Assembly (NCBI RefSeq): GCF_029851875.1
Contig: NZ_JARKVC010000032.1
Location: 18,709 to 82,708, forward strand
Direction: 5' to 3'
DNA length: 64,000 nucleotides
Source of the DNA: Actinomyces sp.
Lineage (GTDB): Bacteria; Actinomycetota; Actinomycetes; Actinomycetales; Actinomycetaceae
In this document: positions 1 to 64,000 of the stretch, in pieces
Layout: each line of letters begins with the position of its first letter
Numbering within the stretch: the stretch's first letter is position 1
The notes under the pieces: model-generated
What the model was told of the DNA's origin: nothing
What the model saw: the letters and a program-made list of their open reading frames with translations, nothing else
Databases searched by the model: none
Translations under genes and position numbers: made by a program

Positions 1-164
1 GTGAGCCATTCCGGTAAACCACTGGCGGTATACCTACCAATAACGAGACTGTGGCTGAGAATGACGAAGAGCGCCAAGACCAGACGCACAGCGTTCAGCG
101 CGTTATCTCGGGTTGAGAGAGCAGTACCAAGACTCGGGGAAGGGCTAGAGCCATCACCAACCAT
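1..164 (-). CDS. Acyltransferase family 3 (OafA-like) membrane protein, N-terminus only; continues off the left edge
   Basis: Reverse-strand translation from ATG at 164: MVGDGSSPSPSLGTALSTRDNALNAVRLVLALFVILSHSLVIGRYTASGLPEWL; the RLxLALFVxxSHS motif is typical of acyltransferase-3 N-termini. Not in the ORF track (54 aa). Confidence 0.7.
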   Translation of the reverse strand, partial: MVGDGSSPSPSLGTALSTRDNALNAVRLVLALFVILSHSLVIGRYTASGLPEWL

Positions 165-343
165 GACAGGTATTCTGTCTGAACTGTTCTAAGTTGTCCA
201 ACGCTCTGCCGTTGAAGCCTGGCGATCACACCTTGAGGCCCCTAGGAAGCCTTGTTCTCTACCTCACTCCCGGCACCCGTCATGAACTTTTAGAGAGGAG
301 CATCTCTCAACGACAGGGAACATGACCCTCAATCGCAAGCATC

Positions 344-1183
344 CTAGTTCTCAATACTTGAGCGGCACCGACTCATGAAGTCTCCCATATCTTGCCAACC
401 AATCTTAGCTGAATGCATAAGCCTCTGCCAACGCACCCTTGGCGCGAGCAGAGCCCTCACTTTCGACAATCCGTGTATCTCCGGCTCGATCCACTGGTAG
501 CCAGTGTTGAGTATTGTCGACGGCCCCTCCCATCTCAACAGACCGGGGCGGACCATGCAGAATCTAATCGAGTCAGGCCACAGCCGGAAATCATCTGCGT
601 TCCAATAGATACCGCACCGCAGCCCTTTCTCCACCAAGGACCTGGCGGCGCGGCGGTCAATCATATACCCGCCGGTCCCCCACATCATGCCATCGACAGT
701 GCCAACGATCCTCGGCATCAACCCGACACGTCCGACCGGTCGTGACAAGAGCGAGAGCGTCACAGACCTCTGTGAGCGTGACATCGTCACCCATCGGTCC
801 TGGACGGAAAAAACGTCGCCTAGCGACACAAATCCGGAAATCCTCGATCTCTGGAGACGACGAACGACCCGCCAGAAATCATCTGACCACCTCGAGTCAT
901 CTTCCATAACGAGAAGCCAGTCATCTTCAGCACCCTTCTCTTCCGAGAACGCTCGCAAGACCCTGAAATGACTTACCGAGCAGCCAACCTCTCCACCGCG
1001 AGGTTCACGACCGTTAACTTCAATATAGCGATCCCAGTTGAACTCCGCAGGAACATTACCCCCGCGTCCGTCAAAAGCAGTGACCAACTCAAATCGGTGC
1101 GCACCTGTTTGGTCATAGAAGCCGGCTATCCGTTCCGACTCTTGCAGTGATATCACTTTACAGGCGAGCATTCTTTGCCGCAT
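344..1183 (-). CDS. Glycosyltransferase family 25 (LOS/LPS biosynthesis-type)
   Basis: 279 aa; CKVISLQES..R, AFDGR, GEVGCSVSHFRVLRAF, DDWLLVMEDD motifs. Confidence 0.8.
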   Translation of the reverse strand: MRQRMLACKVISLQESERIAGFYDQTGAHRFELVTAFDGRGGNVPAEFNWDRYIEVNGREPRGGEVGCSVSHFRVLRAFSEEKGAEDDWLLVMEDDSRWSDDFWRVVRRLQRSRISGFVSLGDVFSVQDRWVTMSRSQRSVTLSLLSRPVGRVGLMPRIVGTVDGMMWGTGGYMIDRRAARSLVEKGLRCGIYWNADDFRLWPDSIRFCMVRPGLLRWEGPSTILNTGYQWIEPEIHGLSKVRALLAPRVRWQRLMHSAKIGWQDMGDFMSRCRSSIEN

Positions 1184-1443
1184 TTCTACCGATAGTCCTT
1201 CCTCTTCGACCGGAAATCATGAGTTCATAAAAACATGACAGAATCAAATATACCTAAATAGCAGCGGCCAACGCACCAAGGTCAACCGATTGCAAATATT
1301 TGACAGACCGCTATTGATGCGCAAACTTTATCGCTTCCGCGGAAGTCAATGCCACACGCTACTCTCAGGAGCACTGTCCCCGTTATCCGAGAACATTTGG
1401 CGTCCGTAACGCGTCGGCGAGGTAGCCTCAAGGTGGAATAGAG

Positions 1444-2664
1444 TTAGTGTCTGGGTACGTACAGATTACTGACGCGCTCCTGGAATCGACTCAGAGAAAA
1501 ACGTTTCCGGATATCGCCTGCAACAGCAAGGGCATCATCTTGGGCCCGGTCTGTCAAAAGCGCCTCGATCATGGCTGCAGCAAATTCATCCGACTCATCT
1601 GTCACCTTCCAAAAGATATCATCACCTCCAATTCCTTCGGCGCCGACAGACGTCGCGACGGTCGGGACCGCTGATATCAGCGACTCGATTGCCTTAAATT
1701 TGACTCCCGCGCCGTCCCTGAGAGGTATAACAGACAGCGCGGCCTTCTCATACTCCGAGGCCAGGTCGTCAACATAGCCGATGATCTCTACTGAACCATC
1801 CCTCGAGGCAAGATCAACAATATCGCGAGAAACGTCTTTACCTACGATACGTAACGTCGCAAACGGCACTTTGTCGACAACGAGTGGCCAGACTTCTTGC
1901 AGAAGCCATTTGATCGCGTCTACATTTTCTGGCCTAAGCATCCAACCAACGAACAGAACGCACCCGGAGGTCACCTGCCTCCTATTGCAGTCTCTCTTGG
2001 GAAATTCAATCGGAGGATCTACGACCACGATCTTTCCAGGCGCGACACCCGCCTCTTCAAGCAGGATACGATCTTTTATGCTGAATACAACACAGGTGTC
2101 AATATCATTAGCGCAGCGTCGTTCTGCACGACGGACATAGCAGCCTGCCGCTCTCAACAAGAAGCGCCGGAAGCCAGAGGAGCGTTCGCATTTCCTCATC
2201 CATCGCTGAGAATCGACATCATGAAAAGTGGCAATAATTCGAGCACGAGGCGAGTATCGCCGAACCAATGGCGCTAGCCTAGCCATCGATTCCCACTGAA
2301 GATCAACGACATCTGCATGTTCGAGATCGTCATGAAGAGCATCATCGTTCTTGATCGCGCTCCATAGACGTTGATCCCCTACGACCTTCGACATAACAAA
2401 GGCGAGCTGTCGCGCCTTAGCCGATACCGCCCTACCGAGAAAACTTAACGCTATCGATTCTCTCCCCTTCAAGAGGTGCGGCCGATCTTCCTCCACATTA
2501 TTTGCAATAGCATGCAAATTCATAGGACTTTCGGGAGCATACACATGAAGACTCACGTGAGGCATAGATCTCAATACGTTACACAACTTTTGAACATATT
2601 GTCCTCCAGCATGAGGAATGCCGTCATAGGGGGCGCTGGACGTCACCGAAACGATACGCATCAC
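1444..2664 (-). CDS. GT-B fold glycosyltransferase (family 1/4 type)
   Basis: 406 aa; HAGGQYVQKL N-terminal motif, VLFVGWMLRPENVDAIKWLL, SVIPLRDGAGVKFKAIESLISAVPTVAT. Confidence 0.8.
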   Translation of the reverse strand: MMRIVSVTSSAPYDGIPHAGGQYVQKLCNVLRSMPHVSLHVYAPESPMNLHAIANNVEEDRPHLLKGRESIALSFLGRAVSAKARQLAFVMSKVVGDQRLWSAIKNDDALHDDLEHADVVDLQWESMARLAPLVRRYSPRARIIATFHDVDSQRWMRKCERSSGFRRFLLRAAGCYVRRAERRCANDIDTCVVFSIKDRILLEEAGVAPGKIVVVDPPIEFPKRDCNRRQVTSGCVLFVGWMLRPENVDAIKWLLQEVWPLVVDKVPFATLRIVGKDVSRDIVDLASRDGSVEIIGYVDDLASEYEKAALSVIPLRDGAGVKFKAIESLISAVPTVATSVGAEGIGGDDIFWKVTDESDEFAAAMIEALLTDRAQDDALAVAGDIRKRFSLSRFQERVSNLYVPRH

Positions 2665-2712
2665 ATGATCCTCCGTTCTTTTCTTATGAGAACTACCATA
2701 TCCTACACCAAA

Positions 2713-3834
2713 TTAAAATGATTCTCTATGAATCCTGTCGTCAGAAATTGCATGCTCCAAGGCACTGATCGCCGAACGAGACCACGCGTCCCAGTTCCAT
2801 GACTCTGCAGCAACCTTGCGTGAGCGCAGACTCACCTGTTGCAACCAGGTAGCATCCGCGGTGTCTAAGATCTGACGGGCGATATCTGCATCGTCTGCGG
2901 CCGGGGAAACTAGCATGCCAGTTCCGGCACTCCCCACGAGCGACGGCATGGCACCTATCGCATTGGCGATCACGGGAATACCTGCACTTGCGGCGTCCGC
3001 AACGAGAACGCCGCCGGTGTTAGCTATAGTCATCTCGATGAGGATGTCGTGTGAGAGGTACAGACGAGATAGTGATTTACGGTCCATGCGCTCGTGCGAC
3101 GTGAGCCACTTGTTATCAGACATTTTTCGACCGACGAGAGTCAACCGTACATGCGGGTTTATCTTGCGCATCTCTCGGACGATTTGCAATACTCTGGCCC
3201 CACCCTTGCGCTCCCAGTCACTAGCGACTAGGAGAATCTTAAGACCGAATCCGGAAAAAGGGCCGCGCTTTCCGCCGCTGGAATCTATTCCGGGTCCTGC
3301 AGGTGCGGTATAGATTTTTTCTTTAGGGACACCGAGGTCTCGTGTCAGAAGGTTCGCCACCCACGGTGACGACGCCAAAAATGCATTCGTGTTTTCTAAA
3401 CCTCTTTTCTCAATATGAGAAAACTGCCGGACAGAGAGCCTCGATAAATTTGAAAACATCGGGTAATGGCCGATCAGCGCCGCGGCAGTTGCGTCACAGA
3501 ATTGAACAACAGGAAGAGGGAAGGAATGTAAGTACAATGCGCTTAACGCTCCGAACGCAAGCACCGCATCAAATCGTTCTCTACTTAATTTATGAACCGC
3601 GTCTCGACTGGCTTTTCTTGAACTGGCCACCCCAATACTCGGCAAGTAACTCGTAGCGCCGGCAAACTCTCCATAACACCTTGCCAAGAGGCGATCGATA
3701 GCAGCATGTTTGTCGGTATAGACTACCGGGCGGATCTCGATCTTACGAGCGAGTGCTCTATAGGCTGGCTTGACGATCCCAGACCAGGCCGATGAGTCAT
3801 TGACGTCCCACGGTGTCAGGAAGGCTATACGCAC
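2713..3834 (-). CDS. Glycosyltransferase family 4
   Basis: 373 aa; LVASDWERKGGARVLQIVREM, GGVLVADAASAGIPVIAN. Confidence 0.75.
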   Translation of the reverse strand: MRIAFLTPWDVNDSSAWSGIVKPAYRALARKIEIRPVVYTDKHAAIDRLLARCYGEFAGATSYLPSIGVASSRKASRDAVHKLSRERFDAVLAFGALSALYLHSFPLPVVQFCDATAAALIGHYPMFSNLSRLSVRQFSHIEKRGLENTNAFLASSPWVANLLTRDLGVPKEKIYTAPAGPGIDSSGGKRGPFSGFGLKILLVASDWERKGGARVLQIVREMRKINPHVRLTLVGRKMSDNKWLTSHERMDRKSLSRLYLSHDILIEMTIANTGGVLVADAASAGIPVIANAIGAMPSLVGSAGTGMLVSPAADDADIARQILDTADATWLQQVSLRSRKVAAESWNWDAWSRSAISALEHAISDDRIHRESF

Positions 3835-3873
3835 TTGTCACCTCTAGTTCGCAGCTGGTTGTCACCAACGGCT

Positions 3874-5031
3874 TCAGGCCGCCCGGTACTTCCCGAAGAT
3901 GTCTACGGCTCCGCCGTCCACGCCCTTGGTGCCCGAGACCAGGCGCCCGGCAGCCTCGTAACCGGCTGCCTCATGGACCTCACCCAGCACCCAGGCGCAG
4001 ACGCCTGAGCCCTCGGCCACGCGGATGACCGCCTCGGCAGCCTCCGGGGCGACCACGGCGACCATACCCACACCCAGGTTGAGCGTGCCCTCCAGGTCCT
4101 CCCAAGGCACCGCGCCCAGCCGCCGCACGACGTCGAAGACCGGCGGGACCACCCAGGAAGCCCGGTTGACGTCCCCGACCAGTCCGGCCGGCAGGACCCG
4201 AGCCAGGTTGGCGGCCAGGCCACCACCGGTGACGTGGGACAGGGCGTGGACGGGGCCGGCAGCCGCGCCGTCGTCCAGGGCGTTGATCGCGGCCAGGCAC
4301 ACGCGCGTGTACAGCGCGGTCGGCTCCAGCAGCTCCTCCCCCAGCGTCCGTCCGAGCTCCGGGACCTCACGCTCCAGCCCCCAGCCGGCGTGCTCGATGA
4401 CGCGGCGTACCAGGGAGTAGCCGTTGGAGTGCAGGCCGGAGGAGGCCATCGCCACCAGCACGTCCCCTGCCCGCACACGTTCGGCACCGAGCACGCGGTC
4501 CGCCTCGACGACGCCGGTGGCCGCGCCTGCGACGTCGTACTCGTCGGGGGCCATGAGGCCGGGGTGCTCGGCGGTCTCGCCACCCAGCAGCGGGGTGCCG
4601 ACGGCGGCGCAGGCGTCCGCCACACCGCGCACGATGTCTGCGACGCGCTCGGGGACCACGTGGCCGCAGGCGATGTAGTCAGTCATGAGCAGCGGGGTCG
4701 CGCCGACCACGACGATGTCGTCAACGACCATGCCCACCAGGTCCTGGCCGATGGTGTCATGGATGTCGAGGGCCTGAGCGATGGCGACCTTGGTGCCCAC
4801 ACCGTCGGTCGAGGTAGCCAGCAGCGGGCGTCGGTACTCACGCAGCTGGGAGACGTCGACCAGCCCGGCGAATCCGCCGACTCCTCCGACCACGGCGGGG
4901 GTCATCGTGGCAGCCAACGAGGCTTTCATCAGCTCCACCGCGCGGTCTCCGGCGGCGGTGTCCACGCCGGCCGAGGCGTAGGTGATGCCCTGGTCGTCAG
5001 CGCTGTGCACGGGATGGGGGATCTGGCTCAT
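3874..5031 (-). CDS. purM: Phosphoribosylformylglycinamidine cyclo-ligase (AIR synthetase)
   Basis: 385 aa; TYASAGVDTAAGDRAVELMK, STDGVGTKVAIAQ, LLGGETAEHPG, LHSNGYSLVR. Confidence 0.95.
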   Translation of the reverse strand: MSQIPHPVHSADDQGITYASAGVDTAAGDRAVELMKASLAATMTPAVVGGVGGFAGLVDVSQLREYRRPLLATSTDGVGTKVAIAQALDIHDTIGQDLVGMVVDDIVVVGATPLLMTDYIACGHVVPERVADIVRGVADACAAVGTPLLGGETAEHPGLMAPDEYDVAGAATGVVEADRVLGAERVRAGDVLVAMASSGLHSNGYSLVRRVIEHAGWGLEREVPELGRTLGEELLEPTALYTRVCLAAINALDDGAAAGPVHALSHVTGGGLAANLARVLPAGLVGDVNRASWVVPPVFDVVRRLGAVPWEDLEGTLNLGVGMVAVVAPEAAEAVIRVAEGSGVCAWVLGEVHEAAGYEAAGRLVSGTKGVDGGAVDIFGKYRAA

Positions 5032-6782
5032 CGGGTCTCTCCTTGGGCTGCGGCGGAGGCGGGGGTGGCTGAGGACGGGCTGATGGGCTGAGGACTTCCA
5101 GCAGCCAGGTCTGGCCGGGTCACCTCATCGATGCGCACAGGGACGGCGTCGCGACGCCGTCGGTAGACCGAGGGGACGCGCGAGACCGGAAGGGTGCCGA
5201 TCGGTACGCCCTCAACCGGGGGCGCGACCGGGTAGGAGCCGGTGAAGCAGGCCATGCACAGGTCGCCCGGCTCCTGGGCGGAGGACTCCACCATGCCCTC
5301 CACCGAGAGGTAGCCGAGAGAGTCCGCGCCCACGGACTCACGGATCTCCTCCACGCTCATGCCCGTGGCGATGAGCTCAGCACGCGTGGCGAAGTCGATG
5401 CCGTAGAAGCACGGCCACATCACCGGCGGGGAGGAGATGCGGATGTGAACCTCAGCTGCACCGGCCTCGCGCAGCATGCGTACGAGGGCACGCTGGGTGT
5501 TACCGCGCACGATCGAGTCGTCAACGACCACCAGGCGCTTGCCCTCGATGACCTCGCGCACAGGGTTGAGCTTGAGGCGGATACCGAGCTGGCGCAGGGT
5601 CTGAGTGGGCTGGATAAAGGTCCGCCCCACGTAGGCGTTCTTGACCAGGCCCTGGCCGTAGGGGATGCCGGAGGCCTGGGCGTATCCGATGGCCGCCGGG
5701 GTCCCGGACTCTGGGGTGGCGATGACCAGGTCCGCCTCCACCGGGTGCTCGCGGGCCAGGGCTGCGCCCATGGCGTTACGGGCGGCAATCACCGAGCGAC
5801 CGGCGATCTTCGTGTCCGGGCGGGCAAGGTAGACGTACTCAAAGACGCAGCCCGCGCGGTCAGCGACGGCAAAGCGGCTGGAGCGCACGCCATCGGCATC
5901 GATCTGCAGGAACTCGCCGGGCTCGATCTCACGGACCACCGTGGCACCCACGATGTCCAGGGCCGCGGTCTCCGAGGCCACGACCCACCCACGCTCCAGG
6001 CGGCCCAGGACCAGGGGACGCACGCCGTGGGGGTCGCGAGCGGCGTAGAGGGTGTGCTCGTCCATGAAGACCAGTGAGAAGGCACCGCGCAGCATCGGCA
6101 GGACGCGGCGTGCCGTGTCGGTCACGCTGAGCGGGGGCTCGGGCGCCTGGGTGGCCGACTCGGGGGCCCCGTCGGGATAGAGGCCGGTGGCCTCCAGGTC
6201 GGCGACGTCGTCGTGGCCTTCCAGCCTGCCGCGCTCTGAGACGAGGTTCATCAGCGAGGCGATGACGGCGGTGTCCGTGGAGGAACCACGGCCGAGCTCA
6301 CCGGTGAGGTCCTCACCGCTGGTGGCGCGCACGGCATCCATGAGCTCACGAGTGTTGGTGAGGTTGCCGTTGTGGGTCAGTGCCAGGGTGGAGCCGGCTA
6401 CCGGGCCGAGCATCGGCTGGGCGTTCTCCCAGGTGGTGGCGCCGGTGGTCGAGTAGCGCACGTGACCGACGGCCATGTGACCAGCGAGGCTGGACAGGGC
6501 GCGATCATCAAAGACCTGGGAGACCAGGCCGAGGTCCTTGTAGACCAGGATGTGGGAACCGTCGGAGGTGGCGATGCCGGCCGCCTCCTGACCGCGGTGC
6601 TGCAGGGCGTACAGACCGAAGTAGGTCAGGCGGGAGACCTCCTCACCCGGCGCCCACACGCCGAAGACGCCGCACTCCTCGCGCGGAGCGGGCTCCAGCT
6701 CGCTGGTCAGGTCGATGGTTGGGGAGGTCAGGGCAGCCGTGTCCGGGAGGAGCGACGACGGCGCGGGGCGGGTGGACTGCAT
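5028..6782 (-). CDS. purF: Amidophosphoribosyltransferase; likely start at ATG 6782 rather than the tracked 7055
   Basis: EECGVFGVW catalytic Cys, ALQHRGQEAAGIA, VVVDDSIVRGNT PRPP loop; overlaps purM start. Confidence 0.93.
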   Translation of the reverse strand: MQSTRPAPSSLLPDTAALTSPTIDLTSELEPAPREECGVFGVWAPGEEVSRLTYFGLYALQHRGQEAAGIATSDGSHILVYKDLGLVSQVFDDRALSSLAGHMAVGHVRYSTTGATTWENAQPMLGPVAGSTLALTHNGNLTNTRELMDAVRATSGEDLTGELGRGSSTDTAVIASLMNLVSERGRLEGHDDVADLEATGLYPDGAPESATQAPEPPLSVTDTARRVLPMLRGAFSLVFMDEHTLYAARDPHGVRPLVLGRLERGWVVASETAALDIVGATVVREIEPGEFLQIDADGVRSSRFAVADRAGCVFEYVYLARPDTKIAGRSVIAARNAMGAALAREHPVEADLVIATPESGTPAAIGYAQASGIPYGQGLVKNAYVGRTFIQPTQTLRQLGIRLKLNPVREVIEGKRLVVVDDSIVRGNTQRALVRMLREAGAAEVHIRISSPPVMWPCFYGIDFATRAELIATGMSVEEIRESVGADSLGYLSVEGMVESSAQEPGDLCMACFTGSYPVAPPVEGVPIGTLPVSRVPSVYRRRRDAVPVRIDEVTRPDLAAGSPQPISPSSATPASAAAQGETR

Positions 6783-6858
6783 GCTCTCACCAGGGCTCAC
6801 CGCCACAGTCTCCCACACTGTGGCCGCCTCCTTCGCGCGCTCCCCTCGCCCACCCCGC

Positions 6859-7299
6859 TCAGACCCGCATGAGCGGCAGGTAGGGCGAGAGGTCGCACCG
6901 TTCGCCTGAGGCGTGCAGCGCCCCGCTGGCCAGCGCCTCCTCCCAGCCCAGGCGGCCGGTGGCCAGACGCAGCCAGGTCTGTGCGTCCGTCTCCACGACC
7001 GACGGTGGTGTCCCGCGCCGGTGCACCGTGCCCGCCACTGCCTGGGTGGCGCCAAAGGGCGGCACGCGTACCTCTACGGCGTGCCCGGGAGCGCAAGCAG
7101 CCAGCTCCTCCAGGCTGAAGCGCACCGCCGTCGCCGTCACGCGTCGCCGGGCCGAGCGTGCGGCCAGCGCCCCCTGGCCCTGCGATGGCGCGTGCGTGTG
7201 TGCTGCTTCCGCAGCGCCGCCAGCGGCGTCCTGGGACCTCGCCCACTCACGGACAGCCTGGGCCCCAGCAGAGATGTCGATGCGTCGTCGTGCTGCCAT
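6859..7299 (-). CDS. Sterol-carrier-like family protein of the actinobacterial purF neighbourhood
   Basis: 146 aa; RRIDISAGAQAVREW, TDAQTWLRLATGRLGWEEAL, VRVPPFGA. Confidence 0.65.
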   Translation of the reverse strand: MAARRRIDISAGAQAVREWARSQDAAGGAAEAAHTHAPSQGQGALAARSARRRVTATAVRFSLEELAACAPGHAVEVRVPPFGATQAVAGTVHRRGTPPSVVETDAQTWLRLATGRLGWEEALASGALHASGERCDLSPYLPLMRV

Positions 7300-7368
7300 G
7301 GCGCGAGCCTAGCGGCCCGCTGGGCTCACCACCCCGGCCAGACCGGTGCGGCGAGCCCAGCAGACGAC

Positions 7369-9792
7369 TCACTCCTGCGAGTCGTCCTCGGTAGTGTCCT
7401 GGCTCGCGTCCTGGGCCCCACGGCGACGCGCCACGAGCACCCCGCCAGCGCCAAGCAGACCGATGACGGCCAGCGCGCCGATGCCGATCGACGCACCCGT
7501 GTTGGCGAGCTTGTTCTTCGGGGTCTTGACGACGGGCGTGCCGTCAATCTCCTCCGCGTTGTTGCTCGGCGCCACCTGCGGCACCTCCAGCTGCGGCGCC
7601 AGCTCAAGCTGACGGGTCGTGCCGTCGTTGTTGGTGACCACCAGGGCCAGAGTGCCAGGCAGCGCGGCAGCCTGGTCGCTGGCGCCAGTGACTACCGAGG
7701 AGTCAGCCGGCAGGTCCTGCGGCACGGCGAAGCGCAGGACGGCCGTGCCCGTGCTGGGCAGCCCGGAGGTCACGAGCGTGCGGTCGACATCCGCCCGAGC
7801 CAGGACCCTGCTCGTCCCGTCAGGCAGGGCGAGGACGACCTCCACGGACTTCGCGGCGCCGCCGGCCTGCTGCTCAACGGCGTTGGAGAAGCTCAGGCCC
7901 GTGAGGCGAATGGTGGCCTGTCGCCGCTGCTGGTCCTGCGTCACCGAGACACCGATCTGGCGCTTGGCGTAGCTGGCAGTGAGGTTGCCGGCGTCCTGGA
8001 GGTACTCGCTGGTGGCGTCCAGGTCGATGATGCCGGTGTTGGTGAAGGGCGCGGCCTTGAAGGCGGCGAAGTTGTCGCCCCCGGCCAGGAGGAAGGAGTT
8101 GGAGGCGACGACGACCTTGGCGTCGTCAGCCAGCGGGACGCCGTCAACGTAGACGGCCTTGATCAGGCCCGTGCGGTCGGCTGTGCCGTCAGCCTGCACG
8201 GCGTCCGCCACGTCCTGGTTGACGAAGACGCTCACGTTGCCGGACACGCCGAGCGTGAGCACGGCCCGGGAGGAACCCGCTGGTTGCCACTGCTCGGCCA
8301 GGATCTGGCGCAGCTGGGCCCCGGTGTAGGTGCCGTAGCCCAGCTCGTTACCGAAGGGCTGGACGGTGTAGGCCTCACCGTAGGTCAACTCACCCTTGGC
8401 GTAGTCCGCACGCACACCGCCGGGGTTCATGACGCCCACGAAGTGGTCGCCAGAGGCGGTGGTGTTCTTCTTCACCCACCAGGCGAAGGAGTCAGCGATG
8501 AGGTTGGAGGCGGTGGACTCGGTACCACGGTTCGAGCCGGTGGAGTCAACACTGCTGTCCGTCATCTGCGTGCCGCGCAGGAAGTCTGAGCCGAGCGTCG
8601 CCACGACGTTCTTGCCAGCCTCGTCAGAGTCGGTCTTCGCCTTCTCGACGATCGCGCCCACGCCGTATGCGTCCTGGCAGCCGGTCAGGCCCACCAGGGA
8701 GGTGTTCTCAGCGCTGCGGTCCGTGACGCTGACCTTGCCGGCCGCGTCCTTGGAGACGTTCAGGGTGATGTTGCCCAGCACGTTGCCGTAGTGGTCAGGC
8801 TGGACGACGGCGATCTTGGTGCCCTGGGTGGAGTCGACCACCTTGGCGAAGGGCACGTGGGTGTGGCCGGCGACGACGGCGTCCACCGCGCCGTTGAACT
8901 GGTGCCCGTAGATCTCGGCGTCCTCGTGCGCCAGGACCACGACGACGTCGGCCTCGCCGTTGTCCTCGTCGCCGTCCTTGAGAGCCGCGGCACGCTCGTT
9001 GGCAGTCTGCGTGGCGTCGGCTACCGTCAGGCCGTCCAGCGCCTGGGCGGAGACGAGGCTCGGCAGCTCGTCGGTCACGACGCCCACGAAGCCCACACGC
9101 ACGCCGTCGACCTCCTTGACGAAGGTGCCGTTGCCCTGCCCCTGCGAACTGAGCGCGGCGTTGCCGGTGACGTTGGCGGAGAGCACCGGGGCGTTGAGGG
9201 CCGGGAGAATGCGGTCAGTCAGGTCCGTGATGCCGCGGTCGAACTCGTGGTTGCCCGTGGCGGTCACGTCCAGACCGATGGCGTTGAGGGCGTCGATGGT
9301 CGGCTGGTCCTGGAGGATGGAGGAGATGTAGGCCGAGCCGCCCACGTTGTCTCCTGCGGAGACGAAGAGAGTGTTCTTGTTGGCCTCCCGCGCCGTCTTG
9401 ACCGCGCAGGCCAGGCCGGCAGCCCCACCGGTGACCTCCTTCTTGGTCCCGTCCTTGAGGGACTCGGTGTCCTTAAGGAGGTGGCCGTGGAAGTCCGTGA
9501 TACCGAGGATGTTGATCGTCGTGGTTGACGGCGCCGTGGCTGCCGCCTCCTCGCCGTCGGCGGGAGCAGCCTGCTCGGCCCGGACGGCCTCCGAGCCGTC
9601 GGGGCCGGTGGCGGCAGGCTCGGGCTGGGCGTTCGGCTCAGCCTCAGCCTGACTGGTCTCAGCCGGCTGCGTCGAGCTGGTCTCGGACAGGTCAGGAGCA
9701 GGCTGGGAGTCAGCGGCGGCAACAGGAGCGAGGGAACCGACGGCCAGCGCCGCGATGGCGAGGCTCGTCGTCGTGCGTGAGAGAAGACGCAT
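7369..9792 (-). CDS. Secreted 5'-nucleotidase/UshA-like metallophosphoesterase with sortase anchor (LANTG)
   Basis: 807 aa; signal peptide, NILGITDFHGHL, GNHEFDRG, VVVLAHED, AGHTHVPF; C-terminus KLANTGASIGIGALAVIGLLGAGGVLVARRRG. Confidence 0.9.
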   Translation of the reverse strand: MRLLSRTTTSLAIAALAVGSLAPVAAADSQPAPDLSETSSTQPAETSQAEAEPNAQPEPAATGPDGSEAVRAEQAAPADGEEAAATAPSTTTINILGITDFHGHLLKDTESLKDGTKKEVTGGAAGLACAVKTAREANKNTLFVSAGDNVGGSAYISSILQDQPTIDALNAIGLDVTATGNHEFDRGITDLTDRILPALNAPVLSANVTGNAALSSQGQGNGTFVKEVDGVRVGFVGVVTDELPSLVSAQALDGLTVADATQTANERAAALKDGDEDNGEADVVVVLAHEDAEIYGHQFNGAVDAVVAGHTHVPFAKVVDSTQGTKIAVVQPDHYGNVLGNITLNVSKDAAGKVSVTDRSAENTSLVGLTGCQDAYGVGAIVEKAKTDSDEAGKNVVATLGSDFLRGTQMTDSSVDSTGSNRGTESTASNLIADSFAWWVKKNTTASGDHFVGVMNPGGVRADYAKGELTYGEAYTVQPFGNELGYGTYTGAQLRQILAEQWQPAGSSRAVLTLGVSGNVSVFVNQDVADAVQADGTADRTGLIKAVYVDGVPLADDAKVVVASNSFLLAGGDNFAAFKAAPFTNTGIIDLDATSEYLQDAGNLTASYAKRQIGVSVTQDQQRRQATIRLTGLSFSNAVEQQAGGAAKSVEVVLALPDGTSRVLARADVDRTLVTSGLPSTGTAVLRFAVPQDLPADSSVVTGASDQAAALPGTLALVVTNNDGTTRQLELAPQLEVPQVAPSNNAEEIDGTPVVKTPKNKLANTGASIGIGALAVIGLLGAGGVLVARRRGAQDASQDTTEDDSQE

Positions 9793-9948
9793 GGAAGGTC
9801 CTAGCGAGTGGGGACAGGGTTCACTACCAAACTACGCACCCGCCAGTCCCATGCCTAGAGCGCCACACGAGTGTTCACGAAGTTGTCACTTTCCCAGTGT
9901 CCTGCTACTCGCCACCTCAATCCGTCCTGGACGTGCGGCCGGTGAACG

Positions 9949-9987
9949 CCGAGTACCCCCAACAGCACTGGCTGTGGGGGTACTCGG
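9949..9987 (-). terminator. Stem-loop downstream of gdhA
   Basis: 13-bp perfect inverted repeat CCGAGTACCCCCA / TGGGGGTACTCGG. Confidence 0.6.
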
Positions 9988-10054
9988 TGGCGCCGGCAGG
10001 GAACGGTCCTCTCAGGGAAGCCCGCTCAGGGAGGCACAGAGGTGTCCAGGTTGC

Positions 10055-11505
<1,451 letters not shown>

Positions 11506-11638
11506 ACCGGTTGGCTTCGCGAGACAGCGAGGCTGTCGTTCACGCCCAAGCAAGCCAACCTGAGGCATCCTCAGTACCGGCGAACCAAGATAGTGTGCCA
11601 TCTGGACAGACCCGTTTCTTTGAAAAGAGAGCCACAGC

Positions 11639-12764
11639 ATGACCCCCCCCCCAAGATCCAACGGTCACCGCCGTCATCCCCGATCTCGCCTACCAGTATG
11701 ACGGCAGGTGGTACCTCGACACCAAGACTGTCACTGGACTGGTAGAGCAGTACCGCACCTGGTCATCGCCCGTGCACGTCGTGGCCCGGGCCTCAGGCAG
11801 CACTCGGCCACCGGGACCGAATTTCTCGGAGGCATCCTTCGACGGGCTGCCCCTCACCCTGGTGACTACCCAGGACATCGCCCGTGCCATCACCCAGATC
11901 GGTTCAGAAATCTGGACGGTGCTCCTCTCTCCGTCGACGCTTCCTCTCCTCGAGGCCGAGCTGCCCGGCCGCTCGGTTCCCTATGCCGAGTTCGACCTGC
12001 ACAACCGCGTTCTGACCTCAACGATAGGAGCCACATCACGATTCGACTCTCTGCGTATCCGTCTTGGACTGCTCCGACGCGAGCGTGCGCTCAGGAACGC
12101 GGTACGCCATGCAGCGGGTATCCAGTGCAACGGTCGTGTCGCCTATGACGCCTACGGACACCTCAACCCGCACAGCCTGCTCTTCTTTGACTCGCGAGTC
12201 GCAGAGTCCACGATTCCCGAGCAGCCCGCCCCGATGCACAGCACCCTGCAACTAGCCTTTTCCGGTCGTCTCATCCCGCAGAAGGGTGTCCTTGATGCCA
12301 TTGAGGCGTTCTCTCTGGCACGGCACCAGGGCTTGAACGCAAGTCTTCACGTCTTCGGCAGCGGTAAGCTGGGGGACCAGATCCCCCACGATGACCCAGG
12401 TATTGTCATCCATGGCTCAGTCCCCTACCGTCCGGACTGGGTGAGCTTCATGTCTACAGAGATTGATGCACTCCTGATTCCACATCGCCAGGGCGATCCG
12501 TCTTGCACCTATATCGAAGGTATGGGCTGCGGACTACCGTTCATCTCCTACACGAACGACACCGCCTCTGACCTTGCCGCCAAGTCCTCCGCCGGCTGGA
12601 CAGCCCCGCTTGGGGACACTGAGGCACTGGCCCGGCTACTCCTCGACCTCCAGCGCGCTCCCGAGCGCGTGATGAAGGCCAAGTACGCTGCTCTGGCATT
12701 CGCAAGGCAACACTCGTTTGAGCGTGAGTCAGCCATGCGCGCAGCGCATCTACGCGCATGCTGA
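11639..12764 (+). CDS. Glycosyltransferase family 4; 5' end split by a C10 homopolymer (out of frame as assembled; in-frame translation from 11643, tracked GTG start 11772)
   Basis: ATG at 11639 followed by C10 (11643-11652); after the tract the +1 frame reads PPPQDPTVTAVIPDLAYQYDGRWYLDTKTVTGLVEQYRTWSSPVHVVAR... into the 330-aa GT ORF. Confidence 0.75.
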
Positions 12765-12977
12765 CAACTCACCCTGCAGCCGCTCACGACAGAGCCCCCG
12801 CCCCAGATCGAAGGTGCCGTTGGCGATGCCCACCGCGTGCGTCGTGTCCATTGCAAGGGGCCGAGGAGACGAGCGTGAGCATCACGGGCTCGCTCTTGCC
12901 AAAGACATTCCCAGCCTTGAAGACAGCCTCACTAAACGGCCTAGACCCATCCAGGGCTCAGGGGCTCTCCCTAAGAA

Positions 12978-14162
12978 TCAGCTGGCCACCTGGAGCACAC
13001 CCCGTGCCACAAGCTCCTGAGCCGCGCGGGCAACCATCGATCGAGACTCCGGGTGCTCCCCCATCATCGCGACGACCTGGTCATGAAGCTGGGCGAGCGT
13101 GGCGGGCTCGTCAAGCGCGGTCCAGAGCGCCGCGCCCGCTCCTCCCAGTGTCACTGGTGTACGCCCAAAGAGCAGGACAACTCTGCCCTCAGACTCCACC
13201 CCATCGTCCCAGGGCGTCCTGACCAGTGCCTCCTCTGGTTGCAGGGGAGGGCGCTCGCACACATGGAGCTCACTCGCTCCGGTCGCGTCGCCCTTCAACG
13301 CCCGTCCGGGCCTGTGTGTCCACTGCGGCCCCGGCGCGTTGCTCGGCTGCACCAGGGCACGTAGGAGCTCCGCGCACTCCAGCTGGTCGCTGAAGCGCAG
13401 CAGCCAGGGCCCACCAGCCAGGGTCAGCACCTGACTCAGGACACGTAGTGGGTCCTTGAGTGCGTAGAGCGAGGAACTCTGCGCGATCGCCGTCTCCAAG
13501 GCCTCAGCCAGGCTGATCGGGACGAGCTCGTTGCCTTCGGTCACACGCTCGGCCAGCACGAGTGCCGCGAGAGCAGCCTCCGTGTCGGGACGGATCGAGG
13601 TGAGCCCGAGGTCCGCTGGAGCGTGGTCCCTTTTTCTCCGCGCCAGGCCCGTTACCGCAGGATCGTCCTCAATGAGTGACAGGGGCTTGGGATAGGCGAT
13701 GACGCCCATGTCCCGGGGACGGACCGCCAGGGTCTCATCCGTGACGTATCCGAAGCCGTCCGTCAGTCGCTGGCAGAAAGTGGTCTTTCCTGTTCCTGAG
13801 GCCGCGATGATGCCCACGACCGGTGAGGGGAGGCCATCAGGTTGTGCAGCTCCTGGCGCAGGGAAGGGGACCAGACCTGCAGCGTGGAACATCAGCAGCT
13901 CACCCGCTGCCCGACGGATGGCGAACCAGGTCAGGTGCTGGGAGACAGAATAGGTGTGGTCCAGGCGCTGGTCCCCTAGCACGAGATCCTCCGGCCCGCA
14001 CTCGTGCCCAGCCTCTGGTGGAAGAAGGCGGATGACATCATCCTGCGGGCTATCGGCCGCTACGGCACAGTCCTGCCACAGCCACTCAATCTGGCGGGAG
14101 ACGGCTGGAAGAAGCCGGCTGGCATCGACGTCAATACGCCGACCTAGCAGAAGAAGCTGCAC
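12978..14162 (-). CDS. HprK-related kinase fused to a C-terminal PqqD-like (RRE) domain
   Basis: 394 aa; Walker A GIIAASGTGKTTFCQRL, FGYVTDETLAVRP; C-terminal GRVVLLFGRTPVTLGGAGAALWTALDEPATLAQLHDQV...ELVARGVLQ resembles PqqD. Confidence 0.75.
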   Translation of the reverse strand: MQLLLLGRRIDVDASRLLPAVSRQIEWLWQDCAVAADSPQDDVIRLLPPEAGHECGPEDLVLGDQRLDHTYSVSQHLTWFAIRRAAGELLMFHAAGLVPFPAPGAAQPDGLPSPVVGIIAASGTGKTTFCQRLTDGFGYVTDETLAVRPRDMGVIAYPKPLSLIEDDPAVTGLARRKRDHAPADLGLTSIRPDTEAALAALVLAERVTEGNELVPISLAEALETAIAQSSSLYALKDPLRVLSQVLTLAGGPWLLRFSDQLECAELLRALVQPSNAPGPQWTHRPGRALKGDATGASELHVCERPPLQPEEALVRTPWDDGVESEGRVVLLFGRTPVTLGGAGAALWTALDEPATLAQLHDQVVAMMGEHPESRSMVARAAQELVARGVLQVAS

Positions 14163-14327
14163 AACGAGGACCTGTCGGAGGGAGTGGTATCAGGAGCGAT
14201 GGTAGCGTGGCGACAGCTGACGGGGCCATCACACGCTTGTCCGGATGTCCTTGGCCGGTGCGCCCAGTCAGGAATCGATCCACATGATGGCGGATGTCAC
14301 CGCCCTGACAACGCGGAAGGTGATCGA

Positions 14328-15596
14328 ATGGCGAGTCATCATTCGGCGGACCAAGAACGTTCCCGCTCAGGGACTCATAGACATCGATCCCGCCGCCACG
14401 GTGCTACCAGGCCCGCTGTTCCTGTCACGACGACTGAGGAGTACCTCGAGGGTCTCGGCTCTGTGTCAGACCTCTTCGGTGACGAGGCTCCGCAGGCACC
14501 TCACGACGAGCCCCCACGACGACGTCGGCGACGCAAGAAGGGGGCCTGGTACTCCCGCCACAAGGCCCTGACAGTCGTGCTCGTCCTCTTCCTCGTCATG
14601 GCACTGGGCGTGGGCGCAGGGGCGCTCTGGCTCCGTCAGGCCCTGAGCTCGATGAGCTCCTTGGGTGATCCGTTCGCCGCCCTGCCCTCCCGCGCCCCCT
14701 ACGCCACTACCGCTGCGGCGGAAGATCCGGTGACCTTCCTTGTGCTCGGCTCCGACTCACGAATCAACACCTCGGACCCCTCTCAGTGGGAGGTGGGCGC
14801 CCAGCGCACCGACACGATCATGCTCGTCCAGGTCGCCGGGGACCGTCGCAGCGTCAACGTCATGTCGATCCCACGTGACTCGTGGGTGACAATTCCTGCC
14901 AATGACGTGGTTGACCACGACTCCCAGGCGAAGATCAACGCCGCCTACTCCTGGGGAGGCCCGACGCTTCTGATCCAGACGGTGGAGAACGTCACGGGCA
15001 TCCACATCGACCATTTCGCGGTCGCTAACTTTGAGTCCTTCAAGAAGCTGACTGATGACCTCGGAGGTGTCGAGATCACCTTGACCCAGCCGCTGGACCT
15101 GCGCGGCACCCAGGACGCCGCGACGTCAGACACGGTGCTTGAGCCCGGCACACACACCCTGACCGGCGAGCAGGCGCTCATCTATGCTCGTGAGCGCTAC
15201 ACGCTGCCCAACGGCGACTTCGACCGGATCAAGCGTCAGCAGAACTGGATGCGTGCCATCCTCAAGGCGATGATCAGCAAGGACACGCTGACCAGTCCGA
15301 GCAAGCTGGCCAGCCTCATCACGACAATCAAGGACACCGTCGCGACCGACCAGGCCTTCACCGCCTCGGAGATGACGGCCTTGGCGACCTCGCTCCAAGG
15401 CCTGCGGTCTGACGACGTGCAGTTCTTCCAGGCCCCGGTCACCGGGACGAGCATGTCCGAGGACGGACAGTCCATCGTGCTGCTTGATATCCCTACGCTG
15501 TCAGCCGTCTCAGCGGCATTCCAGAACGACACCCTGACGGACTACGTCTCGAAGAACTCAGACAAGCTCAACATGCTTGGCGGCCAGGTGAACTGA
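14328..15596 (+). CDS. LytR-CpsA-Psr (LCP) family glycopolymer transferase
   Basis: VTFLVLGSDSR, RTDTIMLVQV, NVMSIPRDSWVTIP, INAAYSWGGP, GEQALIYARERYTLPNGDFDRIKRQQ; start ATG at 14328. Confidence 0.93.
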   Translation: MASHHSADQERSRSGTHRHRSRRHGATRPAVPVTTTEEYLEGLGSVSDLFGDEAPQAPHDEPPRRRRRRKKGAWYSRHKALTVVLVLFLVMALGVGAGALWLRQALSSMSSLGDPFAALPSRAPYATTAAAEDPVTFLVLGSDSRINTSDPSQWEVGAQRTDTIMLVQVAGDRRSVNVMSIPRDSWVTIPANDVVDHDSQAKINAAYSWGGPTLLIQTVENVTGIHIDHFAVANFESFKKLTDDLGGVEITLTQPLDLRGTQDAATSDTVLEPGTHTLTGEQALIYARERYTLPNGDFDRIKRQQNWMRAILKAMISKDTLTSPSKLASLITTIKDTVATDQAFTASEMTALATSLQGLRSDDVQFFQAPVTGTSMSEDGQSIVLLDIPTLSAVSAAFQNDTLTDYVSKNSDKLNMLGGQVN

Positions 15597-15629
15597 TCCT
15601 TCGAGCGAAGACAGATCCAGGCTGAATCC

Positions 15630-15672
15630 GCGGGCGGCTCCACCCATATCGGGGATGGAGCCGCCCGCTTTT
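15630..15672 (+). terminator. Rho-independent terminator of LCP gene
   Basis: GCGGGCGGCTCCA / TGGAGCCGCCCGC stem followed by TTTTCT. Confidence 0.8.
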
Positions 15673-15702
15673 CTACGAGTGCTTCCGTCAGCCGCAGCCC
15701 GA

Positions 15703-17430
15703 CTAGCCGTTCCTCAGGCTACGACGTGTAGGACGGTCGGGATCCGCAGCTGTTGCCCTGCGGGTGACGGGAATCTGTGGCGGCAGCGCTGCGGCCTCCG
15801 GCTCCTGAGAGGACGGAGCGGCATGACGACGCGAGGCGCGCCTGGCGGACGAGTCGGGCTCTGCCGCACGTTCGGGGACTGACAGCGGCGCGTTAGGCAG
15901 ATCAGGCTGCTCCTCCACCACCATCTCACCGAAGCCAGCGCTGCGCCGCTTACGACGCCTTGGGAAGATCCCCAGGAACTTGCCGCGCTCATTGCCGTAC
16001 TCATAGTAGTTGTGCCCGTAGCTGCCGTAGCCGTAGCCGTAGTAGACGCTGCCAAGCTGACGACGTGAGGCACGGTTGAGAACGACACCGAGCAGGCGGG
16101 CGTCAACCTGCTTGAGGACCTTCGCGCACAGGCGAGCCTGCTCCTTGAAGGTCCCACCCACCTCCATGACCACGATCGCACCGTCAGCCAGTCCGGCAAG
16201 AAGGCCGGCATCGGTGACCGGCAACAGCGGCGGCGCGTCAAGGATCACGATCGCTTCCTCCGTCAGGCGGTCAAGGAGCGCCTTCATGCGCTGGGACCCC
16301 AGCAGCTCGGAGGGGTTCGGAGGGATACGACCAGCAGTGATGACGCGTAGGTGCGGCTGGTCCTTGACCGGCTGAGCCACCTGAGCCACCTGCATGTCCC
16401 CAGCAAGCACCTGGGTCAGGCCGACTGCCCCGTCTAGCTCAAAGATCTTGTGCTCCACAGGCTTGCGCAGGTCGCAGTCCACGAGGATCGTCCGTTGCCC
16501 GGAGGCCGCCAGCATCTGAGCGAGCACGGCAGAGACGGTGGACTTGCCTTCTCCTGGATTGGCCGAAGTCATCACGATAGCCCGAGGAGGATTGTCCACG
16601 TCCAGGAAACGGAGGTTCGTACGCAGGTGGCGCAACGCCTCAGCGGCCTCCCCGAGGCCGTCTACATGACGCCGCCCGTCCTTGTTGAGCTCGTTCGAGC
16701 GGGGGACGACGGCGAGCACCGAGGCCCCGGTCAGTTCCTCCACGTCAGAGTTGTGCCGGACGCGGTTGTCCAGGGCACGCTTGAGGAAGGCGATCAGGTA
16801 GCCGAATACCAGGCCGCCGAGCGCACCTGCCAGGGAGATCTTTGGGATGTTCGGGTAGACCGGGGTCGTCGGCACAGTCGCCTGCGCCAAGGCCACGATC
16901 TGGGTCTGAGTCGTACGGTCAGGAACGTCCACCGAAGTGGATGGTTCATTCTCCACACCGTCTGCGGCATCAGTCTGCTCTGAGGCCTGAGGCGTCGGCA
17001 CAGACAGGGACTCCAACCGGGTGACTTCAGTCCCCAAGGCCTCAACGGCAGCGTTCGCGATGTCGCGGGCTCTGGTGGCATCGTTTGAGGAGGCCGTAAT
17101 CATGATGATCGGGGAGGAGGACTGGACAGAGCCGCTTAGGGATCCGCCCAGGCTCTCCAGCCCGAGGTTCTTCGCTGTCGTCTCGGCCACTGACTGGGAG
17201 GCCACCAGTGAGGAGAAGGCCTCAGCCTTCTGCTGTGCCAACGAGTTGGCGGTGAAGGCGTCTGTACCTGCCACCACGACGAGCGCGCTCGTCGTTGCCT
17301 GATACATCCGCAGCTGCAGCTGAGCGTATCCAAAGCCAAGAGCACCACCGAGCACCGTGCAGACGATGATGAGGAGCGCATTGACCCGGGTCAGGCGCAC
17401 AAAATCCTGAATTGTCACGGCAGTGTCCAT
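15703..17430 (-). CDS. Wzz-type chain-length regulator fused to BY-kinase (polysaccharide tyrosine autokinase) with disordered C-terminal tail
   Basis: 575 aa; N-terminal Wzz TM region, MTSANPGEGKSTVSAVLAQMLA Walker A, ILVDCDLRKP, VILDAPPLLPVTDA, Tyr cluster YYGYGYGSYGHNYYEYG. Confidence 0.92.
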   Translation of the reverse strand: MDTAVTIQDFVRLTRVNALLIIVCTVLGGALGFGYAQLQLRMYQATTSALVVVAGTDAFTANSLAQQKAEAFSSLVASQSVAETTAKNLGLESLGGSLSGSVQSSSPIIMITASSNDATRARDIANAAVEALGTEVTRLESLSVPTPQASEQTDAADGVENEPSTSVDVPDRTTQTQIVALAQATVPTTPVYPNIPKISLAGALGGLVFGYLIAFLKRALDNRVRHNSDVEELTGASVLAVVPRSNELNKDGRRHVDGLGEAAEALRHLRTNLRFLDVDNPPRAIVMTSANPGEGKSTVSAVLAQMLAASGQRTILVDCDLRKPVEHKIFELDGAVGLTQVLAGDMQVAQVAQPVKDQPHLRVITAGRIPPNPSELLGSQRMKALLDRLTEEAIVILDAPPLLPVTDAGLLAGLADGAIVVMEVGGTFKEQARLCAKVLKQVDARLLGVVLNRASRRQLGSVYYGYGYGSYGHNYYEYGNERGKFLGIFPRRRKRRSAGFGEMVVEEQPDLPNAPLSVPERAAEPDSSARRASRRHAAPSSQEPEAAALPPQIPVTRRATAADPDRPTRRSLRNG

Positions 17431-17493
17431 CCTTTATGTCCCGTATGAGGACGCTTGGCGTCGTACCACTGGTCCTACACGCTAACAAGGAAC

Positions 17494-18120
17494 CTAGACC
17501 GTACGCTCCATCAAGCGGGCAAGCGTGACCAAAGGCTCGTCCAGCACTGCAGCCACACGCTCCGCCTCATCACGTGGCCGCCGGTACGGGTCGGGGACAT
17601 CCTCGCCGCTCCTTGCTACCACGCCCGTCTCATGCAGTCTCATGACGAGCTCGCGAATCTCCCAGGACTGGTCGGGGTCAGCGCCAACCAGCAGGGACCG
17701 ACCAGCCCTTCCCGCCTGGGCGAGCGTGAACACGCGAGCGTGGACCCGTGGCTCGAGGTCGAGAACGGCGTCACGGTGCCGTTTCTCCATGGTGATGATG
17801 AGGTCGGGCTCCAGCAGCATCTGAGGGTCGACGCTGCGGGACCGGTGAGCCTCGCACCAGGAACGCGGAACCCCGCGCTCCTGGGCCATCTCACTCATCT
17901 GGGGATCCATCACCCAGCGGTCAGCACCTGGGACACCAGCGCTACTGATGATCCAGGACGTCGGCGCCCCCAGATGCCTCCGCAGAACCAGCTCAGCAAA
18001 GGGGCTGCGTGAGACGTTGGCTGTACAGACGAAGAGAAGAGCATTGGCCCTGTGCCGGGGGCGACGAAAAGGTGCCACCTCGCTGTCCGAGGCATGCGGG
18101 GAGAAGATGCTGCTCATCAT
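17494..18120 (-). CDS. Low-molecular-weight protein tyrosine phosphatase
   Basis: LFVCTANVSRSPFAE (CX5R), DVPDPYRRP general-acid motif. Confidence 0.88.
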   Translation of the reverse strand: MMSSIFSPHASDSEVAPFRRPRHRANALLFVCTANVSRSPFAELVLRRHLGAPTSWIISSAGVPGADRWVMDPQMSEMAQERGVPRSWCEAHRSRSVDPQMLLEPDLIITMEKRHRDAVLDLEPRVHARVFTLAQAGRAGRSLLVGADPDQSWEIRELVMRLHETGVVARSGEDVPDPYRRPRDEAERVAAVLDEPLVTLARLMERTV

Positions 18121-18470
18121 CCCCCGTCCCGCCTCTCGCTCATCGGATGCTCCTCCGCCAGAAGCCCGCGACGCACCATCTCCCCCAGGAATGTCGCCAC
18201 ATCCGCACGTATCTCATCCGCTGTGGCGCCCACGCACTCGGCCACCCGCCTGGTGACAGCGTCGTTGTCACCAGGCGGCTCCTCCTGGTCGGCAGCCGAG
18301 GCATCCACCTGCCCATGACCAGATGCGAGTCGACCAACCGCTGCCCGCCAGATGAGAGCGGCAGAGTCAGACAGGACGAGGAGAGGACCATCCGGAAGAG
18401 GGGCGACGTAGACAGCGGCAGCCTCATCGTCATACACGTATCCGGTGCGGGGAGCGACAACATACGTCAT
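18117..18470 (-). CDS. PqqD family (RRE-like) protein
   Basis: 117 aa; DGPLLVLSDSAALIWRAAV...FLGEMVRRGLLAEE; overlaps flanking genes by 4 bp each side. Confidence 0.7.
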   Translation of the reverse strand: MTYVVAPRTGYVYDDEAAAVYVAPLPDGPLLVLSDSAALIWRAAVGRLASGHGQVDASAADQEEPPGDNDAVTRRVAECVGATADEIRADVATFLGEMVRRGLLAEEHPMSERRDGG

Positions 18471-19336
18471 TTCCTCAGCGCCCTCCTGATCTCACTGACA
18501 CCAGCACCGAGTCGGTGAAAGAACTCTTGAGCTATCTCACTACGAGTCGGCTGGCGGTGCAGCCGCATGGCCAGGTGGTCCCGATTGACCAGAAGGGCTC
18601 GCAACGCCAGACGAGTCTTTGCCTTGGCCCCGGGCGCCGCCTTCACACGCGCTGACCACTCGGACAGCCTGGAATGCGAGCTTCCGGAGAACACCTGCCA
18701 CAGGTCGTGAGCGGGGTCATCTGCGTAGAGGTCAAGCTGTCCTAGTGCTGCCGCCAGAGCAACTTCGGCATCAAGCGATACTGCAAGTCGTCGGATCGCG
18801 TCACGCGCGTCCCGTTCCAGTCCCGACCAAGCACGCGCATAGTCAGGGTCAGCCTCGCCGGCGCCATTGCGGGCCAGGTGCAGCAGGAGCAGCAGCCGTT
18901 GGGCTGACAGACCTGGGACAGCGCATACGATCCCTGCCAGCTTCGCCGCCTGTCGCCCCTGCCAGAGCTGCTCAAACGCGTCGTGCGCCCGCATCCCAGG
19001 GAATACTTTATGAACATCCGCGTACCCCCAGGAGTCATGAAAGTACGTCGCTGCGTGCTCGAAGGCGGAGCCGGTCTCAAAGGAAGTCACCGGCGTCCAA
19101 CCGTGAGCGGCAAGCAGATCGAGAAACGAGCCCACATGCTCTGGACGCACCAAGACGTCAGCGTCTGTCGAGCCCGTCCGTGGCCGCCCGATCTCCGGCG
19201 AGACTGCAGGACCTTTGATGTGCAACAGGTCTAGCCCGTCTTCAGAAGCAATCACCTGGAGCGCCGCGTGCGCGAGATAAGCACGTAGCCCAACAGGAAC
19301 CGCAGGCTCTCGACTCTCTGACGCGGAAGAAGTCAT
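18467..19336 (-). CDS. Nucleotidyltransferase family protein (NTP_transf_5-like)
   Basis: 289 aa; LLHIKGPAVSPEIGRPRTGSTDADVLVRPEHVGSFLDLLAAHGW, DVHKVFPG. Confidence 0.75.
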   Translation of the reverse strand: MTSSASESREPAVPVGLRAYLAHAALQVIASEDGLDLLHIKGPAVSPEIGRPRTGSTDADVLVRPEHVGSFLDLLAAHGWTPVTSFETGSAFEHAATYFHDSWGYADVHKVFPGMRAHDAFEQLWQGRQAAKLAGIVCAVPGLSAQRLLLLLHLARNGAGEADPDYARAWSGLERDARDAIRRLAVSLDAEVALAAALGQLDLYADDPAHDLWQVFSGSSHSRLSEWSARVKAAPGAKAKTRLALRALLVNRDHLAMRLHRQPTRSEIAQEFFHRLGAGVSEIRRALRK

Positions 19337-19395
19337 GGGATCAGCCTACAGCCGCCCACGGTTCCACCCACAGCCTGGTGCATACTTCGTACACA

Positions 19396-19432
19396 GTTGT
19401 CAATAACTGACGGACAACCCCTTGCATATGCA
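19396..19432. promoter_or_regulatory. Divergent intergenic region with two inverted motifs (GTTGTC-N11-GACAAC and TGCATATGCA)
   Basis: GTTGTC 19396-19401 / GACAAC 19413-19418; palindrome TGCATATGCA 19423-19432. Confidence 0.4.
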
Positions 19433-19501
19433 GGGCTGTACGCTAAGGGACATGATGAGTTGTCCGCCACCCTCAATTTCCACGGGACGTACACACTGAC
19501 G

Positions 19502-21316
19502 ATGAACACGCTACGCACATACCGCCACTATCTTGGCGTGCTTCTCAACCGACGTCAGCGGTGGCAGCTGGCGATCGCTGCGGTCGGCAGCATCGTCCTC
19601 GCCCTCATGGACACTGCGTCGGTACTTCTGACCGCCCCTCTTCTCGTTGCACTGAGCGGGCAGTGGGATTCGGGAGTCGCCGGAAGCATTGCACGCATGC
19701 TCGACGTCACCTCTCAAGGCGATCTCATCACGATCTTGCTTCTATTGACGGTTGGCGGATTTATCCTCAAGGACCTGCTCACCATCGGCTACAGCTGGTG
19801 GTCCGCGTCCTTCACCAACAAGATGCGGGCCCACGCCCAGGTCGAGGCAACTGACTACTACATGCGTCTGCCCTACCACGAGCACTCCCACCTCAGCCTC
19901 GCCCTCATCATCAGAAAGACGTCAACGTCAGTCATTCAGACATACCAGACATTCATTGGCGGAATTCTTGGACTTACCAGCCAGGTATTCCTTGTCGCCT
20001 GCATCTCGGTCGCACTGGTTGTAGCGACACCGATTATGTCCATCACGTTGATACTCGTTGCCACTCTCACCTCCTGGGTATTCATCCGTGTCATCAAACC
20101 CGTTAACGAACGCATCGGACAAGAGGGGCTCTCGACAGCGGAAGAGTCTTACTCGGCAACGATCGACGCCTTCGGCGCCATCCGGGAGACACAGCTGCGC
20201 CATTCATACCGTTTTTTTCTTGACGCGATCGCAACGCCAACCTATCGTAGCGCTCAACTTCAGCGAAATTCAACATTTCTTAACGGTCTCCCGAAACAAC
20301 TGATCGAGATCCTCTTTATGGTGAGCCTGGCAGTCGGCTTCCTCGTAGCCACCCTCACTGGCCAGGCGACAAATGTCCTGGCATCACTCGCGCTTCTCAT
20401 GGCGGGCGCTTTTCGACTCCTACCAACTTTCTCCGCCATGATCGGTTCCCTGAACAGCATCCGGCAGGGAGAAGCCGCTGCCCGGGAATACGTTGCGGAT
20501 CGTCTCGCTGCGAAGAGCAGGAACGACCTCATCCCAGTGACAGACAAGGGGAACGGAGCACCCACTCCTCTGACTGAGTCGTTGTCCTTGAGAGATGTTC
20601 ATTTCCGCTACTCGCCACGGTCACCCGAGGTACTGCACGGTGTCACCATGGAGATCGCGGCAGGTTCGACGGTCGCTTTTGTCGGTTCCTCAGGTGCCGG
20701 TAAGTCCACCTTGCTCGATCTCCTCATGGGGCTCCAGGAGCCGACATCCGGCACGATCATGGTCGATGGCGTGGACATCTCCTCCGCCATGTACGGCTGG
20801 CAGCGCAACATTGGGGTGGTCCCCCAAGAGGTCTTCATCACCGATCGCACGATCGCCGAGAACGTTGCCTTCGACCAGGCCAAGGAGGATATCGACGAGG
20901 ACCTGGTCCGGCAGGCTCTCAGGCAGGCAGACATCCTCAACTTTGTCGACAGCCACCCCGAGGGGATCTGGTCCTCCTTCGGGGAGCGCGGACGGCGCCT
21001 GTCCGGCGGACAGCGTCAACGGATCGGCATCGCGCGGGCGCTGTACCGCCAGCCCTCCGTGCTCATCCTGGATGAGGCCACATCCGCCCTGGACAATGAG
21101 ACCGAGGCGCGTATCGCGGCCACCGTGGCTGTCCTAGGCAGTGAGATCACTGTCATCATCGTCGCCCACCGCTTGTCCACCGTACGTGACGCCGACATGA
21201 TCGCCTATCTCGAGCACGGTCGCGTGGAGGCTACCGGTACTTTCAGCGAGCTCCAGGAACGCAGTGAGGGATTCCGGCACCTGGTGGAGCTGGCCTCTCT
21301 GGAGGAGCGACCATGA
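19502..21316 (+). CDS. ABC transporter, fused TM and ATPase, PglK/lipid-linked oligosaccharide flippase-like
   Basis: MNTLRTYRHYLGVLLNRRQRWQLAIAAVGSIVLALMDTASVLL; AGAFRLLPTFSAMIGSLNSIRQGEAA; FVGSSGAGKSTLLDLLMGL; LSGGQRQRIGIARALY. Confidence 0.85.
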   Translation: MNTLRTYRHYLGVLLNRRQRWQLAIAAVGSIVLALMDTASVLLTAPLLVALSGQWDSGVAGSIARMLDVTSQGDLITILLLLTVGGFILKDLLTIGYSWWSASFTNKMRAHAQVEATDYYMRLPYHEHSHLSLALIIRKTSTSVIQTYQTFIGGILGLTSQVFLVACISVALVVATPIMSITLILVATLTSWVFIRVIKPVNERIGQEGLSTAEESYSATIDAFGAIRETQLRHSYRFFLDAIATPTYRSAQLQRNSTFLNGLPKQLIEILFMVSLAVGFLVATLTGQATNVLASLALLMAGAFRLLPTFSAMIGSLNSIRQGEAAAREYVADRLAAKSRNDLIPVTDKGNGAPTPLTESLSLRDVHFRYSPRSPEVLHGVTMEIAAGSTVAFVGSSGAGKSTLLDLLMGLQEPTSGTIMVDGVDISSAMYGWQRNIGVVPQEVFITDRTIAENVAFDQAKEDIDEDLVRQALRQADILNFVDSHPEGIWSSFGERGRRLSGGQRQRIGIARALYRQPSVLILDEATSALDNETEARIAATVAVLGSEITVIIVAHRLSTVRDADMIAYLEHGRVEATGTFSELQERSEGFRHLVELASLEERP

Positions 21317-22314
21317 ACCACCGCGTGAGTATTGTCATTCCGTTCTACGGAGATCCTGCTCCTGCTCAAGAGCTGATCTCCCGGCTGCAGCAGGATCACT
21401 CGCCCCTCCTGCACGAGATCATCGTCTCCGACGACGCCTCACCGACCGCGTTCCCGCACATGGACGGCGTCATCGTGACCCGCCGCGATCACAACGGCGG
21501 TTTCGCCCAGGCGGTGAATTCCGGTGCTTCCCTGGCCACAGGAGACCTCCTTCTCATCCTCAACTCCGACCTCCACCTGTGCCGTGGCTTCCTTGATGAC
21601 CTCATCACACAGGCACAGCCATGGATGCCTGCCATGGTGTCGGTCAACACGGCAGGCACATCCACCAGCGCCTCCTGGCCAGGACGGCACTTTCCGAACA
21701 CGTGCCACGCCGTCGCCGAGTGGCTCCTGCCCCTGGTGCGTCTACGGCATCTCCCCGCCCTCCATGAGGCCGTGGGGCACGACACTCGTGCGGACGGCTC
21801 ACGCGACATGTGCGTCGACTGGGTCGTGGGTGCTCTCATGCTCCTTCCCACCCAGGCGTTCAGAGCCGTTGGAGGGCTGGATGAGTCCTTCTACATGAAC
21901 AGCGAGGAGGTTGACCTGCAGCGTCGCTTACGTGTCCTGGGACTGCCTTCGGTCATCCTCAGCGGCCTGCACGCCGTCCATGACGGCGGAGGCTCCTCCG
22001 CTGCCGACAAGCGTGTGGCCTGGATGATGGACGGACGCCGCCGCTACCTCACCAAGTGGCGAGGGAGAACGGGACTGGCTCAGTTTGAGGCAGCCATGCT
22101 GGCTGCCACCGGAGTCAACCTCGTGTGGAACACCATCCGTCGCGCTGCCGGAACGCGCATCAGCCCATGGGGCGTGGCTCAGGAGCAGTGCCAGGTGATT
22201 CGCCACCCCGAGCAGTGGGTCCCGCTAGAGCACCGTGCGCCACGCTCGCAGCGCGGGCCGTCTTCTTCGCCTTCTTCTCACGGGGACACCCCAACGGCAC
22301 GTCAGCAAGGATGA
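21313..22314 (+). CDS. Glycosyltransferase family 2
   Basis: RVSIVIPFYGD...LLHEIIVSDDAS, NGGFAQAVNSGASLATGDLLLILNSDL. Confidence 0.88.
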   Translation: MNHRVSIVIPFYGDPAPAQELISRLQQDHSPLLHEIIVSDDASPTAFPHMDGVIVTRRDHNGGFAQAVNSGASLATGDLLLILNSDLHLCRGFLDDLITQAQPWMPAMVSVNTAGTSTSASWPGRHFPNTCHAVAEWLLPLVRLRHLPALHEAVGHDTRADGSRDMCVDWVVGALMLLPTQAFRAVGGLDESFYMNSEEVDLQRRLRVLGLPSVILSGLHAVHDGGGSSAADKRVAWMMDGRRRYLTKWRGRTGLAQFEAAMLAATGVNLVWNTIRRAAGTRISPWGVAQEQCQVIRHPEQWVPLEHRAPRSQRGPSSSPSSHGDTPTARQQG

Positions 22315-22317
22315 AGC

Positions 22318-23325
22318 ATGCCCCAGCTCCGGCTCCTCATCATCTCCCCCGCTTTCCACGGCTACTGGCGGGCCTACGAGGACGCTTTCACACGTCTTGG
22401 CTACCGCGTACGCACCCTGCGCTACGACGAGCTTCCGAGCCGCTCAGCGAAGGTCAGGCACAAGCTCGGTGTCGAGCTGATGGACCGCCTTGGCGCTGAC
22501 GGCTCCTCCCGCTGGGCCCGCAGGACGTCAGCCCTGTGCGCCAAGGAGGTTCTCTCATCACGGCCTGATCGTGTCCTCGTGATCCGGGGGGACATCCTCG
22601 GCGAGGACTTCTGGGAGGCAGTCACCCAGGTCGGTGCCCGCCCGCTCACCCTCATCTATGACGAGGTCGCTCGTATGGGCACCTCTTACGAGCAGCTCAT
22701 GAGGCATGGTCCCGTCGCCTCGTACTCGGCTCACGACACCGCCCAGCTGGCTGCACGTGGAGCACGTACCGCGCATGTTCGCGACGCCTACGACTCTCAC
22801 CTCCCCTTCCACCCGGTGGCGAGCGATGAGGTGGTCTTTATCGGCGCTCTCTACGGGTTGCGCGGCACCTACATGGAGAGTCTGCACCGCGCGCAGATCC
22901 CGGTACGCGCCTACGGCCGCTCATGGTCCCACCACATCTGGGACCGGATCCGTACCTGGGACGCTCCACGCCCGGACCTGCCAGCGCACCGTGACGTCCC
23001 CCGCGACCTGGCTTACGGCATTCAGGCCGGAGCCCTCGCCTCGCTCAACGTCCATGACCAGCAGGACGGCTTCACGATGCGGACCTATGAGATCCCCGGA
23101 GTCGGCGGGCTCCAGCTCATCGACCGGGACGATGTCGAGGACCTGTATGAACCAGGTACCGAGGTTCTTGTCTTCCACTCATCCGAGGAACTGGTCGATC
23201 TCGTCCGACGCGCCGCGACTGATACCGCCTGGGCCCGCTCGATCCGGCGAGCCGGGCGACGCCGCACTCTGGCGGAACACACTTTCGATCATCGCGTCCT
23301 TGAGCTCGCGGCACTGTGGGACTAG
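22318..23325 (+). CDS. CgeB-like glycosyltransferase
   Basis: HGYWRAYEDAFTRLGYRVRTLRYDEL; RTYEIPGVGGLQLIDR...LYEPGTEVLVFHSSEELVDLVRR. Confidence 0.75.
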   Translation: MPQLRLLIISPAFHGYWRAYEDAFTRLGYRVRTLRYDELPSRSAKVRHKLGVELMDRLGADGSSRWARRTSALCAKEVLSSRPDRVLVIRGDILGEDFWEAVTQVGARPLTLIYDEVARMGTSYEQLMRHGPVASYSAHDTAQLAARGARTAHVRDAYDSHLPFHPVASDEVVFIGALYGLRGTYMESLHRAQIPVRAYGRSWSHHIWDRIRTWDAPRPDLPAHRDVPRDLAYGIQAGALASLNVHDQQDGFTMRTYEIPGVGGLQLIDRDDVEDLYEPGTEVLVFHSSEELVDLVRRAATDTAWARSIRRAGRRRTLAEHTFDHRVLELAALWD

Positions 23326-23334
23326 GAGAACACC

Positions 23335-24453
23335 ATGCTGACACCCTCACCGTCCCAGGCACCCGCTGACCGGCTCCTCCACCCACGCGACCTCACCGCC
23401 TGGCAGTCCTGGGCAGCCTCCCACCACCGTCTTCGTCGCCTCAAGGCGGGCCTCACCTCGTCGGCGCGGGCTATCGCCCGCCGACAGCCGCGCCAGCCCG
23501 ACGACGTCCTGGCAACGACCGGCCCTGACCCGCACGTCCTGATCGTCATCGACGCGCCGACCTCCTCACAACAGGCAGCACTTCTCCAGCCCTTGGCCCA
23601 CCTGGTCTCCACGGGCCAGGACGTCGCTGTGCTGTGTCCTCGTGAGGTACTGCCACTCCTGCAGATGACCATCGCGCCCAGGAGGACAGTGACCAGATCA
23701 GCCGCCGGCAGCCTCCCGGACTCTGACCTCACGAGCGTCTCCACGGTCCTCGCCGTCGGTCACTACCTCTCCCTGGGCTCGCAGGCTTATCGCTGGGCCA
23801 AGGAGAGGAGCGTGCGCTTCTGCGTCATCCAGCACGGGCTTCTCACTCCTTTCATGGCCCCCTTGCCCGATGACGCTCACCTCCTCGCCTGGTCCCAGGA
23901 GGACGCCGACTTCTGGATCTCCGGGCGACACGACGTGACCTACGAGGTCGTCGGCAGCCAGCTGCTGTGGCAGGCCGCCAAGGAGCCAGCCGCTCAGGTG
24001 GACCCCGACGCCCGTCCCGTCTTCTTGGGCCAGCTCCACGGCATCGAGCTCAGTCGTTCCTACATGACAAGAGTCAGCTACGACTTCTGCCGAGGCACCG
24101 GGGCCACCTATCGGCCTCATCCCTCAGAGAAGGACAAGCTCTCTCGCCTGACCCACGCCCTGTGGGAGCGTCGCGGTATCGAGATCGACCGCACCAAGGT
24201 CCCCCTGCCTCAGATCGGTCGCCCTGTTGTCGGTGTCTTCTCCACCGGGATCCTAGAGGCTGCCGCGAGAGGAGTACCCGCGTGGCAGGTCTCTACGGCT
24301 GGGTCAGGTCTAGGCACAAAGGCCCCATCATGGCTTCAGGCTTTCCACAGCCGATATAACATGTCCTCATGGGGCAGCGCGCCGACCCCACGTCCTGATG
24401 TACCCAGGGCCGAGCCGGCGCGGGCCGTCATATACGCCCTGACCACGACATAA
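23335..24453 (+). CDS. GT-B-like glycan transferase of unassigned family; candidate nonulosonate transferase from context
   Basis: 372 aa; FCVIQHGLLTPF, YRPHPSEKDK (HP motif), GVFSTGILEAAARGVPAWQV; immediately upstream of neuA. Confidence 0.5.
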   Translation: MLTPSPSQAPADRLLHPRDLTAWQSWAASHHRLRRLKAGLTSSARAIARRQPRQPDDVLATTGPDPHVLIVIDAPTSSQQAALLQPLAHLVSTGQDVAVLCPREVLPLLQMTIAPRRTVTRSAAGSLPDSDLTSVSTVLAVGHYLSLGSQAYRWAKERSVRFCVIQHGLLTPFMAPLPDDAHLLAWSQEDADFWISGRHDVTYEVVGSQLLWQAAKEPAAQVDPDARPVFLGQLHGIELSRSYMTRVSYDFCRGTGATYRPHPSEKDKLSRLTHALWERRGIEIDRTKVPLPQIGRPVVGVFSTGILEAAARGVPAWQVSTAGSGLGTKAPSWLQAFHSRYNMSSWGSAPTPRPDVPRAEPARAVIYALTTT

Positions 24454-24468
24454 AGGACCTACCCGCTC

Positions 24469-25173
24469 ATGAGCGCGCTCGCCGTCATCCCTGTTCGCGG
24501 GGGCTCCAAAGGTATCCCACGCAAGAACCTGCGAGATGTCGGCGGCAAGCCGCTGGTCGCATGGACCATCGAGCAGACCCTGGCGGCATCCTCCGAGCTG
24601 CGTGTGGTCGTCTCCACCGAGGACGCCGAGATCGCGCAGGTCGCCCGGGAGGTCGGAGCCGAGGTCATCGACCGCCCAGCAGACCTGGCGCAGGACACCA
24701 CGGCCACCGAGCCCGTCGTCGTCCACGCCATGAACCTCCTGTCAACCCAGGGCTACGAGCCGGACTACGTCATGCTGCTCCAGGCCACCTCACCGGTGCG
24801 TCGTCCCGGCACCATTGACCGGGCACTGACCCAGGCTCGTGACACCGCGGTGGACTCGTTGGTCGGCGTCGTGCCCCAGACTCCTTTCCTGTGGTGGACC
24901 GCCCGCGACGGACACGGCCCGACGGCCGACTTCGACGTCGATCATCGCCCCCGCAGGCAGGAGCTGACAGCGGACCAGATGCGCTACCGGGAGACCGGGT
25001 CCCTGTACGTCACCCGCCCCTGGCTCTACCGCGAGCGTATGAACCGTATCGGCGGGAAGATCGGGCTGTTCGTCATGGACGAGGTCGAAGGCGTCGACAT
25101 TGACAGCCCTCTCGACCTCGAGCTCGCAGGAAAGACCTTGACACAGATGCAGCAAGAGGAAGGCATCGCATGA
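24469..25173 (+). CDS. neuA: CMP-N-acetylneuraminate cytidylyltransferase (acylneuraminate cytidylyltransferase)
   Basis: ALAVIPVRGGSKGIPRKNLRDVGGKPLVAWTIEQ, VVVSTEDAEIA, MLLQATSPVRRP. Confidence 0.9.
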   Translation: MSALAVIPVRGGSKGIPRKNLRDVGGKPLVAWTIEQTLAASSELRVVVSTEDAEIAQVAREVGAEVIDRPADLAQDTTATEPVVVHAMNLLSTQGYEPDYVMLLQATSPVRRPGTIDRALTQARDTAVDSLVGVVPQTPFLWWTARDGHGPTADFDVDHRPRRQELTADQMRYRETGSLYVTRPWLYRERMNRIGGKIGLFVMDEVEGVDIDSPLDLELAGKTLTQMQQEEGIA

Positions 25174-27428
25174 GCATCGAACGCTCCATCACGCCCTACA
25201 TCATGTTCGGCGAGGAGCCCGTCCTCAGCGCGCTGACGAAGATCAACGCCAACCGCGCCCGGACAGTCTTCCTCGTCGACGAGCACGGCACCCTCGTCGG
25301 CTCCCTGACGGACGGGGACGTGCGGCGGTGGCTGACCTCCGGTCACAACGACCTCCAGGTCCCCGCCTCGGCGGTAGCCAACCTCTCCCCACGCTTCGTC
25401 ACCGAGGGCACGATCCTGGACGAGCTCGACTGGGCGTTTCGGGACGGCGTCACCCTCATCCCGGTCCTGGACGACCGCCACCGCGTCGTCGCCATCGCCT
25501 CTCCAGGAAACGACATCTTTACCATCGGCACCCACAAGGTCGGCAAGGACCAGCCAGTCTTCATCATCGCCGAGATCGGCAACAACCACCAGGGCGAGTA
25601 CACACGTGCGATCGAGCTCGTGGACCTGGCCGTGGATGCAGGCGCGGACTGCGTCAAGTTCCAGCTGCGTGACATGGACGCGCTCTACCGTGGAGCCTCC
25701 GGGCAGATCACGGCCGGCGAGGACCTGGGAGCGCAGTACACCCTGGACCTGCTCACCCGTTTCTCCCTGCCGGCAGAGGCGATGCTCAAGGTCTTCGACC
25801 ACTGCCGCGAGCGCGGTATCGACATCATGTGCACCCCCTGGGACCTTCCCAGTCTCGACGTGCTGTGCCAGTACGGCGTCGACGGGCTCAAGATCGCCTC
25901 CGCGGACCTGACGAACCACACCCTGCTGCGTGCAGCGGCACGCGAGTCCCTGCCGATGATCGTGTCCACCGGTATGAGCACCGAGGCCGAGATCAAGGAG
26001 TCGGTGTCTCTCCTGCGACGCTACTCCGCTCCGTACGCGCTGCTGCAGTGCCAGTCCTCCTACCCCGCTCCTTTCAAGGACCTCAACCTGCGTTACATGC
26101 AGCGCCTCGCAGAGATCGGTGACTGCCCGGTCGGCTACTCCGGGCACGAGCGTGGCTTCCACGTCCCGATGGCGGCCGTGGCCATGGGAGCTGCCATCAT
26201 CGAGAAGCACTTCACCACCGACCGAGGGCTTGAGGGCAATGACCACAAGGTCTCCTTGCTCCCAGACGAATTCGCCTCCATGGTCCAGCAGATTCGTGAG
26301 GTGGAGGCCTCGCTCGGTAGTGCTGAGCCGCGCACGGTGCAGCCGGGTGAGTTCATGAACCGTGCCAATCTGGCCAAGTCCCTGGTGGCTGCCCGTGACC
26401 TGTCCGCAGGACAGAAGATCACCGGAGACGACGTCGAGGTGAAGAGCCCCGGACGGGGCCTTCAGCCCAACCGTATGACGGATCTCGTCGGACGAGTCCT
26501 GACCCGTGATATCGCTGCCGGTGACTTTTTCTACGACGGCGACGTGAACGACGACGCCCCTCGGCCCCGCGCCTACAGCTTCCGCCGTCCCTGGGGCGTG
26601 CCCGTGCGCTACCACGACTTCCGCCGCATCCTTGCCGCCGGCGCCCAGCCCGACTTCCTGGAGTTCCACTACTCCTACAAGGACCTGGACATGGATGTGG
26701 ACGAGGTCTTCGCGGACTTCACGGACAAGCCGCTGCCTATGGGCTACACCTGCCACCTGCCAGACCTGTTCAGCGGTGACTTCATCCTGGATCTTGCCTC
26801 GAAGGACGACGAGGTGTGGGAGCGCTCCATCCGAGAGCTCCAGCGCACCATCGACATCACCACCTCGCTGCGTCCTTACTTCCAGCAGGAGGAGGCTCCG
26901 GTCTTCATCGCGACCCTCGGCGGTTTCACCGAGTCGGGCTTTGTCTCTCCCGATGAGGTCCCAGCCATGTACGACCGCATCATCGAGGGCCTCAAGCAGG
27001 TGGACCACTCTGGTGTACGGCTTGCGCCCCAGACCCTCCCGCCCTACCCGTGGCTTCTGGGCGGTCAGAAGTACCACAACCTCTTTATGAGCCCTGAGGC
27101 CCTGGCTGACTTCGCTGAGCGTTCCGGCCTGCAGATCACCTACGACATCTCGCACTCGATGCTCTCAGCCAACCACGAGCACCGACCGCTACGCGAGTAC
27201 ACCGAGATCCTGGCCCCGCTCGCGGCCCACCTGCACATCGTCGACGGCAAGGGCGTTGACGGAGAGGGCACCCAGATTGAGGAGGGCGACGTCGACTGGC
27301 CAGAGCTCGCCGAGCAGCTGGACCGTCTGGCGCCTGGTGTCTCCTTCATTCCGGAGATCTGGATGGGGCACGTCAACGACGGTGAAGGCTTCTGGAGGGC
27401 CCTGGACCGCCTGGAGAAGTACCTGTGA
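25170..27428 (+). CDS. neuB: Multidomain N-acetylneuraminate synthase: N-terminal CBS pair, NeuB, SAF, C-terminal xylose-isomerase-like TIM barrel
   Basis: 752 aa; TVFLVDEHGTLVGSLTDGDVRRWL (CBS), FIIAEIGNNHQGEYTRAIELVDLAVDAGADCVKFQ and GYSGHERG..IIEKHFTTDR (NeuB), AARDLSAGQKITGDDVEVKSPG (SAF), LQITYDISHSMLSANHEHRPLREY (TIM-like). Confidence 0.88.
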   Translation: MSIERSITPYIMFGEEPVLSALTKINANRARTVFLVDEHGTLVGSLTDGDVRRWLTSGHNDLQVPASAVANLSPRFVTEGTILDELDWAFRDGVTLIPVLDDRHRVVAIASPGNDIFTIGTHKVGKDQPVFIIAEIGNNHQGEYTRAIELVDLAVDAGADCVKFQLRDMDALYRGASGQITAGEDLGAQYTLDLLTRFSLPAEAMLKVFDHCRERGIDIMCTPWDLPSLDVLCQYGVDGLKIASADLTNHTLLRAAARESLPMIVSTGMSTEAEIKESVSLLRRYSAPYALLQCQSSYPAPFKDLNLRYMQRLAEIGDCPVGYSGHERGFHVPMAAVAMGAAIIEKHFTTDRGLEGNDHKVSLLPDEFASMVQQIREVEASLGSAEPRTVQPGEFMNRANLAKSLVAARDLSAGQKITGDDVEVKSPGRGLQPNRMTDLVGRVLTRDIAAGDFFYDGDVNDDAPRPRAYSFRRPWGVPVRYHDFRRILAAGAQPDFLEFHYSYKDLDMDVDEVFADFTDKPLPMGYTCHLPDLFSGDFILDLASKDDEVWERSIRELQRTIDITTSLRPYFQQEEAPVFIATLGGFTESGFVSPDEVPAMYDRIIEGLKQVDHSGVRLAPQTLPPYPWLLGGQKYHNLFMSPEALADFAERSGLQITYDISHSMLSANHEHRPLREYTEILAPLAAHLHIVDGKGVDGEGTQIEEGDVDWPELAEQLDRLAPGVSFIPEIWMGHVNDGEGFWRALDRLEKYL

Positions 27429-28540
27429 CCCGTCCTCAGTTCTTTTCCGATAGCGCGCGACGCACCTATAGAGGCATTCTAGGTAACGCGCCGATCGCCC
27501 TGTGGGCGGTACCGGTCGCTGATCTGGGTGGTGTAGCCCGGCACGTGCTTGACGTCGCACGCACCGGTATCCCGGATACGCGACTGGTGGTGCTGTGCCC
27601 ACCGGGGCCGCTCGCAACCGCTTTACGGGATATCGGTATTCCTGTCCTGGTCGAAGGCTTTGGTCCCGAGGCCGGCCTGCGTTCCTCAGTGCGTAGCCTG
27701 CGCCATGCAGTGGCCAAGCTGCGTCCCGCTGTCTTGCACACACATCTTGCTTACGCCGATCTCGTCGCCGCACTCGCTGTCCCGATCAGCTGGCCGGTAC
27801 GGCTGATCTCGACGGAACACGGAATCGCCGCGCCAGGAACGGATGTCGTGTACCACGGTTCAGGGGCCAAGTCGGCTTTCATGCATGCCGTTCACGCAGC
27901 CCGCTGCGAGCGTTTTGATGCGCTCATTGCTGTCTCCGAGGCGACAGCTGCTGCTATGCGCGCCACCTGGCACCCACGCCGTGAGATTCGCGTCGTCTAC
28001 AACGGCGTCAATCCGCTTGCGCATCTTGCACCGACGACAGGGCTTCGAATTCTCTCACTGGCTCGTCTTGCGCCAGAAAAGCGCATTACTGAGCTGCTCA
28101 AGGCCTTCTCTGTCCTCCACCGAGATCACCCAGAGGCATGCCTCACCATTGCGGGCACCGGTCCCCTTGAGGAGGAGTTGCGCGCGACGGTGGCCGTGCT
28201 TGGTCTTGAGGAAGCCGTTGACATGCCGGGTTTCGTAGATGCTGAGCAGGCCTTGGCTGAGCATGATGTCCTTGCCCAGCTGTCTGTGTGGGAAAACTGC
28301 TCCTACTCGCTTCTCGACGCTGTTGCCCACGGGAAGGGCGTGGTGGCCACACCCGTGGGTGGCAACCCCGAGCTCTTGCCTCCGCAGTCGCTGGTAGGAG
28401 CAGAAGACCTCCAGGGGCTTGCCTCTGTGCTCTACACCCAGGGGATGGATCTTCAGGCGCGCCCCCAGCTGGGTCACTGGCTTTCTCTGCCGGAGATGAC
28501 CGTAGAGATCCAGGATGTCTACCGAGGCTGCTTCGCATGA
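27425..28540 (+). CDS. Glycosyltransferase family 4
   Basis: VPVADLGGVARHVLDVARTG, SLARLAPEKRITELLKAFSVL, WENCSYSLLDAVAHGKGVVATPVGGNPELL. Confidence 0.88.
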   Translation: MTRPQFFSDSARRTYRGILGNAPIALWAVPVADLGGVARHVLDVARTGIPDTRLVVLCPPGPLATALRDIGIPVLVEGFGPEAGLRSSVRSLRHAVAKLRPAVLHTHLAYADLVAALAVPISWPVRLISTEHGIAAPGTDVVYHGSGAKSAFMHAVHAARCERFDALIAVSEATAAAMRATWHPRREIRVVYNGVNPLAHLAPTTGLRILSLARLAPEKRITELLKAFSVLHRDHPEACLTIAGTGPLEEELRATVAVLGLEEAVDMPGFVDAEQALAEHDVLAQLSVWENCSYSLLDAVAHGKGVVATPVGGNPELLPPQSLVGAEDLQGLASVLYTQGMDLQARPQLGHWLSLPEMTVEIQDVYRGCFA

Positions 28541-29577
28541 CCCTTATTCATCTTGCGAGCAATAACGGGGAGATCGGCGGCGGGGAGGTCATGCTTCTTC
28601 ACCTCGCCGAGGGCCTGCGCGACCTCGGTCACGAGGTGCATGTCCTCGGGCCCGCTGCGCCGTGCGGTGTGCTTGAGGCGGCTGCCGAGCGCGGCTTTGA
28701 CACGACTGAGATGCCGGCGGGCCGCCGAGACTATATGCGTGCGCTGGCGTCCTGGGACCGCAGACGGCATGGGATCTTGTGGTGCAACGGCCTGGTCCCG
28801 GCACTGGCAACAGCTGGGCGCCGGCGCCGTATTGTCCATCTGCACCAGGCGCCTACCTGGAAGCATGTGCTGGCAGGGCGCACGGCAGGCATGGGCGCTC
28901 TGGCACTTCTCGTGCCGTCAGCCTGGATGGCTGCGCGGTTCCCGGGTGCACAGATCCTTCCGAACTGGGTGGAGGCCGTAGACGTCCTCCCTCACCAGCG
29001 CAGCGAGAAGGAGCCCGTCATCCTGGGTTTCCTTGGCCGGTTGAGCCTTGATAAAGGCGTGGGGACCCTTGCACGTGCGCTGCAGCAACTGGATGTCGGG
29101 AACCCTGGCCGTTATCGTCTTCTCCTTGCAGGCGAGTCGCGTTTTGTTGATGAGGCTGATCAACAGCAGCTGCGGAAGGCCCTTGCTCCCATTGCTCATC
29201 TCACCCGCCAACCGGGCTGGATGGAGCGGGCAGACTTCTTTTCGGCCGTTGACCTTGCGGTCTTCCCCTCTACCGCGCCAGAGTCCTTTGGGCTCATCGT
29301 CGCCGAGGCGCAAAACGCACGCTGTCCTTATGTCGTGTCTGACTCGGGAGCCCTGCCGGAGGTTGCTGGCCAGGCATATCCGTGGGTCTTCCACGCAGGA
29401 GACCACGTGAGCCTGTCTCGCCGTATCGAGCAGGCCCTGGCTGTCTCAGATTCGGAGCAGGAGCAGCTTCTTCAGACTCAGCATGAGCGGTGGGAGTCCC
29501 GTTTCTCTCCCACCGCTGGTGCTGCTCGCCTTCGCCACCTGCTCACCGATGTCCTCCCGCAGGAAGAGAACGCATGA
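28537..29577 (+). CDS. Glycosyltransferase family 4 (start at ATG 28537)
   Basis: MTLIHLASNNGEIGGGEVMLLHLAEGLRDLGHEVHVLGP; FLGRLSLDKGVGTLARAL; FPSTAPESFGLIVAEAQNARCPYVVSD. Confidence 0.88.
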   Translation: MTLIHLASNNGEIGGGEVMLLHLAEGLRDLGHEVHVLGPAAPCGVLEAAAERGFDTTEMPAGRRDYMRALASWDRRRHGILWCNGLVPALATAGRRRRIVHLHQAPTWKHVLAGRTAGMGALALLVPSAWMAARFPGAQILPNWVEAVDVLPHQRSEKEPVILGFLGRLSLDKGVGTLARALQQLDVGNPGRYRLLLAGESRFVDEADQQQLRKALAPIAHLTRQPGWMERADFFSAVDLAVFPSTAPESFGLIVAEAQNARCPYVVSDSGALPEVAGQAYPWVFHAGDHVSLSRRIEQALAVSDSEQEQLLQTQHERWESRFSPTAGAARLRHLLTDVLPQEENA

Positions 29578-30569
29578 ATACCTCTCCTCTGCACGGTCGC
29601 GACGGCGACGCTGCCCGAGCAACGCACCCGCTCACAGCCTCTCTCGTGATCCCTAGCTACAAGGGTGAGACCAAGCTCCCCACGCTCTTGGCCGCGCTCG
29701 AAAAGCAAGACGCTCCGCATGGCAGCTGGGAGGCGCTTGTCGTGATCGACGGCCTCTTTGATGACTCACCGGCTCTCATCGAGGCAGCGCGCGAACAGGG
29801 CGTACCCGTGCGCGCCGTCGTCCTGGAAGAGAACCAGGGGCGTGTCGCGGCACTCAACGCCGGATTCGCCGCAGCCACGGGCGATGTCCTCATCCGTTGT
29901 GATGATGATCTGGAGCCTGCCGCGAGCTACGTGTCCTCCCACCTCGCTCGCCACGCCCACGCCGCGCAGCCAATCGGCGTCGTCGGAATCTATCGCGATA
30001 TCCTCCCGCATTCGCGATACTCCTCAGTATATGGTCACCCACGCGAGCAAAAGGTTCGTCAGGGGGCATACGCCGCAAATCACCCCAGCTGGAAATACTG
30101 GGCAGGCAACTGCTCGGTCACTCGAGAGACCTATGACCGCCTCGGTGGATACTCAACAGCCTATGTCCACTACGGCTGGGAAGATGTGGACTTCGGTTAC
30201 CGCCTTCATGAGATCGGGGTCCCTGTCATCCTTGCTCCGGAGCTGGAGACCATCCACCACGGAGCTGCGATCTCGACCGTGACACGCACCTTGCGCGCCT
30301 ACCACTCTGGTGCAGCACGCCGCACCTTCGATGCCCAGCACCCCGGCGTCGTGCCCGCGCCCAGTGCCGGAAGCGGCTGGTGGGGACGTCTTGTCTCCGC
30401 TGTGGCAGCCGCTGGAGCAGAAGAGCAGGTAGAGACTCGTGCCCGCCTGACCGACCACTTCCTTCCCTTCCTTCCCAGTGCTCTCGGCGAGAAGCTGGTG
30501 GCTCTCAACGTGGAGTCCGCCTCTCTCGCTGGCTACGAGCACGCTCACACTGTCACGAACCGATTCTGA
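29574..30569 (+). CDS. Glycosyltransferase family 2 (start at ATG 29574)
   Basis: ASLVIPSYKGETKLPTLLAALEKQ; ENQGRVAALNAGFAAATGDVLIRCDDDLEP; YGWEDVDFGYRLHE. Confidence 0.9.
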   Translation: MNTSPLHGRDGDAARATHPLTASLVIPSYKGETKLPTLLAALEKQDAPHGSWEALVVIDGLFDDSPALIEAAREQGVPVRAVVLEENQGRVAALNAGFAAATGDVLIRCDDDLEPAASYVSSHLARHAHAAQPIGVVGIYRDILPHSRYSSVYGHPREQKVRQGAYAANHPSWKYWAGNCSVTRETYDRLGGYSTAYVHYGWEDVDFGYRLHEIGVPVILAPELETIHHGAAISTVTRTLRAYHSGAARRTFDAQHPGVVPAPSAGSGWWGRLVSAVAAAGAEEQVETRARLTDHFLPFLPSALGEKLVALNVESASLAGYEHAHTVTNRF

Positions 30570-30578
30570 GCAGCTGCC

Positions 30579-31718
30579 ATGTCACGTCCACAGATTGCGC
30601 TTGCCCATGACTACCTCACCCAGCGCGGTGGGGCCGAGCGTGTGGTTCTCGCGATGCACCGGGCCTTCCCAGACGCCCCGATCTACACGACTCTCTATGA
30701 CCAGCAAGGCACTTTCCCAGAATTCCAGGACGCCGACATCCGGGTCAGTGCCCTCAACCGTCTGCCCATCGCCCGCAAGCACTTTCGGGCCATGCTTCCC
30801 TTTCTCGCCCCGACGGCCTCTTCGATCACGGTAGATGCGGACCTGACGATCGCCTCCTCTACGGGGTGGGCACACGGCTTTCGATTCACAGGTCAGAGCC
30901 TGATCTACTGTCACTCCCCCGCGCGTTTCCTGCACCTGTCACGGCAGTACCTGGGAGACGCCTCCCCGCTGAGCCCCCAGGCACTCGCACTGGGCACGTT
31001 GCGCCCCACTTTGCGGCGATGGGACCGCCGCGCTGCTCTCAGCGCGGATCGCTACCTAGCAAACTCAACGATCGTCGCCGAGCGTATCCATCGGGTCTAC
31101 GGGATTGAGGCCGACGTCCTCTTCCCACCTGGAGGAGTGGATGCTCACGCACCGTTGACCCCCGTCCCGCAAGTCGAGCACTGGGTGACGCAGGCCGACC
31201 CACGCCCCTTCCACCTTGTGGTCTCGCGCCTCATGCCCTACAAGAAGGTCGACGTCGTCCTTGAGGCCTTCTCCCAGATGCCTGGTCACAGGCTGTTGGT
31301 CGTCGGCAGAGGGCCGGAGCAAGAACGCCTCACTCGTCTCGCCCCTCCCAATACCCGGCTCGTCTCCGGCCTTGATGACACGCAGGTCCGCTGGGCCTAC
31401 GCACACGCACGCGCGCTGATAGCGCCGGCCTTCGAGGACTTCGGCCTGACCCCGCTCGAGGCCTATGCATTTGGCACTCCTGTCCTAGCGCGGCGCGGCG
31501 GCGGCTACCTGGACACCGTCGTGGACGGAGTCACCGGCCTGTTCTTTGAGCACTCCACCTCTCAGGACATCATGCGCGCCGTCAGGCGCGAGACCACCGT
31601 GAGCTGGGACCGGGAGGCCATCATCGAGCACGGTCGTTGTTTTGCTGAAGACAGGTTCGCTGAGCGTCTACGGGCCTACGCGGATGCCATGCTGAAGGGC
31701 CCGGAGGTCCGGCGATGA
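30579..31718 (+). CDS. Glycosyltransferase family 4 (mannosyltransferase-like)
   Basis: IALAHDYLTQRGGAERVVLAMHRAFPDAPIYTTLYD; HLVVSRLMPYKKVDVVLEAF; APAFEDFGLTPLEAYAFGTPVLARRGGGYLDTV. Confidence 0.9.
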   Translation: MSRPQIALAHDYLTQRGGAERVVLAMHRAFPDAPIYTTLYDQQGTFPEFQDADIRVSALNRLPIARKHFRAMLPFLAPTASSITVDADLTIASSTGWAHGFRFTGQSLIYCHSPARFLHLSRQYLGDASPLSPQALALGTLRPTLRRWDRRAALSADRYLANSTIVAERIHRVYGIEADVLFPPGGVDAHAPLTPVPQVEHWVTQADPRPFHLVVSRLMPYKKVDVVLEAFSQMPGHRLLVVGRGPEQERLTRLAPPNTRLVSGLDDTQVRWAYAHARALIAPAFEDFGLTPLEAYAFGTPVLARRGGGYLDTVVDGVTGLFFEHSTSQDIMRAVRRETTVSWDREAIIEHGRCFAEDRFAERLRAYADAMLKGPEVRR

Positions 31719-33124
31719 CACACAACAAGCTCATGCGCATCGTCGGTGTCAGCGCTGTCGTCCTGGACGCTCTCGTGATCCTGCTGACGACGGCCCTGGC
31801 TGAGGACCTACGCTCACGTCTGGAGTTCATCGCGGACGGGTACGTCCTTGACCAGACCCTCTCACAGCTGCGGATCCCTCTGGCCATCGGGTGGGTACTT
31901 GTCATTGCAGTGGCGGGCGGTTACTCCACACGAGACCTCGAGTCAGGGACCTCCAGCTACCGGCGTGTCCTCAACGCCTCCATGCTCACCGCCTGCCTGA
32001 TGACGACGGTTCTGTTCTTTGGCCGTGTGCCGATGTCACGCGCCTACGTGCTGATCCTCGTACTCATCGGACCGCTTCTGCTCCTCCTCGGACGTATCCT
32101 GCTCAGACGTCTCCTCCATGCGATCTACCGCCGCAGTATCGGGACCAGGCGGGTCATGGTCGTTGGCCACGGTCCGGTACTGGCTGCCCTCGTCAGGCGT
32201 ATCCGTCAAGGTAAGTGGCTCGGTCTGACACCCGTCGCGGTGGTCCAGGCCTCGCCGGAAGAGGCACGAGACCTTCGCCTCCCCTTGGCGGACGCCTCCG
32301 TGGGTCTGCTCCCCCTGGCAAAGGAGTACGCAGCAGATCTCGTTCTCTTTGCTGACGGCTCGATGCCCTCAACCACTGACTTCCGCCGTTACCTGTGGCA
32401 GTTCGAGCGCCACCACACCAAGCTGGCGGCAGTGTCGTCCATCATTGACGTCGCTTCCGACCGCGTACGTACCCGTCCTGTCGCGGGCACCCAGATCGTC
32501 TACATTGAGGATCCACGGTCAGCCGGCGCACTGTCCTGGAGCAAGCACCTCTTCGACATCGTCTCTGCATCCCTGATGCTGCTCGTGCTCTCTCCTGTCA
32601 TGGCCATCACTGCCCTGCTCGTCAGCCGTGACGGCGGACCTGTGCTCTTCCGACAGACACGGGTCGGTCACGATGGCAAGCCCTTCACCATGCTCAAGTT
32701 CCGTTCGATGGTGGTTGATGCCGAGAGCCGTCTGAAGTCGGTCCAGACGGAGAAGCAGACCAACGAGGTGATGTTCAAGCGCGCCGACGACCCTCGCGTC
32801 ACCAAGGTCGGACGCTACATTCGCCGCTATTCCATTGACGAGCTCCCTCAGCTCATCAACGTGATTCGCGGGGAGATGAGTCTGATCGGCCCGCGGCCGC
32901 CCTTGCCCCGCGAGGTCGCGCGCTACACCGACGACGAGTGGCGGCGTCTACGTGTACGCCCAGGACTAACGGGCCTGTGGCAGGTCTCCGGGCGTTCCGA
33001 CCTCTCCTGGGACGAGACGATCCGACTGGATCTCTACTACATCGACAACTGGTCCCTGCTCCAGGACTTCTCTATCCTGCTGCGTACCGTGAAGGCTGTC
33101 TTCGTGGGACACGGCGCCTACTAA
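31715..33124 (+). CDS. Polyprenyl glycosylphosphotransferase (WbaP/CpsE-type initiating sugar transferase)
   Basis: GGPVLFRQTRVGHDGKPFTMLKFRSMVVDAE; KVGRYIRRYSIDELPQLINVIRGEMSLIGPRPPLPREV. Confidence 0.93.
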   Translation: MTHNKLMRIVGVSAVVLDALVILLTTALAEDLRSRLEFIADGYVLDQTLSQLRIPLAIGWVLVIAVAGGYSTRDLESGTSSYRRVLNASMLTACLMTTVLFFGRVPMSRAYVLILVLIGPLLLLLGRILLRRLLHAIYRRSIGTRRVMVVGHGPVLAALVRRIRQGKWLGLTPVAVVQASPEEARDLRLPLADASVGLLPLAKEYAADLVLFADGSMPSTTDFRRYLWQFERHHTKLAAVSSIIDVASDRVRTRPVAGTQIVYIEDPRSAGALSWSKHLFDIVSASLMLLVLSPVMAITALLVSRDGGPVLFRQTRVGHDGKPFTMLKFRSMVVDAESRLKSVQTEKQTNEVMFKRADDPRVTKVGRYIRRYSIDELPQLINVIRGEMSLIGPRPPLPREVARYTDDEWRRLRVRPGLTGLWQVSGRSDLSWDETIRLDLYYIDNWSLLQDFSILLRTVKAVFVGHGAY

Positions 33125-33126
33125 CG

Positions 33127-33750
33127 ATGCCTGCACGACAGATCAGCACGACTCACCATTCCCCTGGCACTCGCGCCTCCGCTTGGAGCTCGACGATCTG
33201 GACACTTGCCTTCCTCATCACGTGGCTTCTATCGGCCGCCGTCGAACCTGCCCAGGCGTTCGGATACTGGCTACTTGTTGAGCTTGGTGCCGTTCGTCAC
33301 GCCTGCCCACCGTGGCTGTTGTCCTTCATCATGACGCTTGGCTCGGCGCCAACGACTGCCTTCACACTTCTTGCCTGTCTGACTATCAGGCTATTGCGCC
33401 AGCCTTGGAAACCTGCGGTACTGGCGTTGGGTGCCGTCTGCGGTGCACTTTCTCTCGCCTTGCTCTTACCACATCTTAATCTATACGTCGACTATGGCTG
33501 GTTCCCACACGAATCCACTTTTCCTTCAGGGCATATGGCTGGATTTCTTGTCTCTCTCTTGATGCTGAAGAGCATCATGCCGAGAGGTAGGAGGCGGCAA
33601 TTCGCAGTGACCGCGTTCGCGTGTCTCATCGGTTGCGCACTCGGCGTCGTTATCCTGTCTGTCACCGCACACACCTTGTGGGATGTCCTAGGCTCCATCT
33701 TCCTGGTTCTCGCTATCCGTCCTCTCGTCAGTCCAAGGAGCAGCGCATGA
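33127..33750 (+). CDS. PAP2-superfamily phosphatase
   Basis: Start ATG 33127; FPSGHMAGFLVSLLM and SVTAHTLWDVLGS phosphatase motifs; multiple TM segments. Confidence 0.8.
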   Translation: MPARQISTTHHSPGTRASAWSSTIWTLAFLITWLLSAAVEPAQAFGYWLLVELGAVRHACPPWLLSFIMTLGSAPTTAFTLLACLTIRLLRQPWKPAVLALGAVCGALSLALLLPHLNLYVDYGWFPHESTFPSGHMAGFLVSLLMLKSIMPRGRRRQFAVTAFACLIGCALGVVILSVTAHTLWDVLGSIFLVLAIRPLVSPRSSA

Positions 33751-35009
33751 GTATCTCGCCAGCGACTAACCTCGTACGCTCATCCGGCTATCCTGCGGAC
33801 GCGATAGCAGACTCACAGCCTCCTGGCGCCTGGGCCTGGACGCTGCCCACAATCTCCAGCAAGAGCTCCACTCACCTCGTGGATGCTCTCTTCGGCCTGT
33901 TGCTCACCTTCCGGATTCTTCCTGGCATCCCTGCTCCTCTGCCCGTCAGTGACCTTGCCGGCATCATCTTCATCCTCATCCTGCTCTTCCGCTCTCCCCG
34001 TTATCGCTTGGGACGCGCAGAGCTCCTCATTCCTGGTGGCCTCGTCATGGCGACTTATCTCATCGCCGTGTCCATCATCAACGACGTCCCCTGGACCCGG
34101 CGTATCGGCCACATAGCGATCCTGCTGGCCTTGGCTCTTCTGATCGGAAGTGGTCGCGCGCACCTGCCCTCTCTCCTGCGAGCCTCGGCTCTCGGCATCC
34201 TGGTCAACGCAGGCTTGTTCTACACAGGCGTCGCTCCGGACGAGTACGGTGGTTTCCTGACGGGCTACCTTGAGGACAAGAACCATGCCGCACTCACTAT
34301 CGCCATGATCGGCGTTACACTGTGCGGCTTTGTCCGACGCAGGTACATCATCCCCATACTTGCGACCACAGGTGGACTGATCTGGCTCACCGGCTCGCGA
34401 ACAACCCTCGGCGCCTTGGCCGCTGCGGCATTATGGATATTGTTGCGACCAAGAATGCGCACGGTGCTGCCGCGAGCAATTCTAGGTGGCATTATCGTTT
34501 TCGGGCTAAATATTTTGGTCAATAACTACTCCCAAGAGGGCGCCTTCGCAGATCGCACCGGCACTGACGCCCTGCGCCAGCGTATCGACGACGCAGTTCA
34601 GGTCAAGCTCGAATCTACTCCCCCCTACGGCGGAGGGCTCGGTACGGCAACCGTTGAGATAGACGAAAAAACCTGGTTCTTTCACAATGCGTACGATGGA
34701 CTACGCCAGGAGGGCGGATGGCTGCTCCTAGTAGTCTTTCTCGTGGTCTTTGTGTGGTACGGGCTCCGCCCTAATCGACAGGAGATTACAAACTTCACCC
34801 AGCTCGCCGTCGAAGCCGCCGTCATCGTTGAGCTAGTTTGCGCATGGAAGCTCGGCGAGGTCTTCTTCTCCACCCAAACTGTCCTGCTGCTAGCAGCCAT
34901 GCTTCAGGTGTATCTGAAGGACCACGATCCTGAAGATCTTTTGATCACCACACAAGAGGAGACAGTCACTAGACGCTACCGTCAGGCACTAGCCACGCAC
35001 AACGAATGA
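33747..35009 (+). CDS. O-antigen ligase/polymerase (Wzy-like) membrane protein
   Basis: Start ATG 33747; many TM helices; GGFLTGYLEDKNHAALTIAM, SRTTLGALAAAALWILL, FFHNAYDGLRQEGGWLLLVVFLVVFVW. Confidence 0.75.
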   Translation: MSISPATNLVRSSGYPADAIADSQPPGAWAWTLPTISSKSSTHLVDALFGLLLTFRILPGIPAPLPVSDLAGIIFILILLFRSPRYRLGRAELLIPGGLVMATYLIAVSIINDVPWTRRIGHIAILLALALLIGSGRAHLPSLLRASALGILVNAGLFYTGVAPDEYGGFLTGYLEDKNHAALTIAMIGVTLCGFVRRRYIIPILATTGGLIWLTGSRTTLGALAAAALWILLRPRMRTVLPRAILGGIIVFGLNILVNNYSQEGAFADRTGTDALRQRIDDAVQVKLESTPPYGGGLGTATVEIDEKTWFFHNAYDGLRQEGGWLLLVVFLVVFVWYGLRPNRQEITNFTQLAVEAAVIVELVCAWKLGEVFFSTQTVLLLAAMLQVYLKDHDPEDLLITTQEETVTRRYRQALATHNE

Positions 35010-35466
35010 GAATTGCGTTAGCGTGCTATACGCCTGCCGCCACCCCTCGCCTCGGCGAGTGGTGCATGAGATACCCATGCGCTGTTTGTCAGAACCTGAC
35101 CTGGACGCCGTTCACGCGGCATAGATGTCCAGGCTCGCCCGCAGAGTCTCGTCTCACAGGTCCACCTGCCGGCATCTTCACGTGACGACAGGGGAGCGTC
35201 GCGATGTTCGAGCCGCTTCCGCTATCTCCAGGGTCATTACCGGCTCTTCCCTCACGAGCGGAGGGACGACCCATGCCGGCGCTCGACGCCGCCGCTGGTC
35301 CTCGGCGGCTCATGGAGTCCCCGTCCCTGACCGGAGAGCCTTGACCGCCAGGCCAAGGCTCATGCTCAGCGGCATGCTCCTGACTCCTTCGTCGAGCGCT
35401 GGACCGGCCTCTGGCAGCAATGATCCGAATCCACAGCATCCCAGTCAGACCACCGGCGGGCCGGAG

Positions 35467-35512
35467 GAGGTGGGTGGTGTTGGATACTGCTCCTTCCAGC
35501 ACCGCCCACCTC
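35467..35512 (-). terminator. Stem-loop downstream of purL
   Basis: 18-nt arms 35467-35484 and 35495-35512; only G-U type mismatches. Confidence 0.6.
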
Positions 35513-35522
35513 GTCTGGCCGC

Positions 35523-37925
35523 TCAGAACAACGCCGGCAGCGTCGCCTCAACACCCTCGCGCAGCTCCGCCAGGTCCAGCGTCAGCGGCTGGCCCTCCCC
35601 GCCGTCGGACAGCAGGTCCGAGCCGACCACGGTCAGCAGCTCACCGCCCGTGGTCCCCAGGCGGGTCCAGGCCACGCCCTCGGCCTCGGCGGCAGCGGCC
35701 ACCACAGCCACCGCGCCCTCCGGCACGGCGAGGACGGCGCGGGCGCCGGACTCGGAGAACAGTGCGGTGAAGTCGTCGACCTCGTCTCGGCCCTCCAGGC
35801 CGGCCAGGTTGATGCTCGCCCCCACGCCGTGACGCAGCACCGAGTCCACCAGGGTCTGGATGAGGCCGCCGTTGGAGACGTCGTGAGCAGCACGCACCAG
35901 CTTCTCGCCGTCCGGGCCGTCCGCCTCGCTCAGGGCCAGCAGCACCCGCCCCAGCGCCATCTCGGCCTCCAGGTCCACGCGCGGAGGCAGACCACCCAGG
36001 TGGTCGTGGACCACGCGCGTCCAGGCCGAGCCGTCCAGCTCGTCAGCCGTGGTACCCAGGGCAATGACAGCCAGCCCCTCCTCGAACCAGCCCGAGGGGT
36101 TAGCACGGCGCACGTCGTCCATGACACCCAGGACACCGACCACCGGGGTGGGGTTGATGGAGGAGTCGATAAGTCCCTTGACCTTGCCGTGGGAGTTGTA
36201 CAGGGACACGTTGCCGCCGGTCACCGGGATCCCCATGACCTGACAAGCGTCAGCCAGCCCCGTGATCGCCTCGACAAGCTGCCACATGGCGTCAGGGTCC
36301 TCCGGGGAGCCAAAGTTCAGGCAGTCAGTCACAGCCAGCGGCCTGGCACCCACCGTGCACACGTTACGGTAGGACTCCGCCAGCGCCTGAGCAGCACCAG
36401 TAGCCGGGTCCAGCTTGGTAAAGCGCCCGTTGGCGTCAGTGGAGATCGCCACGCCGCGGCCAGTGGCCTCGTCCACACGGACCACGCCCGCGTCGTCAGG
36501 CTGAGCCAGAGCGGTACCACCGCGCACAAAGCGGTCGTACTGGCTGGTCACCCACGCCGTCGAGGCCTGGTTGACGCTCGTGACCACCGCACGCACCTGC
36601 TCAGTCAGCTCGGTAGCGCTGGAGGGACGAGCCAGGCGCGCGGAGGTGTCCGCGTTGAGCTCGTCCTGCCAGGCCGGACGAGCGTAGGGACGGTCGTAGG
36701 TCGGACCCTCGTGGGCCACGGTACGCGGGTCGACGTCCACGATCCGCTCACCGAAGTGGTCGATGGTCAGGCGACCCGAGCCGTTGACCTCACCAATGAC
36801 CGCGGCCTCGACGTCCCACGTGGCGATGACCTCCATGAAGGCCTCCAGCTTGTCCGGGCAGACCACCGCCATCATGCGCTCCTGGGACTCGCTCATGAGG
36901 ATCTCACCAGCGGTCAGCGTGGGGTCGCGCAGCAACACGTTCTCCAGGTCCACGTGCATACCGCCGTCACCGTTGGAAGCCAGCTCGCTCGTGGCGCAGG
37001 AGATTCCGGCCGCGCCCAGGTCCTGGATGCCAAGGACCAGGTCCTGGGCAAACAGGTCCAGGCAGCACTCGATGAGGACCTTCTCCATGAAGGGGTCACC
37101 CACCTGGACGCTGGGGCGCTTGGCCGGCATACCGTCCTCGAAGGACTCCGAGGCGAGGATCGAGGCACCACCGATCCCGTCCCCACCGGTACGCGCTCCG
37201 AAGAGCACCACCTTGTTGCCCGCGCCCGAGGCGTTGGCCAGGTGGATGTCCTCGTGGCGCAGCACACCCACGCACAGGGCGTTGACCAGCGGGTTCTCCT
37301 GGTAGGAGGAGTCGAACTCGGTCTCGCCACCGATGTTGGGCAGGCCCAGGCAGTTGCCGTACCCACCCACACCGGCTACCACGCCGTGAACCACACGCGC
37401 GGTGTCCGGGTGGTCCACCGCGCCAAAGCGCAGCTGGTCCATGACAGCCACAGGACGGGCACCCATGGAGATGATGTCACGCACGATACCGCCCACACCG
37501 GTGGCCGCACCCTGGTAGGGCTCCACGAAGCTGGGATGGTTGTGAGACTCCACCTTGTACGTCACAGCCCAGCCGTCACCGATATCCACCACGCCGGCGT
37601 TCTCGCCCATGCCCACCAGCAGGTGCTCCTTCATCTGGGGCGTGACCTTGGCACCGAACTGCCTGAGGTGGATCTTGGAGCTCTTGTAGGAGCAGTGCTC
37701 GGACCACATGACCGAGTACATGGCGAGCTCGGCGTTGGTGGGACGACGCCCCAGCAGACCCTTGATGGAGGCGTACTCCTCGTCCTTGAGGCCCAGCTCG
37801 CGGTAGGGCATCTCCTGGTCAGGGGTGGCTGCGGCGTCCTGGACGGTGTCCGGGTGCTCGACCGGCCACGGGGTCAGGCCCGGCTCGGGGGCGGGGACGG
37901 TGGACTCGGAGGACGCGGTTGCCAT
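35523..37925 (-). CDS. purL: Phosphoribosylformylglycinamidine synthase subunit PurL (start at ATG 37925)
   Basis: [33 protein letters not shown]-like [45 protein letters not shown]. Confidence 0.95.
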
Positions 37926-38065
37926 GCGGCTGCTCCTGGGGTCGAGGAGGTGAGTGGACCAAGGCTGAGGATACCTGCCGCCGACCGCCCCTCGCTCGTC
38001 GGCGACTCCTATGGTCGCCACCCGCCTCCCACCAGGCCCGACGACGTGCCTCCTCCCCGTACATC

Positions 38066-38107
38066 ACCTCGCCTACCAGCCTGCTCACGCGGGCTGGTAG
38101 GCGAGGT
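38066..38107 (-). terminator. Stem-loop downstream of the TM2 gene
   Basis: 16-bp perfect inverted repeat ACCTCGCCTACCAGCC / GGCTGGTAGGCGAGGT, loop 38082-38091. Confidence 0.7.
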
Positions 38108-38159
38108 GGGAGGAGACAGGCAGGCACCGCCGTCGTCCTTGCGACGGCAAGCGGGCATC

Positions 38160-38603
38160 TCAGCGCAGCGAGCCGTCCTTGGACACGAGGATCATGATGA
38201 ACTCGACAAAGGCCCACAGGCCGTTGACGGCGATGAGCAGGTAGGCCGTGAGCAAGACACCGCCGGCCCTGAGCGCGTCAGAGTCGGCGATCTGACCGGA
38301 GGCGTCGGCGTGCGAGGCCGCCATGGCCACAGCGGCGACGATCAGCACGATCGTCAGGACCACGAGGGCAAGGTGGCCTGCACCCCGCTTCATCTGGCCC
38401 CGGTAGAAGCTGTGCGCGCCGACCCCGCCCAGGAAGAAGGCGAGCAGCGCCGCCGCGGTCTTGGACTTGGCGTTCGGGTTGTAGGGCTGCTGGCCGTAGG
38501 CCGGCGGGTAGCCCTGCTGTCCGTAAGGCTGCTGCGGCTGGCCGTAGGGCTGGGCAGAGTTCTGGGGGTAGGAGGGCTGAGCCATCACGTTTCCTTTGTT
38601 CAT
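38160..38603 (-). CDS. TM2 domain-containing membrane protein
   Basis: KTAAALLAFFLGGVGAHSFYRGQMKRG; Q/P/Y/G-rich N-terminus. Confidence 0.8.
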   Translation of the reverse strand: MNKGNVMAQPSYPQNSAQPYGQPQQPYGQQGYPPAYGQQPYNPNAKSKTAAALLAFFLGGVGAHSFYRGQMKRGAGHLALVVLTIVLIVAAVAMAASHADASGQIADSDALRAGGVLLTAYLLIAVNGLWAFVEFIMILVSKDGSLR

Positions 38604-38771
38604 CAGGACCAGGGCACGGGAGTCGGCGCACCAGCCGTGACAAGCTCACCGCGGCACGGCCCCACCCGCGAGAACGATTATGGAGGCCCCGGATCAGCAA
38701 TCCGGACAGCTACGTGCGACACGCTCACTCAAAGTGCTGCGAGTCACACAAAAGAGGGGCAGGATCGGGAC

Positions 38772-40202
38772 ATGAGAACTATCGACGTCGCACCCCTGCC
38801 CCTGTCGGACCTGGAGAGCCACCTCGACGAGGTCGCGATCCGCCGTCTGTACGACGGCGTCGCCGCAGCCCACGGACTGCTGGACGGCCGCACCGTGTGG
38901 ACCGTGACGCCGTCGGCCGCCGCGGAGGCAGGACCGGCCCAGACCGTGGCCCCGCTGGTCGGCTACGCGCGCGGGCTGGGCATTGACGCCCGGTGGCTCA
39001 CGCTTGACGCCCCCGCCGAGTTCCTGACCGTCACCGCGCGGCTCAACGCCGCCCTCCACGGCTCGCACGGCGACGGGGGCAAGCTCGCCGACAAGCAGCG
39101 GGACCTCTACGAGCACGTCCTGGCCTCCAACGCCGAGAACGTGGTGGAGGACGTGCGCGAGGGGGACGTCGTCATCCTCCACGACCCAGCCACCGCCGGG
39201 CTCTCCCGTGCCTTCCACCAGGCCGGGGCGACCGTCGTCTGGCGGTGCCACGTGGGCGCGACCGACGCCGGCGAGGAGGGGCAGCGGGCCTGGGCCTTCC
39301 TCGACCGCTACCTCGAGGACGCCGACCTCGTCGTCGCCTCGCGCGCGGAGTACCTGCCGCCCTACGCCGAGGAGGAGCGCTGCGCCGTCGTCGCCCCCTC
39401 GATCAACCCCGACTCCCCCAAGAACCGCGTGCTCGACATGGACGAGGCCGCCTCGGTAGTGCGCCTGACCGGGTTCTTTGACGGGCAGCCGCCCTTCGAC
39501 GCCGTTCCCTTCATCCGCGAGGACGGTCGGCCGGACGCCTTCCGGGGCCTGGGCGAGGACGCCCCGAGCGGGCCCGCCGCCGGCGCGCCCGTACCCGAGG
39601 GCGCCAAGGTGGTGACCCAGGTCCAGCGCTGGGACCCGCTCAAGGGCGGTCTGGAGCTCATCGAGGCCTTCGCCTCCCAGATCGAGACCCTGCCGAGCGA
39701 CGCGCACCTGGTCCTGGCTGGGCCCACGCCCGATCCTGCGCGCGAGCCCGGTGCCGCGCGGACCCTGGAGGAGATCACGGAACGGGTCTCTACCCTGCCG
39801 GAGTCCGTGGCCTGCCGGATCCACGTGCTCGTCATCCCTGCCTCGGACCGTGAGGTCAACGCGACGATCGTCAACGCCCTGCAGCGGGTGAGCGCGGTGG
39901 TCACGCAGCGCTCGCGCGTGGAGGCCTTCGGGCTGACGGTGGCTGAGGCGATGTGGAAGAAGGCTGCCGTGGTAGGTAGCGCGGTCGGCGGCATCCAGGA
40001 CCAGATCAAGGACGGGGTCTCCGGCGTGCTGGTGGCGGCTGACGACGCTGCCGGGTGGGCCGAGGCCGTGCGTGACCTGCTGCTGTTCAGCGAGCGGGCG
40101 CGCGAGATGGGGGAGGAGGCGCACGAGGCGGTGCGCCGGGACTACCTGCCTGATCGTCACCTCATGGAGGTTTTCAACGTCATCGCCCAGGCCGCAGTCT
40201 GA
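38772..40202 (+). CDS. Trehalose synthase (TreT-like) GT4 glycosyltransferase
   Basis: VILHDPATAGLSRAFHQAGATVVWRCHVGA; VTQVQRWDPLKGGLELIEAF; VTQRSRVEAFGLTVAEAMWKKAAVVGSAVGGIQDQI. Confidence 0.8.
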   Translation: MRTIDVAPLPLSDLESHLDEVAIRRLYDGVAAAHGLLDGRTVWTVTPSAAAEAGPAQTVAPLVGYARGLGIDARWLTLDAPAEFLTVTARLNAALHGSHGDGGKLADKQRDLYEHVLASNAENVVEDVREGDVVILHDPATAGLSRAFHQAGATVVWRCHVGATDAGEEGQRAWAFLDRYLEDADLVVASRAEYLPPYAEEERCAVVAPSINPDSPKNRVLDMDEAASVVRLTGFFDGQPPFDAVPFIREDGRPDAFRGLGEDAPSGPAAGAPVPEGAKVVTQVQRWDPLKGGLELIEAFASQIETLPSDAHLVLAGPTPDPAREPGAARTLEEITERVSTLPESVACRIHVLVIPASDREVNATIVNALQRVSAVVTQRSRVEAFGLTVAEAMWKKAAVVGSAVGGIQDQIKDGVSGVLVAADDAAGWAEAVRDLLLFSERAREMGEEAHEAVRRDYLPDRHLMEVFNVIAQAAV

Positions 40203-40268
40203 GCGGGTGCGCGGGAGGCACGGCGGGCACGCAGGCACGGGCGTGCGGGTGCATGCAGTCTGAGCGGG
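40194..40268. repeat. Short direct repeat GCAGTCTGAGCGGG (40194-40207 and 40255-40268) spanning the treT-like stop codon
   Basis: Two identical 14-nt copies 61 bp apart. Confidence 0.6.
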
Positions 40269-40329
40269 CGGCGCAGGCGTTCAGGTGTGCGGGTGCGCAA
40301 GCCTGGTCTGGGGTTCCCCTCGGCTCTCG

Positions 40330-40504
40330 TCGTTTGAGGCCCGCAACCGTCCGCACCCACCTGCCCAGCCCCACACATCCCTCGCTTCAGGCTCTGAACA
40401 GTCGATCCCCGCACCCACCGCAACCAAGCCGACTGTTCCCAGCCTGAAACGACGACCCTGACCAGCCCTGGACACCCAAACCGACTGTCCAGGGCCTGAA
40501 CCGA
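40330..40504. repeat. 175-bp palindromic element, copy 1 (arms F-F-R-R)
   Basis: 22-nt arms at 40330, 40382 (TCGCTTCAGGCTCTGAACAGTC), 40431 and 40483 (GACTGTTC..GCCTGAA.CGA); spacing 52/49/52. Confidence 0.8.
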
Positions 40505-40554
40505 CGTCGTCATCACAGACGCGCGCACTGGCCCGGGCTCCACAGGCAGCTCCC

Positions 40555-41657
40555 ATGACACCCCTGTCCACAGCCCTCGCCATGCACCTTGGCATTCCCG
40601 CCCCACCGCGTTGCACGCTGGGGCACATGAGCAGCGTTCCGCCTCCTCCAGCAGTGCCGCAGCTGACCTTGACCACCCTGCGCGACGACGCACGAGCGAT
40701 TGTCGAGACCGGCGCGGTCAAGATCATGCGCGGCGTCTATCTCCACCCCGAGCCGAAGCTCGCACCGTGGGAACAGCGTCGCGAGGCAACACTCGCACGG
40801 GCGGCAGCCGCGCTGCACACACCCGTCCGCCGTGTGCCTGACACACGAGGCTGCAGCAGTCGCGCACGGATACACCTGTCTGGCGGCAGAGCCCGACATT
40901 CGTATCGCCGTCCCGAAGGTCCCCACCGGCGGTCGACGTCTCCTACCTACGCTGACATACACCGCTGAGGACGGTCGCACGTTCCACGGGCGGGAGGTCT
41001 CACTCGTGCGAAGCACGCGGCTTCCTCGGTCAGATGAGATCGAGGTCGTCGGCGGCCTCAGAGTGACCAGCCCGGCCCTCACCGCACTGGACTGCGCCTG
41101 TGACCTGCCAGCGCGCGAGGCGATCTGCGTCGTGGACTCCATCTTCCGCAAGATCTGCGAGGCGGATCGGTTCACACGCACCTGATCTCGGGCCAACACC
41201 CGAGGAGCTGCGCGCCACGCTCCTGACCATGCTGGAGCGTTACCCACGACGTCCTGGCCTCCGTCGTGCGCGCGCGGTCCTCGCCATCGCGAGCCCGTTC
41301 TCAGAGTCCCCAGGTGAGAGCATCCTGCGGTGGGCCGTACACGCGGCTGGTTTGCCCATGGCTGTCCCTCAGCTGTGCTGGCAGGGTCGGGAGGACTCGA
41401 CGACCTTCTTCCTTGACCTGGGCTGGGAGGCACACAAGCTAGGACTGGAGTTTGACGGTTATGCCAAGTACGGCCAGGCCAAGGACCTCCGTGCCGAGAA
41501 GTCTCGCGAGATGCGGCTACACCGCGATGGGTGGCGCATCGAGCGCTTTGAGTGGTCAGAGCTCAAGAAGCCACACGAGCTCACTGCCCGTCTGACATCT
41601 TTGTTCCCTGCCGACGTCGTGCGCAACGCGCGCCCGGTCCGGGACCTGTGGCTCTAG
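40555..41657 (+). pseudogene. AbiEi-like / DUF559-type protein interrupted by two frameshifts
   Basis: Coding signal passes through three frames: LTTLRDDARAIVETGAVKIMRGVYLHPEP...AALHT | PSAVCLTHEAAAVAHGYTCLAAEPDIRIAV...FRKICEADRFT | APDLGPTPEELRATL...FFLDLGWEAHKLGLEFDGYAKYG...RDGWRIERFEWSELKKP. Confidence 0.7.
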
Positions 41658-41693
41658 GCCTGAAGTGACGGCCCGGACGCACCTGGGCCCCTG

Positions 41694-41868
41694 CCGCCTC
41701 AGGCCCCAAACCCTCCACGCCCACCCCACCGGCCACACAGCCCCCTCGCTTCAGGCCCGCAACAGTCAATCCCCACGCCCACCGCAACCACACCGACTGT
41801 TCCCGGCCTAAAGCGACAACCCGCCCCGACCCAGGACACCCACACCGACAGTCCACGACCTAAAGCGA
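41694..41868. repeat. 175-bp palindromic element, copy 2 (arms F-F-R-R)
   Basis: 22-nt arms at 41694, 41746 (TCGCTTCAGGCCCGCAACAGTC), 41795 (GACTGTTCCCGGCCTAAAGCGA), 41847; spacing 52/49/52 as in copy 1. Confidence 0.8.
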
Positions 41869-42302
41869 CACGCTGGACGCGCCTAGGAACCGGGCAGACG
41901 CAATCACCAGCACACTTATCCACAGATTCTGTCCACAGCCTTGTGCACAGAATCCCCAGAGCGGGGAAATGACGCCACTCGCCTTGTGGCTACCGGCCGA
42001 CGACCCACCCGACCCCACCCGGAGACCCCGTCGGGCGCGCCACACACCTCACCCGCGCCGCTATTACCTACGATTCTCAACCACGTCAAATCGTTGAAAT
42101 GGCGCGGTTCTCCTCAGCGAAATACGCCTCGGCACATCACTACCCTCCGCACTGGCGACTCTCGATCCTTGTAACGACGCCAAGATCCATAGACCGCCGG
42201 AAGCACCTAGGACGATCGTCTCCTCACCTGCCGTTCGGGGTCGATGCTGAGGACTTTCCCACAGCACATGTGGACGACTGTGGACTATCTGTGACGATGC
42301 TG

Positions 42303-43454
42303 CTACTTCGTCGTCCGTACGGCCGTGTCGAGAACCAGAGAGGCGGCCCCCAAGGCTGCCGCGGTCCCTGAGCTGGGCGACAGGCGGATCTCCATCGGCC
42401 CGCGAACGCCCGCACCAAAGCGCAGTGCCAGCTCCTCCTCCAGCACCGGCAGGTAGAAGGCCCCAGCGGCGCCCGCGCTCGGTCCGGTGAGCACCACCGT
42501 CGCCACGTCCAGGACGTTGACCACCGAGCGCACCGCTACCGCCAGCGCCCGCGCCGACTCGGCCAGCAGCCCCTGCGCCGCCAGGTCTCCGGCCTGCGCC
42601 GCACGCGCCACAGCCGCAAAGTCCGCCTCGACGCTCCCGCGCGCACCGGGCTGGGGCCCGAGCCCCGCGGAGCACGCCAGGCTCTCCTGGGCACCAGCCC
42701 GCCTGACCACGGACACCGGCCCGCCCACAGCCTCCAGACAGCCGCGCGCGCCGCACGAGCACACTGGCCCAGCCAGCTCTACGCACACGTGGCCGAGCTC
42801 ACCCTCGCCCTGGTTGACTCCGCGCTGCAGCCGGCCGCCAGCCAGGTAGCCGCTACCGATCCCAGCCCCCAGGTAGACCACGAGCGCGTCATCGGTACTG
42901 CCGGCCGGCGAGACCCACCACTCCCCCACTGCCGCCGCCGAGGCGTCGTTGTCAAACAGGACCGGCAGCCCCAGGACGCTGGTCTGTCGCGCCTGCTGAC
43001 TCGCCAGGATCTCCGCGCGCACCGAGTCGGAGCCGACGACGCCAACCCCCAGCACCCGCTCGCGCGGCACCCCAGCACCCGTGAGAAGCTCGTCAACCGC
43101 CTGCGCCAGCGCCTGTAACCACTGGCTGCTGCCCAGGTCGCACGGGCGCCGCGTTCGCGCCACCACCGCCCCCAGGAGGTTGGCGAGAACCAGCACCATG
43201 TCGCACCGGGTGAGGTGGACGCCGACGGCGTAGCGCGCGTCAGGCACGACCTGGACGAAGGTGCGGGGCTTGCCGCCCGTCGAGCGCGCACGGCCGCTCT
43301 CCTCGACCAGACCCTCCTCCATCAGATGGCGTACCAGGGTGGAGATGGTGGCGCCAGTCAGGCCGGTGCGCTCGGCCAGGCCCGCACGCGATGCCCGCCC
43401 CGAGGCGCGCACGAGGTCAAAGACGAGCGCCCTGGTGTCCACGCCCCTGGCCAT
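42303..43454 (-). CDS. ROK family transcriptional regulator (HTH + ROK)
   Basis: SRAGLAERTGLTGATISTLVRHLMEEGLVEESG; GVNQGEGELGHVCVE; CSCGARGCLEAVGG. Confidence 0.9.
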   Translation of the reverse strand: MARGVDTRALVFDLVRASGRASRAGLAERTGLTGATISTLVRHLMEEGLVEESGRARSTGGKPRTFVQVVPDARYAVGVHLTRCDMVLVLANLLGAVVARTRRPCDLGSSQWLQALAQAVDELLTGAGVPRERVLGVGVVGSDSVRAEILASQQARQTSVLGLPVLFDNDASAAAVGEWWVSPAGSTDDALVVYLGAGIGSGYLAGGRLQRGVNQGEGELGHVCVELAGPVCSCGARGCLEAVGGPVSVVRRAGAQESLACSAGLGPQPGARGSVEADFAAVARAAQAGDLAAQGLLAESARALAVAVRSVVNVLDVATVVLTGPSAGAAGAFYLPVLEEELALRFGAGVRGPMEIRLSPSSGTAAALGAASLVLDTAVRTTK

Positions 43455-43631
43455 CGTCCCTCCCTCATCGTGTCCGTGGACCCTAGCGCCGGCACCTGTG
43501 CTGGTGCCAGCGCGGGCCCGACCCTGTCACCGGTTAGTCACAGCGCGCTCTAGACTGACCAGGCGCCCGCTGCAGTGCAAGGATCGCACTCATCAGGCCC
43601 CGCCTGCACCCTCAACGCCCAAGGAGCACCC

Positions 43632-44480
43632 ATGGCGACCGCGACCCACCGCTGGGGCATGGTGCTGGACCGGCCTCGCGGCCTGTACACCGCCGAGTCC
43701 TACTACGCCGAGGTCACCGACGGCATCGAGGAGGTCCTGCACGAGACCGCCGTGACCTTCTTCCTCCACCAGGTCTCCAGCATGGAGGAGGAGATCGCCG
43801 CCTACCAGCGTTGGGCCCGTGAGCGCTTCGTGGACGGCGTCATCATCGTGGACCTGGTCGACGACGACCCCCGCCCACCGCTGCTGGAGCGCCTGGGACT
43901 GCGCGCCCTGTACGCCGGAGCCGACACTCCGCCGTCGGGCTCTAGCGCCCTGACAAGTAAGAACGCTGAGTGGACCCGCACCGTCCTCACTCCCCTGGTC
44001 CAGGCCGGCCACCATCACATCGCGCGCGTGAGCGGCCCCGCGAGGCTGGTTCACACCCGCGTGCGCACCGAGGCCGCCGGAAGCTTTGCCAGCGAGCACG
44101 GCGTGGAGCTGACGACGCTCGAGGGCGACTACTCCGCCGCCTCCGGCCGGGAGGCGACTCGTGCCCTGCTGCAGCTCGATCCGAGGCCCACCGCCATCAT
44201 CTATGACAACGACACCATGGCCCTGGCCGGTATCGCCACCGCGCGCGAGATGGGCGTCCCGGTCCCCGAGCAGCTGAGCGTAGCCGCCTGGGACGACTCG
44301 CTGTCCTGCCGTCTCGCGCACCCGCCGGTGGCTGCGCTGACGGACAACTCCCACGAGCTCGGCCGCCTCATCGCCCAGGCGCTGCTGCTCCTGGACGAGG
44401 GCGAGACCCGCGTCCTCCTGCCGCACCCGCAGCGACGCTGGCTGGCCAGAGGCTCGGTGGGGCCGGTGGCGTCTCGGTGA
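43632..44480 (+). CDS. LacI-type periplasmic-binding-like sensor protein lacking an HTH domain
   Basis: HRWGMVLDRPRG...VDGVIIVDLVDDDPR; PTAIIYDNDTMALAGIATAREMGVPVPEQLSVAAWDDS; no HTH coding upstream. Confidence 0.8.
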   Translation: MATATHRWGMVLDRPRGLYTAESYYAEVTDGIEEVLHETAVTFFLHQVSSMEEEIAAYQRWARERFVDGVIIVDLVDDDPRPPLLERLGLRALYAGADTPPSGSSALTSKNAEWTRTVLTPLVQAGHHHIARVSGPARLVHTRVRTEAAGSFASEHGVELTTLEGDYSAASGREATRALLQLDPRPTAIIYDNDTMALAGIATAREMGVPVPEQLSVAAWDDSLSCRLAHPPVAALTDNSHELGRLIAQALLLLDEGETRVLLPHPQRRWLARGSVGPVASR

Positions 44481-44522
44481 GGACGGCGTCGCCCGCCGCC
44501 TTCCACGACACCACCGGCTGGC

Positions 44523-47012
44523 TCAGCCGGCCAGGTCGTTGGCGCTGCGCAGCACCGGCCAGGAGCCGAGCACCGAGGGATCGTCCAGTTCCGGGCCCCG
44601 GACGGTGAAGGTCGCCGTCTCACCGGGCAGGAGGGTGACCAGCATGTCGTCGACGACGGCGCCGGGCAGCACCTCATCGGCCGTCAGCGCGAGGTCACGC
44701 AGCAGGACCTGCGCCGTCACCTCGACCCGGTAGCCGTCCTCGACCCGGTCCACCGCTACCTGCGCCTGGGGCGCCGGGAGCCCGGCCTCGCGGTCGGTGG
44801 AGGTGAACCACACGGCCCGTCGCACGCCGTCGGCCTCGGCCACGAGGAAGCCGTCCGCCTCCAGCGGCGCCGCCACGAGGACGGCCGTCGAGGAGGCCGG
44901 CGCCGTGCTGAGATCCAGCGTCTCCCAGACCACCTCACCGCCGTGGCGCGACCCGCGACCGAGGCGAACCTGGGCGTTCCAGGGCTGGCGCAGGTTGTTG
45001 ACCGCCGCCAGGCGCACCTGCCCCGGCCCTGCTGGCTGGAGCACGAGCATCCGCTCCTCGTGGGCGTGACGCATGGCGTACCAGCCGGGCTTGCGCACAC
45101 CGGCGCTGTCCACCACAGCCCAGGAGATGACCGGCCAGCAGTCGTTGAGCTGCCAGATCACCGAGCCGGTGCACAGCGGCTGGATGGAGCGGAAGTGGCT
45201 GATGCCAAAGTGGAGGGCCCGGGCCTGGTTGAGCTGGGTGGCCCAGTGCCAGCGGCGGAAGTCGGCCGGCTCAGTGAGGTGGTTGTCGATGCCGCGCTGG
45301 AGCTTGGCGAAGCCGTTGTCCGCCTTCTGGTGGACGGCCAGCTGGGCGCCGTCGCGCGAGAGCGGGGAGTCGTGCACTGAGGCGAGCAGGGTCGAGTAGG
45401 CCATGGGCCCGCCAAAGCCGAACTCGGAGGCGAAGCGCGGGGCGTGGTCGGCGTAGTGGAGGTAGTCGAGCTCGTTCCACACGTCCCACACGTGGGTGTC
45501 GCCGTCGGTGTCGTTGTTGGCCTCAGCCTGCGGGTCGGGGCAGAAGGGGCTGGCTGGGACGTAGGGCGTGGTGGGGTCGAGCTCGGCCACGATCGCCGGC
45601 AGCAGCTCGCGGTAGTAGCCCAGCCCCCAGGTACGCTCCCCCAGACGCTCCTTCCAGCCCCAGCTCTGGTAGCCGGTCTCGTTCTCGTTGTTGCCGCACC
45701 ACAGGGCCAGGCTCGCGCGCCCGCCGATCCGTCCCACCGCCTGGCGCGCCTCGATGAGGACCGTCTGGCGCAGCCAGTCCTCCTCGGCGTAAGCGGCGCA
45801 GGCGAAGGCGAAGTCCTGCCACACGAGCAGGCCGAGCTCGTCAGTGGCGTCGTAGAAGTCCTCGGACTCGTACAGGCCGCCGCCCCACACGCGCACGAGG
45901 TTGCAGCCGCCGTCGACGGCGTCCGTCAACGCCCGGCGGTAGTCGGCGGCAGTGACGCGAGTGAAGAAGACGTCGTCGGGGATCCAGTTGACGCCCTTGA
46001 CGAGGATGAGCTCGCCGTTGACCAGCAGCCGCAGAGGCGCGCCGACCTCGTCGGGGGTCAGGTCGGTCCCCATGTGGCGGAAGCCGACCTTGCGGCTCCA
46101 GACCGGCTCGCCGTCGACGCTCAGGACCGAGTCGTACAGCGGCTGCTCGCCGTAGCCTCGCGGCCACCACACCTGCGGCTCGGCCACGCGCGCCTCCAGG
46201 ACCACCTCGCTGACGCCCGGCTCGCTCACAGTGGCCGTGACCGTCTGGCCGCCGACGGCGTAGCTCAGACGCGTGGGCGCCTCGCCCTCCGCCCGCTCGA
46301 CCTGAGCGGTCAGGCGGGCGAGGCCGATCAGTCCGCCCTGGCCCGCGGTCACCGGTGCGGCGAGCGGCTCGCCTCCCGCGCCCAGCAGGTCGACGCCCAC
46401 ACGCACCTCTCGCAGACGCGAGCCACTCCAGCGCTCCAGCCGTACCGGCTTCCAGATGCCGGCGGTGACGGTGACGGGGCCCCAGTCCCACCCGAAGGAG
46501 CAGGAGGCCTTGCGCACCATGGAGAAGGGCACAGGATAGGCGGTGGGGTAGTCCCCGTAGCGGCGGGCGCGCTCCTCCGCGACGTTGAGGGCCGAGGTGA
46601 AGTCGACGACGAGCTCGTTGCCCTCCTCACGCAGCAGGTGGGTGACGTCGAAGTGGTAGGAGCGGAACTGGTTGTCGGTACGTCCCACCTCGGTGCCGTT
46701 GAGGGTGACGACGGCGATCGTGTCCAGTCCGTCGAAGGCCAGCTCAGCGTGCTCGCCCTCGGCGAGCACCGCGGCGTCGAAGGTGGTGGCGTAGCGCCAG
46801 TCGCAGCGCCACATCCACTTCAGCCTCTCCTCGTTGTCCCCGTCCAGGGGATCGGGGATGAGGCCGGCGTCCAGCAGGTCGGTGTGGACGCACCCGGGGA
46901 CCGTGGCCGGGACGGTGGCGGGCAGGCGGAGGCGGGTGGCGAGGTCAGCGGGCAGCGGACCGTCCAGGAGACTGAGCTGCCAGCCAGAGTCGAGGGTGGT
47001 GGAGGTGAGCAT
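44523..47012 (-). CDS. Glycoside hydrolase family 2, beta-mannosidase-like
   Basis: 829 aa; PATVPGCVHTDLLDAGLIPDP, WMWRCDWRYATTF, GVNWIPDDVFF, NLVRVWGGGLYESEDFYDATDELGLLVWQDFAFACA, LWCGNNENE, FASEFGFGGP. Confidence 0.9.
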   Translation of the reverse strand: MLTSTTLDSGWQLSLLDGPLPADLATRLRLPATVPATVPGCVHTDLLDAGLIPDPLDGDNEERLKWMWRCDWRYATTFDAAVLAEGEHAELAFDGLDTIAVVTLNGTEVGRTDNQFRSYHFDVTHLLREEGNELVVDFTSALNVAEERARRYGDYPTAYPVPFSMVRKASCSFGWDWGPVTVTAGIWKPVRLERWSGSRLREVRVGVDLLGAGGEPLAAPVTAGQGGLIGLARLTAQVERAEGEAPTRLSYAVGGQTVTATVSEPGVSEVVLEARVAEPQVWWPRGYGEQPLYDSVLSVDGEPVWSRKVGFRHMGTDLTPDEVGAPLRLLVNGELILVKGVNWIPDDVFFTRVTAADYRRALTDAVDGGCNLVRVWGGGLYESEDFYDATDELGLLVWQDFAFACAAYAEEDWLRQTVLIEARQAVGRIGGRASLALWCGNNENETGYQSWGWKERLGERTWGLGYYRELLPAIVAELDPTTPYVPASPFCPDPQAEANNDTDGDTHVWDVWNELDYLHYADHAPRFASEFGFGGPMAYSTLLASVHDSPLSRDGAQLAVHQKADNGFAKLQRGIDNHLTEPADFRRWHWATQLNQARALHFGISHFRSIQPLCTGSVIWQLNDCWPVISWAVVDSAGVRKPGWYAMRHAHEERMLVLQPAGPGQVRLAAVNNLRQPWNAQVRLGRGSRHGGEVVWETLDLSTAPASSTAVLVAAPLEADGFLVAEADGVRRAVWFTSTDREAGLPAPQAQVAVDRVEDGYRVEVTAQVLLRDLALTADEVLPGAVVDDMLVTLLPGETATFTVRGPELDDPSVLGSWPVLRSANDLAG

Positions 47013-47073
47013 GGGGCTCCTTCGCAGGTACGTGGTGGACGGGAAGAGGCAGGGACGTGGAGGGAGAGGAAGA

Positions 47074-47751
47074 TCAGCGACAGTGGCGCTGCGTCCAGGC
47101 GCTCCACCACTGCTCAGCGATGAGACGGTGCCCAGCGGGGCCGGGGTGGACCCCGTCGGCGGCGACCGCGGCGGCTCCGACCTGCTCAGCCAGGGCTTCC
47201 ATCGGTTCCTGAAGAGGGACGTAGACGGCCCCTAGCCACGAGGCGACCGCCTCGATCGCGCTGATCCTGGGCTCCAGGTCCTGCGCCCAGTCACGGTCCT
47301 GCCCCACAGCCGGCAGGACGAAGGGTGAGACGAGGACCAGCTGCGTGCCCGCCTCGGCCAGGGGTGCGAGCAGGCTCGCGAGCCGGTCTCGGAAGAGGTC
47401 CGTGGGGGAGAGCATGCCGCAGTCGTAGCGACGCCAGGTGTCATTGATACCGATGTAGACGCTGAGCAGGTCAGGGTGCAGGTCCAGCACGTCGGTGGAC
47501 CAGCGTGCTGCCAGGTCGGCCAGTCGGTCCCCGCCCACTCCGGTGTTGAGGACCTCGACGCCCGCAGGCCCCGTGGCAAGGGGCCCTGCCGCGAGCACGC
47601 TGACGTAGCCCTCCCCCAGATCGTGCGGGTCAGTGTTGTCACGCCGTCCCCACTCGGTGATGGAGTCCCCGGTGAACAGCCAGCGCGAGCGGGGAGGCGT
47701 GCCTGGGTGCGCGCCCGTCGCGGCCAGGGAGGAAGCGGGTGAGCAAGTCAT
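47074..47751 (-). CDS. SGNH/GDSL-type hydrolase (candidate carbohydrate esterase)
   Basis: WLFTGDSITEWGRR, NTGVGGDRLADL, VYIGINDTWRR, DGVHPGPAGHRLIAE. Confidence 0.85.
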   Translation of the reverse strand: MTCSPASSLAATGAHPGTPPRSRWLFTGDSITEWGRRDNTDPHDLGEGYVSVLAAGPLATGPAGVEVLNTGVGGDRLADLAARWSTDVLDLHPDLLSVYIGINDTWRRYDCGMLSPTDLFRDRLASLLAPLAEAGTQLVLVSPFVLPAVGQDRDWAQDLEPRISAIEAVASWLGAVYVPLQEPMEALAEQVGAAAVAADGVHPGPAGHRLIAEQWWSAWTQRHCR

Positions 47752-48581
47752 GCCTGCGCCCCCGCTGCCGTGCGGGCCGCCCGCAGCTCGGCGAGCCGAC
47801 GCTCAGGGTCTGGCGCCGCTGCCCGCAGGGTGCGGGTGTACTCGTGCTGAGGAGACAGGATCACCGAGTCGGCTGGCCCGCGCTCGACCACCTGGCCGCG
47901 ATAGAGCACCATGATCTCGTCAGAGAAGTGACGCGCTGTAGCCAGGTCGTGGGTGATGTAGAGGACGCCGAGCTCTCGCTCCTGCTGGATCTCAGCCAGC
48001 AGGTTGAGCACTCCCAGCCGGATCGAGACGTCCAGCATGGACACCGGCTCGTCCGCGATGAGGATTCCCGGATCAGGAGCCAGGGCGCGTGCGATCGCCA
48101 CTCGCTGGCGCTGACCGCCGGACAGCTCATGGGGCTTGCGCTCGGCGTAGTCCTCCGCCGGGTCCAGGCGCACGTGCCGCAGCAGGCCCAGCACACGCTC
48201 ACGCACCTGCTCGCGGCTCGTCTGCGGGTTGTGGAGCCTGACGGGCCGAGCCAGGTGGTGGCCGATGGAGTGGTAGGGGTTGAGGGAGGCGAAGGGGTCC
48301 TGGAAGACCATCTGGACGATCCCCCGGTAGTCCTTCATCCCGCGCCCGTGGTGGGCCACCGGCTCGCCGTCGATGAGGATCTGCCCGCTGGTGGGGGACT
48401 CCAGCTGAAGCAGGAGCTTGGCGATGGTGGACTTTCCTGAACCGGACTGGCCCACGAGCGCGATGGTCTTGCCGGGCACCAGACGGAAGGAGACATGGTC
48501 GACGGCACGCAGCGTCGTCGTCCTCAGCCCGTTGCGCAACGTGTAGTCCTTGACAAGGTCCTTGGCTTCCAGGACGGTCAT
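47748..48581 (-). CDS. Oligopeptide/dipeptide-type ABC transporter ATP-binding protein (second ATPase)
   Basis: ALVGQSGSGKSTIAKLLLQLESPTSG; ELSGGQRQRVAIARALAPDPGILIADEPVSMLD. Confidence 0.9.
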   Translation of the reverse strand: MTVLEAKDLVKDYTLRNGLRTTTLRAVDHVSFRLVPGKTIALVGQSGSGKSTIAKLLLQLESPTSGQILIDGEPVAHHGRGMKDYRGIVQMVFQDPFASLNPYHSIGHHLARPVRLHNPQTSREQVRERVLGLLRHVRLDPAEDYAERKPHELSGGQRQRVAIARALAPDPGILIADEPVSMLDVSIRLGVLNLLAEIQQERELGVLYITHDLATARHFSDEIMVLYRGQVVERGPADSVILSPQHEYTRTLRAAAPDPERRLAELRAARTAAGAQA

Positions 48582-49489
48582 GACTGCTCCTCCTTGTGGC
48601 TGCGTCCGGTGCGCACAAAGTCACCGCGCTCCCCCGTCAGCGACGGGAAGGAGCTGAGGAGCCGCTTGGTGTACTCCTCCTGGGGACGGGTGTAGAGCTC
48701 GACGGCGTCCGCCAGCTCGATGACCACGCCCTTGCGCATGACGGCGATCCGGTCAGAGATCTCCAGCAGAAGGGGCAGGTCATGGGTGATGAAGATGACG
48801 GCAAAGCCAAGCTCGGCGCGCAGCCGTGAGATCTCCTGGAGGATCTCTCGCTGGACCACGACGTCCAGGGCGGTGGTCGGCTCGTCCATGATGAGGATCT
48901 GGGGCTCCAGCGCCAGGGCCATGGCGATCATGACACGCTGGCGCATGCCGCCCGACAGCTCGTGGGGGTAGGCCTCCAGCCGGTTGCGGTCCACTCCCAC
49001 GCTCTCCAGCAGGTCCCCGCAGCGGGCCAGTCGCTCGGCCCTGCTCATCTCAGGACGGTGGGTGGTCAGCACGTCACCGAGCTGGGTCTTGATCTTGAGG
49101 ACCGGGTTGAGGGAGTTCATCGCTCCCTGGAAGACCATGGCCACCTTGTCCCAGCGCACGGCCCTCAGGTCCGCACCGGTGAGGGCGGTGAGGTCAATGT
49201 CGTACCCCTCACGGGAGTGGAAGACGGCAGAGCCGGCGACACGGCGTGCAGGGTCCTTGAGGAGCTGGATCGCCCCGTAGGCGAGGGTGGACTTTCCGCA
49301 ACCCGACTCCCCGGCCAGACCGAGGATCTCGCCGCGGTGGAGCGTCAGGCTGACGTCCTTGACCGCGTGGACGGGAGGATCGACGTCGTAGTCGATACTC
49401 ATGTGCTCGATGGTGAGCACCGGTGGGCGCCCGGGAGCCGAGCCGCCGGTGGCCTGGGCGTGAGTGCCTGGCTGGTGTGTGGGGGTCAT
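48578..49489 (-). CDS. Oligopeptide/dipeptide-type ABC transporter ATP-binding protein (first ATPase; start ATG 49489)
   Basis: GLAGESGCGKSTLAYGAIQLL; ELSGGMRQRVMIAMALALEPQILIMDEPTTALDVVVQ. Confidence 0.9.
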   Translation of the reverse strand: MTPTHQPGTHAQATGGSAPGRPPVLTIEHMSIDYDVDPPVHAVKDVSLTLHRGEILGLAGESGCGKSTLAYGAIQLLKDPARRVAGSAVFHSREGYDIDLTALTGADLRAVRWDKVAMVFQGAMNSLNPVLKIKTQLGDVLTTHRPEMSRAERLARCGDLLESVGVDRNRLEAYPHELSGGMRQRVMIAMALALEPQILIMDEPTTALDVVVQREILQEISRLRAELGFAVIFITHDLPLLLEISDRIAVMRKGVVIELADAVELYTRPQEEYTKRLLSSFPSLTGERGDFVRTGRSHKEEQS

Positions 49490-50463
49490 GCGAGCGCCTC
49501 CTGCTTCTGGCGGGCACGGCGAGACTCCACCTTCTGGCGGGCCCGACGGCGTTTCCTGGCGTCCGTGGCAGCGCGTAGCCTGGGGTTGATGGTCTCGTCG
49601 ATCGAGTAGTTGATCATGGACAGCGCTGCTCCGAACGCGGCGAGCATGAGGCCGGGCGGAATGAACCACCACCAGGCGCCCAGCCGCAGGGCCAGGCCGT
49701 TTTGTGCGTAGTAGAGCATCGTGCCCCAGGTGAAGGAGCCTGAGGCGCCCAGGCCCAGGAAGGCCAGTCCGGCCTCGCCCAGGATCCCGGCGATGATGGC
49801 ACCCACAACCTGGGAAGCCAGCAGCGGGATGAGGTTGGGCAGGATCTCGACGGTCAGGATGCGCCAGGTCTTCTCTCCGCTCACGCGAGCGGCCAGCACG
49901 TAGTCACGGCTGCGCACGGACAGGGTGACGCCTCGCAGCACCCGGGCTGATCCCGCCCAGGAGGTCAGCGACAGGATGAACGCCACGAGCCACACGCTCT
50001 TCTTGGGCACGTAGCCGGAGATGATGATGACCAGGGGCAGGCCTGGGATGACCAGCATGACGTTGGTGAACAGGGAGAAGAGGTCGTCGACCACGCCGCC
50101 GGCGAAGGCACCGACGACGCCGAAGAAGGCTGAGAGCAGCAACGTCAGGGCACCGACGACAAGGCCTACCAGGAGCGAGCCGCGCGTGGCATAGGCCAGC
50201 TGGGCCAGGACGTCCTGGCCGGTCTGGGTGGTGCCCAGGACGAACTCGCCGCTGGGGGCCGTCATACCGATGTCGCGCACGAGGGAGGGGTCACCGACGA
50301 CGAGAGGACCGATGAGTCCGAACAGGACAGTCAGCGTGACCACGCCACTCCCGATGGCGAGCTTCGGGGTCAGCCGCAGGCGCCGTCGTCGTGAACGACG
50401 TGTGGTGGGCACAGCGCCAGGAGCGCGGGAGGCTGAAGAGGTAGCAGGGCTTTCGTGTGACAT
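49486..50463 (-). CDS. ABC transporter permease (DppC/OppC-type)
   Basis: 325 aa TM protein; LGTTQTGQDVLAQLAYATRGSLLVGLVVG; RVSGEKTWRILTVEILPNLIPLLASQ. Confidence 0.88.
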   Translation of the reverse strand: MSHESPATSSASRAPGAVPTTRRSRRRRLRLTPKLAIGSGVVTLTVLFGLIGPLVVGDPSLVRDIGMTAPSGEFVLGTTQTGQDVLAQLAYATRGSLLVGLVVGALTLLLSAFFGVVGAFAGGVVDDLFSLFTNVMLVIPGLPLVIIISGYVPKKSVWLVAFILSLTSWAGSARVLRGVTLSVRSRDYVLAARVSGEKTWRILTVEILPNLIPLLASQVVGAIIAGILGEAGLAFLGLGASGSFTWGTMLYYAQNGLALRLGAWWWFIPPGLMLAAFGAALSMINYSIDETINPRLRAATDARKRRRARQKVESRRARQKQEALA

Positions 50464-50475
50464 GACGTTTCTCCT

Positions 50476-51465
50476 TCAGCCCCGGGCCCGCGTGCGCGGG
50501 TCGATGACGCCGTAGAGCAGGTCGACGATGAGGTTGGCGCCCAGGACGGACAGGGTGATGACGAGGAAGATGCCCTGCATGAGCGCGTAGTCGTTGTTGT
50601 TGACAGCCTGGTAGAGCGCCGTGCCGATCCCCGGGTAGGAGAAGACCTGCTCGGTGACCAGCGACCCTGCCACGACGAATCCCAGGGAGATCGCGAAGCC
50701 GGAGATCGAGGGCAGGACCGCGTTACGGGCGGCGTACCAGGCGCGGATACGGCGTGGGGTCAGCCCCTTGGCCTCTGCGGTGAGGATGTAGTCCTCGCTC
50801 ATGGTGGAGATCATCATGTTGCGCATCCCCAGCGCCCAGCCGCCGACCGAGGAGATGACGATCGTGACCGCAGGCAGGACGCCGTAGTACAGCACTGACT
50901 TGATGAAGGGCCAGTTGAGGCCGATCTGGGTGCCGTAGACGTCGTAGCCGCCGTGGATGGGGAAGACCCGCCAGGTGGAGGCGAAGAGGAGCAGCAGGAT
51001 GAGCGCCAGCCAGAAGTAGGGAACTGACTGGAGCATGGTGAGCCCCGGGATGATGTTGTCCAGGAAGTGACCGCGCTTCCATCCAGCGGCGGCCCCCAGG
51101 CCCACGCCGAGCAGGAAGGAGATGACGGTCGCCAGGCCTACCAGGCCGATCGTCCAGGGCAGAGTCTGACCGATGACCTGGCTGACCGGCGTCGGGAAGT
51201 AGGCCACGGAGACCCCCAGCTCGCCGTGAGCCAGCTGGGAGAGGTAGTCCAGGTACTGCTGCCACATGGAGGAACCGGTATCCGTGCCCAGCAGGGCCTC
51301 GATGGCCTGGCGGGTGGCGGGGTTGACCTGACCGCGTGCAGCCAGTCGCGAGACCATGATGTCCACGGGGTTGCCTGGTAGCAGGCGGGGAAGGAGGAAG
51401 TTGAGGGTGACGGCTGCCCACAGGGCGATGGCGTAGAACCCAAGCTTTCTCATCAGAAATCGCAT
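50476..51465 (-). CDS. ABC transporter permease (DppB/OppB-type; start likely ATG 51465)
   Basis: MRFLMRKLGFYAIALWAAVTLNFLLPRLLPGNPVD; AEAKGLTPRRIRAWYAARNAVLPSISGFAISLGFVVAGSLVTEQVFSYPGIGTALYQAV. Confidence 0.88.
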   Translation of the reverse strand: MRFLMRKLGFYAIALWAAVTLNFLLPRLLPGNPVDIMVSRLAARGQVNPATRQAIEALLGTDTGSSMWQQYLDYLSQLAHGELGVSVAYFPTPVSQVIGQTLPWTIGLVGLATVISFLLGVGLGAAAGWKRGHFLDNIIPGLTMLQSVPYFWLALILLLLFASTWRVFPIHGGYDVYGTQIGLNWPFIKSVLYYGVLPAVTIVISSVGGWALGMRNMMISTMSEDYILTAEAKGLTPRRIRAWYAARNAVLPSISGFAISLGFVVAGSLVTEQVFSYPGIGTALYQAVNNNDYALMQGIFLVITLSVLGANLIVDLLYGVIDPRTRARG

Positions 51466-51518
51466 CAGTGCGCCTTCCGTGATGTGTGCCAGTGGGACGG
51501 GGGTGCTGGCGAGCAGGC

Positions 51519-53210
51519 TCAGGCAGCCGGCTTGAGGCGCTGGAGGATGATGCCCGAGGACCATCCGCTCCAGGAGGCGGGAAGCGCGTAGGCGTCCTCC
51601 TTGCTGGGCCAGCCCACGTAGCGAGAGGTGTTGAACTCCGTGAGCATGGAGTTGACGTAGATCGGGATGTAGGGGAGGTCCTCAGCCACCTGCTCCTGGA
51701 TGACGGCGTACTGCTTGGCCTTCTCCGCCTCGTCGTCGGTCAGGCTTGCGGCATGTATCGCGGCGTCAACGACCTCGTTGGAGTAGCGGGCGTAGTTGCC
51801 GCCGATGGCGGACTCGCCCACGGGTGCCGTGGAGTCAGTGTGGAGCATCCGCTTGTAGGTGAAGTAGGGGTCGGTGGAGGCGCCCAGGCCCAGGGAGTCC
51901 AGGGATAGCTGGTAGTCCCCGCTCAGCTGCTTCTGGTTCCACTCGTTCCAGGACACCTGTGAGGTCGTCAGCTCGATGCCGGCCTTGGCGAGCTGCTGGA
52001 CCAGGGCGTCGTTGATGGAGATGAAGTCTGACCACCCCGAGACGGTCTGGATGGTCAGGGCCAGACGCTCGCCGTCCTTCTCGCGCACGCCGTCTGCTCC
52101 CTCGACCCAGCCGGCCTCGTCCAGGATCTTCTTGGCGCGCTCCAGGTCCGCGGACTGGGGGACGATGACGTTGTCCTTGTCCGCGATCCACTGGTCGTCG
52201 CGTCCGGGCATCAGCAGAGAGGGCGAGGCCTCTGCGGCGAAGCCGCCGCCGGCCAGCTTGTTGAGCTGGGCACGGTCGATGGCGTAGTAGATCGCCTGGC
52301 GCACGGCCTTGTCTGTCTGGGGGCCGGTGGCGCCGAGCTCTGCGTTGCCGGAGGCGTAGATGCAGGTCGTCATCGAGGGGGTGTTGACGTAGGTCAGATC
52401 CGGGTTGGAGGCGATGATCTGGTCGATTCCCGGCAGGAAGGCGCTCATCCAGTCGACTTGGCCGTCCACCAGCGAGGCCGAGGCGCTGTCAGCGTTCTCC
52501 AGGGAGATGTAGCGGACCTCGGAGACGGCAGGCTTGCCGCCCCAGTACCTCTCGTTGGCAACCAGCGAGTAGGACTGGGCGGACATGGTCTCCAGGACGA
52601 AGGGGCCGGTGCCCACAGGCTTGTCGTTGGTGTAGGTGTCCGGCTCAGCCACGTCCTTCCACAGGTGCTCCGGAAGGATGCCCTGGTTGCCGAGGGTGTC
52701 AGCCTCGGAGGTGAAGGAGGTCTGGGAGAAGGTGAGGATGACGGTGGTGTCATCAGTAGCCTCAGCAGTGGCTGCCAGGCCGGAGGTGTTGAGGGCCGGA
52801 GTCCTCTGGATGAGGTTGAAGGTGAAGGCGACGTCCTTGGCAGTGAACGGCTCACCGTCGGACCAGGTGACACCCTCACGGGTGGTGACGGTGAGCTGGG
52901 TGCCGTCCTCGTTCCACGAGAAGTCGGTGCCAAGCATGGGCTGAGGGTCCTCGCCGGTGACGAGGTTGTAGAAGAAGAGGGTCTCGAAGATCAGGCCGCG
53001 GGTGGGCTGGAGGGCGGTCGGGCTCTGCGGGTTGAAGTTGGCGGTGACGGTGCCGGTGGCGCCGTTGAAGACCGTCAGCACCTCACCGGAGGAGCCCGAG
53101 CCCTGGGAGGAGCCCGAGCCGCCGCAGGCCGCGAGCGCACCCAGGCACGCGGCAGCGGCGGAGGAGACCAGGAACGAGCGGCGGGCGATGGGAGTGGGGA
53201 GCAGCGACAT
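51519..53210 (-). CDS. ABC transporter substrate-binding lipoprotein (SBP_bac_5 family)
   Basis: 563 aa; AACLGALAACGGSG lipobox; VTTREGVTWSDGEPFTAKDVAFTFNLI. Confidence 0.9.
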   Translation of the reverse strand: MSLLPTPIARRSFLVSSAAAACLGALAACGGSGSSQGSGSSGEVLTVFNGATGTVTANFNPQSPTALQPTRGLIFETLFFYNLVTGEDPQPMLGTDFSWNEDGTQLTVTTREGVTWSDGEPFTAKDVAFTFNLIQRTPALNTSGLAATAEATDDTTVILTFSQTSFTSEADTLGNQGILPEHLWKDVAEPDTYTNDKPVGTGPFVLETMSAQSYSLVANERYWGGKPAVSEVRYISLENADSASASLVDGQVDWMSAFLPGIDQIIASNPDLTYVNTPSMTTCIYASGNAELGATGPQTDKAVRQAIYYAIDRAQLNKLAGGGFAAEASPSLLMPGRDDQWIADKDNVIVPQSADLERAKKILDEAGWVEGADGVREKDGERLALTIQTVSGWSDFISINDALVQQLAKAGIELTTSQVSWNEWNQKQLSGDYQLSLDSLGLGASTDPYFTYKRMLHTDSTAPVGESAIGGNYARYSNEVVDAAIHAASLTDDEAEKAKQYAVIQEQVAEDLPYIPIYVNSMLTEFNTSRYVGWPSKEDAYALPASWSGWSSGIILQRLKPAA

Positions 53211-53296
53211 TGCTTGCCTTCTTTCATGGGCGCCGACTGTGGCGCGTGACCGGTAGCTCAGGAGGGGCCCTCCCGGCGACGCCCACTATCTTTGCG

Positions 53297-53310
53297 TACT
53301 TAACTAAGTA
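53297..53310. promoter_or_regulatory. Candidate operator TACTTA-AC-TAAGTA upstream of SBP gene
   Basis: AT-rich 14-nt inverted repeat in otherwise GC-rich DNA, about 90 bp upstream of the 53210 start. Confidence 0.4.
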
Positions 53311-53605
53311 AGTGCAAGAGGTAGAAAGTCCTAGGTCTGGGCTACAGGGCGACCGGGGTGCTGGGGGTACCTGGCTGTCAGGCTGCTGGGGCCATCTTCT
53401 GGCGCCTTGACCTCAGCCATGAACCGATTGCTATCGTGCCTCCACGACGAAGGAGCGTCTGCCAGGCCTCCACACGCACGCTGCCGTGGGCATGCTGCAG
53501 GCACCTCCCCCACGACCACGAGCTGCGCCTGTCACCCCGCCGGTGGCTGGCCGCCCTTCCCCAGGCGCAATGACCACACGCTCCTCCTACAAGACCGGCC
53601 ATCAG

Positions 53606-53650
53606 CGACCGCGGCGTGCCTCCCAGAGCCCGGGAGGCACGCCGCGGTCG
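53606..53650 (-). terminator. Stem-loop downstream of purQ
   Basis: 19-bp perfect inverted repeat CGACCGCGGCGTGCCTCCC / GGGAGGCACGCCGCGGTCG. Confidence 0.75.
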
Positions 53651-53689
53651 TCAACGCGCGCACCGCGAGAACGCGGCGTCACAAGTCTC

Positions 53690-54388
53690 TCAGGCCCCGA
53701 CCAGCGCGCTGATAGCGGACTGGAAGATCCTCAGTCCGTCCACGCCCGTGCGCGGGCCCGCCGCGGAGTCCGGCCCGAAGCCCGGCTCGACGGCGTGCTC
53801 GGGATGCGGCATCAGCCCGACGACGTTGCCGCGCTCGTTGCGCACGCCGGCGATGTCACGCGCCGAGCCGTTGGGGTTGGAACCGGTGTAACGGAAGACC
53901 ACGAGCCCCTCTCCCTCCAGGCGGTCGAGCTCCTCGGGCGAGGCGATGAAGTTGCCCTCACCGTTCTTCATGGGGATGGTGATCTCGTCACCATCCTCGA
54001 AGAGGTTGGTCCACGCCGTTGTCGTGGACTCGACCCGCAGTCCCTGCTCGCGGCAGATGAACTTCTGGTGGTCGTTACGAATGAGAGCGCCAGGCAGCAG
54101 GTGCGCCTCGGCCAGGATCTGGAAGCCGTTGCAGATGCCGAGCACGGGCATGCCCTTGCCGGCTGCCTCAACAACCTCGTCCATGACCGGGGCAAAGCGC
54201 GCGATGGCGCCGCAGCGCAGGTAGTCGCCGTAGGAGAACCCGCCGGGCACCACGACGGCGTCGACGCCGTGGAGGTCGGTGTCCTTGTGCCACAGGGAGA
54301 CCGGCTCGGCACCGGCCAGGCGCACGGCCCGCAGCGCGTCGACGTCGTCGAGCGTGCCGGGGAAGGTGATGACGCCGATGCGGGTCAC
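53690..54388 (-). CDS. purQ: Phosphoribosylformylglycinamidine synthase subunit PurQ
   Basis: [67 protein letters not shown]. Confidence 0.95.
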
Positions 54389-54648
54389 GCCTGGGCCCCC
54401 TCGTCCTCAGCGTGAACGGAGACGACGTCCTCGATGATGGGGTTGGACAGCAGCTTCTCGGCAGCCTCGGCCGCAGCGTCCAGGTGGGCCTGCGTGACCG
54501 TGCCGTCGACCGTCAGCTCGAAGCGACGCCCCTGGCGTACCGCGGTGAACTGGTCGAATCCGAGCCGCGGCAGGCTCCCGACAACTGCCTTGCCCTGGGG
54601 ATCAAGAATCTCGGGCTTGGGCATGACCTCGACGACGATACGTCCCAT
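54385..54648 (-). CDS. purS: Phosphoribosylformylglycinamidine synthase subunit PurS
   Basis: 87 aa; [39 protein letters not shown]. Confidence 0.93.
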
Positions 54649-54830
54649 CGGTTCTCCTGGGTGCGGGTGGGCGGAAGAGGGTCCGGACCCAGCCTACCCG
54701 GCCAGGTCGGGGCAGGCCCAGCCAGCGGGGCGCCAGGACCAGCGACGACGGCGAGGCCCCTCGCCCGTCACACCTCACCGGGTCCGCAGTCCCTCGGCCC
54801 TCGGCGGCTCCCACTGCCCGCCTACCTGAG

Positions 54831-55748
54831 TCACAGGGCGAGCGGGTGACCGGTCAGGCGCTCGTAGGCCTCGAGGTAACGGGCACGGGTGCGCTCAACG
54901 ACGTCGTCAGGCAGGGCCGGGGGCTGCTGGCCGCTGCCTCGCTGCCAGCCGGAGTCAGGCCCGGTGAGCCAGTCACGCACGAACTGCTTGTCAAAGGAGG
55001 GGGTCACCTGGCCCGGGACCCACTCGTCAGCCGGCCAGAAGCGCGAGGAGTCAGGGGTCAGGACCTCGTCTCCCAGGACCATCTGGCCGTCGGCGTCGCG
55101 ACCGAGCTCGAACTTGGTGTCCGCCAGGATGATCCCGCGCTCGCGCGCGATGTCCGCGGCAGCGCTGTACAGGCGCAGCGTGACCTCGCGCAGCGAGGAG
55201 GCTGTCACCTCCCCCACCATCTCAGCCACACGCTCAAGGCTCACGTTCTCGTCATGATCGCCGAGCTCGGCCTTGGCAGCCGGGGTGAAGACCGGCTCCG
55301 GCAGGCGTGAGGCCTCGGTCAGCCCCTCGGGCAGGGCGACGCCGCACACCGACCCTCCCGCTCGGTACTCCGCCAGTCCCGAGCCGGTGAGGTAGCCGCG
55401 GGCCACGCACTCCACCGGGTACATGTCCAGGCGCTGGCAGATCATGGCACGCCCAACCACCTGCTCGGGCACGTCAAGGGAGACGAGGTGGTTGGGGACG
55501 ATACCTGCCAGCTGCTCGAACCACCAGGCGGACAGGGCAGTAAGGACCTTGCCCTTGTCCGGGACGGGGGTGGACAGGATGTAGTCGTAGGCACTGATGC
55601 GGTCAGAGGCGACGACGAGGAGGACGTCCCGCCCGTCCCACGGGCCACCGGCCGCTGGGACGTAGACGTCCCGGACCTTGCCGGAGGACAGGTGCTGCCA
55701 GCCGGGCAGGGCGGGGGCAGCGGGGATGACAGGCTTGGTCGCGCTCAT
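54831..55748 (-). CDS. purC: Phosphoribosylaminoimidazole-succinocarboxamide synthase
   Basis: [62 protein letters not shown]. Confidence 0.95.
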
Positions 55749-55821
55749 GGAGCCATCCTAGAGGGCTCCTGTGACACGAGCCCGAGCGCCTCGTGATCCC
55801 ACCTCGTGGACCAGGCCGCAC

Positions 55822-55867
55822 ATGGTCTACACCATTTCGCCGTCTGAGCCTGCGGTGGTCTAGACAA
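55822..55867. promoter_or_regulatory. Two dre-like (DasR/NagR-type) operators upstream of GH84 gene
   Basis: ATGGTCTACACCAT at 55822-55835 and TGGTCTAGACAA at 55856-55867, centres 33 bp apart; each one mismatch from TGGTCTAGACCA. Confidence 0.7.
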
Positions 55868-56002
55868 CCCCCGGCAGCACCGATATGGTGATGCCGGTTC
55901 CGATCACATCACAGAGTCGTCGTATGTGCAACGAAGCCATGCCAGCGCCGACCACTGTGGGAACCGCGCCATACCCACCCCTTCCTTCACTAGGACAGGT
56001 TC

Positions 56003-59000
56003 ATGTCACCTACATCGGCACGACGCAGACGTCCCACCGCCGCGTTCCTCACGTCCTTGATCGCGGTCCTCGGCCTGACCGTCCCTCCGGCCGCAGCGGC
56101 CGAGACCACCGTCCCTATCCACTCTGAGGTGGTAGCCGCCGCGGCAGCCTCCACCCACCCCACCGTCTTCCCGGTCCCCCAGTCACTGACCTGGGACGAC
56201 TCGCAGTCACTGCCCCTGAGCGGCCCGGTCGTCCTTGACGTCGCCAACGGCGACCAGCCCACCGCAGACCTGCTGCGCGGCATCGTCGAGGCCGCGGGCG
56301 GCAGCATCGTCGAGGCGGGGACCGACGGCGCCACCACGATCACGGTGAGCACGGTCCCTGCCGAGCAGCAGGGGGATGACATCTCCCAGGTCCCCGCTCA
56401 CGCCGAGGCCTACCTGCTGACCACCTCCACGCAGCCCAGCCCCACGATCACTATCCAGGGCGCGGACGACCGCGGTGCCTACTACGGCGCCCAGACCCTG
56501 GCCCAGCTCGTCGTCGACGGCAGCGTCACCGGAGCACGCGTGCGCGACTGGCCGCTCATGAGCGTGCGCGGCACCATCGAGGGCTTCTACGGCATCCCGT
56601 GGTCCCACCAGGCCCGCCAGGACATCCTGGCCTGGTCCGGCCCGCACAAGATGAACACCTACATCTACACCCCGAAGGACGACAGGTACCTGCGGGCTGC
56701 CTGGCGTGAGCTCTACCCCGCCGAGGAGCTGGCCGAGCTCAAGGAGCTCGTGGACGAGGCCGCCTCCCACCACGTCGACTTCGTCTTCGCCCTGTCTCCA
56801 GGTAATGACATCTGCTACTCCAAGGACAGTGACTACCAGGCCACGACCGCGAAGCTCGAGCAGCTGCGCAGCATCGGCGTGCGCTCCTTCTACATCGCGC
56901 TGGACGACATCAACCCGACGCTCAACTGCGACGAGGACTGGGACACCTTCCCCAGCCGCGGGCCCTGGACCCAGCTGGCCGACGCGCAGTCCTACTACCT
57001 CAACAAGGTCCAGAACGACTACATCAAGGGCCACCAGCTGCCAGACCTCATGATGGTGCCGACCAACTACAACGGCAACGCGACGGACCCCTTCAAGACC
57101 GCTCAGGGCGAGCGTCTGGACCAGAACATCCGGATGCAGTGGACCGGCATGGGCGTCTTCTCTGACACGATCTCCTCCGCCGAGGTCGTCAAGGCGACGC
57201 AGACCTACAACAACCAGCACATGTTCCTGTGGGACAACTTCCCGGTCAATGACGGCCAGCGCGGCCGTCTCTTCCTCAACCCGCTCACCGGGCGTGACCC
57301 CGAGCTCTACAAGCACCTGGAGGGCTTTACCTCCAACCCGATGATCGAGCCGTACGCGTCCTTCCCCTCGCTGGCCAACTACGGCGACTACACGTGGAAC
57401 GGCCCGGCCTATGACGCCAAGGCCTCCTTCTCGGCTGCTCTGGGTCGCATCGCCGGCGAGGACCCGGCCGTGCGTGCCTCGCTGGACGCCTTCGTCGACC
57501 TCAACCAGTCCTGGGGCCCCTACCGCCAGGACTCCGAGCACGCCCCGGCTCTAAGCGCCGACATCGAGGCCTTCAACGCCGCCCTTGCGGGCCAGGACGA
57601 GGAGGCGCTGACCGGGGCCACCACGACCTTGCGTGACCGCCTGGCACTCATTGCGGACACGCCGAGCTCCCTCAAGAAGCTGGCGGTCACCGGGTTCTAC
57701 GACGACGTCGCCCCGTGGGCCGAGGCCGCCGCGGACTGGGCCCACGCGAGCGAGGAGGCCGTCAACCTGCAACTGGCCCTGCGCTCGGGCGACGGCGAGG
57801 CCGCCACTGCCGCGCTGCTCAAGATGCAGCAGCACGAGCAGGTCGCCTCGACCACCAAGCGGGTCGATGACATGAACTCGAGCTTTGAGTACACCGAGAA
57901 CGCGATCGTGCCGTCCATCGGCGACGGCGTCTTCCAGGGCTTCCTGAGCAGCGCGACCAGGGCCTGGAACGAGTGGCTGGCCCTTCCTGCCGCCCAGGGG
58001 GCGAGCAGCCTGGACATCGCGGGCGTGACGACGACGATGGGCCAGTACGGGGACAACGCGCCGAGCCGTGCCGCTGACGGCGATGACAACACCTTCTGGT
58101 GGTCCAGCTCCAGCCCGTCCGCAGGCTCCTCCCTGACCGTGGACCTCGGCGAGGTCAAGGAGGTCGGCAACGTCGTCATCGAGCAGGGCCGCGCCGCTAA
58201 CCAGACCGGCGACATGATCTACCACGCCGCGGTGGAGGTCTCCTCCGACGGCCAGCAGTGGGAGCGCGTGGGCACCTACGAGAACGCCCCGACCATCGCC
58301 CAGGACCTGCCGGCCGGCACGCAGGCCCGTTACGTCCGCCTGGTCGCGACCGCGGCGAGCAGCAACTGGGTCCAGGTCCGCGAGTTCACGGTGTCCGCTC
58401 CCCTCACGGGTCTGTCCACGACCCTGACGACCGCGGACGGCCACGGCGTCACGGCCGCAGCCGACGCGGACGGCAGCACCTGGCTCCAGGCCGCCTCCCC
58501 GGAGGCCGCCGAGGGCTCGGTGACCCGTGAGTACCCGCAGGCCCTGACAGGCGCCCTCTCCGCCGTCGTCGCAGGCAGTCTCACCGGCACCGTGGAGGTG
58601 CTTGACGCCCAGGGCACGTGGAAGGCGGTCGGCGAGCTCTCTGCGGACCGTGCCTACCAGGTCTTCCCCTTCGAGGGACCAGCCACGGGCGTTCGCGTCT
58701 CCGGCACGGGGGCTTCACCCCTTCCCAGGATCCTGGAGCTCGGCCTTCGTCCCCTGCGCGCTGGGGACGTGGACAAGTCCAGCCTGGAGGCATCGATCAA
58801 GACCGCTGAGGAGGCGAAGGAGACCGTCGCGTACACCAAGGCCTCTGAGAAGGCGAAGGCTGACCTCGACGCCGCCCTGGCCACCGCCAAGGAGGTCGAC
58901 GCCAAGGTAGAGGCCACCCCGCAGGAGGTCGCCGCTGCCAAGGAGGCGCTTGACGCCGCGGTCAAGGCCCTCGACGGCCAGGAGACCCCCTCCGAGCCGA

Positions 59001-59272
59001 CCGACCAGCCCACTGACAACCCGAGCCAGCCGAGCGAGCAGCCCACTGAACCGACCGAGCCGTCTGACAGGCCGACTGACACGCCCAGCCAGTCGACTGA
59101 CAACCCCAGCCAGCCCGGCGCGTCGACGTCTCCCTCCGGCAAGGACACGGCCCGCGGCAAGGCGAGGCAGCGCCTGGCGAAGACCGGCGTCAGCATCGGC
59201 ATCGGCATCGCCGCGGCCGCAGGCCTGGCAGGTGCAGGCCTCCTGCTCGCCCGCCGCCGTCACGACGCCTAG
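56003..59272 (+). CDS. Secreted GH84 family beta-N-acetylglucosaminidase/hyaluronidase with discoidin-like (F5/8C) domain and sortase anchor (LAKTG)
   Basis: 1089 aa; RGTIEGFYGIPWSHQARQDILAWSGPHKMNTYIYTPKDD, FYIALDDINP; GQYGDNAPSRAADGDDNTFWWSS; C-terminus RLAKTGVSIGIGIAAAAGLAGAGLLLARRR. Confidence 0.92.
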   Translation: MSPTSARRRRPTAAFLTSLIAVLGLTVPPAAAAETTVPIHSEVVAAAAASTHPTVFPVPQSLTWDDSQSLPLSGPVVLDVANGDQPTADLLRGIVEAAGGSIVEAGTDGATTITVSTVPAEQQGDDISQVPAHAEAYLLTTSTQPSPTITIQGADDRGAYYGAQTLAQLVVDGSVTGARVRDWPLMSVRGTIEGFYGIPWSHQARQDILAWSGPHKMNTYIYTPKDDRYLRAAWRELYPAEELAELKELVDEAASHHVDFVFALSPGNDICYSKDSDYQATTAKLEQLRSIGVRSFYIALDDINPTLNCDEDWDTFPSRGPWTQLADAQSYYLNKVQNDYIKGHQLPDLMMVPTNYNGNATDPFKTAQGERLDQNIRMQWTGMGVFSDTISSAEVVKATQTYNNQHMFLWDNFPVNDGQRGRLFLNPLTGRDPELYKHLEGFTSNPMIEPYASFPSLANYGDYTWNGPAYDAKASFSAALGRIAGEDPAVRASLDAFVDLNQSWGPYRQDSEHAPALSADIEAFNAALAGQDEEALTGATTTLRDRLALIADTPSSLKKLAVTGFYDDVAPWAEAAADWAHASEEAVNLQLALRSGDGEAATAALLKMQQHEQVASTTKRVDDMNSSFEYTENAIVPSIGDGVFQGFLSSATRAWNEWLALPAAQGASSLDIAGVTTTMGQYGDNAPSRAADGDDNTFWWSSSSPSAGSSLTVDLGEVKEVGNVVIEQGRAANQTGDMIYHAAVEVSSDGQQWERVGTYENAPTIAQDLPAGTQARYVRLVATAASSNWVQVREFTVSAPLTGLSTTLTTADGHGVTAAADADGSTWLQAASPEAAEGSVTREYPQALTGALSAVVAGSLTGTVEVLDAQGTWKAVGELSADRAYQVFPFEGPATGVRVSGTGASPLPRILELGLRPLRAGDVDKSSLEASIKTAEEAKETVAYTKASEKAKADLDAALATAKEVDAKVEATPQEVAAAKEALDAAVKALDGQETPSEPTDQPTDNPSQPSEQPTEPTEPSDRPTDTPSQSTDNPSQPGASTSPSGKDTARGKARQRLAKTGVSIGIGIAAAAGLAGAGLLLARRRHDA

Positions 59273-59307
59273 TCACTGACCCTGCGGCAACAGCCTGCCG
59301 TAGCAAC

Positions 59308-59347
59308 CGGGTGTGGGCCGTTCTCCTCGGAGAGCGGCCCACACCCG
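59308..59347 (+). terminator. Terminator of GH84 gene
   Basis: CGGGTGTGGGCCG / CGGCCCACACCCG inverted repeat. Confidence 0.65.
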
Positions 59348-59436
59348 TTCCAGCCACCCGTGCCGCGCCTGCCTGCCGACGGCGCCGCGCGCTCCCGTGC
59401 AGAGCGAGCGGCGCCGTCGTCGGTTGCCGTGCCGGG

Positions 59437-60690
59437 CTAGCGGCCCAGTGCGATGTCCTTGCGGTACTGGGCTCCGTCAAGGTGGATCAAGCCGATCGCC
59501 TCGTAGGCGCGGGCGCGCGCGTGCTCCACCGTGTCCCCCAGGGCGACCACGGACAGGACGCGCCCGCCGGTGGCGACGAGCTCGCCGTCGTCGTCCAGGC
59601 CGGTACCTGCGTGCAGGACGTGCACGCCGTCGAGCGCCTCAGCGGCCTCGATCCCGGTGACGCGCCCGCCGGTGGTGACGGTGCCGGGGTATCCCGGGGC
59701 CGCAAGGACGACGTCGACAGCAGCCTGGTCGGACCAGGTCGGGCAGGAGACCTCGTGGAGACGGCCGGTGGCTGCGGCCAGCAGCAGCTCGGGCAGGGAG
59801 GAGGTCAGGCGAGCCAGGACGGCCTGGGTCTCAGGGTCGCCGAAGCGGACGTTGAACTCCACCACGCGCAGGCCGCGACTGGTCAGGGCCAGGCCGCAGT
59901 AGAGCAGGCCGGAGAAGGAGGCGCCACGTCGCGCCATCTCGTCGACGACGGGCTGTGCGACCTCTGAGACGACCTGCTCGGTCAGCTCCGCAGGCGCCCA
60001 GGTGAGCGGGGTGTAGGAGCCCATGCCGCCGGTGTTGGGGCCGGCGTCGCCGTCGGCCAGACGCTTGAAGTCCTGGGCGGGGGCAAGGGGACGGACGGTG
60101 GCCCCGTCGCAGACGCAGAAGAGGGAGACCTCGGGGCCGTCGAGGTAGTCCTCGACGACGACGCGGCCCCCCTCCTTGGCCAGGCAGGCCAGGCCGTGGG
60201 CGAGGGCGGCGGCGCGGTCATCGGTGACGACGACGCCCTTGCCTGCGGCGAGCCCGTCGTCCTTGACGACGTAGGGGGCGCCGAAGCGCTCGAAGGCGGC
60301 CTCAAGCTCAGCCTGCGTGGTGCACACGGCGGCCTCGGCGGTAGGGACGCCGGCCGTCTCCATGACCTCCTTGGCGAAGGCCTTGGAGCCCTCGAGACGG
60401 GCGGCCTCGGCGCCGGGCCCGAAGACGGGGACGCCGGCCTCACGCAGGGCGTCAGCGACCCCTGCCACCAGCGGGGCCTCGGGGCCGACGACGACGAGGT
60501 CGGCCTGCATCTCGGCGGCGAGCTGGGTGACTTCGGTGGGCGAGGCAGGGTCCGCCTTGATGTTGATGGCGACGGCGCCGATGCCAGGGTTTCCAGGGAC
60601 GGCGACGAGCTCGGTGGTCTTCGGGTCTGCGGCAAGGGCACGGGCGAGGGCGTGTTCGCGCGCGCCGGAGCCTAGAAGGAGGATCTTCAC
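59437..60690 (-). CDS. purD: Phosphoribosylamine-glycine ligase (GTG start at 60690)
   Basis: [73 protein letters not shown]. Confidence 0.94.
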
Positions 60691-60837
60691 AGGGCCAGGG
60701 TAGCGGGGTCGGGCGCGCAGGCGGCGACACAGCCGCGCCCGACACACTGGGTACCGGTACCGAGGCGAAGTCCTCCACGCGGTCGGCGTCCGGCTGCGAG
60801 CAGCAGGGGGACGCCGACCGTGCCAGGAAGCACGCAG

Positions 60838-61329
60838 TCAGTCTGCCAGGAGCACCTGGATGAACGGGTGCTCGCCCTCACCGGCTGCGGCCTGAAGGCC
60901 CGCCGTCGTGGCGATGTCCTCCGCAGTGGCCCGGTAGGACTCCCCAAAGTAGGTCACGCCTGAGGACAGCACACCGACGCCGTCAGAGGTGACCACCTGG
61001 ACGGAGATGTAGCCAGCCTGTCGCAGGCTGGTCGCCAGCTCGTTCGCCTTGTCGGCCTGGAGGCTGGAGGCCTGGATGTTGACGGCTGCCTCATGGCTGA
61101 CTGAGCCCAGCTTCGGGGCGGCGAAGGTCGGGCGGACGGTGATGGGGGCAGCAACGTTGACGGAGGCGGCGGCGCTCGCCTGTCTCTCAGCGCTTCCGTC
61201 AGGGCCCAGGGCCAGGTATCCGAGGGCGGCAGCGGTGATCAAACCACCGACGACGGTGACAATTCCCCAGATCAGCAGCCACGGCTTCTCGTTGCCGGAG
61301 GTCCTGGCTGCTTGTGCGTGCTTGATCAT
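60838..61329 (-). CDS. Single-TM protein with LytR C-terminal-like domain
   Basis: 163 aa; one TM, then VNIQASSLQADKANELATSLRQAGYISVQVVTSDG. Confidence 0.5.
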   Translation of the reverse strand: MIKHAQAARTSGNEKPWLLIWGIVTVVGGLITAAALGYLALGPDGSAERQASAAASVNVAAPITVRPTFAAPKLGSVSHEAAVNIQASSLQADKANELATSLRQAGYISVQVVTSDGVGVLSSGVTYFGESYRATAEDIATTAGLQAAAGEGEHPFIQVLLAD

Positions 61330-61360
61330 GCAGGTCTTTCTCCGTGTCTCAGAAGACGGA

Positions 61361-61394
61361 CTCGGGGCCGGTAGGTCTTCCTACCGGCCCCGAG
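61361..61394 (-). terminator. Stem-loop downstream of the 61436 surface protein
   Basis: 15-bp perfect inverted repeat CTCGGGGCCGGTAGG / CCTACCGGCCCCGAG, 4-nt loop. Confidence 0.75.
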
Positions 61395-61435
61395 ACCACT
61401 TCACCGTGTTCTGTCACAGGTGACAGAGGCCGGAA

Positions 61436-62582
61436 TCAGGCGTTGCGGCGACGGGCGAGGACCGCACCGGAACCGACCAGGCCGGAGGCCAGGACGGCGA
61501 GGCCGAGGCCAGCACCAGTCTTGGCCAGGGTCTTCTTGCTGGTCTTCTTGGCGTCGTCCTTCTTCTCGTCGGCGTCCTTGGTCGGGGTGGCCGTGGGCTC
61601 CTCGGACTCAGAGGCGGTGGGGTCGGTCGTGGGCTCCTCGGTCGGGGCCGGACCGAAGTCGGTCTCCCACACCTTCTCGGTCAGGACCTCACCGTTGGCG
61701 CCCGTACCGAAGTAGCAGCCGTCCTGGGCGACAGCCTTGACCTTGAAGATGCCGTACCTGGGAGCCGCGAGGGTGTCGTCAACCCAGTCAGGGTTGACAG
61801 CCATCCACTCGTCGGTATCGCCCTCGGAGAAGTAGTAGGCGGTGCACTCGGTCTGGGCCAGCTCGAAGAAGTTGCCTTCGCTGTTGCTGATGAAGCCCAC
61901 ACCGGGGTTGACAAGCTTCAGCTCAGCCGGAGGGTTGCCGAAGTAGTGACCCCAGACACGCTCGGTGTCCTTCTCGCCCTTGGTGAAGGTGTAGCCGGGG
62001 GAGGCGACTGCCTTGACCTTGAACTCACCGTACCTGGGAGCCGCGAGGGTGTCGTCAACCCAGTCAGGGTCGATCTGACGCCACTCGCCGGAGTCGCCCT
62101 CAGACATGTAGAAGGTGACGCCCTCAACCGGATGGACCCTGAAGGTGTTGCCGGACTCGTTCTCGTAGAACCACACGGTCGTCTCAACGACGGTGTCCTC
62201 TGCCTCCTGCGCAACAGCGTCATAGCTGCAGGGGAAGGAGGAGACCTTGCCGACGAGGTCCTCACGGCCGGAGAGGTCAGTTGGGGTCGCGGTCACCGTG
62301 AAGGCGTCCTTCGAGACGCCAAAGCCGCCGTCGCCGCTCTTGGCCGTCCACACGCTGTCGCCGTCGGACACCACGTAAGAGAGCTCCGCGCCAGGAACAG
62401 CGTTGAAAGTGATGACTCGGTTGCCGTCCTCCTGCATACCGACTGAGATGGCGGAGGTGCAGATCTCGTTCTGGAAGGCAGCGACGCGAGCCTCGTCCGT
62501 CAGCTCCTCAGCGACGGCCGTGGACACCCCCCCCGAGGAGGGTGGCGGCAGCGACCGCCGCGATGAACCTGGAGTGTGCCAT
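61436..62582 (-). CDS. Sortase-anchored (LAKTG) surface protein with two internal repeats; the SD-associated ATG at 62582 is out of frame by one base at a C8/G8 tract
   Basis: ORF 61436-62527 lacks a signal peptide; upstream GCAAGGAGAATTCACATG then MAHSRFIAAVAAATLLGG; removing one base from the tract (62527-62534) joins it to VSTAVAEELTDEARVAAFQNE; C-terminus LAKTGAGLGLAVLASGLVGSGAVLARRRNA. Confidence 0.75.
61752..62070. repeat. Identical 43-nt direct repeats (61752-61794 and 62028-62070) in surface-protein gene
   Basis: CCGTACCTGGGAGCCGCGAGGGTGTCGTCAACCCAGTCAGGGT in both; 276-nt (in-frame) spacing. Confidence 0.85.
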
Positions 62583-62790
62583 GTGAATTCTCCTTGCTAA
62601 ACGGGAGTCCCTCACGCACAGAGAACGAGCGAAGGGACAGGTTACGCTGGGTAAGCGCACAGATTGACTTTAACAAGTCGTGACGTCGGCACGCCAGGTG
62701 TTACTGGTGTGAAATATGAGACGCAAGACTCTCTCCGCCTCCTCTCCGGGCGTGCCGGGAGGTGCGTAGCCAGTCTGCCAGGACTACCTG

Positions 62791-62836
62791 GTGAGGAACG
62801 GGGCTGGCAAGTCTGCCTGCCAGCCCCGTTCCTCAC
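62791..62836 (-). terminator. Stem-loop downstream of the 62871 surface protein
   Basis: 19-bp perfect inverted repeat GTGAGGAACGGGGCTGGCA / TGCCAGCCCCGTTCCTCAC. Confidence 0.75.
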
Positions 62837-62870
62837 GTGGAGTAACCTGTCACCAAGACAGAGGTCTCAC

Positions 62871-63746
62871 TCAGGCGACGCGGCGACGCAGCAGGGCGGC
62901 ACCAGAGCCAAGGAGGCCGGTGGCGAGGAGGGCGGCACCGGCGCCGATACCGGTCTTGGCCAGGGTCTTGTCACCCTTGGTGGCCTTCTTGGCGTCGTCC
63001 TTCTTCACCTCGTCGGCGGGCTTGGTCTCGTCAGCCGGCTTGGTCTCCTCGGAGGGGGTCTCCGGCTTGGCCGGCTCCTCGGGCTGTGCCGGGGTCTCCG
63101 GCTCGGAGGGGGTCACCTCGGGACGCTCCGGGGTCCCGGGGGTGGAGGAGGCGGAGAAGTAGAAGACCTCAGCGTGGTCGGCAACGCCGCCCCAGCCGTA
63201 GAAGAAGGTGCCCTCAGGGCCGGTCACCGTGGCGGCAACGCGGAACTCGCCGGTGGGGACAGTGAACGACTCACCCTCACCGTGGACGAAGGAACGGCCG
63301 TCAGCCAGGATCACGGTGTAGGAGACCTCGGCGTCCTCGACAACGGGGAGAGTCACCTGGGAGTAGACGGTGCCCAGGGCAACGGTCGGCGCAACCTGGT
63401 CGCGGGTGACGTAGCTGTACTCCTGAACCTCGACGACGCCCTCCTCAACGTTGCAGTCGAGCTCAGAGGTACGGGTGACGACGTGGATCGTCTGAGCGTC
63501 GTTGCTGATGACCTTGGTGCCGTCGTAGGCGATGGTGTCGTCAGCACGGAAGATGTAGGTCACGGCGCCGAGGTCGTCACCGGGGGTCAGGGTGACGGTA
63601 CGGCCGTCCATCGTGGCAGCGCCGACAGAGAGCAGGGAGGAGCAGCTCTGCTCAGCGACCTCATCCGCAGCAGCGGTCGAAGCGAAACCGCCACCGACCA
63701 GAGCAGCGACAGCCGCAGCAGCGGCAAGAGACTTGATACGGGTCAT
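62871..63746 (-). CDS. Sortase-anchored (LAKTG) secreted surface protein of unknown function
   Basis: 291 aa; MTRIKSLAAAAAVAALVGGGFASTAAADE signal; C-terminus KTLAKTGIGAGAALLATGLLGSGAALLRRRVA; GAAGAGAG-like SD before the ATG. Confidence 0.85.
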   Translation of the reverse strand: MTRIKSLAAAAAVAALVGGGFASTAAADEVAEQSCSSLLSVGAATMDGRTVTLTPGDDLGAVTYIFRADDTIAYDGTKVISNDAQTIHVVTRTSELDCNVEEGVVEVQEYSYVTRDQVAPTVALGTVYSQVTLPVVEDAEVSYTVILADGRSFVHGEGESFTVPTGEFRVAATVTGPEGTFFYGWGGVADHAEVFYFSASSTPGTPERPEVTPSEPETPAQPEEPAKPETPSEETKPADETKPADEVKKDDAKKATKGDKTLAKTGIGAGAALLATGLLGSGAALLRRRVA

Positions 63747-64000
63747 GTTGATCTCTCTTCACGAAACGTTCACACCTCCTGCACTAGCACGACATCGCCA
63801 GACCAGGAGGTGCGGCACGCGGGGAACGTGTCGGCACGACCCTAGGGCGGGGGGGGAGACGCAAGCGGTTCTGATCACAAACCGCCCAGTTCCTTCTCTC
63901 CTCGCCGAAGAATCGTGGTCACCACCTGGTATCACGGCCCAAAGTCCCTCATCGCCCCCTGCTATACAGCGTATTTGCGTAGTCCAGACACCGGTGGCGG

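Follow-up and report, generated by a model that had tools for sequence, protein, structure and literature searches.

RREs are adaptors for peptide natural products. According to the published RRE-binding motif, those of the PqqD type bind WxxPx[IV]-type sequences in lasso and LPP leaders. In the paeninodin and pseudomycoidin lasso systems (PadeK/ThcoK, PsmK, PsmN), the WxxP leader motif is read by B1, an RRE, an HprK-type kinase phosphorylates a Ser at the C-terminus of the peptide, and an NTase of the PsmN type adds a hexose to the phosphoserine made by HprK (PMC9266682). LPPs are linear polyphosphorylated peptides of Bacillota (Popov et al. 2026, PMC13381572), whose precursors of 35-200 amino acids are encoded in clusters together with a SipW-like peptidase and an MsbA-like exporter. 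The LPP kinase phosphorylates Ser +3, the S3A or S3T substitution abolishes phosphorylation, and deletion of the NTase gene had no effect in a heterologous host (PMC13381572). The HPr-rel-A system combines a TIGR04352 kinase with a PqqD relative. In Actinomyces oris, the LCP enzyme LcpA transfers a glycopolymer onto GspA, a surface protein of the Sec/sortase kind (PMC6381275); LcpA-GspA has no described RRE, HprK or NTase.

The locus presented here lies in a window, that is, the whole stretch of 64,000 nt that was analysed, from Actinomyces sp. (assembly GCF_029851875.1, contig NZ_JARKVC010000032.1, positions 18,709-82,708, forward strand). Its gene module shares with LPP clusters a discrete RRE, an HprK-like kinase, an NTP transferase and the location in a capsule locus, and with the paeninodin and pseudomycoidin systems the HprK-type Ser kinase, the WxxP motif and an NTase predicted to extend phosphoserine. 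Unlike LPP clusters, it has a kinase-RRE fusion, BY-kinase, PTP and LCP partners, no dedicated peptidase, and a motif with W in place of Y that is found not in small in-cluster precursors but in the Tat signals of numerous exported proteins that are unrelated and encoded in trans. Unlike lasso peptide clusters, it has neither a B2 peptidase nor a macrolactam cyclase, and the Ser stands beside the signal cleavage site. LcpA-GspA provides an actinobacterial precedent for the LCP gene of the module. A search of the open-access literature returned no account of RRE-guided modification of Tat proteins, nor of HprK together with PqqD in Actinobacteria.

Gene organization and protein analysis

Table 1. 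Features of the module and its surroundings in the window.
Feature	Coordinates	Strand	Evidence
HprK-like kinase, PEPCK/HprK fold with C-terminal RRE	12978..14162	-	AlphaFold, Foldseek, invariant residues
RRE/PqqD-like winged-helix domain of the kinase, residues 312-394	12978..13229	-	AlphaFold, Foldseek, pocket comparison; PqqD Pfam match below cut-off
LCP-family glycopolymer transferase, start codon uncertain	~14463..15596	+	PF03816 160 bits; PDB homologues TagT/TagU/BrpA
BY-kinase, Wzz-type N-terminus and Tyr cluster	15703..17430	-	TIGR01007 146.7 bits, above cut-off; sequence
Low-molecular-weight protein-tyrosine phosphatase (LMW-PTP)	17494..18120	-	PF01451 68.8 bits
Stand-alone RRE/PqqD, predicted Tat-signal reader	18117..18470	-	PF05402 28 bits (cut-off 23.4); family profile; pocket comparison
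NTP_transf_5 NTase, predicted extender of phosphoserine	18467..19336	-	PF14907 34.7 bits (cut-off 31.2); invariant residues; AlphaFold; Foldseek
MsbA/PglK-like ABC exporter, opens divergent capsule cluster	19502..21316	+	family profile matches, neighbourhood comparison
Capsule/EPS genes: glycosyltransferases, CMP-sugar synthetase, NeuB-like fusion, WcaJ-like sugar transferase, PAP2, putative polymerase (context)	21313..35009	+	

All three RiPP-type genes recognized in an earlier sequence-only reading of the window were present, with the stand-alone PqqD and the NTase above their Pfam cut-offs, and the neighbouring genes were as it had described them, its "flippase" being the ABC exporter. Together with the LCP transferase, the BY-kinase and the LMW-PTP they form a six-gene module. 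The NTase and PqqD genes, and likewise the PqqD and PTP genes, overlap by 4 bp, and the gene run then reaches the BY-kinase; the HprK-like kinase lies outside this operon because the opposite-strand LCP gene intervenes, and the operonic coupling to the BY-kinase and PTP that had been suggested applies to the NTase and PqqD and not to the kinase. Neighbourhood comparison revealed the same six genes in three further species of the genus, with the LCP gene in an equivalent position, and the grouping is therefore not due to chance. In two of these species (G002 and G017), the module lies away from capsule loci, with eno/ppx and rplY/pth genes as neighbours, and no MsbA-like exporter was seen next to it; in the window the exporter adjoins the module divergently.

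The AlphaFold model of the kinase (pLDDT 94.0, pTM 0.91) showed an RRE winged helix at the C-terminus, at residues 312-392, which Foldseek matched to TbiB1 with bound leader peptide (5v1v; TM 0.73 on target), and the remainder matched the PEPCK/HPr-kinase fold, including HprK/P (1knx, 2qmh). The PqqD-like C-terminus proposed before was thus confirmed at the level of predicted structure; its Pfam match to PqqD was weak (16.5 bits, below cut-off). The NTase model (91.8) matched LnuA, ANT(2''), MenT1 and FKRP. Residues H93, K126 (Walker A), D142 and E143 were invariant in 38 kinase homologues, as were K41-G42, D58-x-D60 and D107-x-H109 in the NTase family, and both enzymes retain their catalytic residues. 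The HPr-rel-A label had to be abandoned: the likeness consists in an HprK-related ATPase with PqqD-like proteins, but the kinase scored 14.9 bits against TIGR04352, for which the cut-off is 200. The HprK pattern scan was built on a subset, the full 14-member alignment being too diverse, and the viral contigs searched yielded no HprK relatives.

The family profile of the stand-alone PqqD matched TbiB1 (1e-12), PbaB1 (9x90; 9e-10) and LppB (9x8z; 2.5e-8). This protein retains the leader pocket, with the pocket Phe (26/31) and an acidic residue. In the fused kinase RRE, the pocket Phe that is conserved among leader-binding RREs is replaced, mostly by Ala, which disfavours this domain as a leader binder and makes the stand-alone PqqD the likelier reader of Tat signals.

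Tat-WxxP signals and the conserved serine

The candidate substrates are encoded outside the window and are diverse exported proteins with the signal RR-x7-W-xx-P-x-[IV]...P-A-x-A-x-S (Tat-WxxP). The proteins bearing the motif are predicted to be exported and range from about 50 to >500 amino acids; their predicted Tat features are a twin-arginine signal, an uncharged h-region and an AxA site, and their hosts have TatC. Relative to the cleavage site, as predicted from AxA, the register W-16, P-13, [IV]-11 equals that of Y-16, P-13, V-11 in LPP, so that both share an aromatic-xxP-x-aliphatic motif at the same distance and a Ser just past the cleavage site. Among 94 unique signals, which were chosen without regard to the residue at W+17, this position was Ser in 85 and Thr in none, against a background of 9%; the proportion was 42/47 when counted by locus and 13/13 in the sister species. 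The Ser is located approximately two residues past the predicted signal-peptidase site and corresponds to the Ser phosphorylated by LPP kinases. Signals with Y or F instead of W were rejected (11 matches, none with Ser at +17). One secreted protein of genome G000 carries a Tat-WxxP signal, while its homologues in three HprK-negative sisters have an ordinary signal.

Co-occurrence of signals and enzymes

Among 49 genomes of the genus, Tat-WxxP signals occurred only in the four with HprK (14, 6, 7 and 3 signals; Fisher 5e-6), the 45 HprK-negative genomes having none save one 19-residue match (7e-4, G038). This test is independent of the origin of the signal profile, and the substrates are unlinked to the enzymes in the genus. 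The presence of Tat was ruled out as a trivial cause of the pattern, since TatC is universal in the genus (49/49), with generic Tat signals in 40/41 genomes. In the order, where p-values are inflated by phylogenetic relatedness, 227 of 297 genomes had neither Tat-WxxP nor HprK; the NTase was found in 53, all 53 with Tat-WxxP, and the NTase, HprK and Tat-WxxP occurred together in 52. The trio of HprK-like kinase, PqqD and NTase co-occurs far beyond the genome of the window, as the neighbourhood check proposed in the sequence-only reading had asked. Five genomes (G100, G161, G187, G299 and G361) had good Tat-WxxP signals and no detectable NTase, which was still absent after all candidates were rescored, and eight genomes had HprK and no Tat-WxxP.

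Substrate genes adjoin enzyme genes in many genera, and a minimal NTase-PqqD-HprK-substrate cassette was found in Agromyces luteolus (locus L042). A BY-kinase was located within about 10 kb in 31 of 43 HprK loci with an NTase or Tat substrate, PTP in 18 and WcaJ in 15; such HprK-neighbourhood counts are not independent of the signal profile, because the profile was first built from HprK-adjacent genes.

Discussion

Judged from the domain identities, folds, gene association, motif, Ser conservation, co-occurrence and substrates in trans, all read from sequence, the module is probably best explained as a leader-guided tagging system for Tat-exported proteins. By analogy with lasso and LPP biochemistry, the stand-alone PqqD would bind WxxPx[IV] in the hydrophobic part of the twin-arginine signal and hand the preprotein over to the HprK-like kinase, where the fused RRE would probably aid docking, and the kinase would phosphorylate the near-invariant Ser at W+17, beside the cleavage site. 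With less confidence, the NTase would extend the phosphate, most likely with a sugar or sugar-phosphate, after which the folded protein would exit via Tat and signal peptidase would expose the modified N-terminus. More speculatively, as the BY-kinase, PTP and LCP genes suggest, the tag may meet surface polysaccharide and possibly serve to attach it. These data support the earlier idea of a modification system, here of the lasso or LPP kind but lacking B2, cyclase and radical SAM genes; as to its target, taken to be a peptide or glycan carrier for polysaccharide assembly, they point instead to many Tat-exported proteins encoded elsewhere and read through the signal peptide.

It is unlikely that HprK, PqqD and NTase control polysaccharide assembly by modifying either a carrier or the BY-kinase/PTP switch, the Tat signals being incidental. 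The capsule locus inside the window and the frequency of BY-kinase, PTP and WcaJ genes near HprK would agree with such a role, but it leaves unexplained both the conserved Ser and the tracking of the enzymes by Tat-WxxP in unlinked genes, and two sister modules lie apart from capsule genes. The proposed tie to BY-kinase, PTP and LCP holds as a gene association. Slightly less probable still is that Tat-WxxP serves as a sorting or cleavage signal for a signal peptidase or anchoring enzyme dedicated to it, with HprK, PqqD and NTase acting elsewhere in the same cell-surface programme: the conserved P-A-x-A-x-S looks like a processing site and two loci (L033, L043) contain signal peptidase I-like genes, but the modules of the window and its sisters have none, WxxPx[IV] agrees with the motif published for RRE binding, at an equal distance to the cleavage site, and in the nearest HprK/RRE system known, the phosphorylated Ser stands at that very place.

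A small-peptide RiPP cluster (lasso or LPP) that has lost its precursor, protease or cyclase, or has it encoded elsewhere, is highly improbable, even with enzymes of the kinds found in paeninodin and LPP clusters and an adjoining MsbA-like exporter. The scan of window genes around the module detected no B2 protease, asparagine-synthetase-like cyclase or SpI (SipW-like) leader peptidase family, and SpI was not seen in the sister modules either; the intergenic regions scanned held no ORF of the LPP precursor type YxxPxVLxHQxIxFETxxS, and those of four species gave no convincing conserved short [YW]xxP candidate. The carriers of the motif are instead exported proteins.

A wider form of the tagging model is conceivable, though doubtful: with the Tat signal as a RiPP-style leader, the RRE, HprK and NTase would equip the N-terminal Ser of an entire class of exported proteins with a phospho-linked anchor, to which LCP, together with a polymer controlled by the BY-kinase, would attach surface polysaccharide, yielding N-terminally polysaccharide-linked proteins.

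The large set of substrates can be defined from sequence alone, and Agromyces luteolus, with its four-gene cassette, is a non-pathogenic strain in which the tagging model can be tested. With this system, the question why lasso/LPP-type enzymes recur in capsule loci can also be put to a direct test. If the model is true, a gene group of families described as being of unknown function would be given a target as well as a residue and a set of enzymes, and an RRE would mark ordinary exported proteins, read via their export signal.

Organization of the module

In the window, the NTP_transf_5 nucleotidyltransferase (NTase), stand-alone PqqD and LMW-PTP genes overlap by 4 bp and are followed by the BY-kinase gene, while an LCP gene on the opposite strand separates this group from the HprK-like kinase. 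A capsule cluster located to the right comprises an ABC exporter, glycosyltransferases, a CMP-sugar synthetase, a NeuB-like fusion and a WcaJ-like transferase, and purine genes, assigned from sequence, flank module and cluster on both sides. The same six genes occur in the same order in three further species of the genus. In two of these species (genomes G002 and G017) the modules have eno, ppx, rplY and pth-like genes nearby, and no capsule genes were present within the 20-kb stretch read around them. Since these modules sit away from capsule genes, the six-gene set is an independent unit and the ABC exporter falls outside it.

Coordinates of features in the window and at loci of other genomes (L numbers)
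Feature	Location	Description
HprK-like kinase with C-terminal RRE	window 12978-14162	Sequence match to known families weak (Pfam)
NeuB-type fusion, 752 aa	window 25170-27428	NeuB-type synthase with SAF domain, N-terminal CBS-like region and C-terminal xylose-isomerase-like TIM barrel; full-length homologue adjoins the HprK locus of L021
Patch of 53% GC	window 1-3834	Three glycosyltransferase-like genes beyond purM; adjoining regions 64-71% GC; probably a recently acquired second glycan locus
Short repeat	L018:7447-8253 and 10844-11656	Packs the intergenic regions either side of the G017 module; translates as NKYRSHGQQVPFSR-like strings in several frames
HprK-like/NTase fusion, 676 aa	L033:8672-10702	Single protein of Pseudoclavibacter terrae; neighbours are stand-alone PqqD, Tat-WxxP proteins and signal peptidase I
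Variant signal	L028:10485-10847	Longer RR-to-W spacing, W-to-Ser spacing unchanged (17); adjoins HprK and PqqD; asparagine-synthetase-like gene close by
Variant signal	L112	Longer RR-to-W spacing; adjoins HprK and PqqD

Kinase, PqqD and nucleotidyltransferase

The sequence-only reading had proposed a modification system built on the kinase, PqqD and NTase, and its positions for the three genes were confirmed. PqqD and NTase both scored above their own Pfam cut-offs. The AlphaFold model of the kinase, built on an alignment of 38 homologues, was of high confidence along its entire length (pLDDT 94.0, pTM 0.91) and resembled the PEPCK/HPr-kinase fold, with HprK/P 1knx and 2qmh among the Foldseek matches. 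Its final 80 residues matched TbiB1 with bound lasso leader peptide (5v1v, TM 0.73 on target), in agreement with the PqqD-like C-terminus suggested earlier. The invariant residues H93, K126 (Walker A), D142 and E143 agree with the His-Lys-Asp-Asp quartet to which catalysis by lasso kinases has been attributed (PMC9266682).

By profile, the PqqD family is nearest to the leader-bound RREs TbiB1, PbaB1 (a WxxP-preferring RRE) and LppB. The pocket-dividing Phe is kept in 26 of 31 members of the stand-alone family, including that of the window, and is mostly lost from the kinase-fused RRE. The NTase model (score 91.8) resembled LnuA, ANT(2'')-Ia and MenT1, with a weaker likeness to FKRP, which is a ribitol-phosphate transferase. 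Across 33 homologues the invariant positions were the two Asp of a D-x-D pair, a further Asp in D107-x-H109, and K41-G42.

Twin-arginine signals associated with HprK

In other genera (for example Agromyces luteolus, two Demequina, Pseudoclavibacter terrae, Microbacterium oxydans and Arthrobacter), the surroundings of HprK repeatedly encode small exported proteins that bear an atypical twin-arginine signal, the gene order in A. luteolus being NTase, PqqD, HprK, substrate. These Tat-WxxP signals have the consensus S-R-R-x-V-x-x-G-A-A-W-[AST]-x-P-[AV]-[IV]...P-A-x-A-x-S, in which the distance from RR to W is constant. MauE/DoxX-like redox membrane proteins also repeatedly adjoin HprK/PqqD/NTase loci (L022, L024, L025 and L043; the PF07291 check covered L043).

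A profile made from 20 such signals gave 14 matches in the window's own genome, 13 of them convincing; all 14 lay outside the window, spread across multiple contigs. The carriers are varied exported proteins of about 50 to >500 aa, and no Pfam family was found in the ten scanned. Among 49 genomes of the genus, the signals were confined to the four having HprK; TatC was found in all 49, and generic Tat signals in 40 of 41. At the order level (297 genomes, HprK called at >60 bits), signals occurred in 62 genomes, HprK in 61 and NTase in 53; every genome with an NTase also carried signals, and 52 had all three. The genus result is the cleaner test, because relatedness of genomes inflates the order-level p-values and the substrate genes in the genus are unlinked. 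In a phylum sample of 397 genomes, profile matches were restricted to this order. Five genomes had good signals with no detected NTase, and eight had HprK with no signals. At five loci (L030, L031, L038, L039 and L040), HprK homologues had unrelated neighbours, with no NTase, Tat-WxxP protein or BY-kinase close by; those of the first four may serve another role.

When signals were selected by RR-x7-W-xx-P and an uncharged hydrophobic stretch alone, position W+17 was Ser in 85 of 94 unique signals (42 of 47 by locus) and Thr in none, the Ser background being 9% at the eight positions after W+17. In the three sister species the 13 signals read all had this Ser, even those with no proline ahead of the cleavage site. 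WxxP was absent from 30 generic Tat signals of the genus, and looser matches with Y or F replacing W never had the Ser. An exported HExxH protein encoded on contig C12 of the window's genome has a Tat-WxxP-Ser signal, and its three homologues in HprK-negative sisters (38-40% identity) have ordinary signals lacking WxxP, a suggestive signal swap seen in a single family.

Comparison with known systems and proposed role

LPP clusters of Bacillota encode an RRE, an HprK-like kinase, an NTP transferase, a SipW-like peptidase and an exporter, and are sited in capsule loci (Popov et al., 2026, PMC13381572). Their RRE contacts leader residues Y-16/P-13/V-11, and their kinase targets Ser+3, phosphorylation being abolished by S3A or S3T (PMC13381572). 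If the predicted cut falls after AxA, the Tat-WxxP register is W-16/P-13/[IV]-11 with Ser+2, as compared with Ser+3 in LPP. An LPP or lasso cluster was rejected, as scans of genes around the module gave no SpI, B2 or cyclase and scans of intergenic regions no convincing in-cluster precursor; the HPr-rel-A identity raised in the sequence-only reading was likewise rejected.

Homology, register and co-occurrence suggest that the stand-alone PqqD would read the Tat-WxxP signal and that the Ser by the cleavage site would be phosphorylated. The predicted NTase product is less certain; in pseudomycoidin, PsmN, an NTase, puts a hexose on the phosphoserine made by PsmK (PMC9266682). No description of such a Tat-signal-guided system was found in the open-access literature searched. 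The presence of BY-kinase at 31 of 43 loci, together with the precedent of an Actinomyces oris LCP enzyme that glycosylates a surface protein (PMC6381275), points to a possible link with polysaccharide. The module may be likened to LPP phosphorylation, from which it would differ in acting on exported proteins via their Tat signal.
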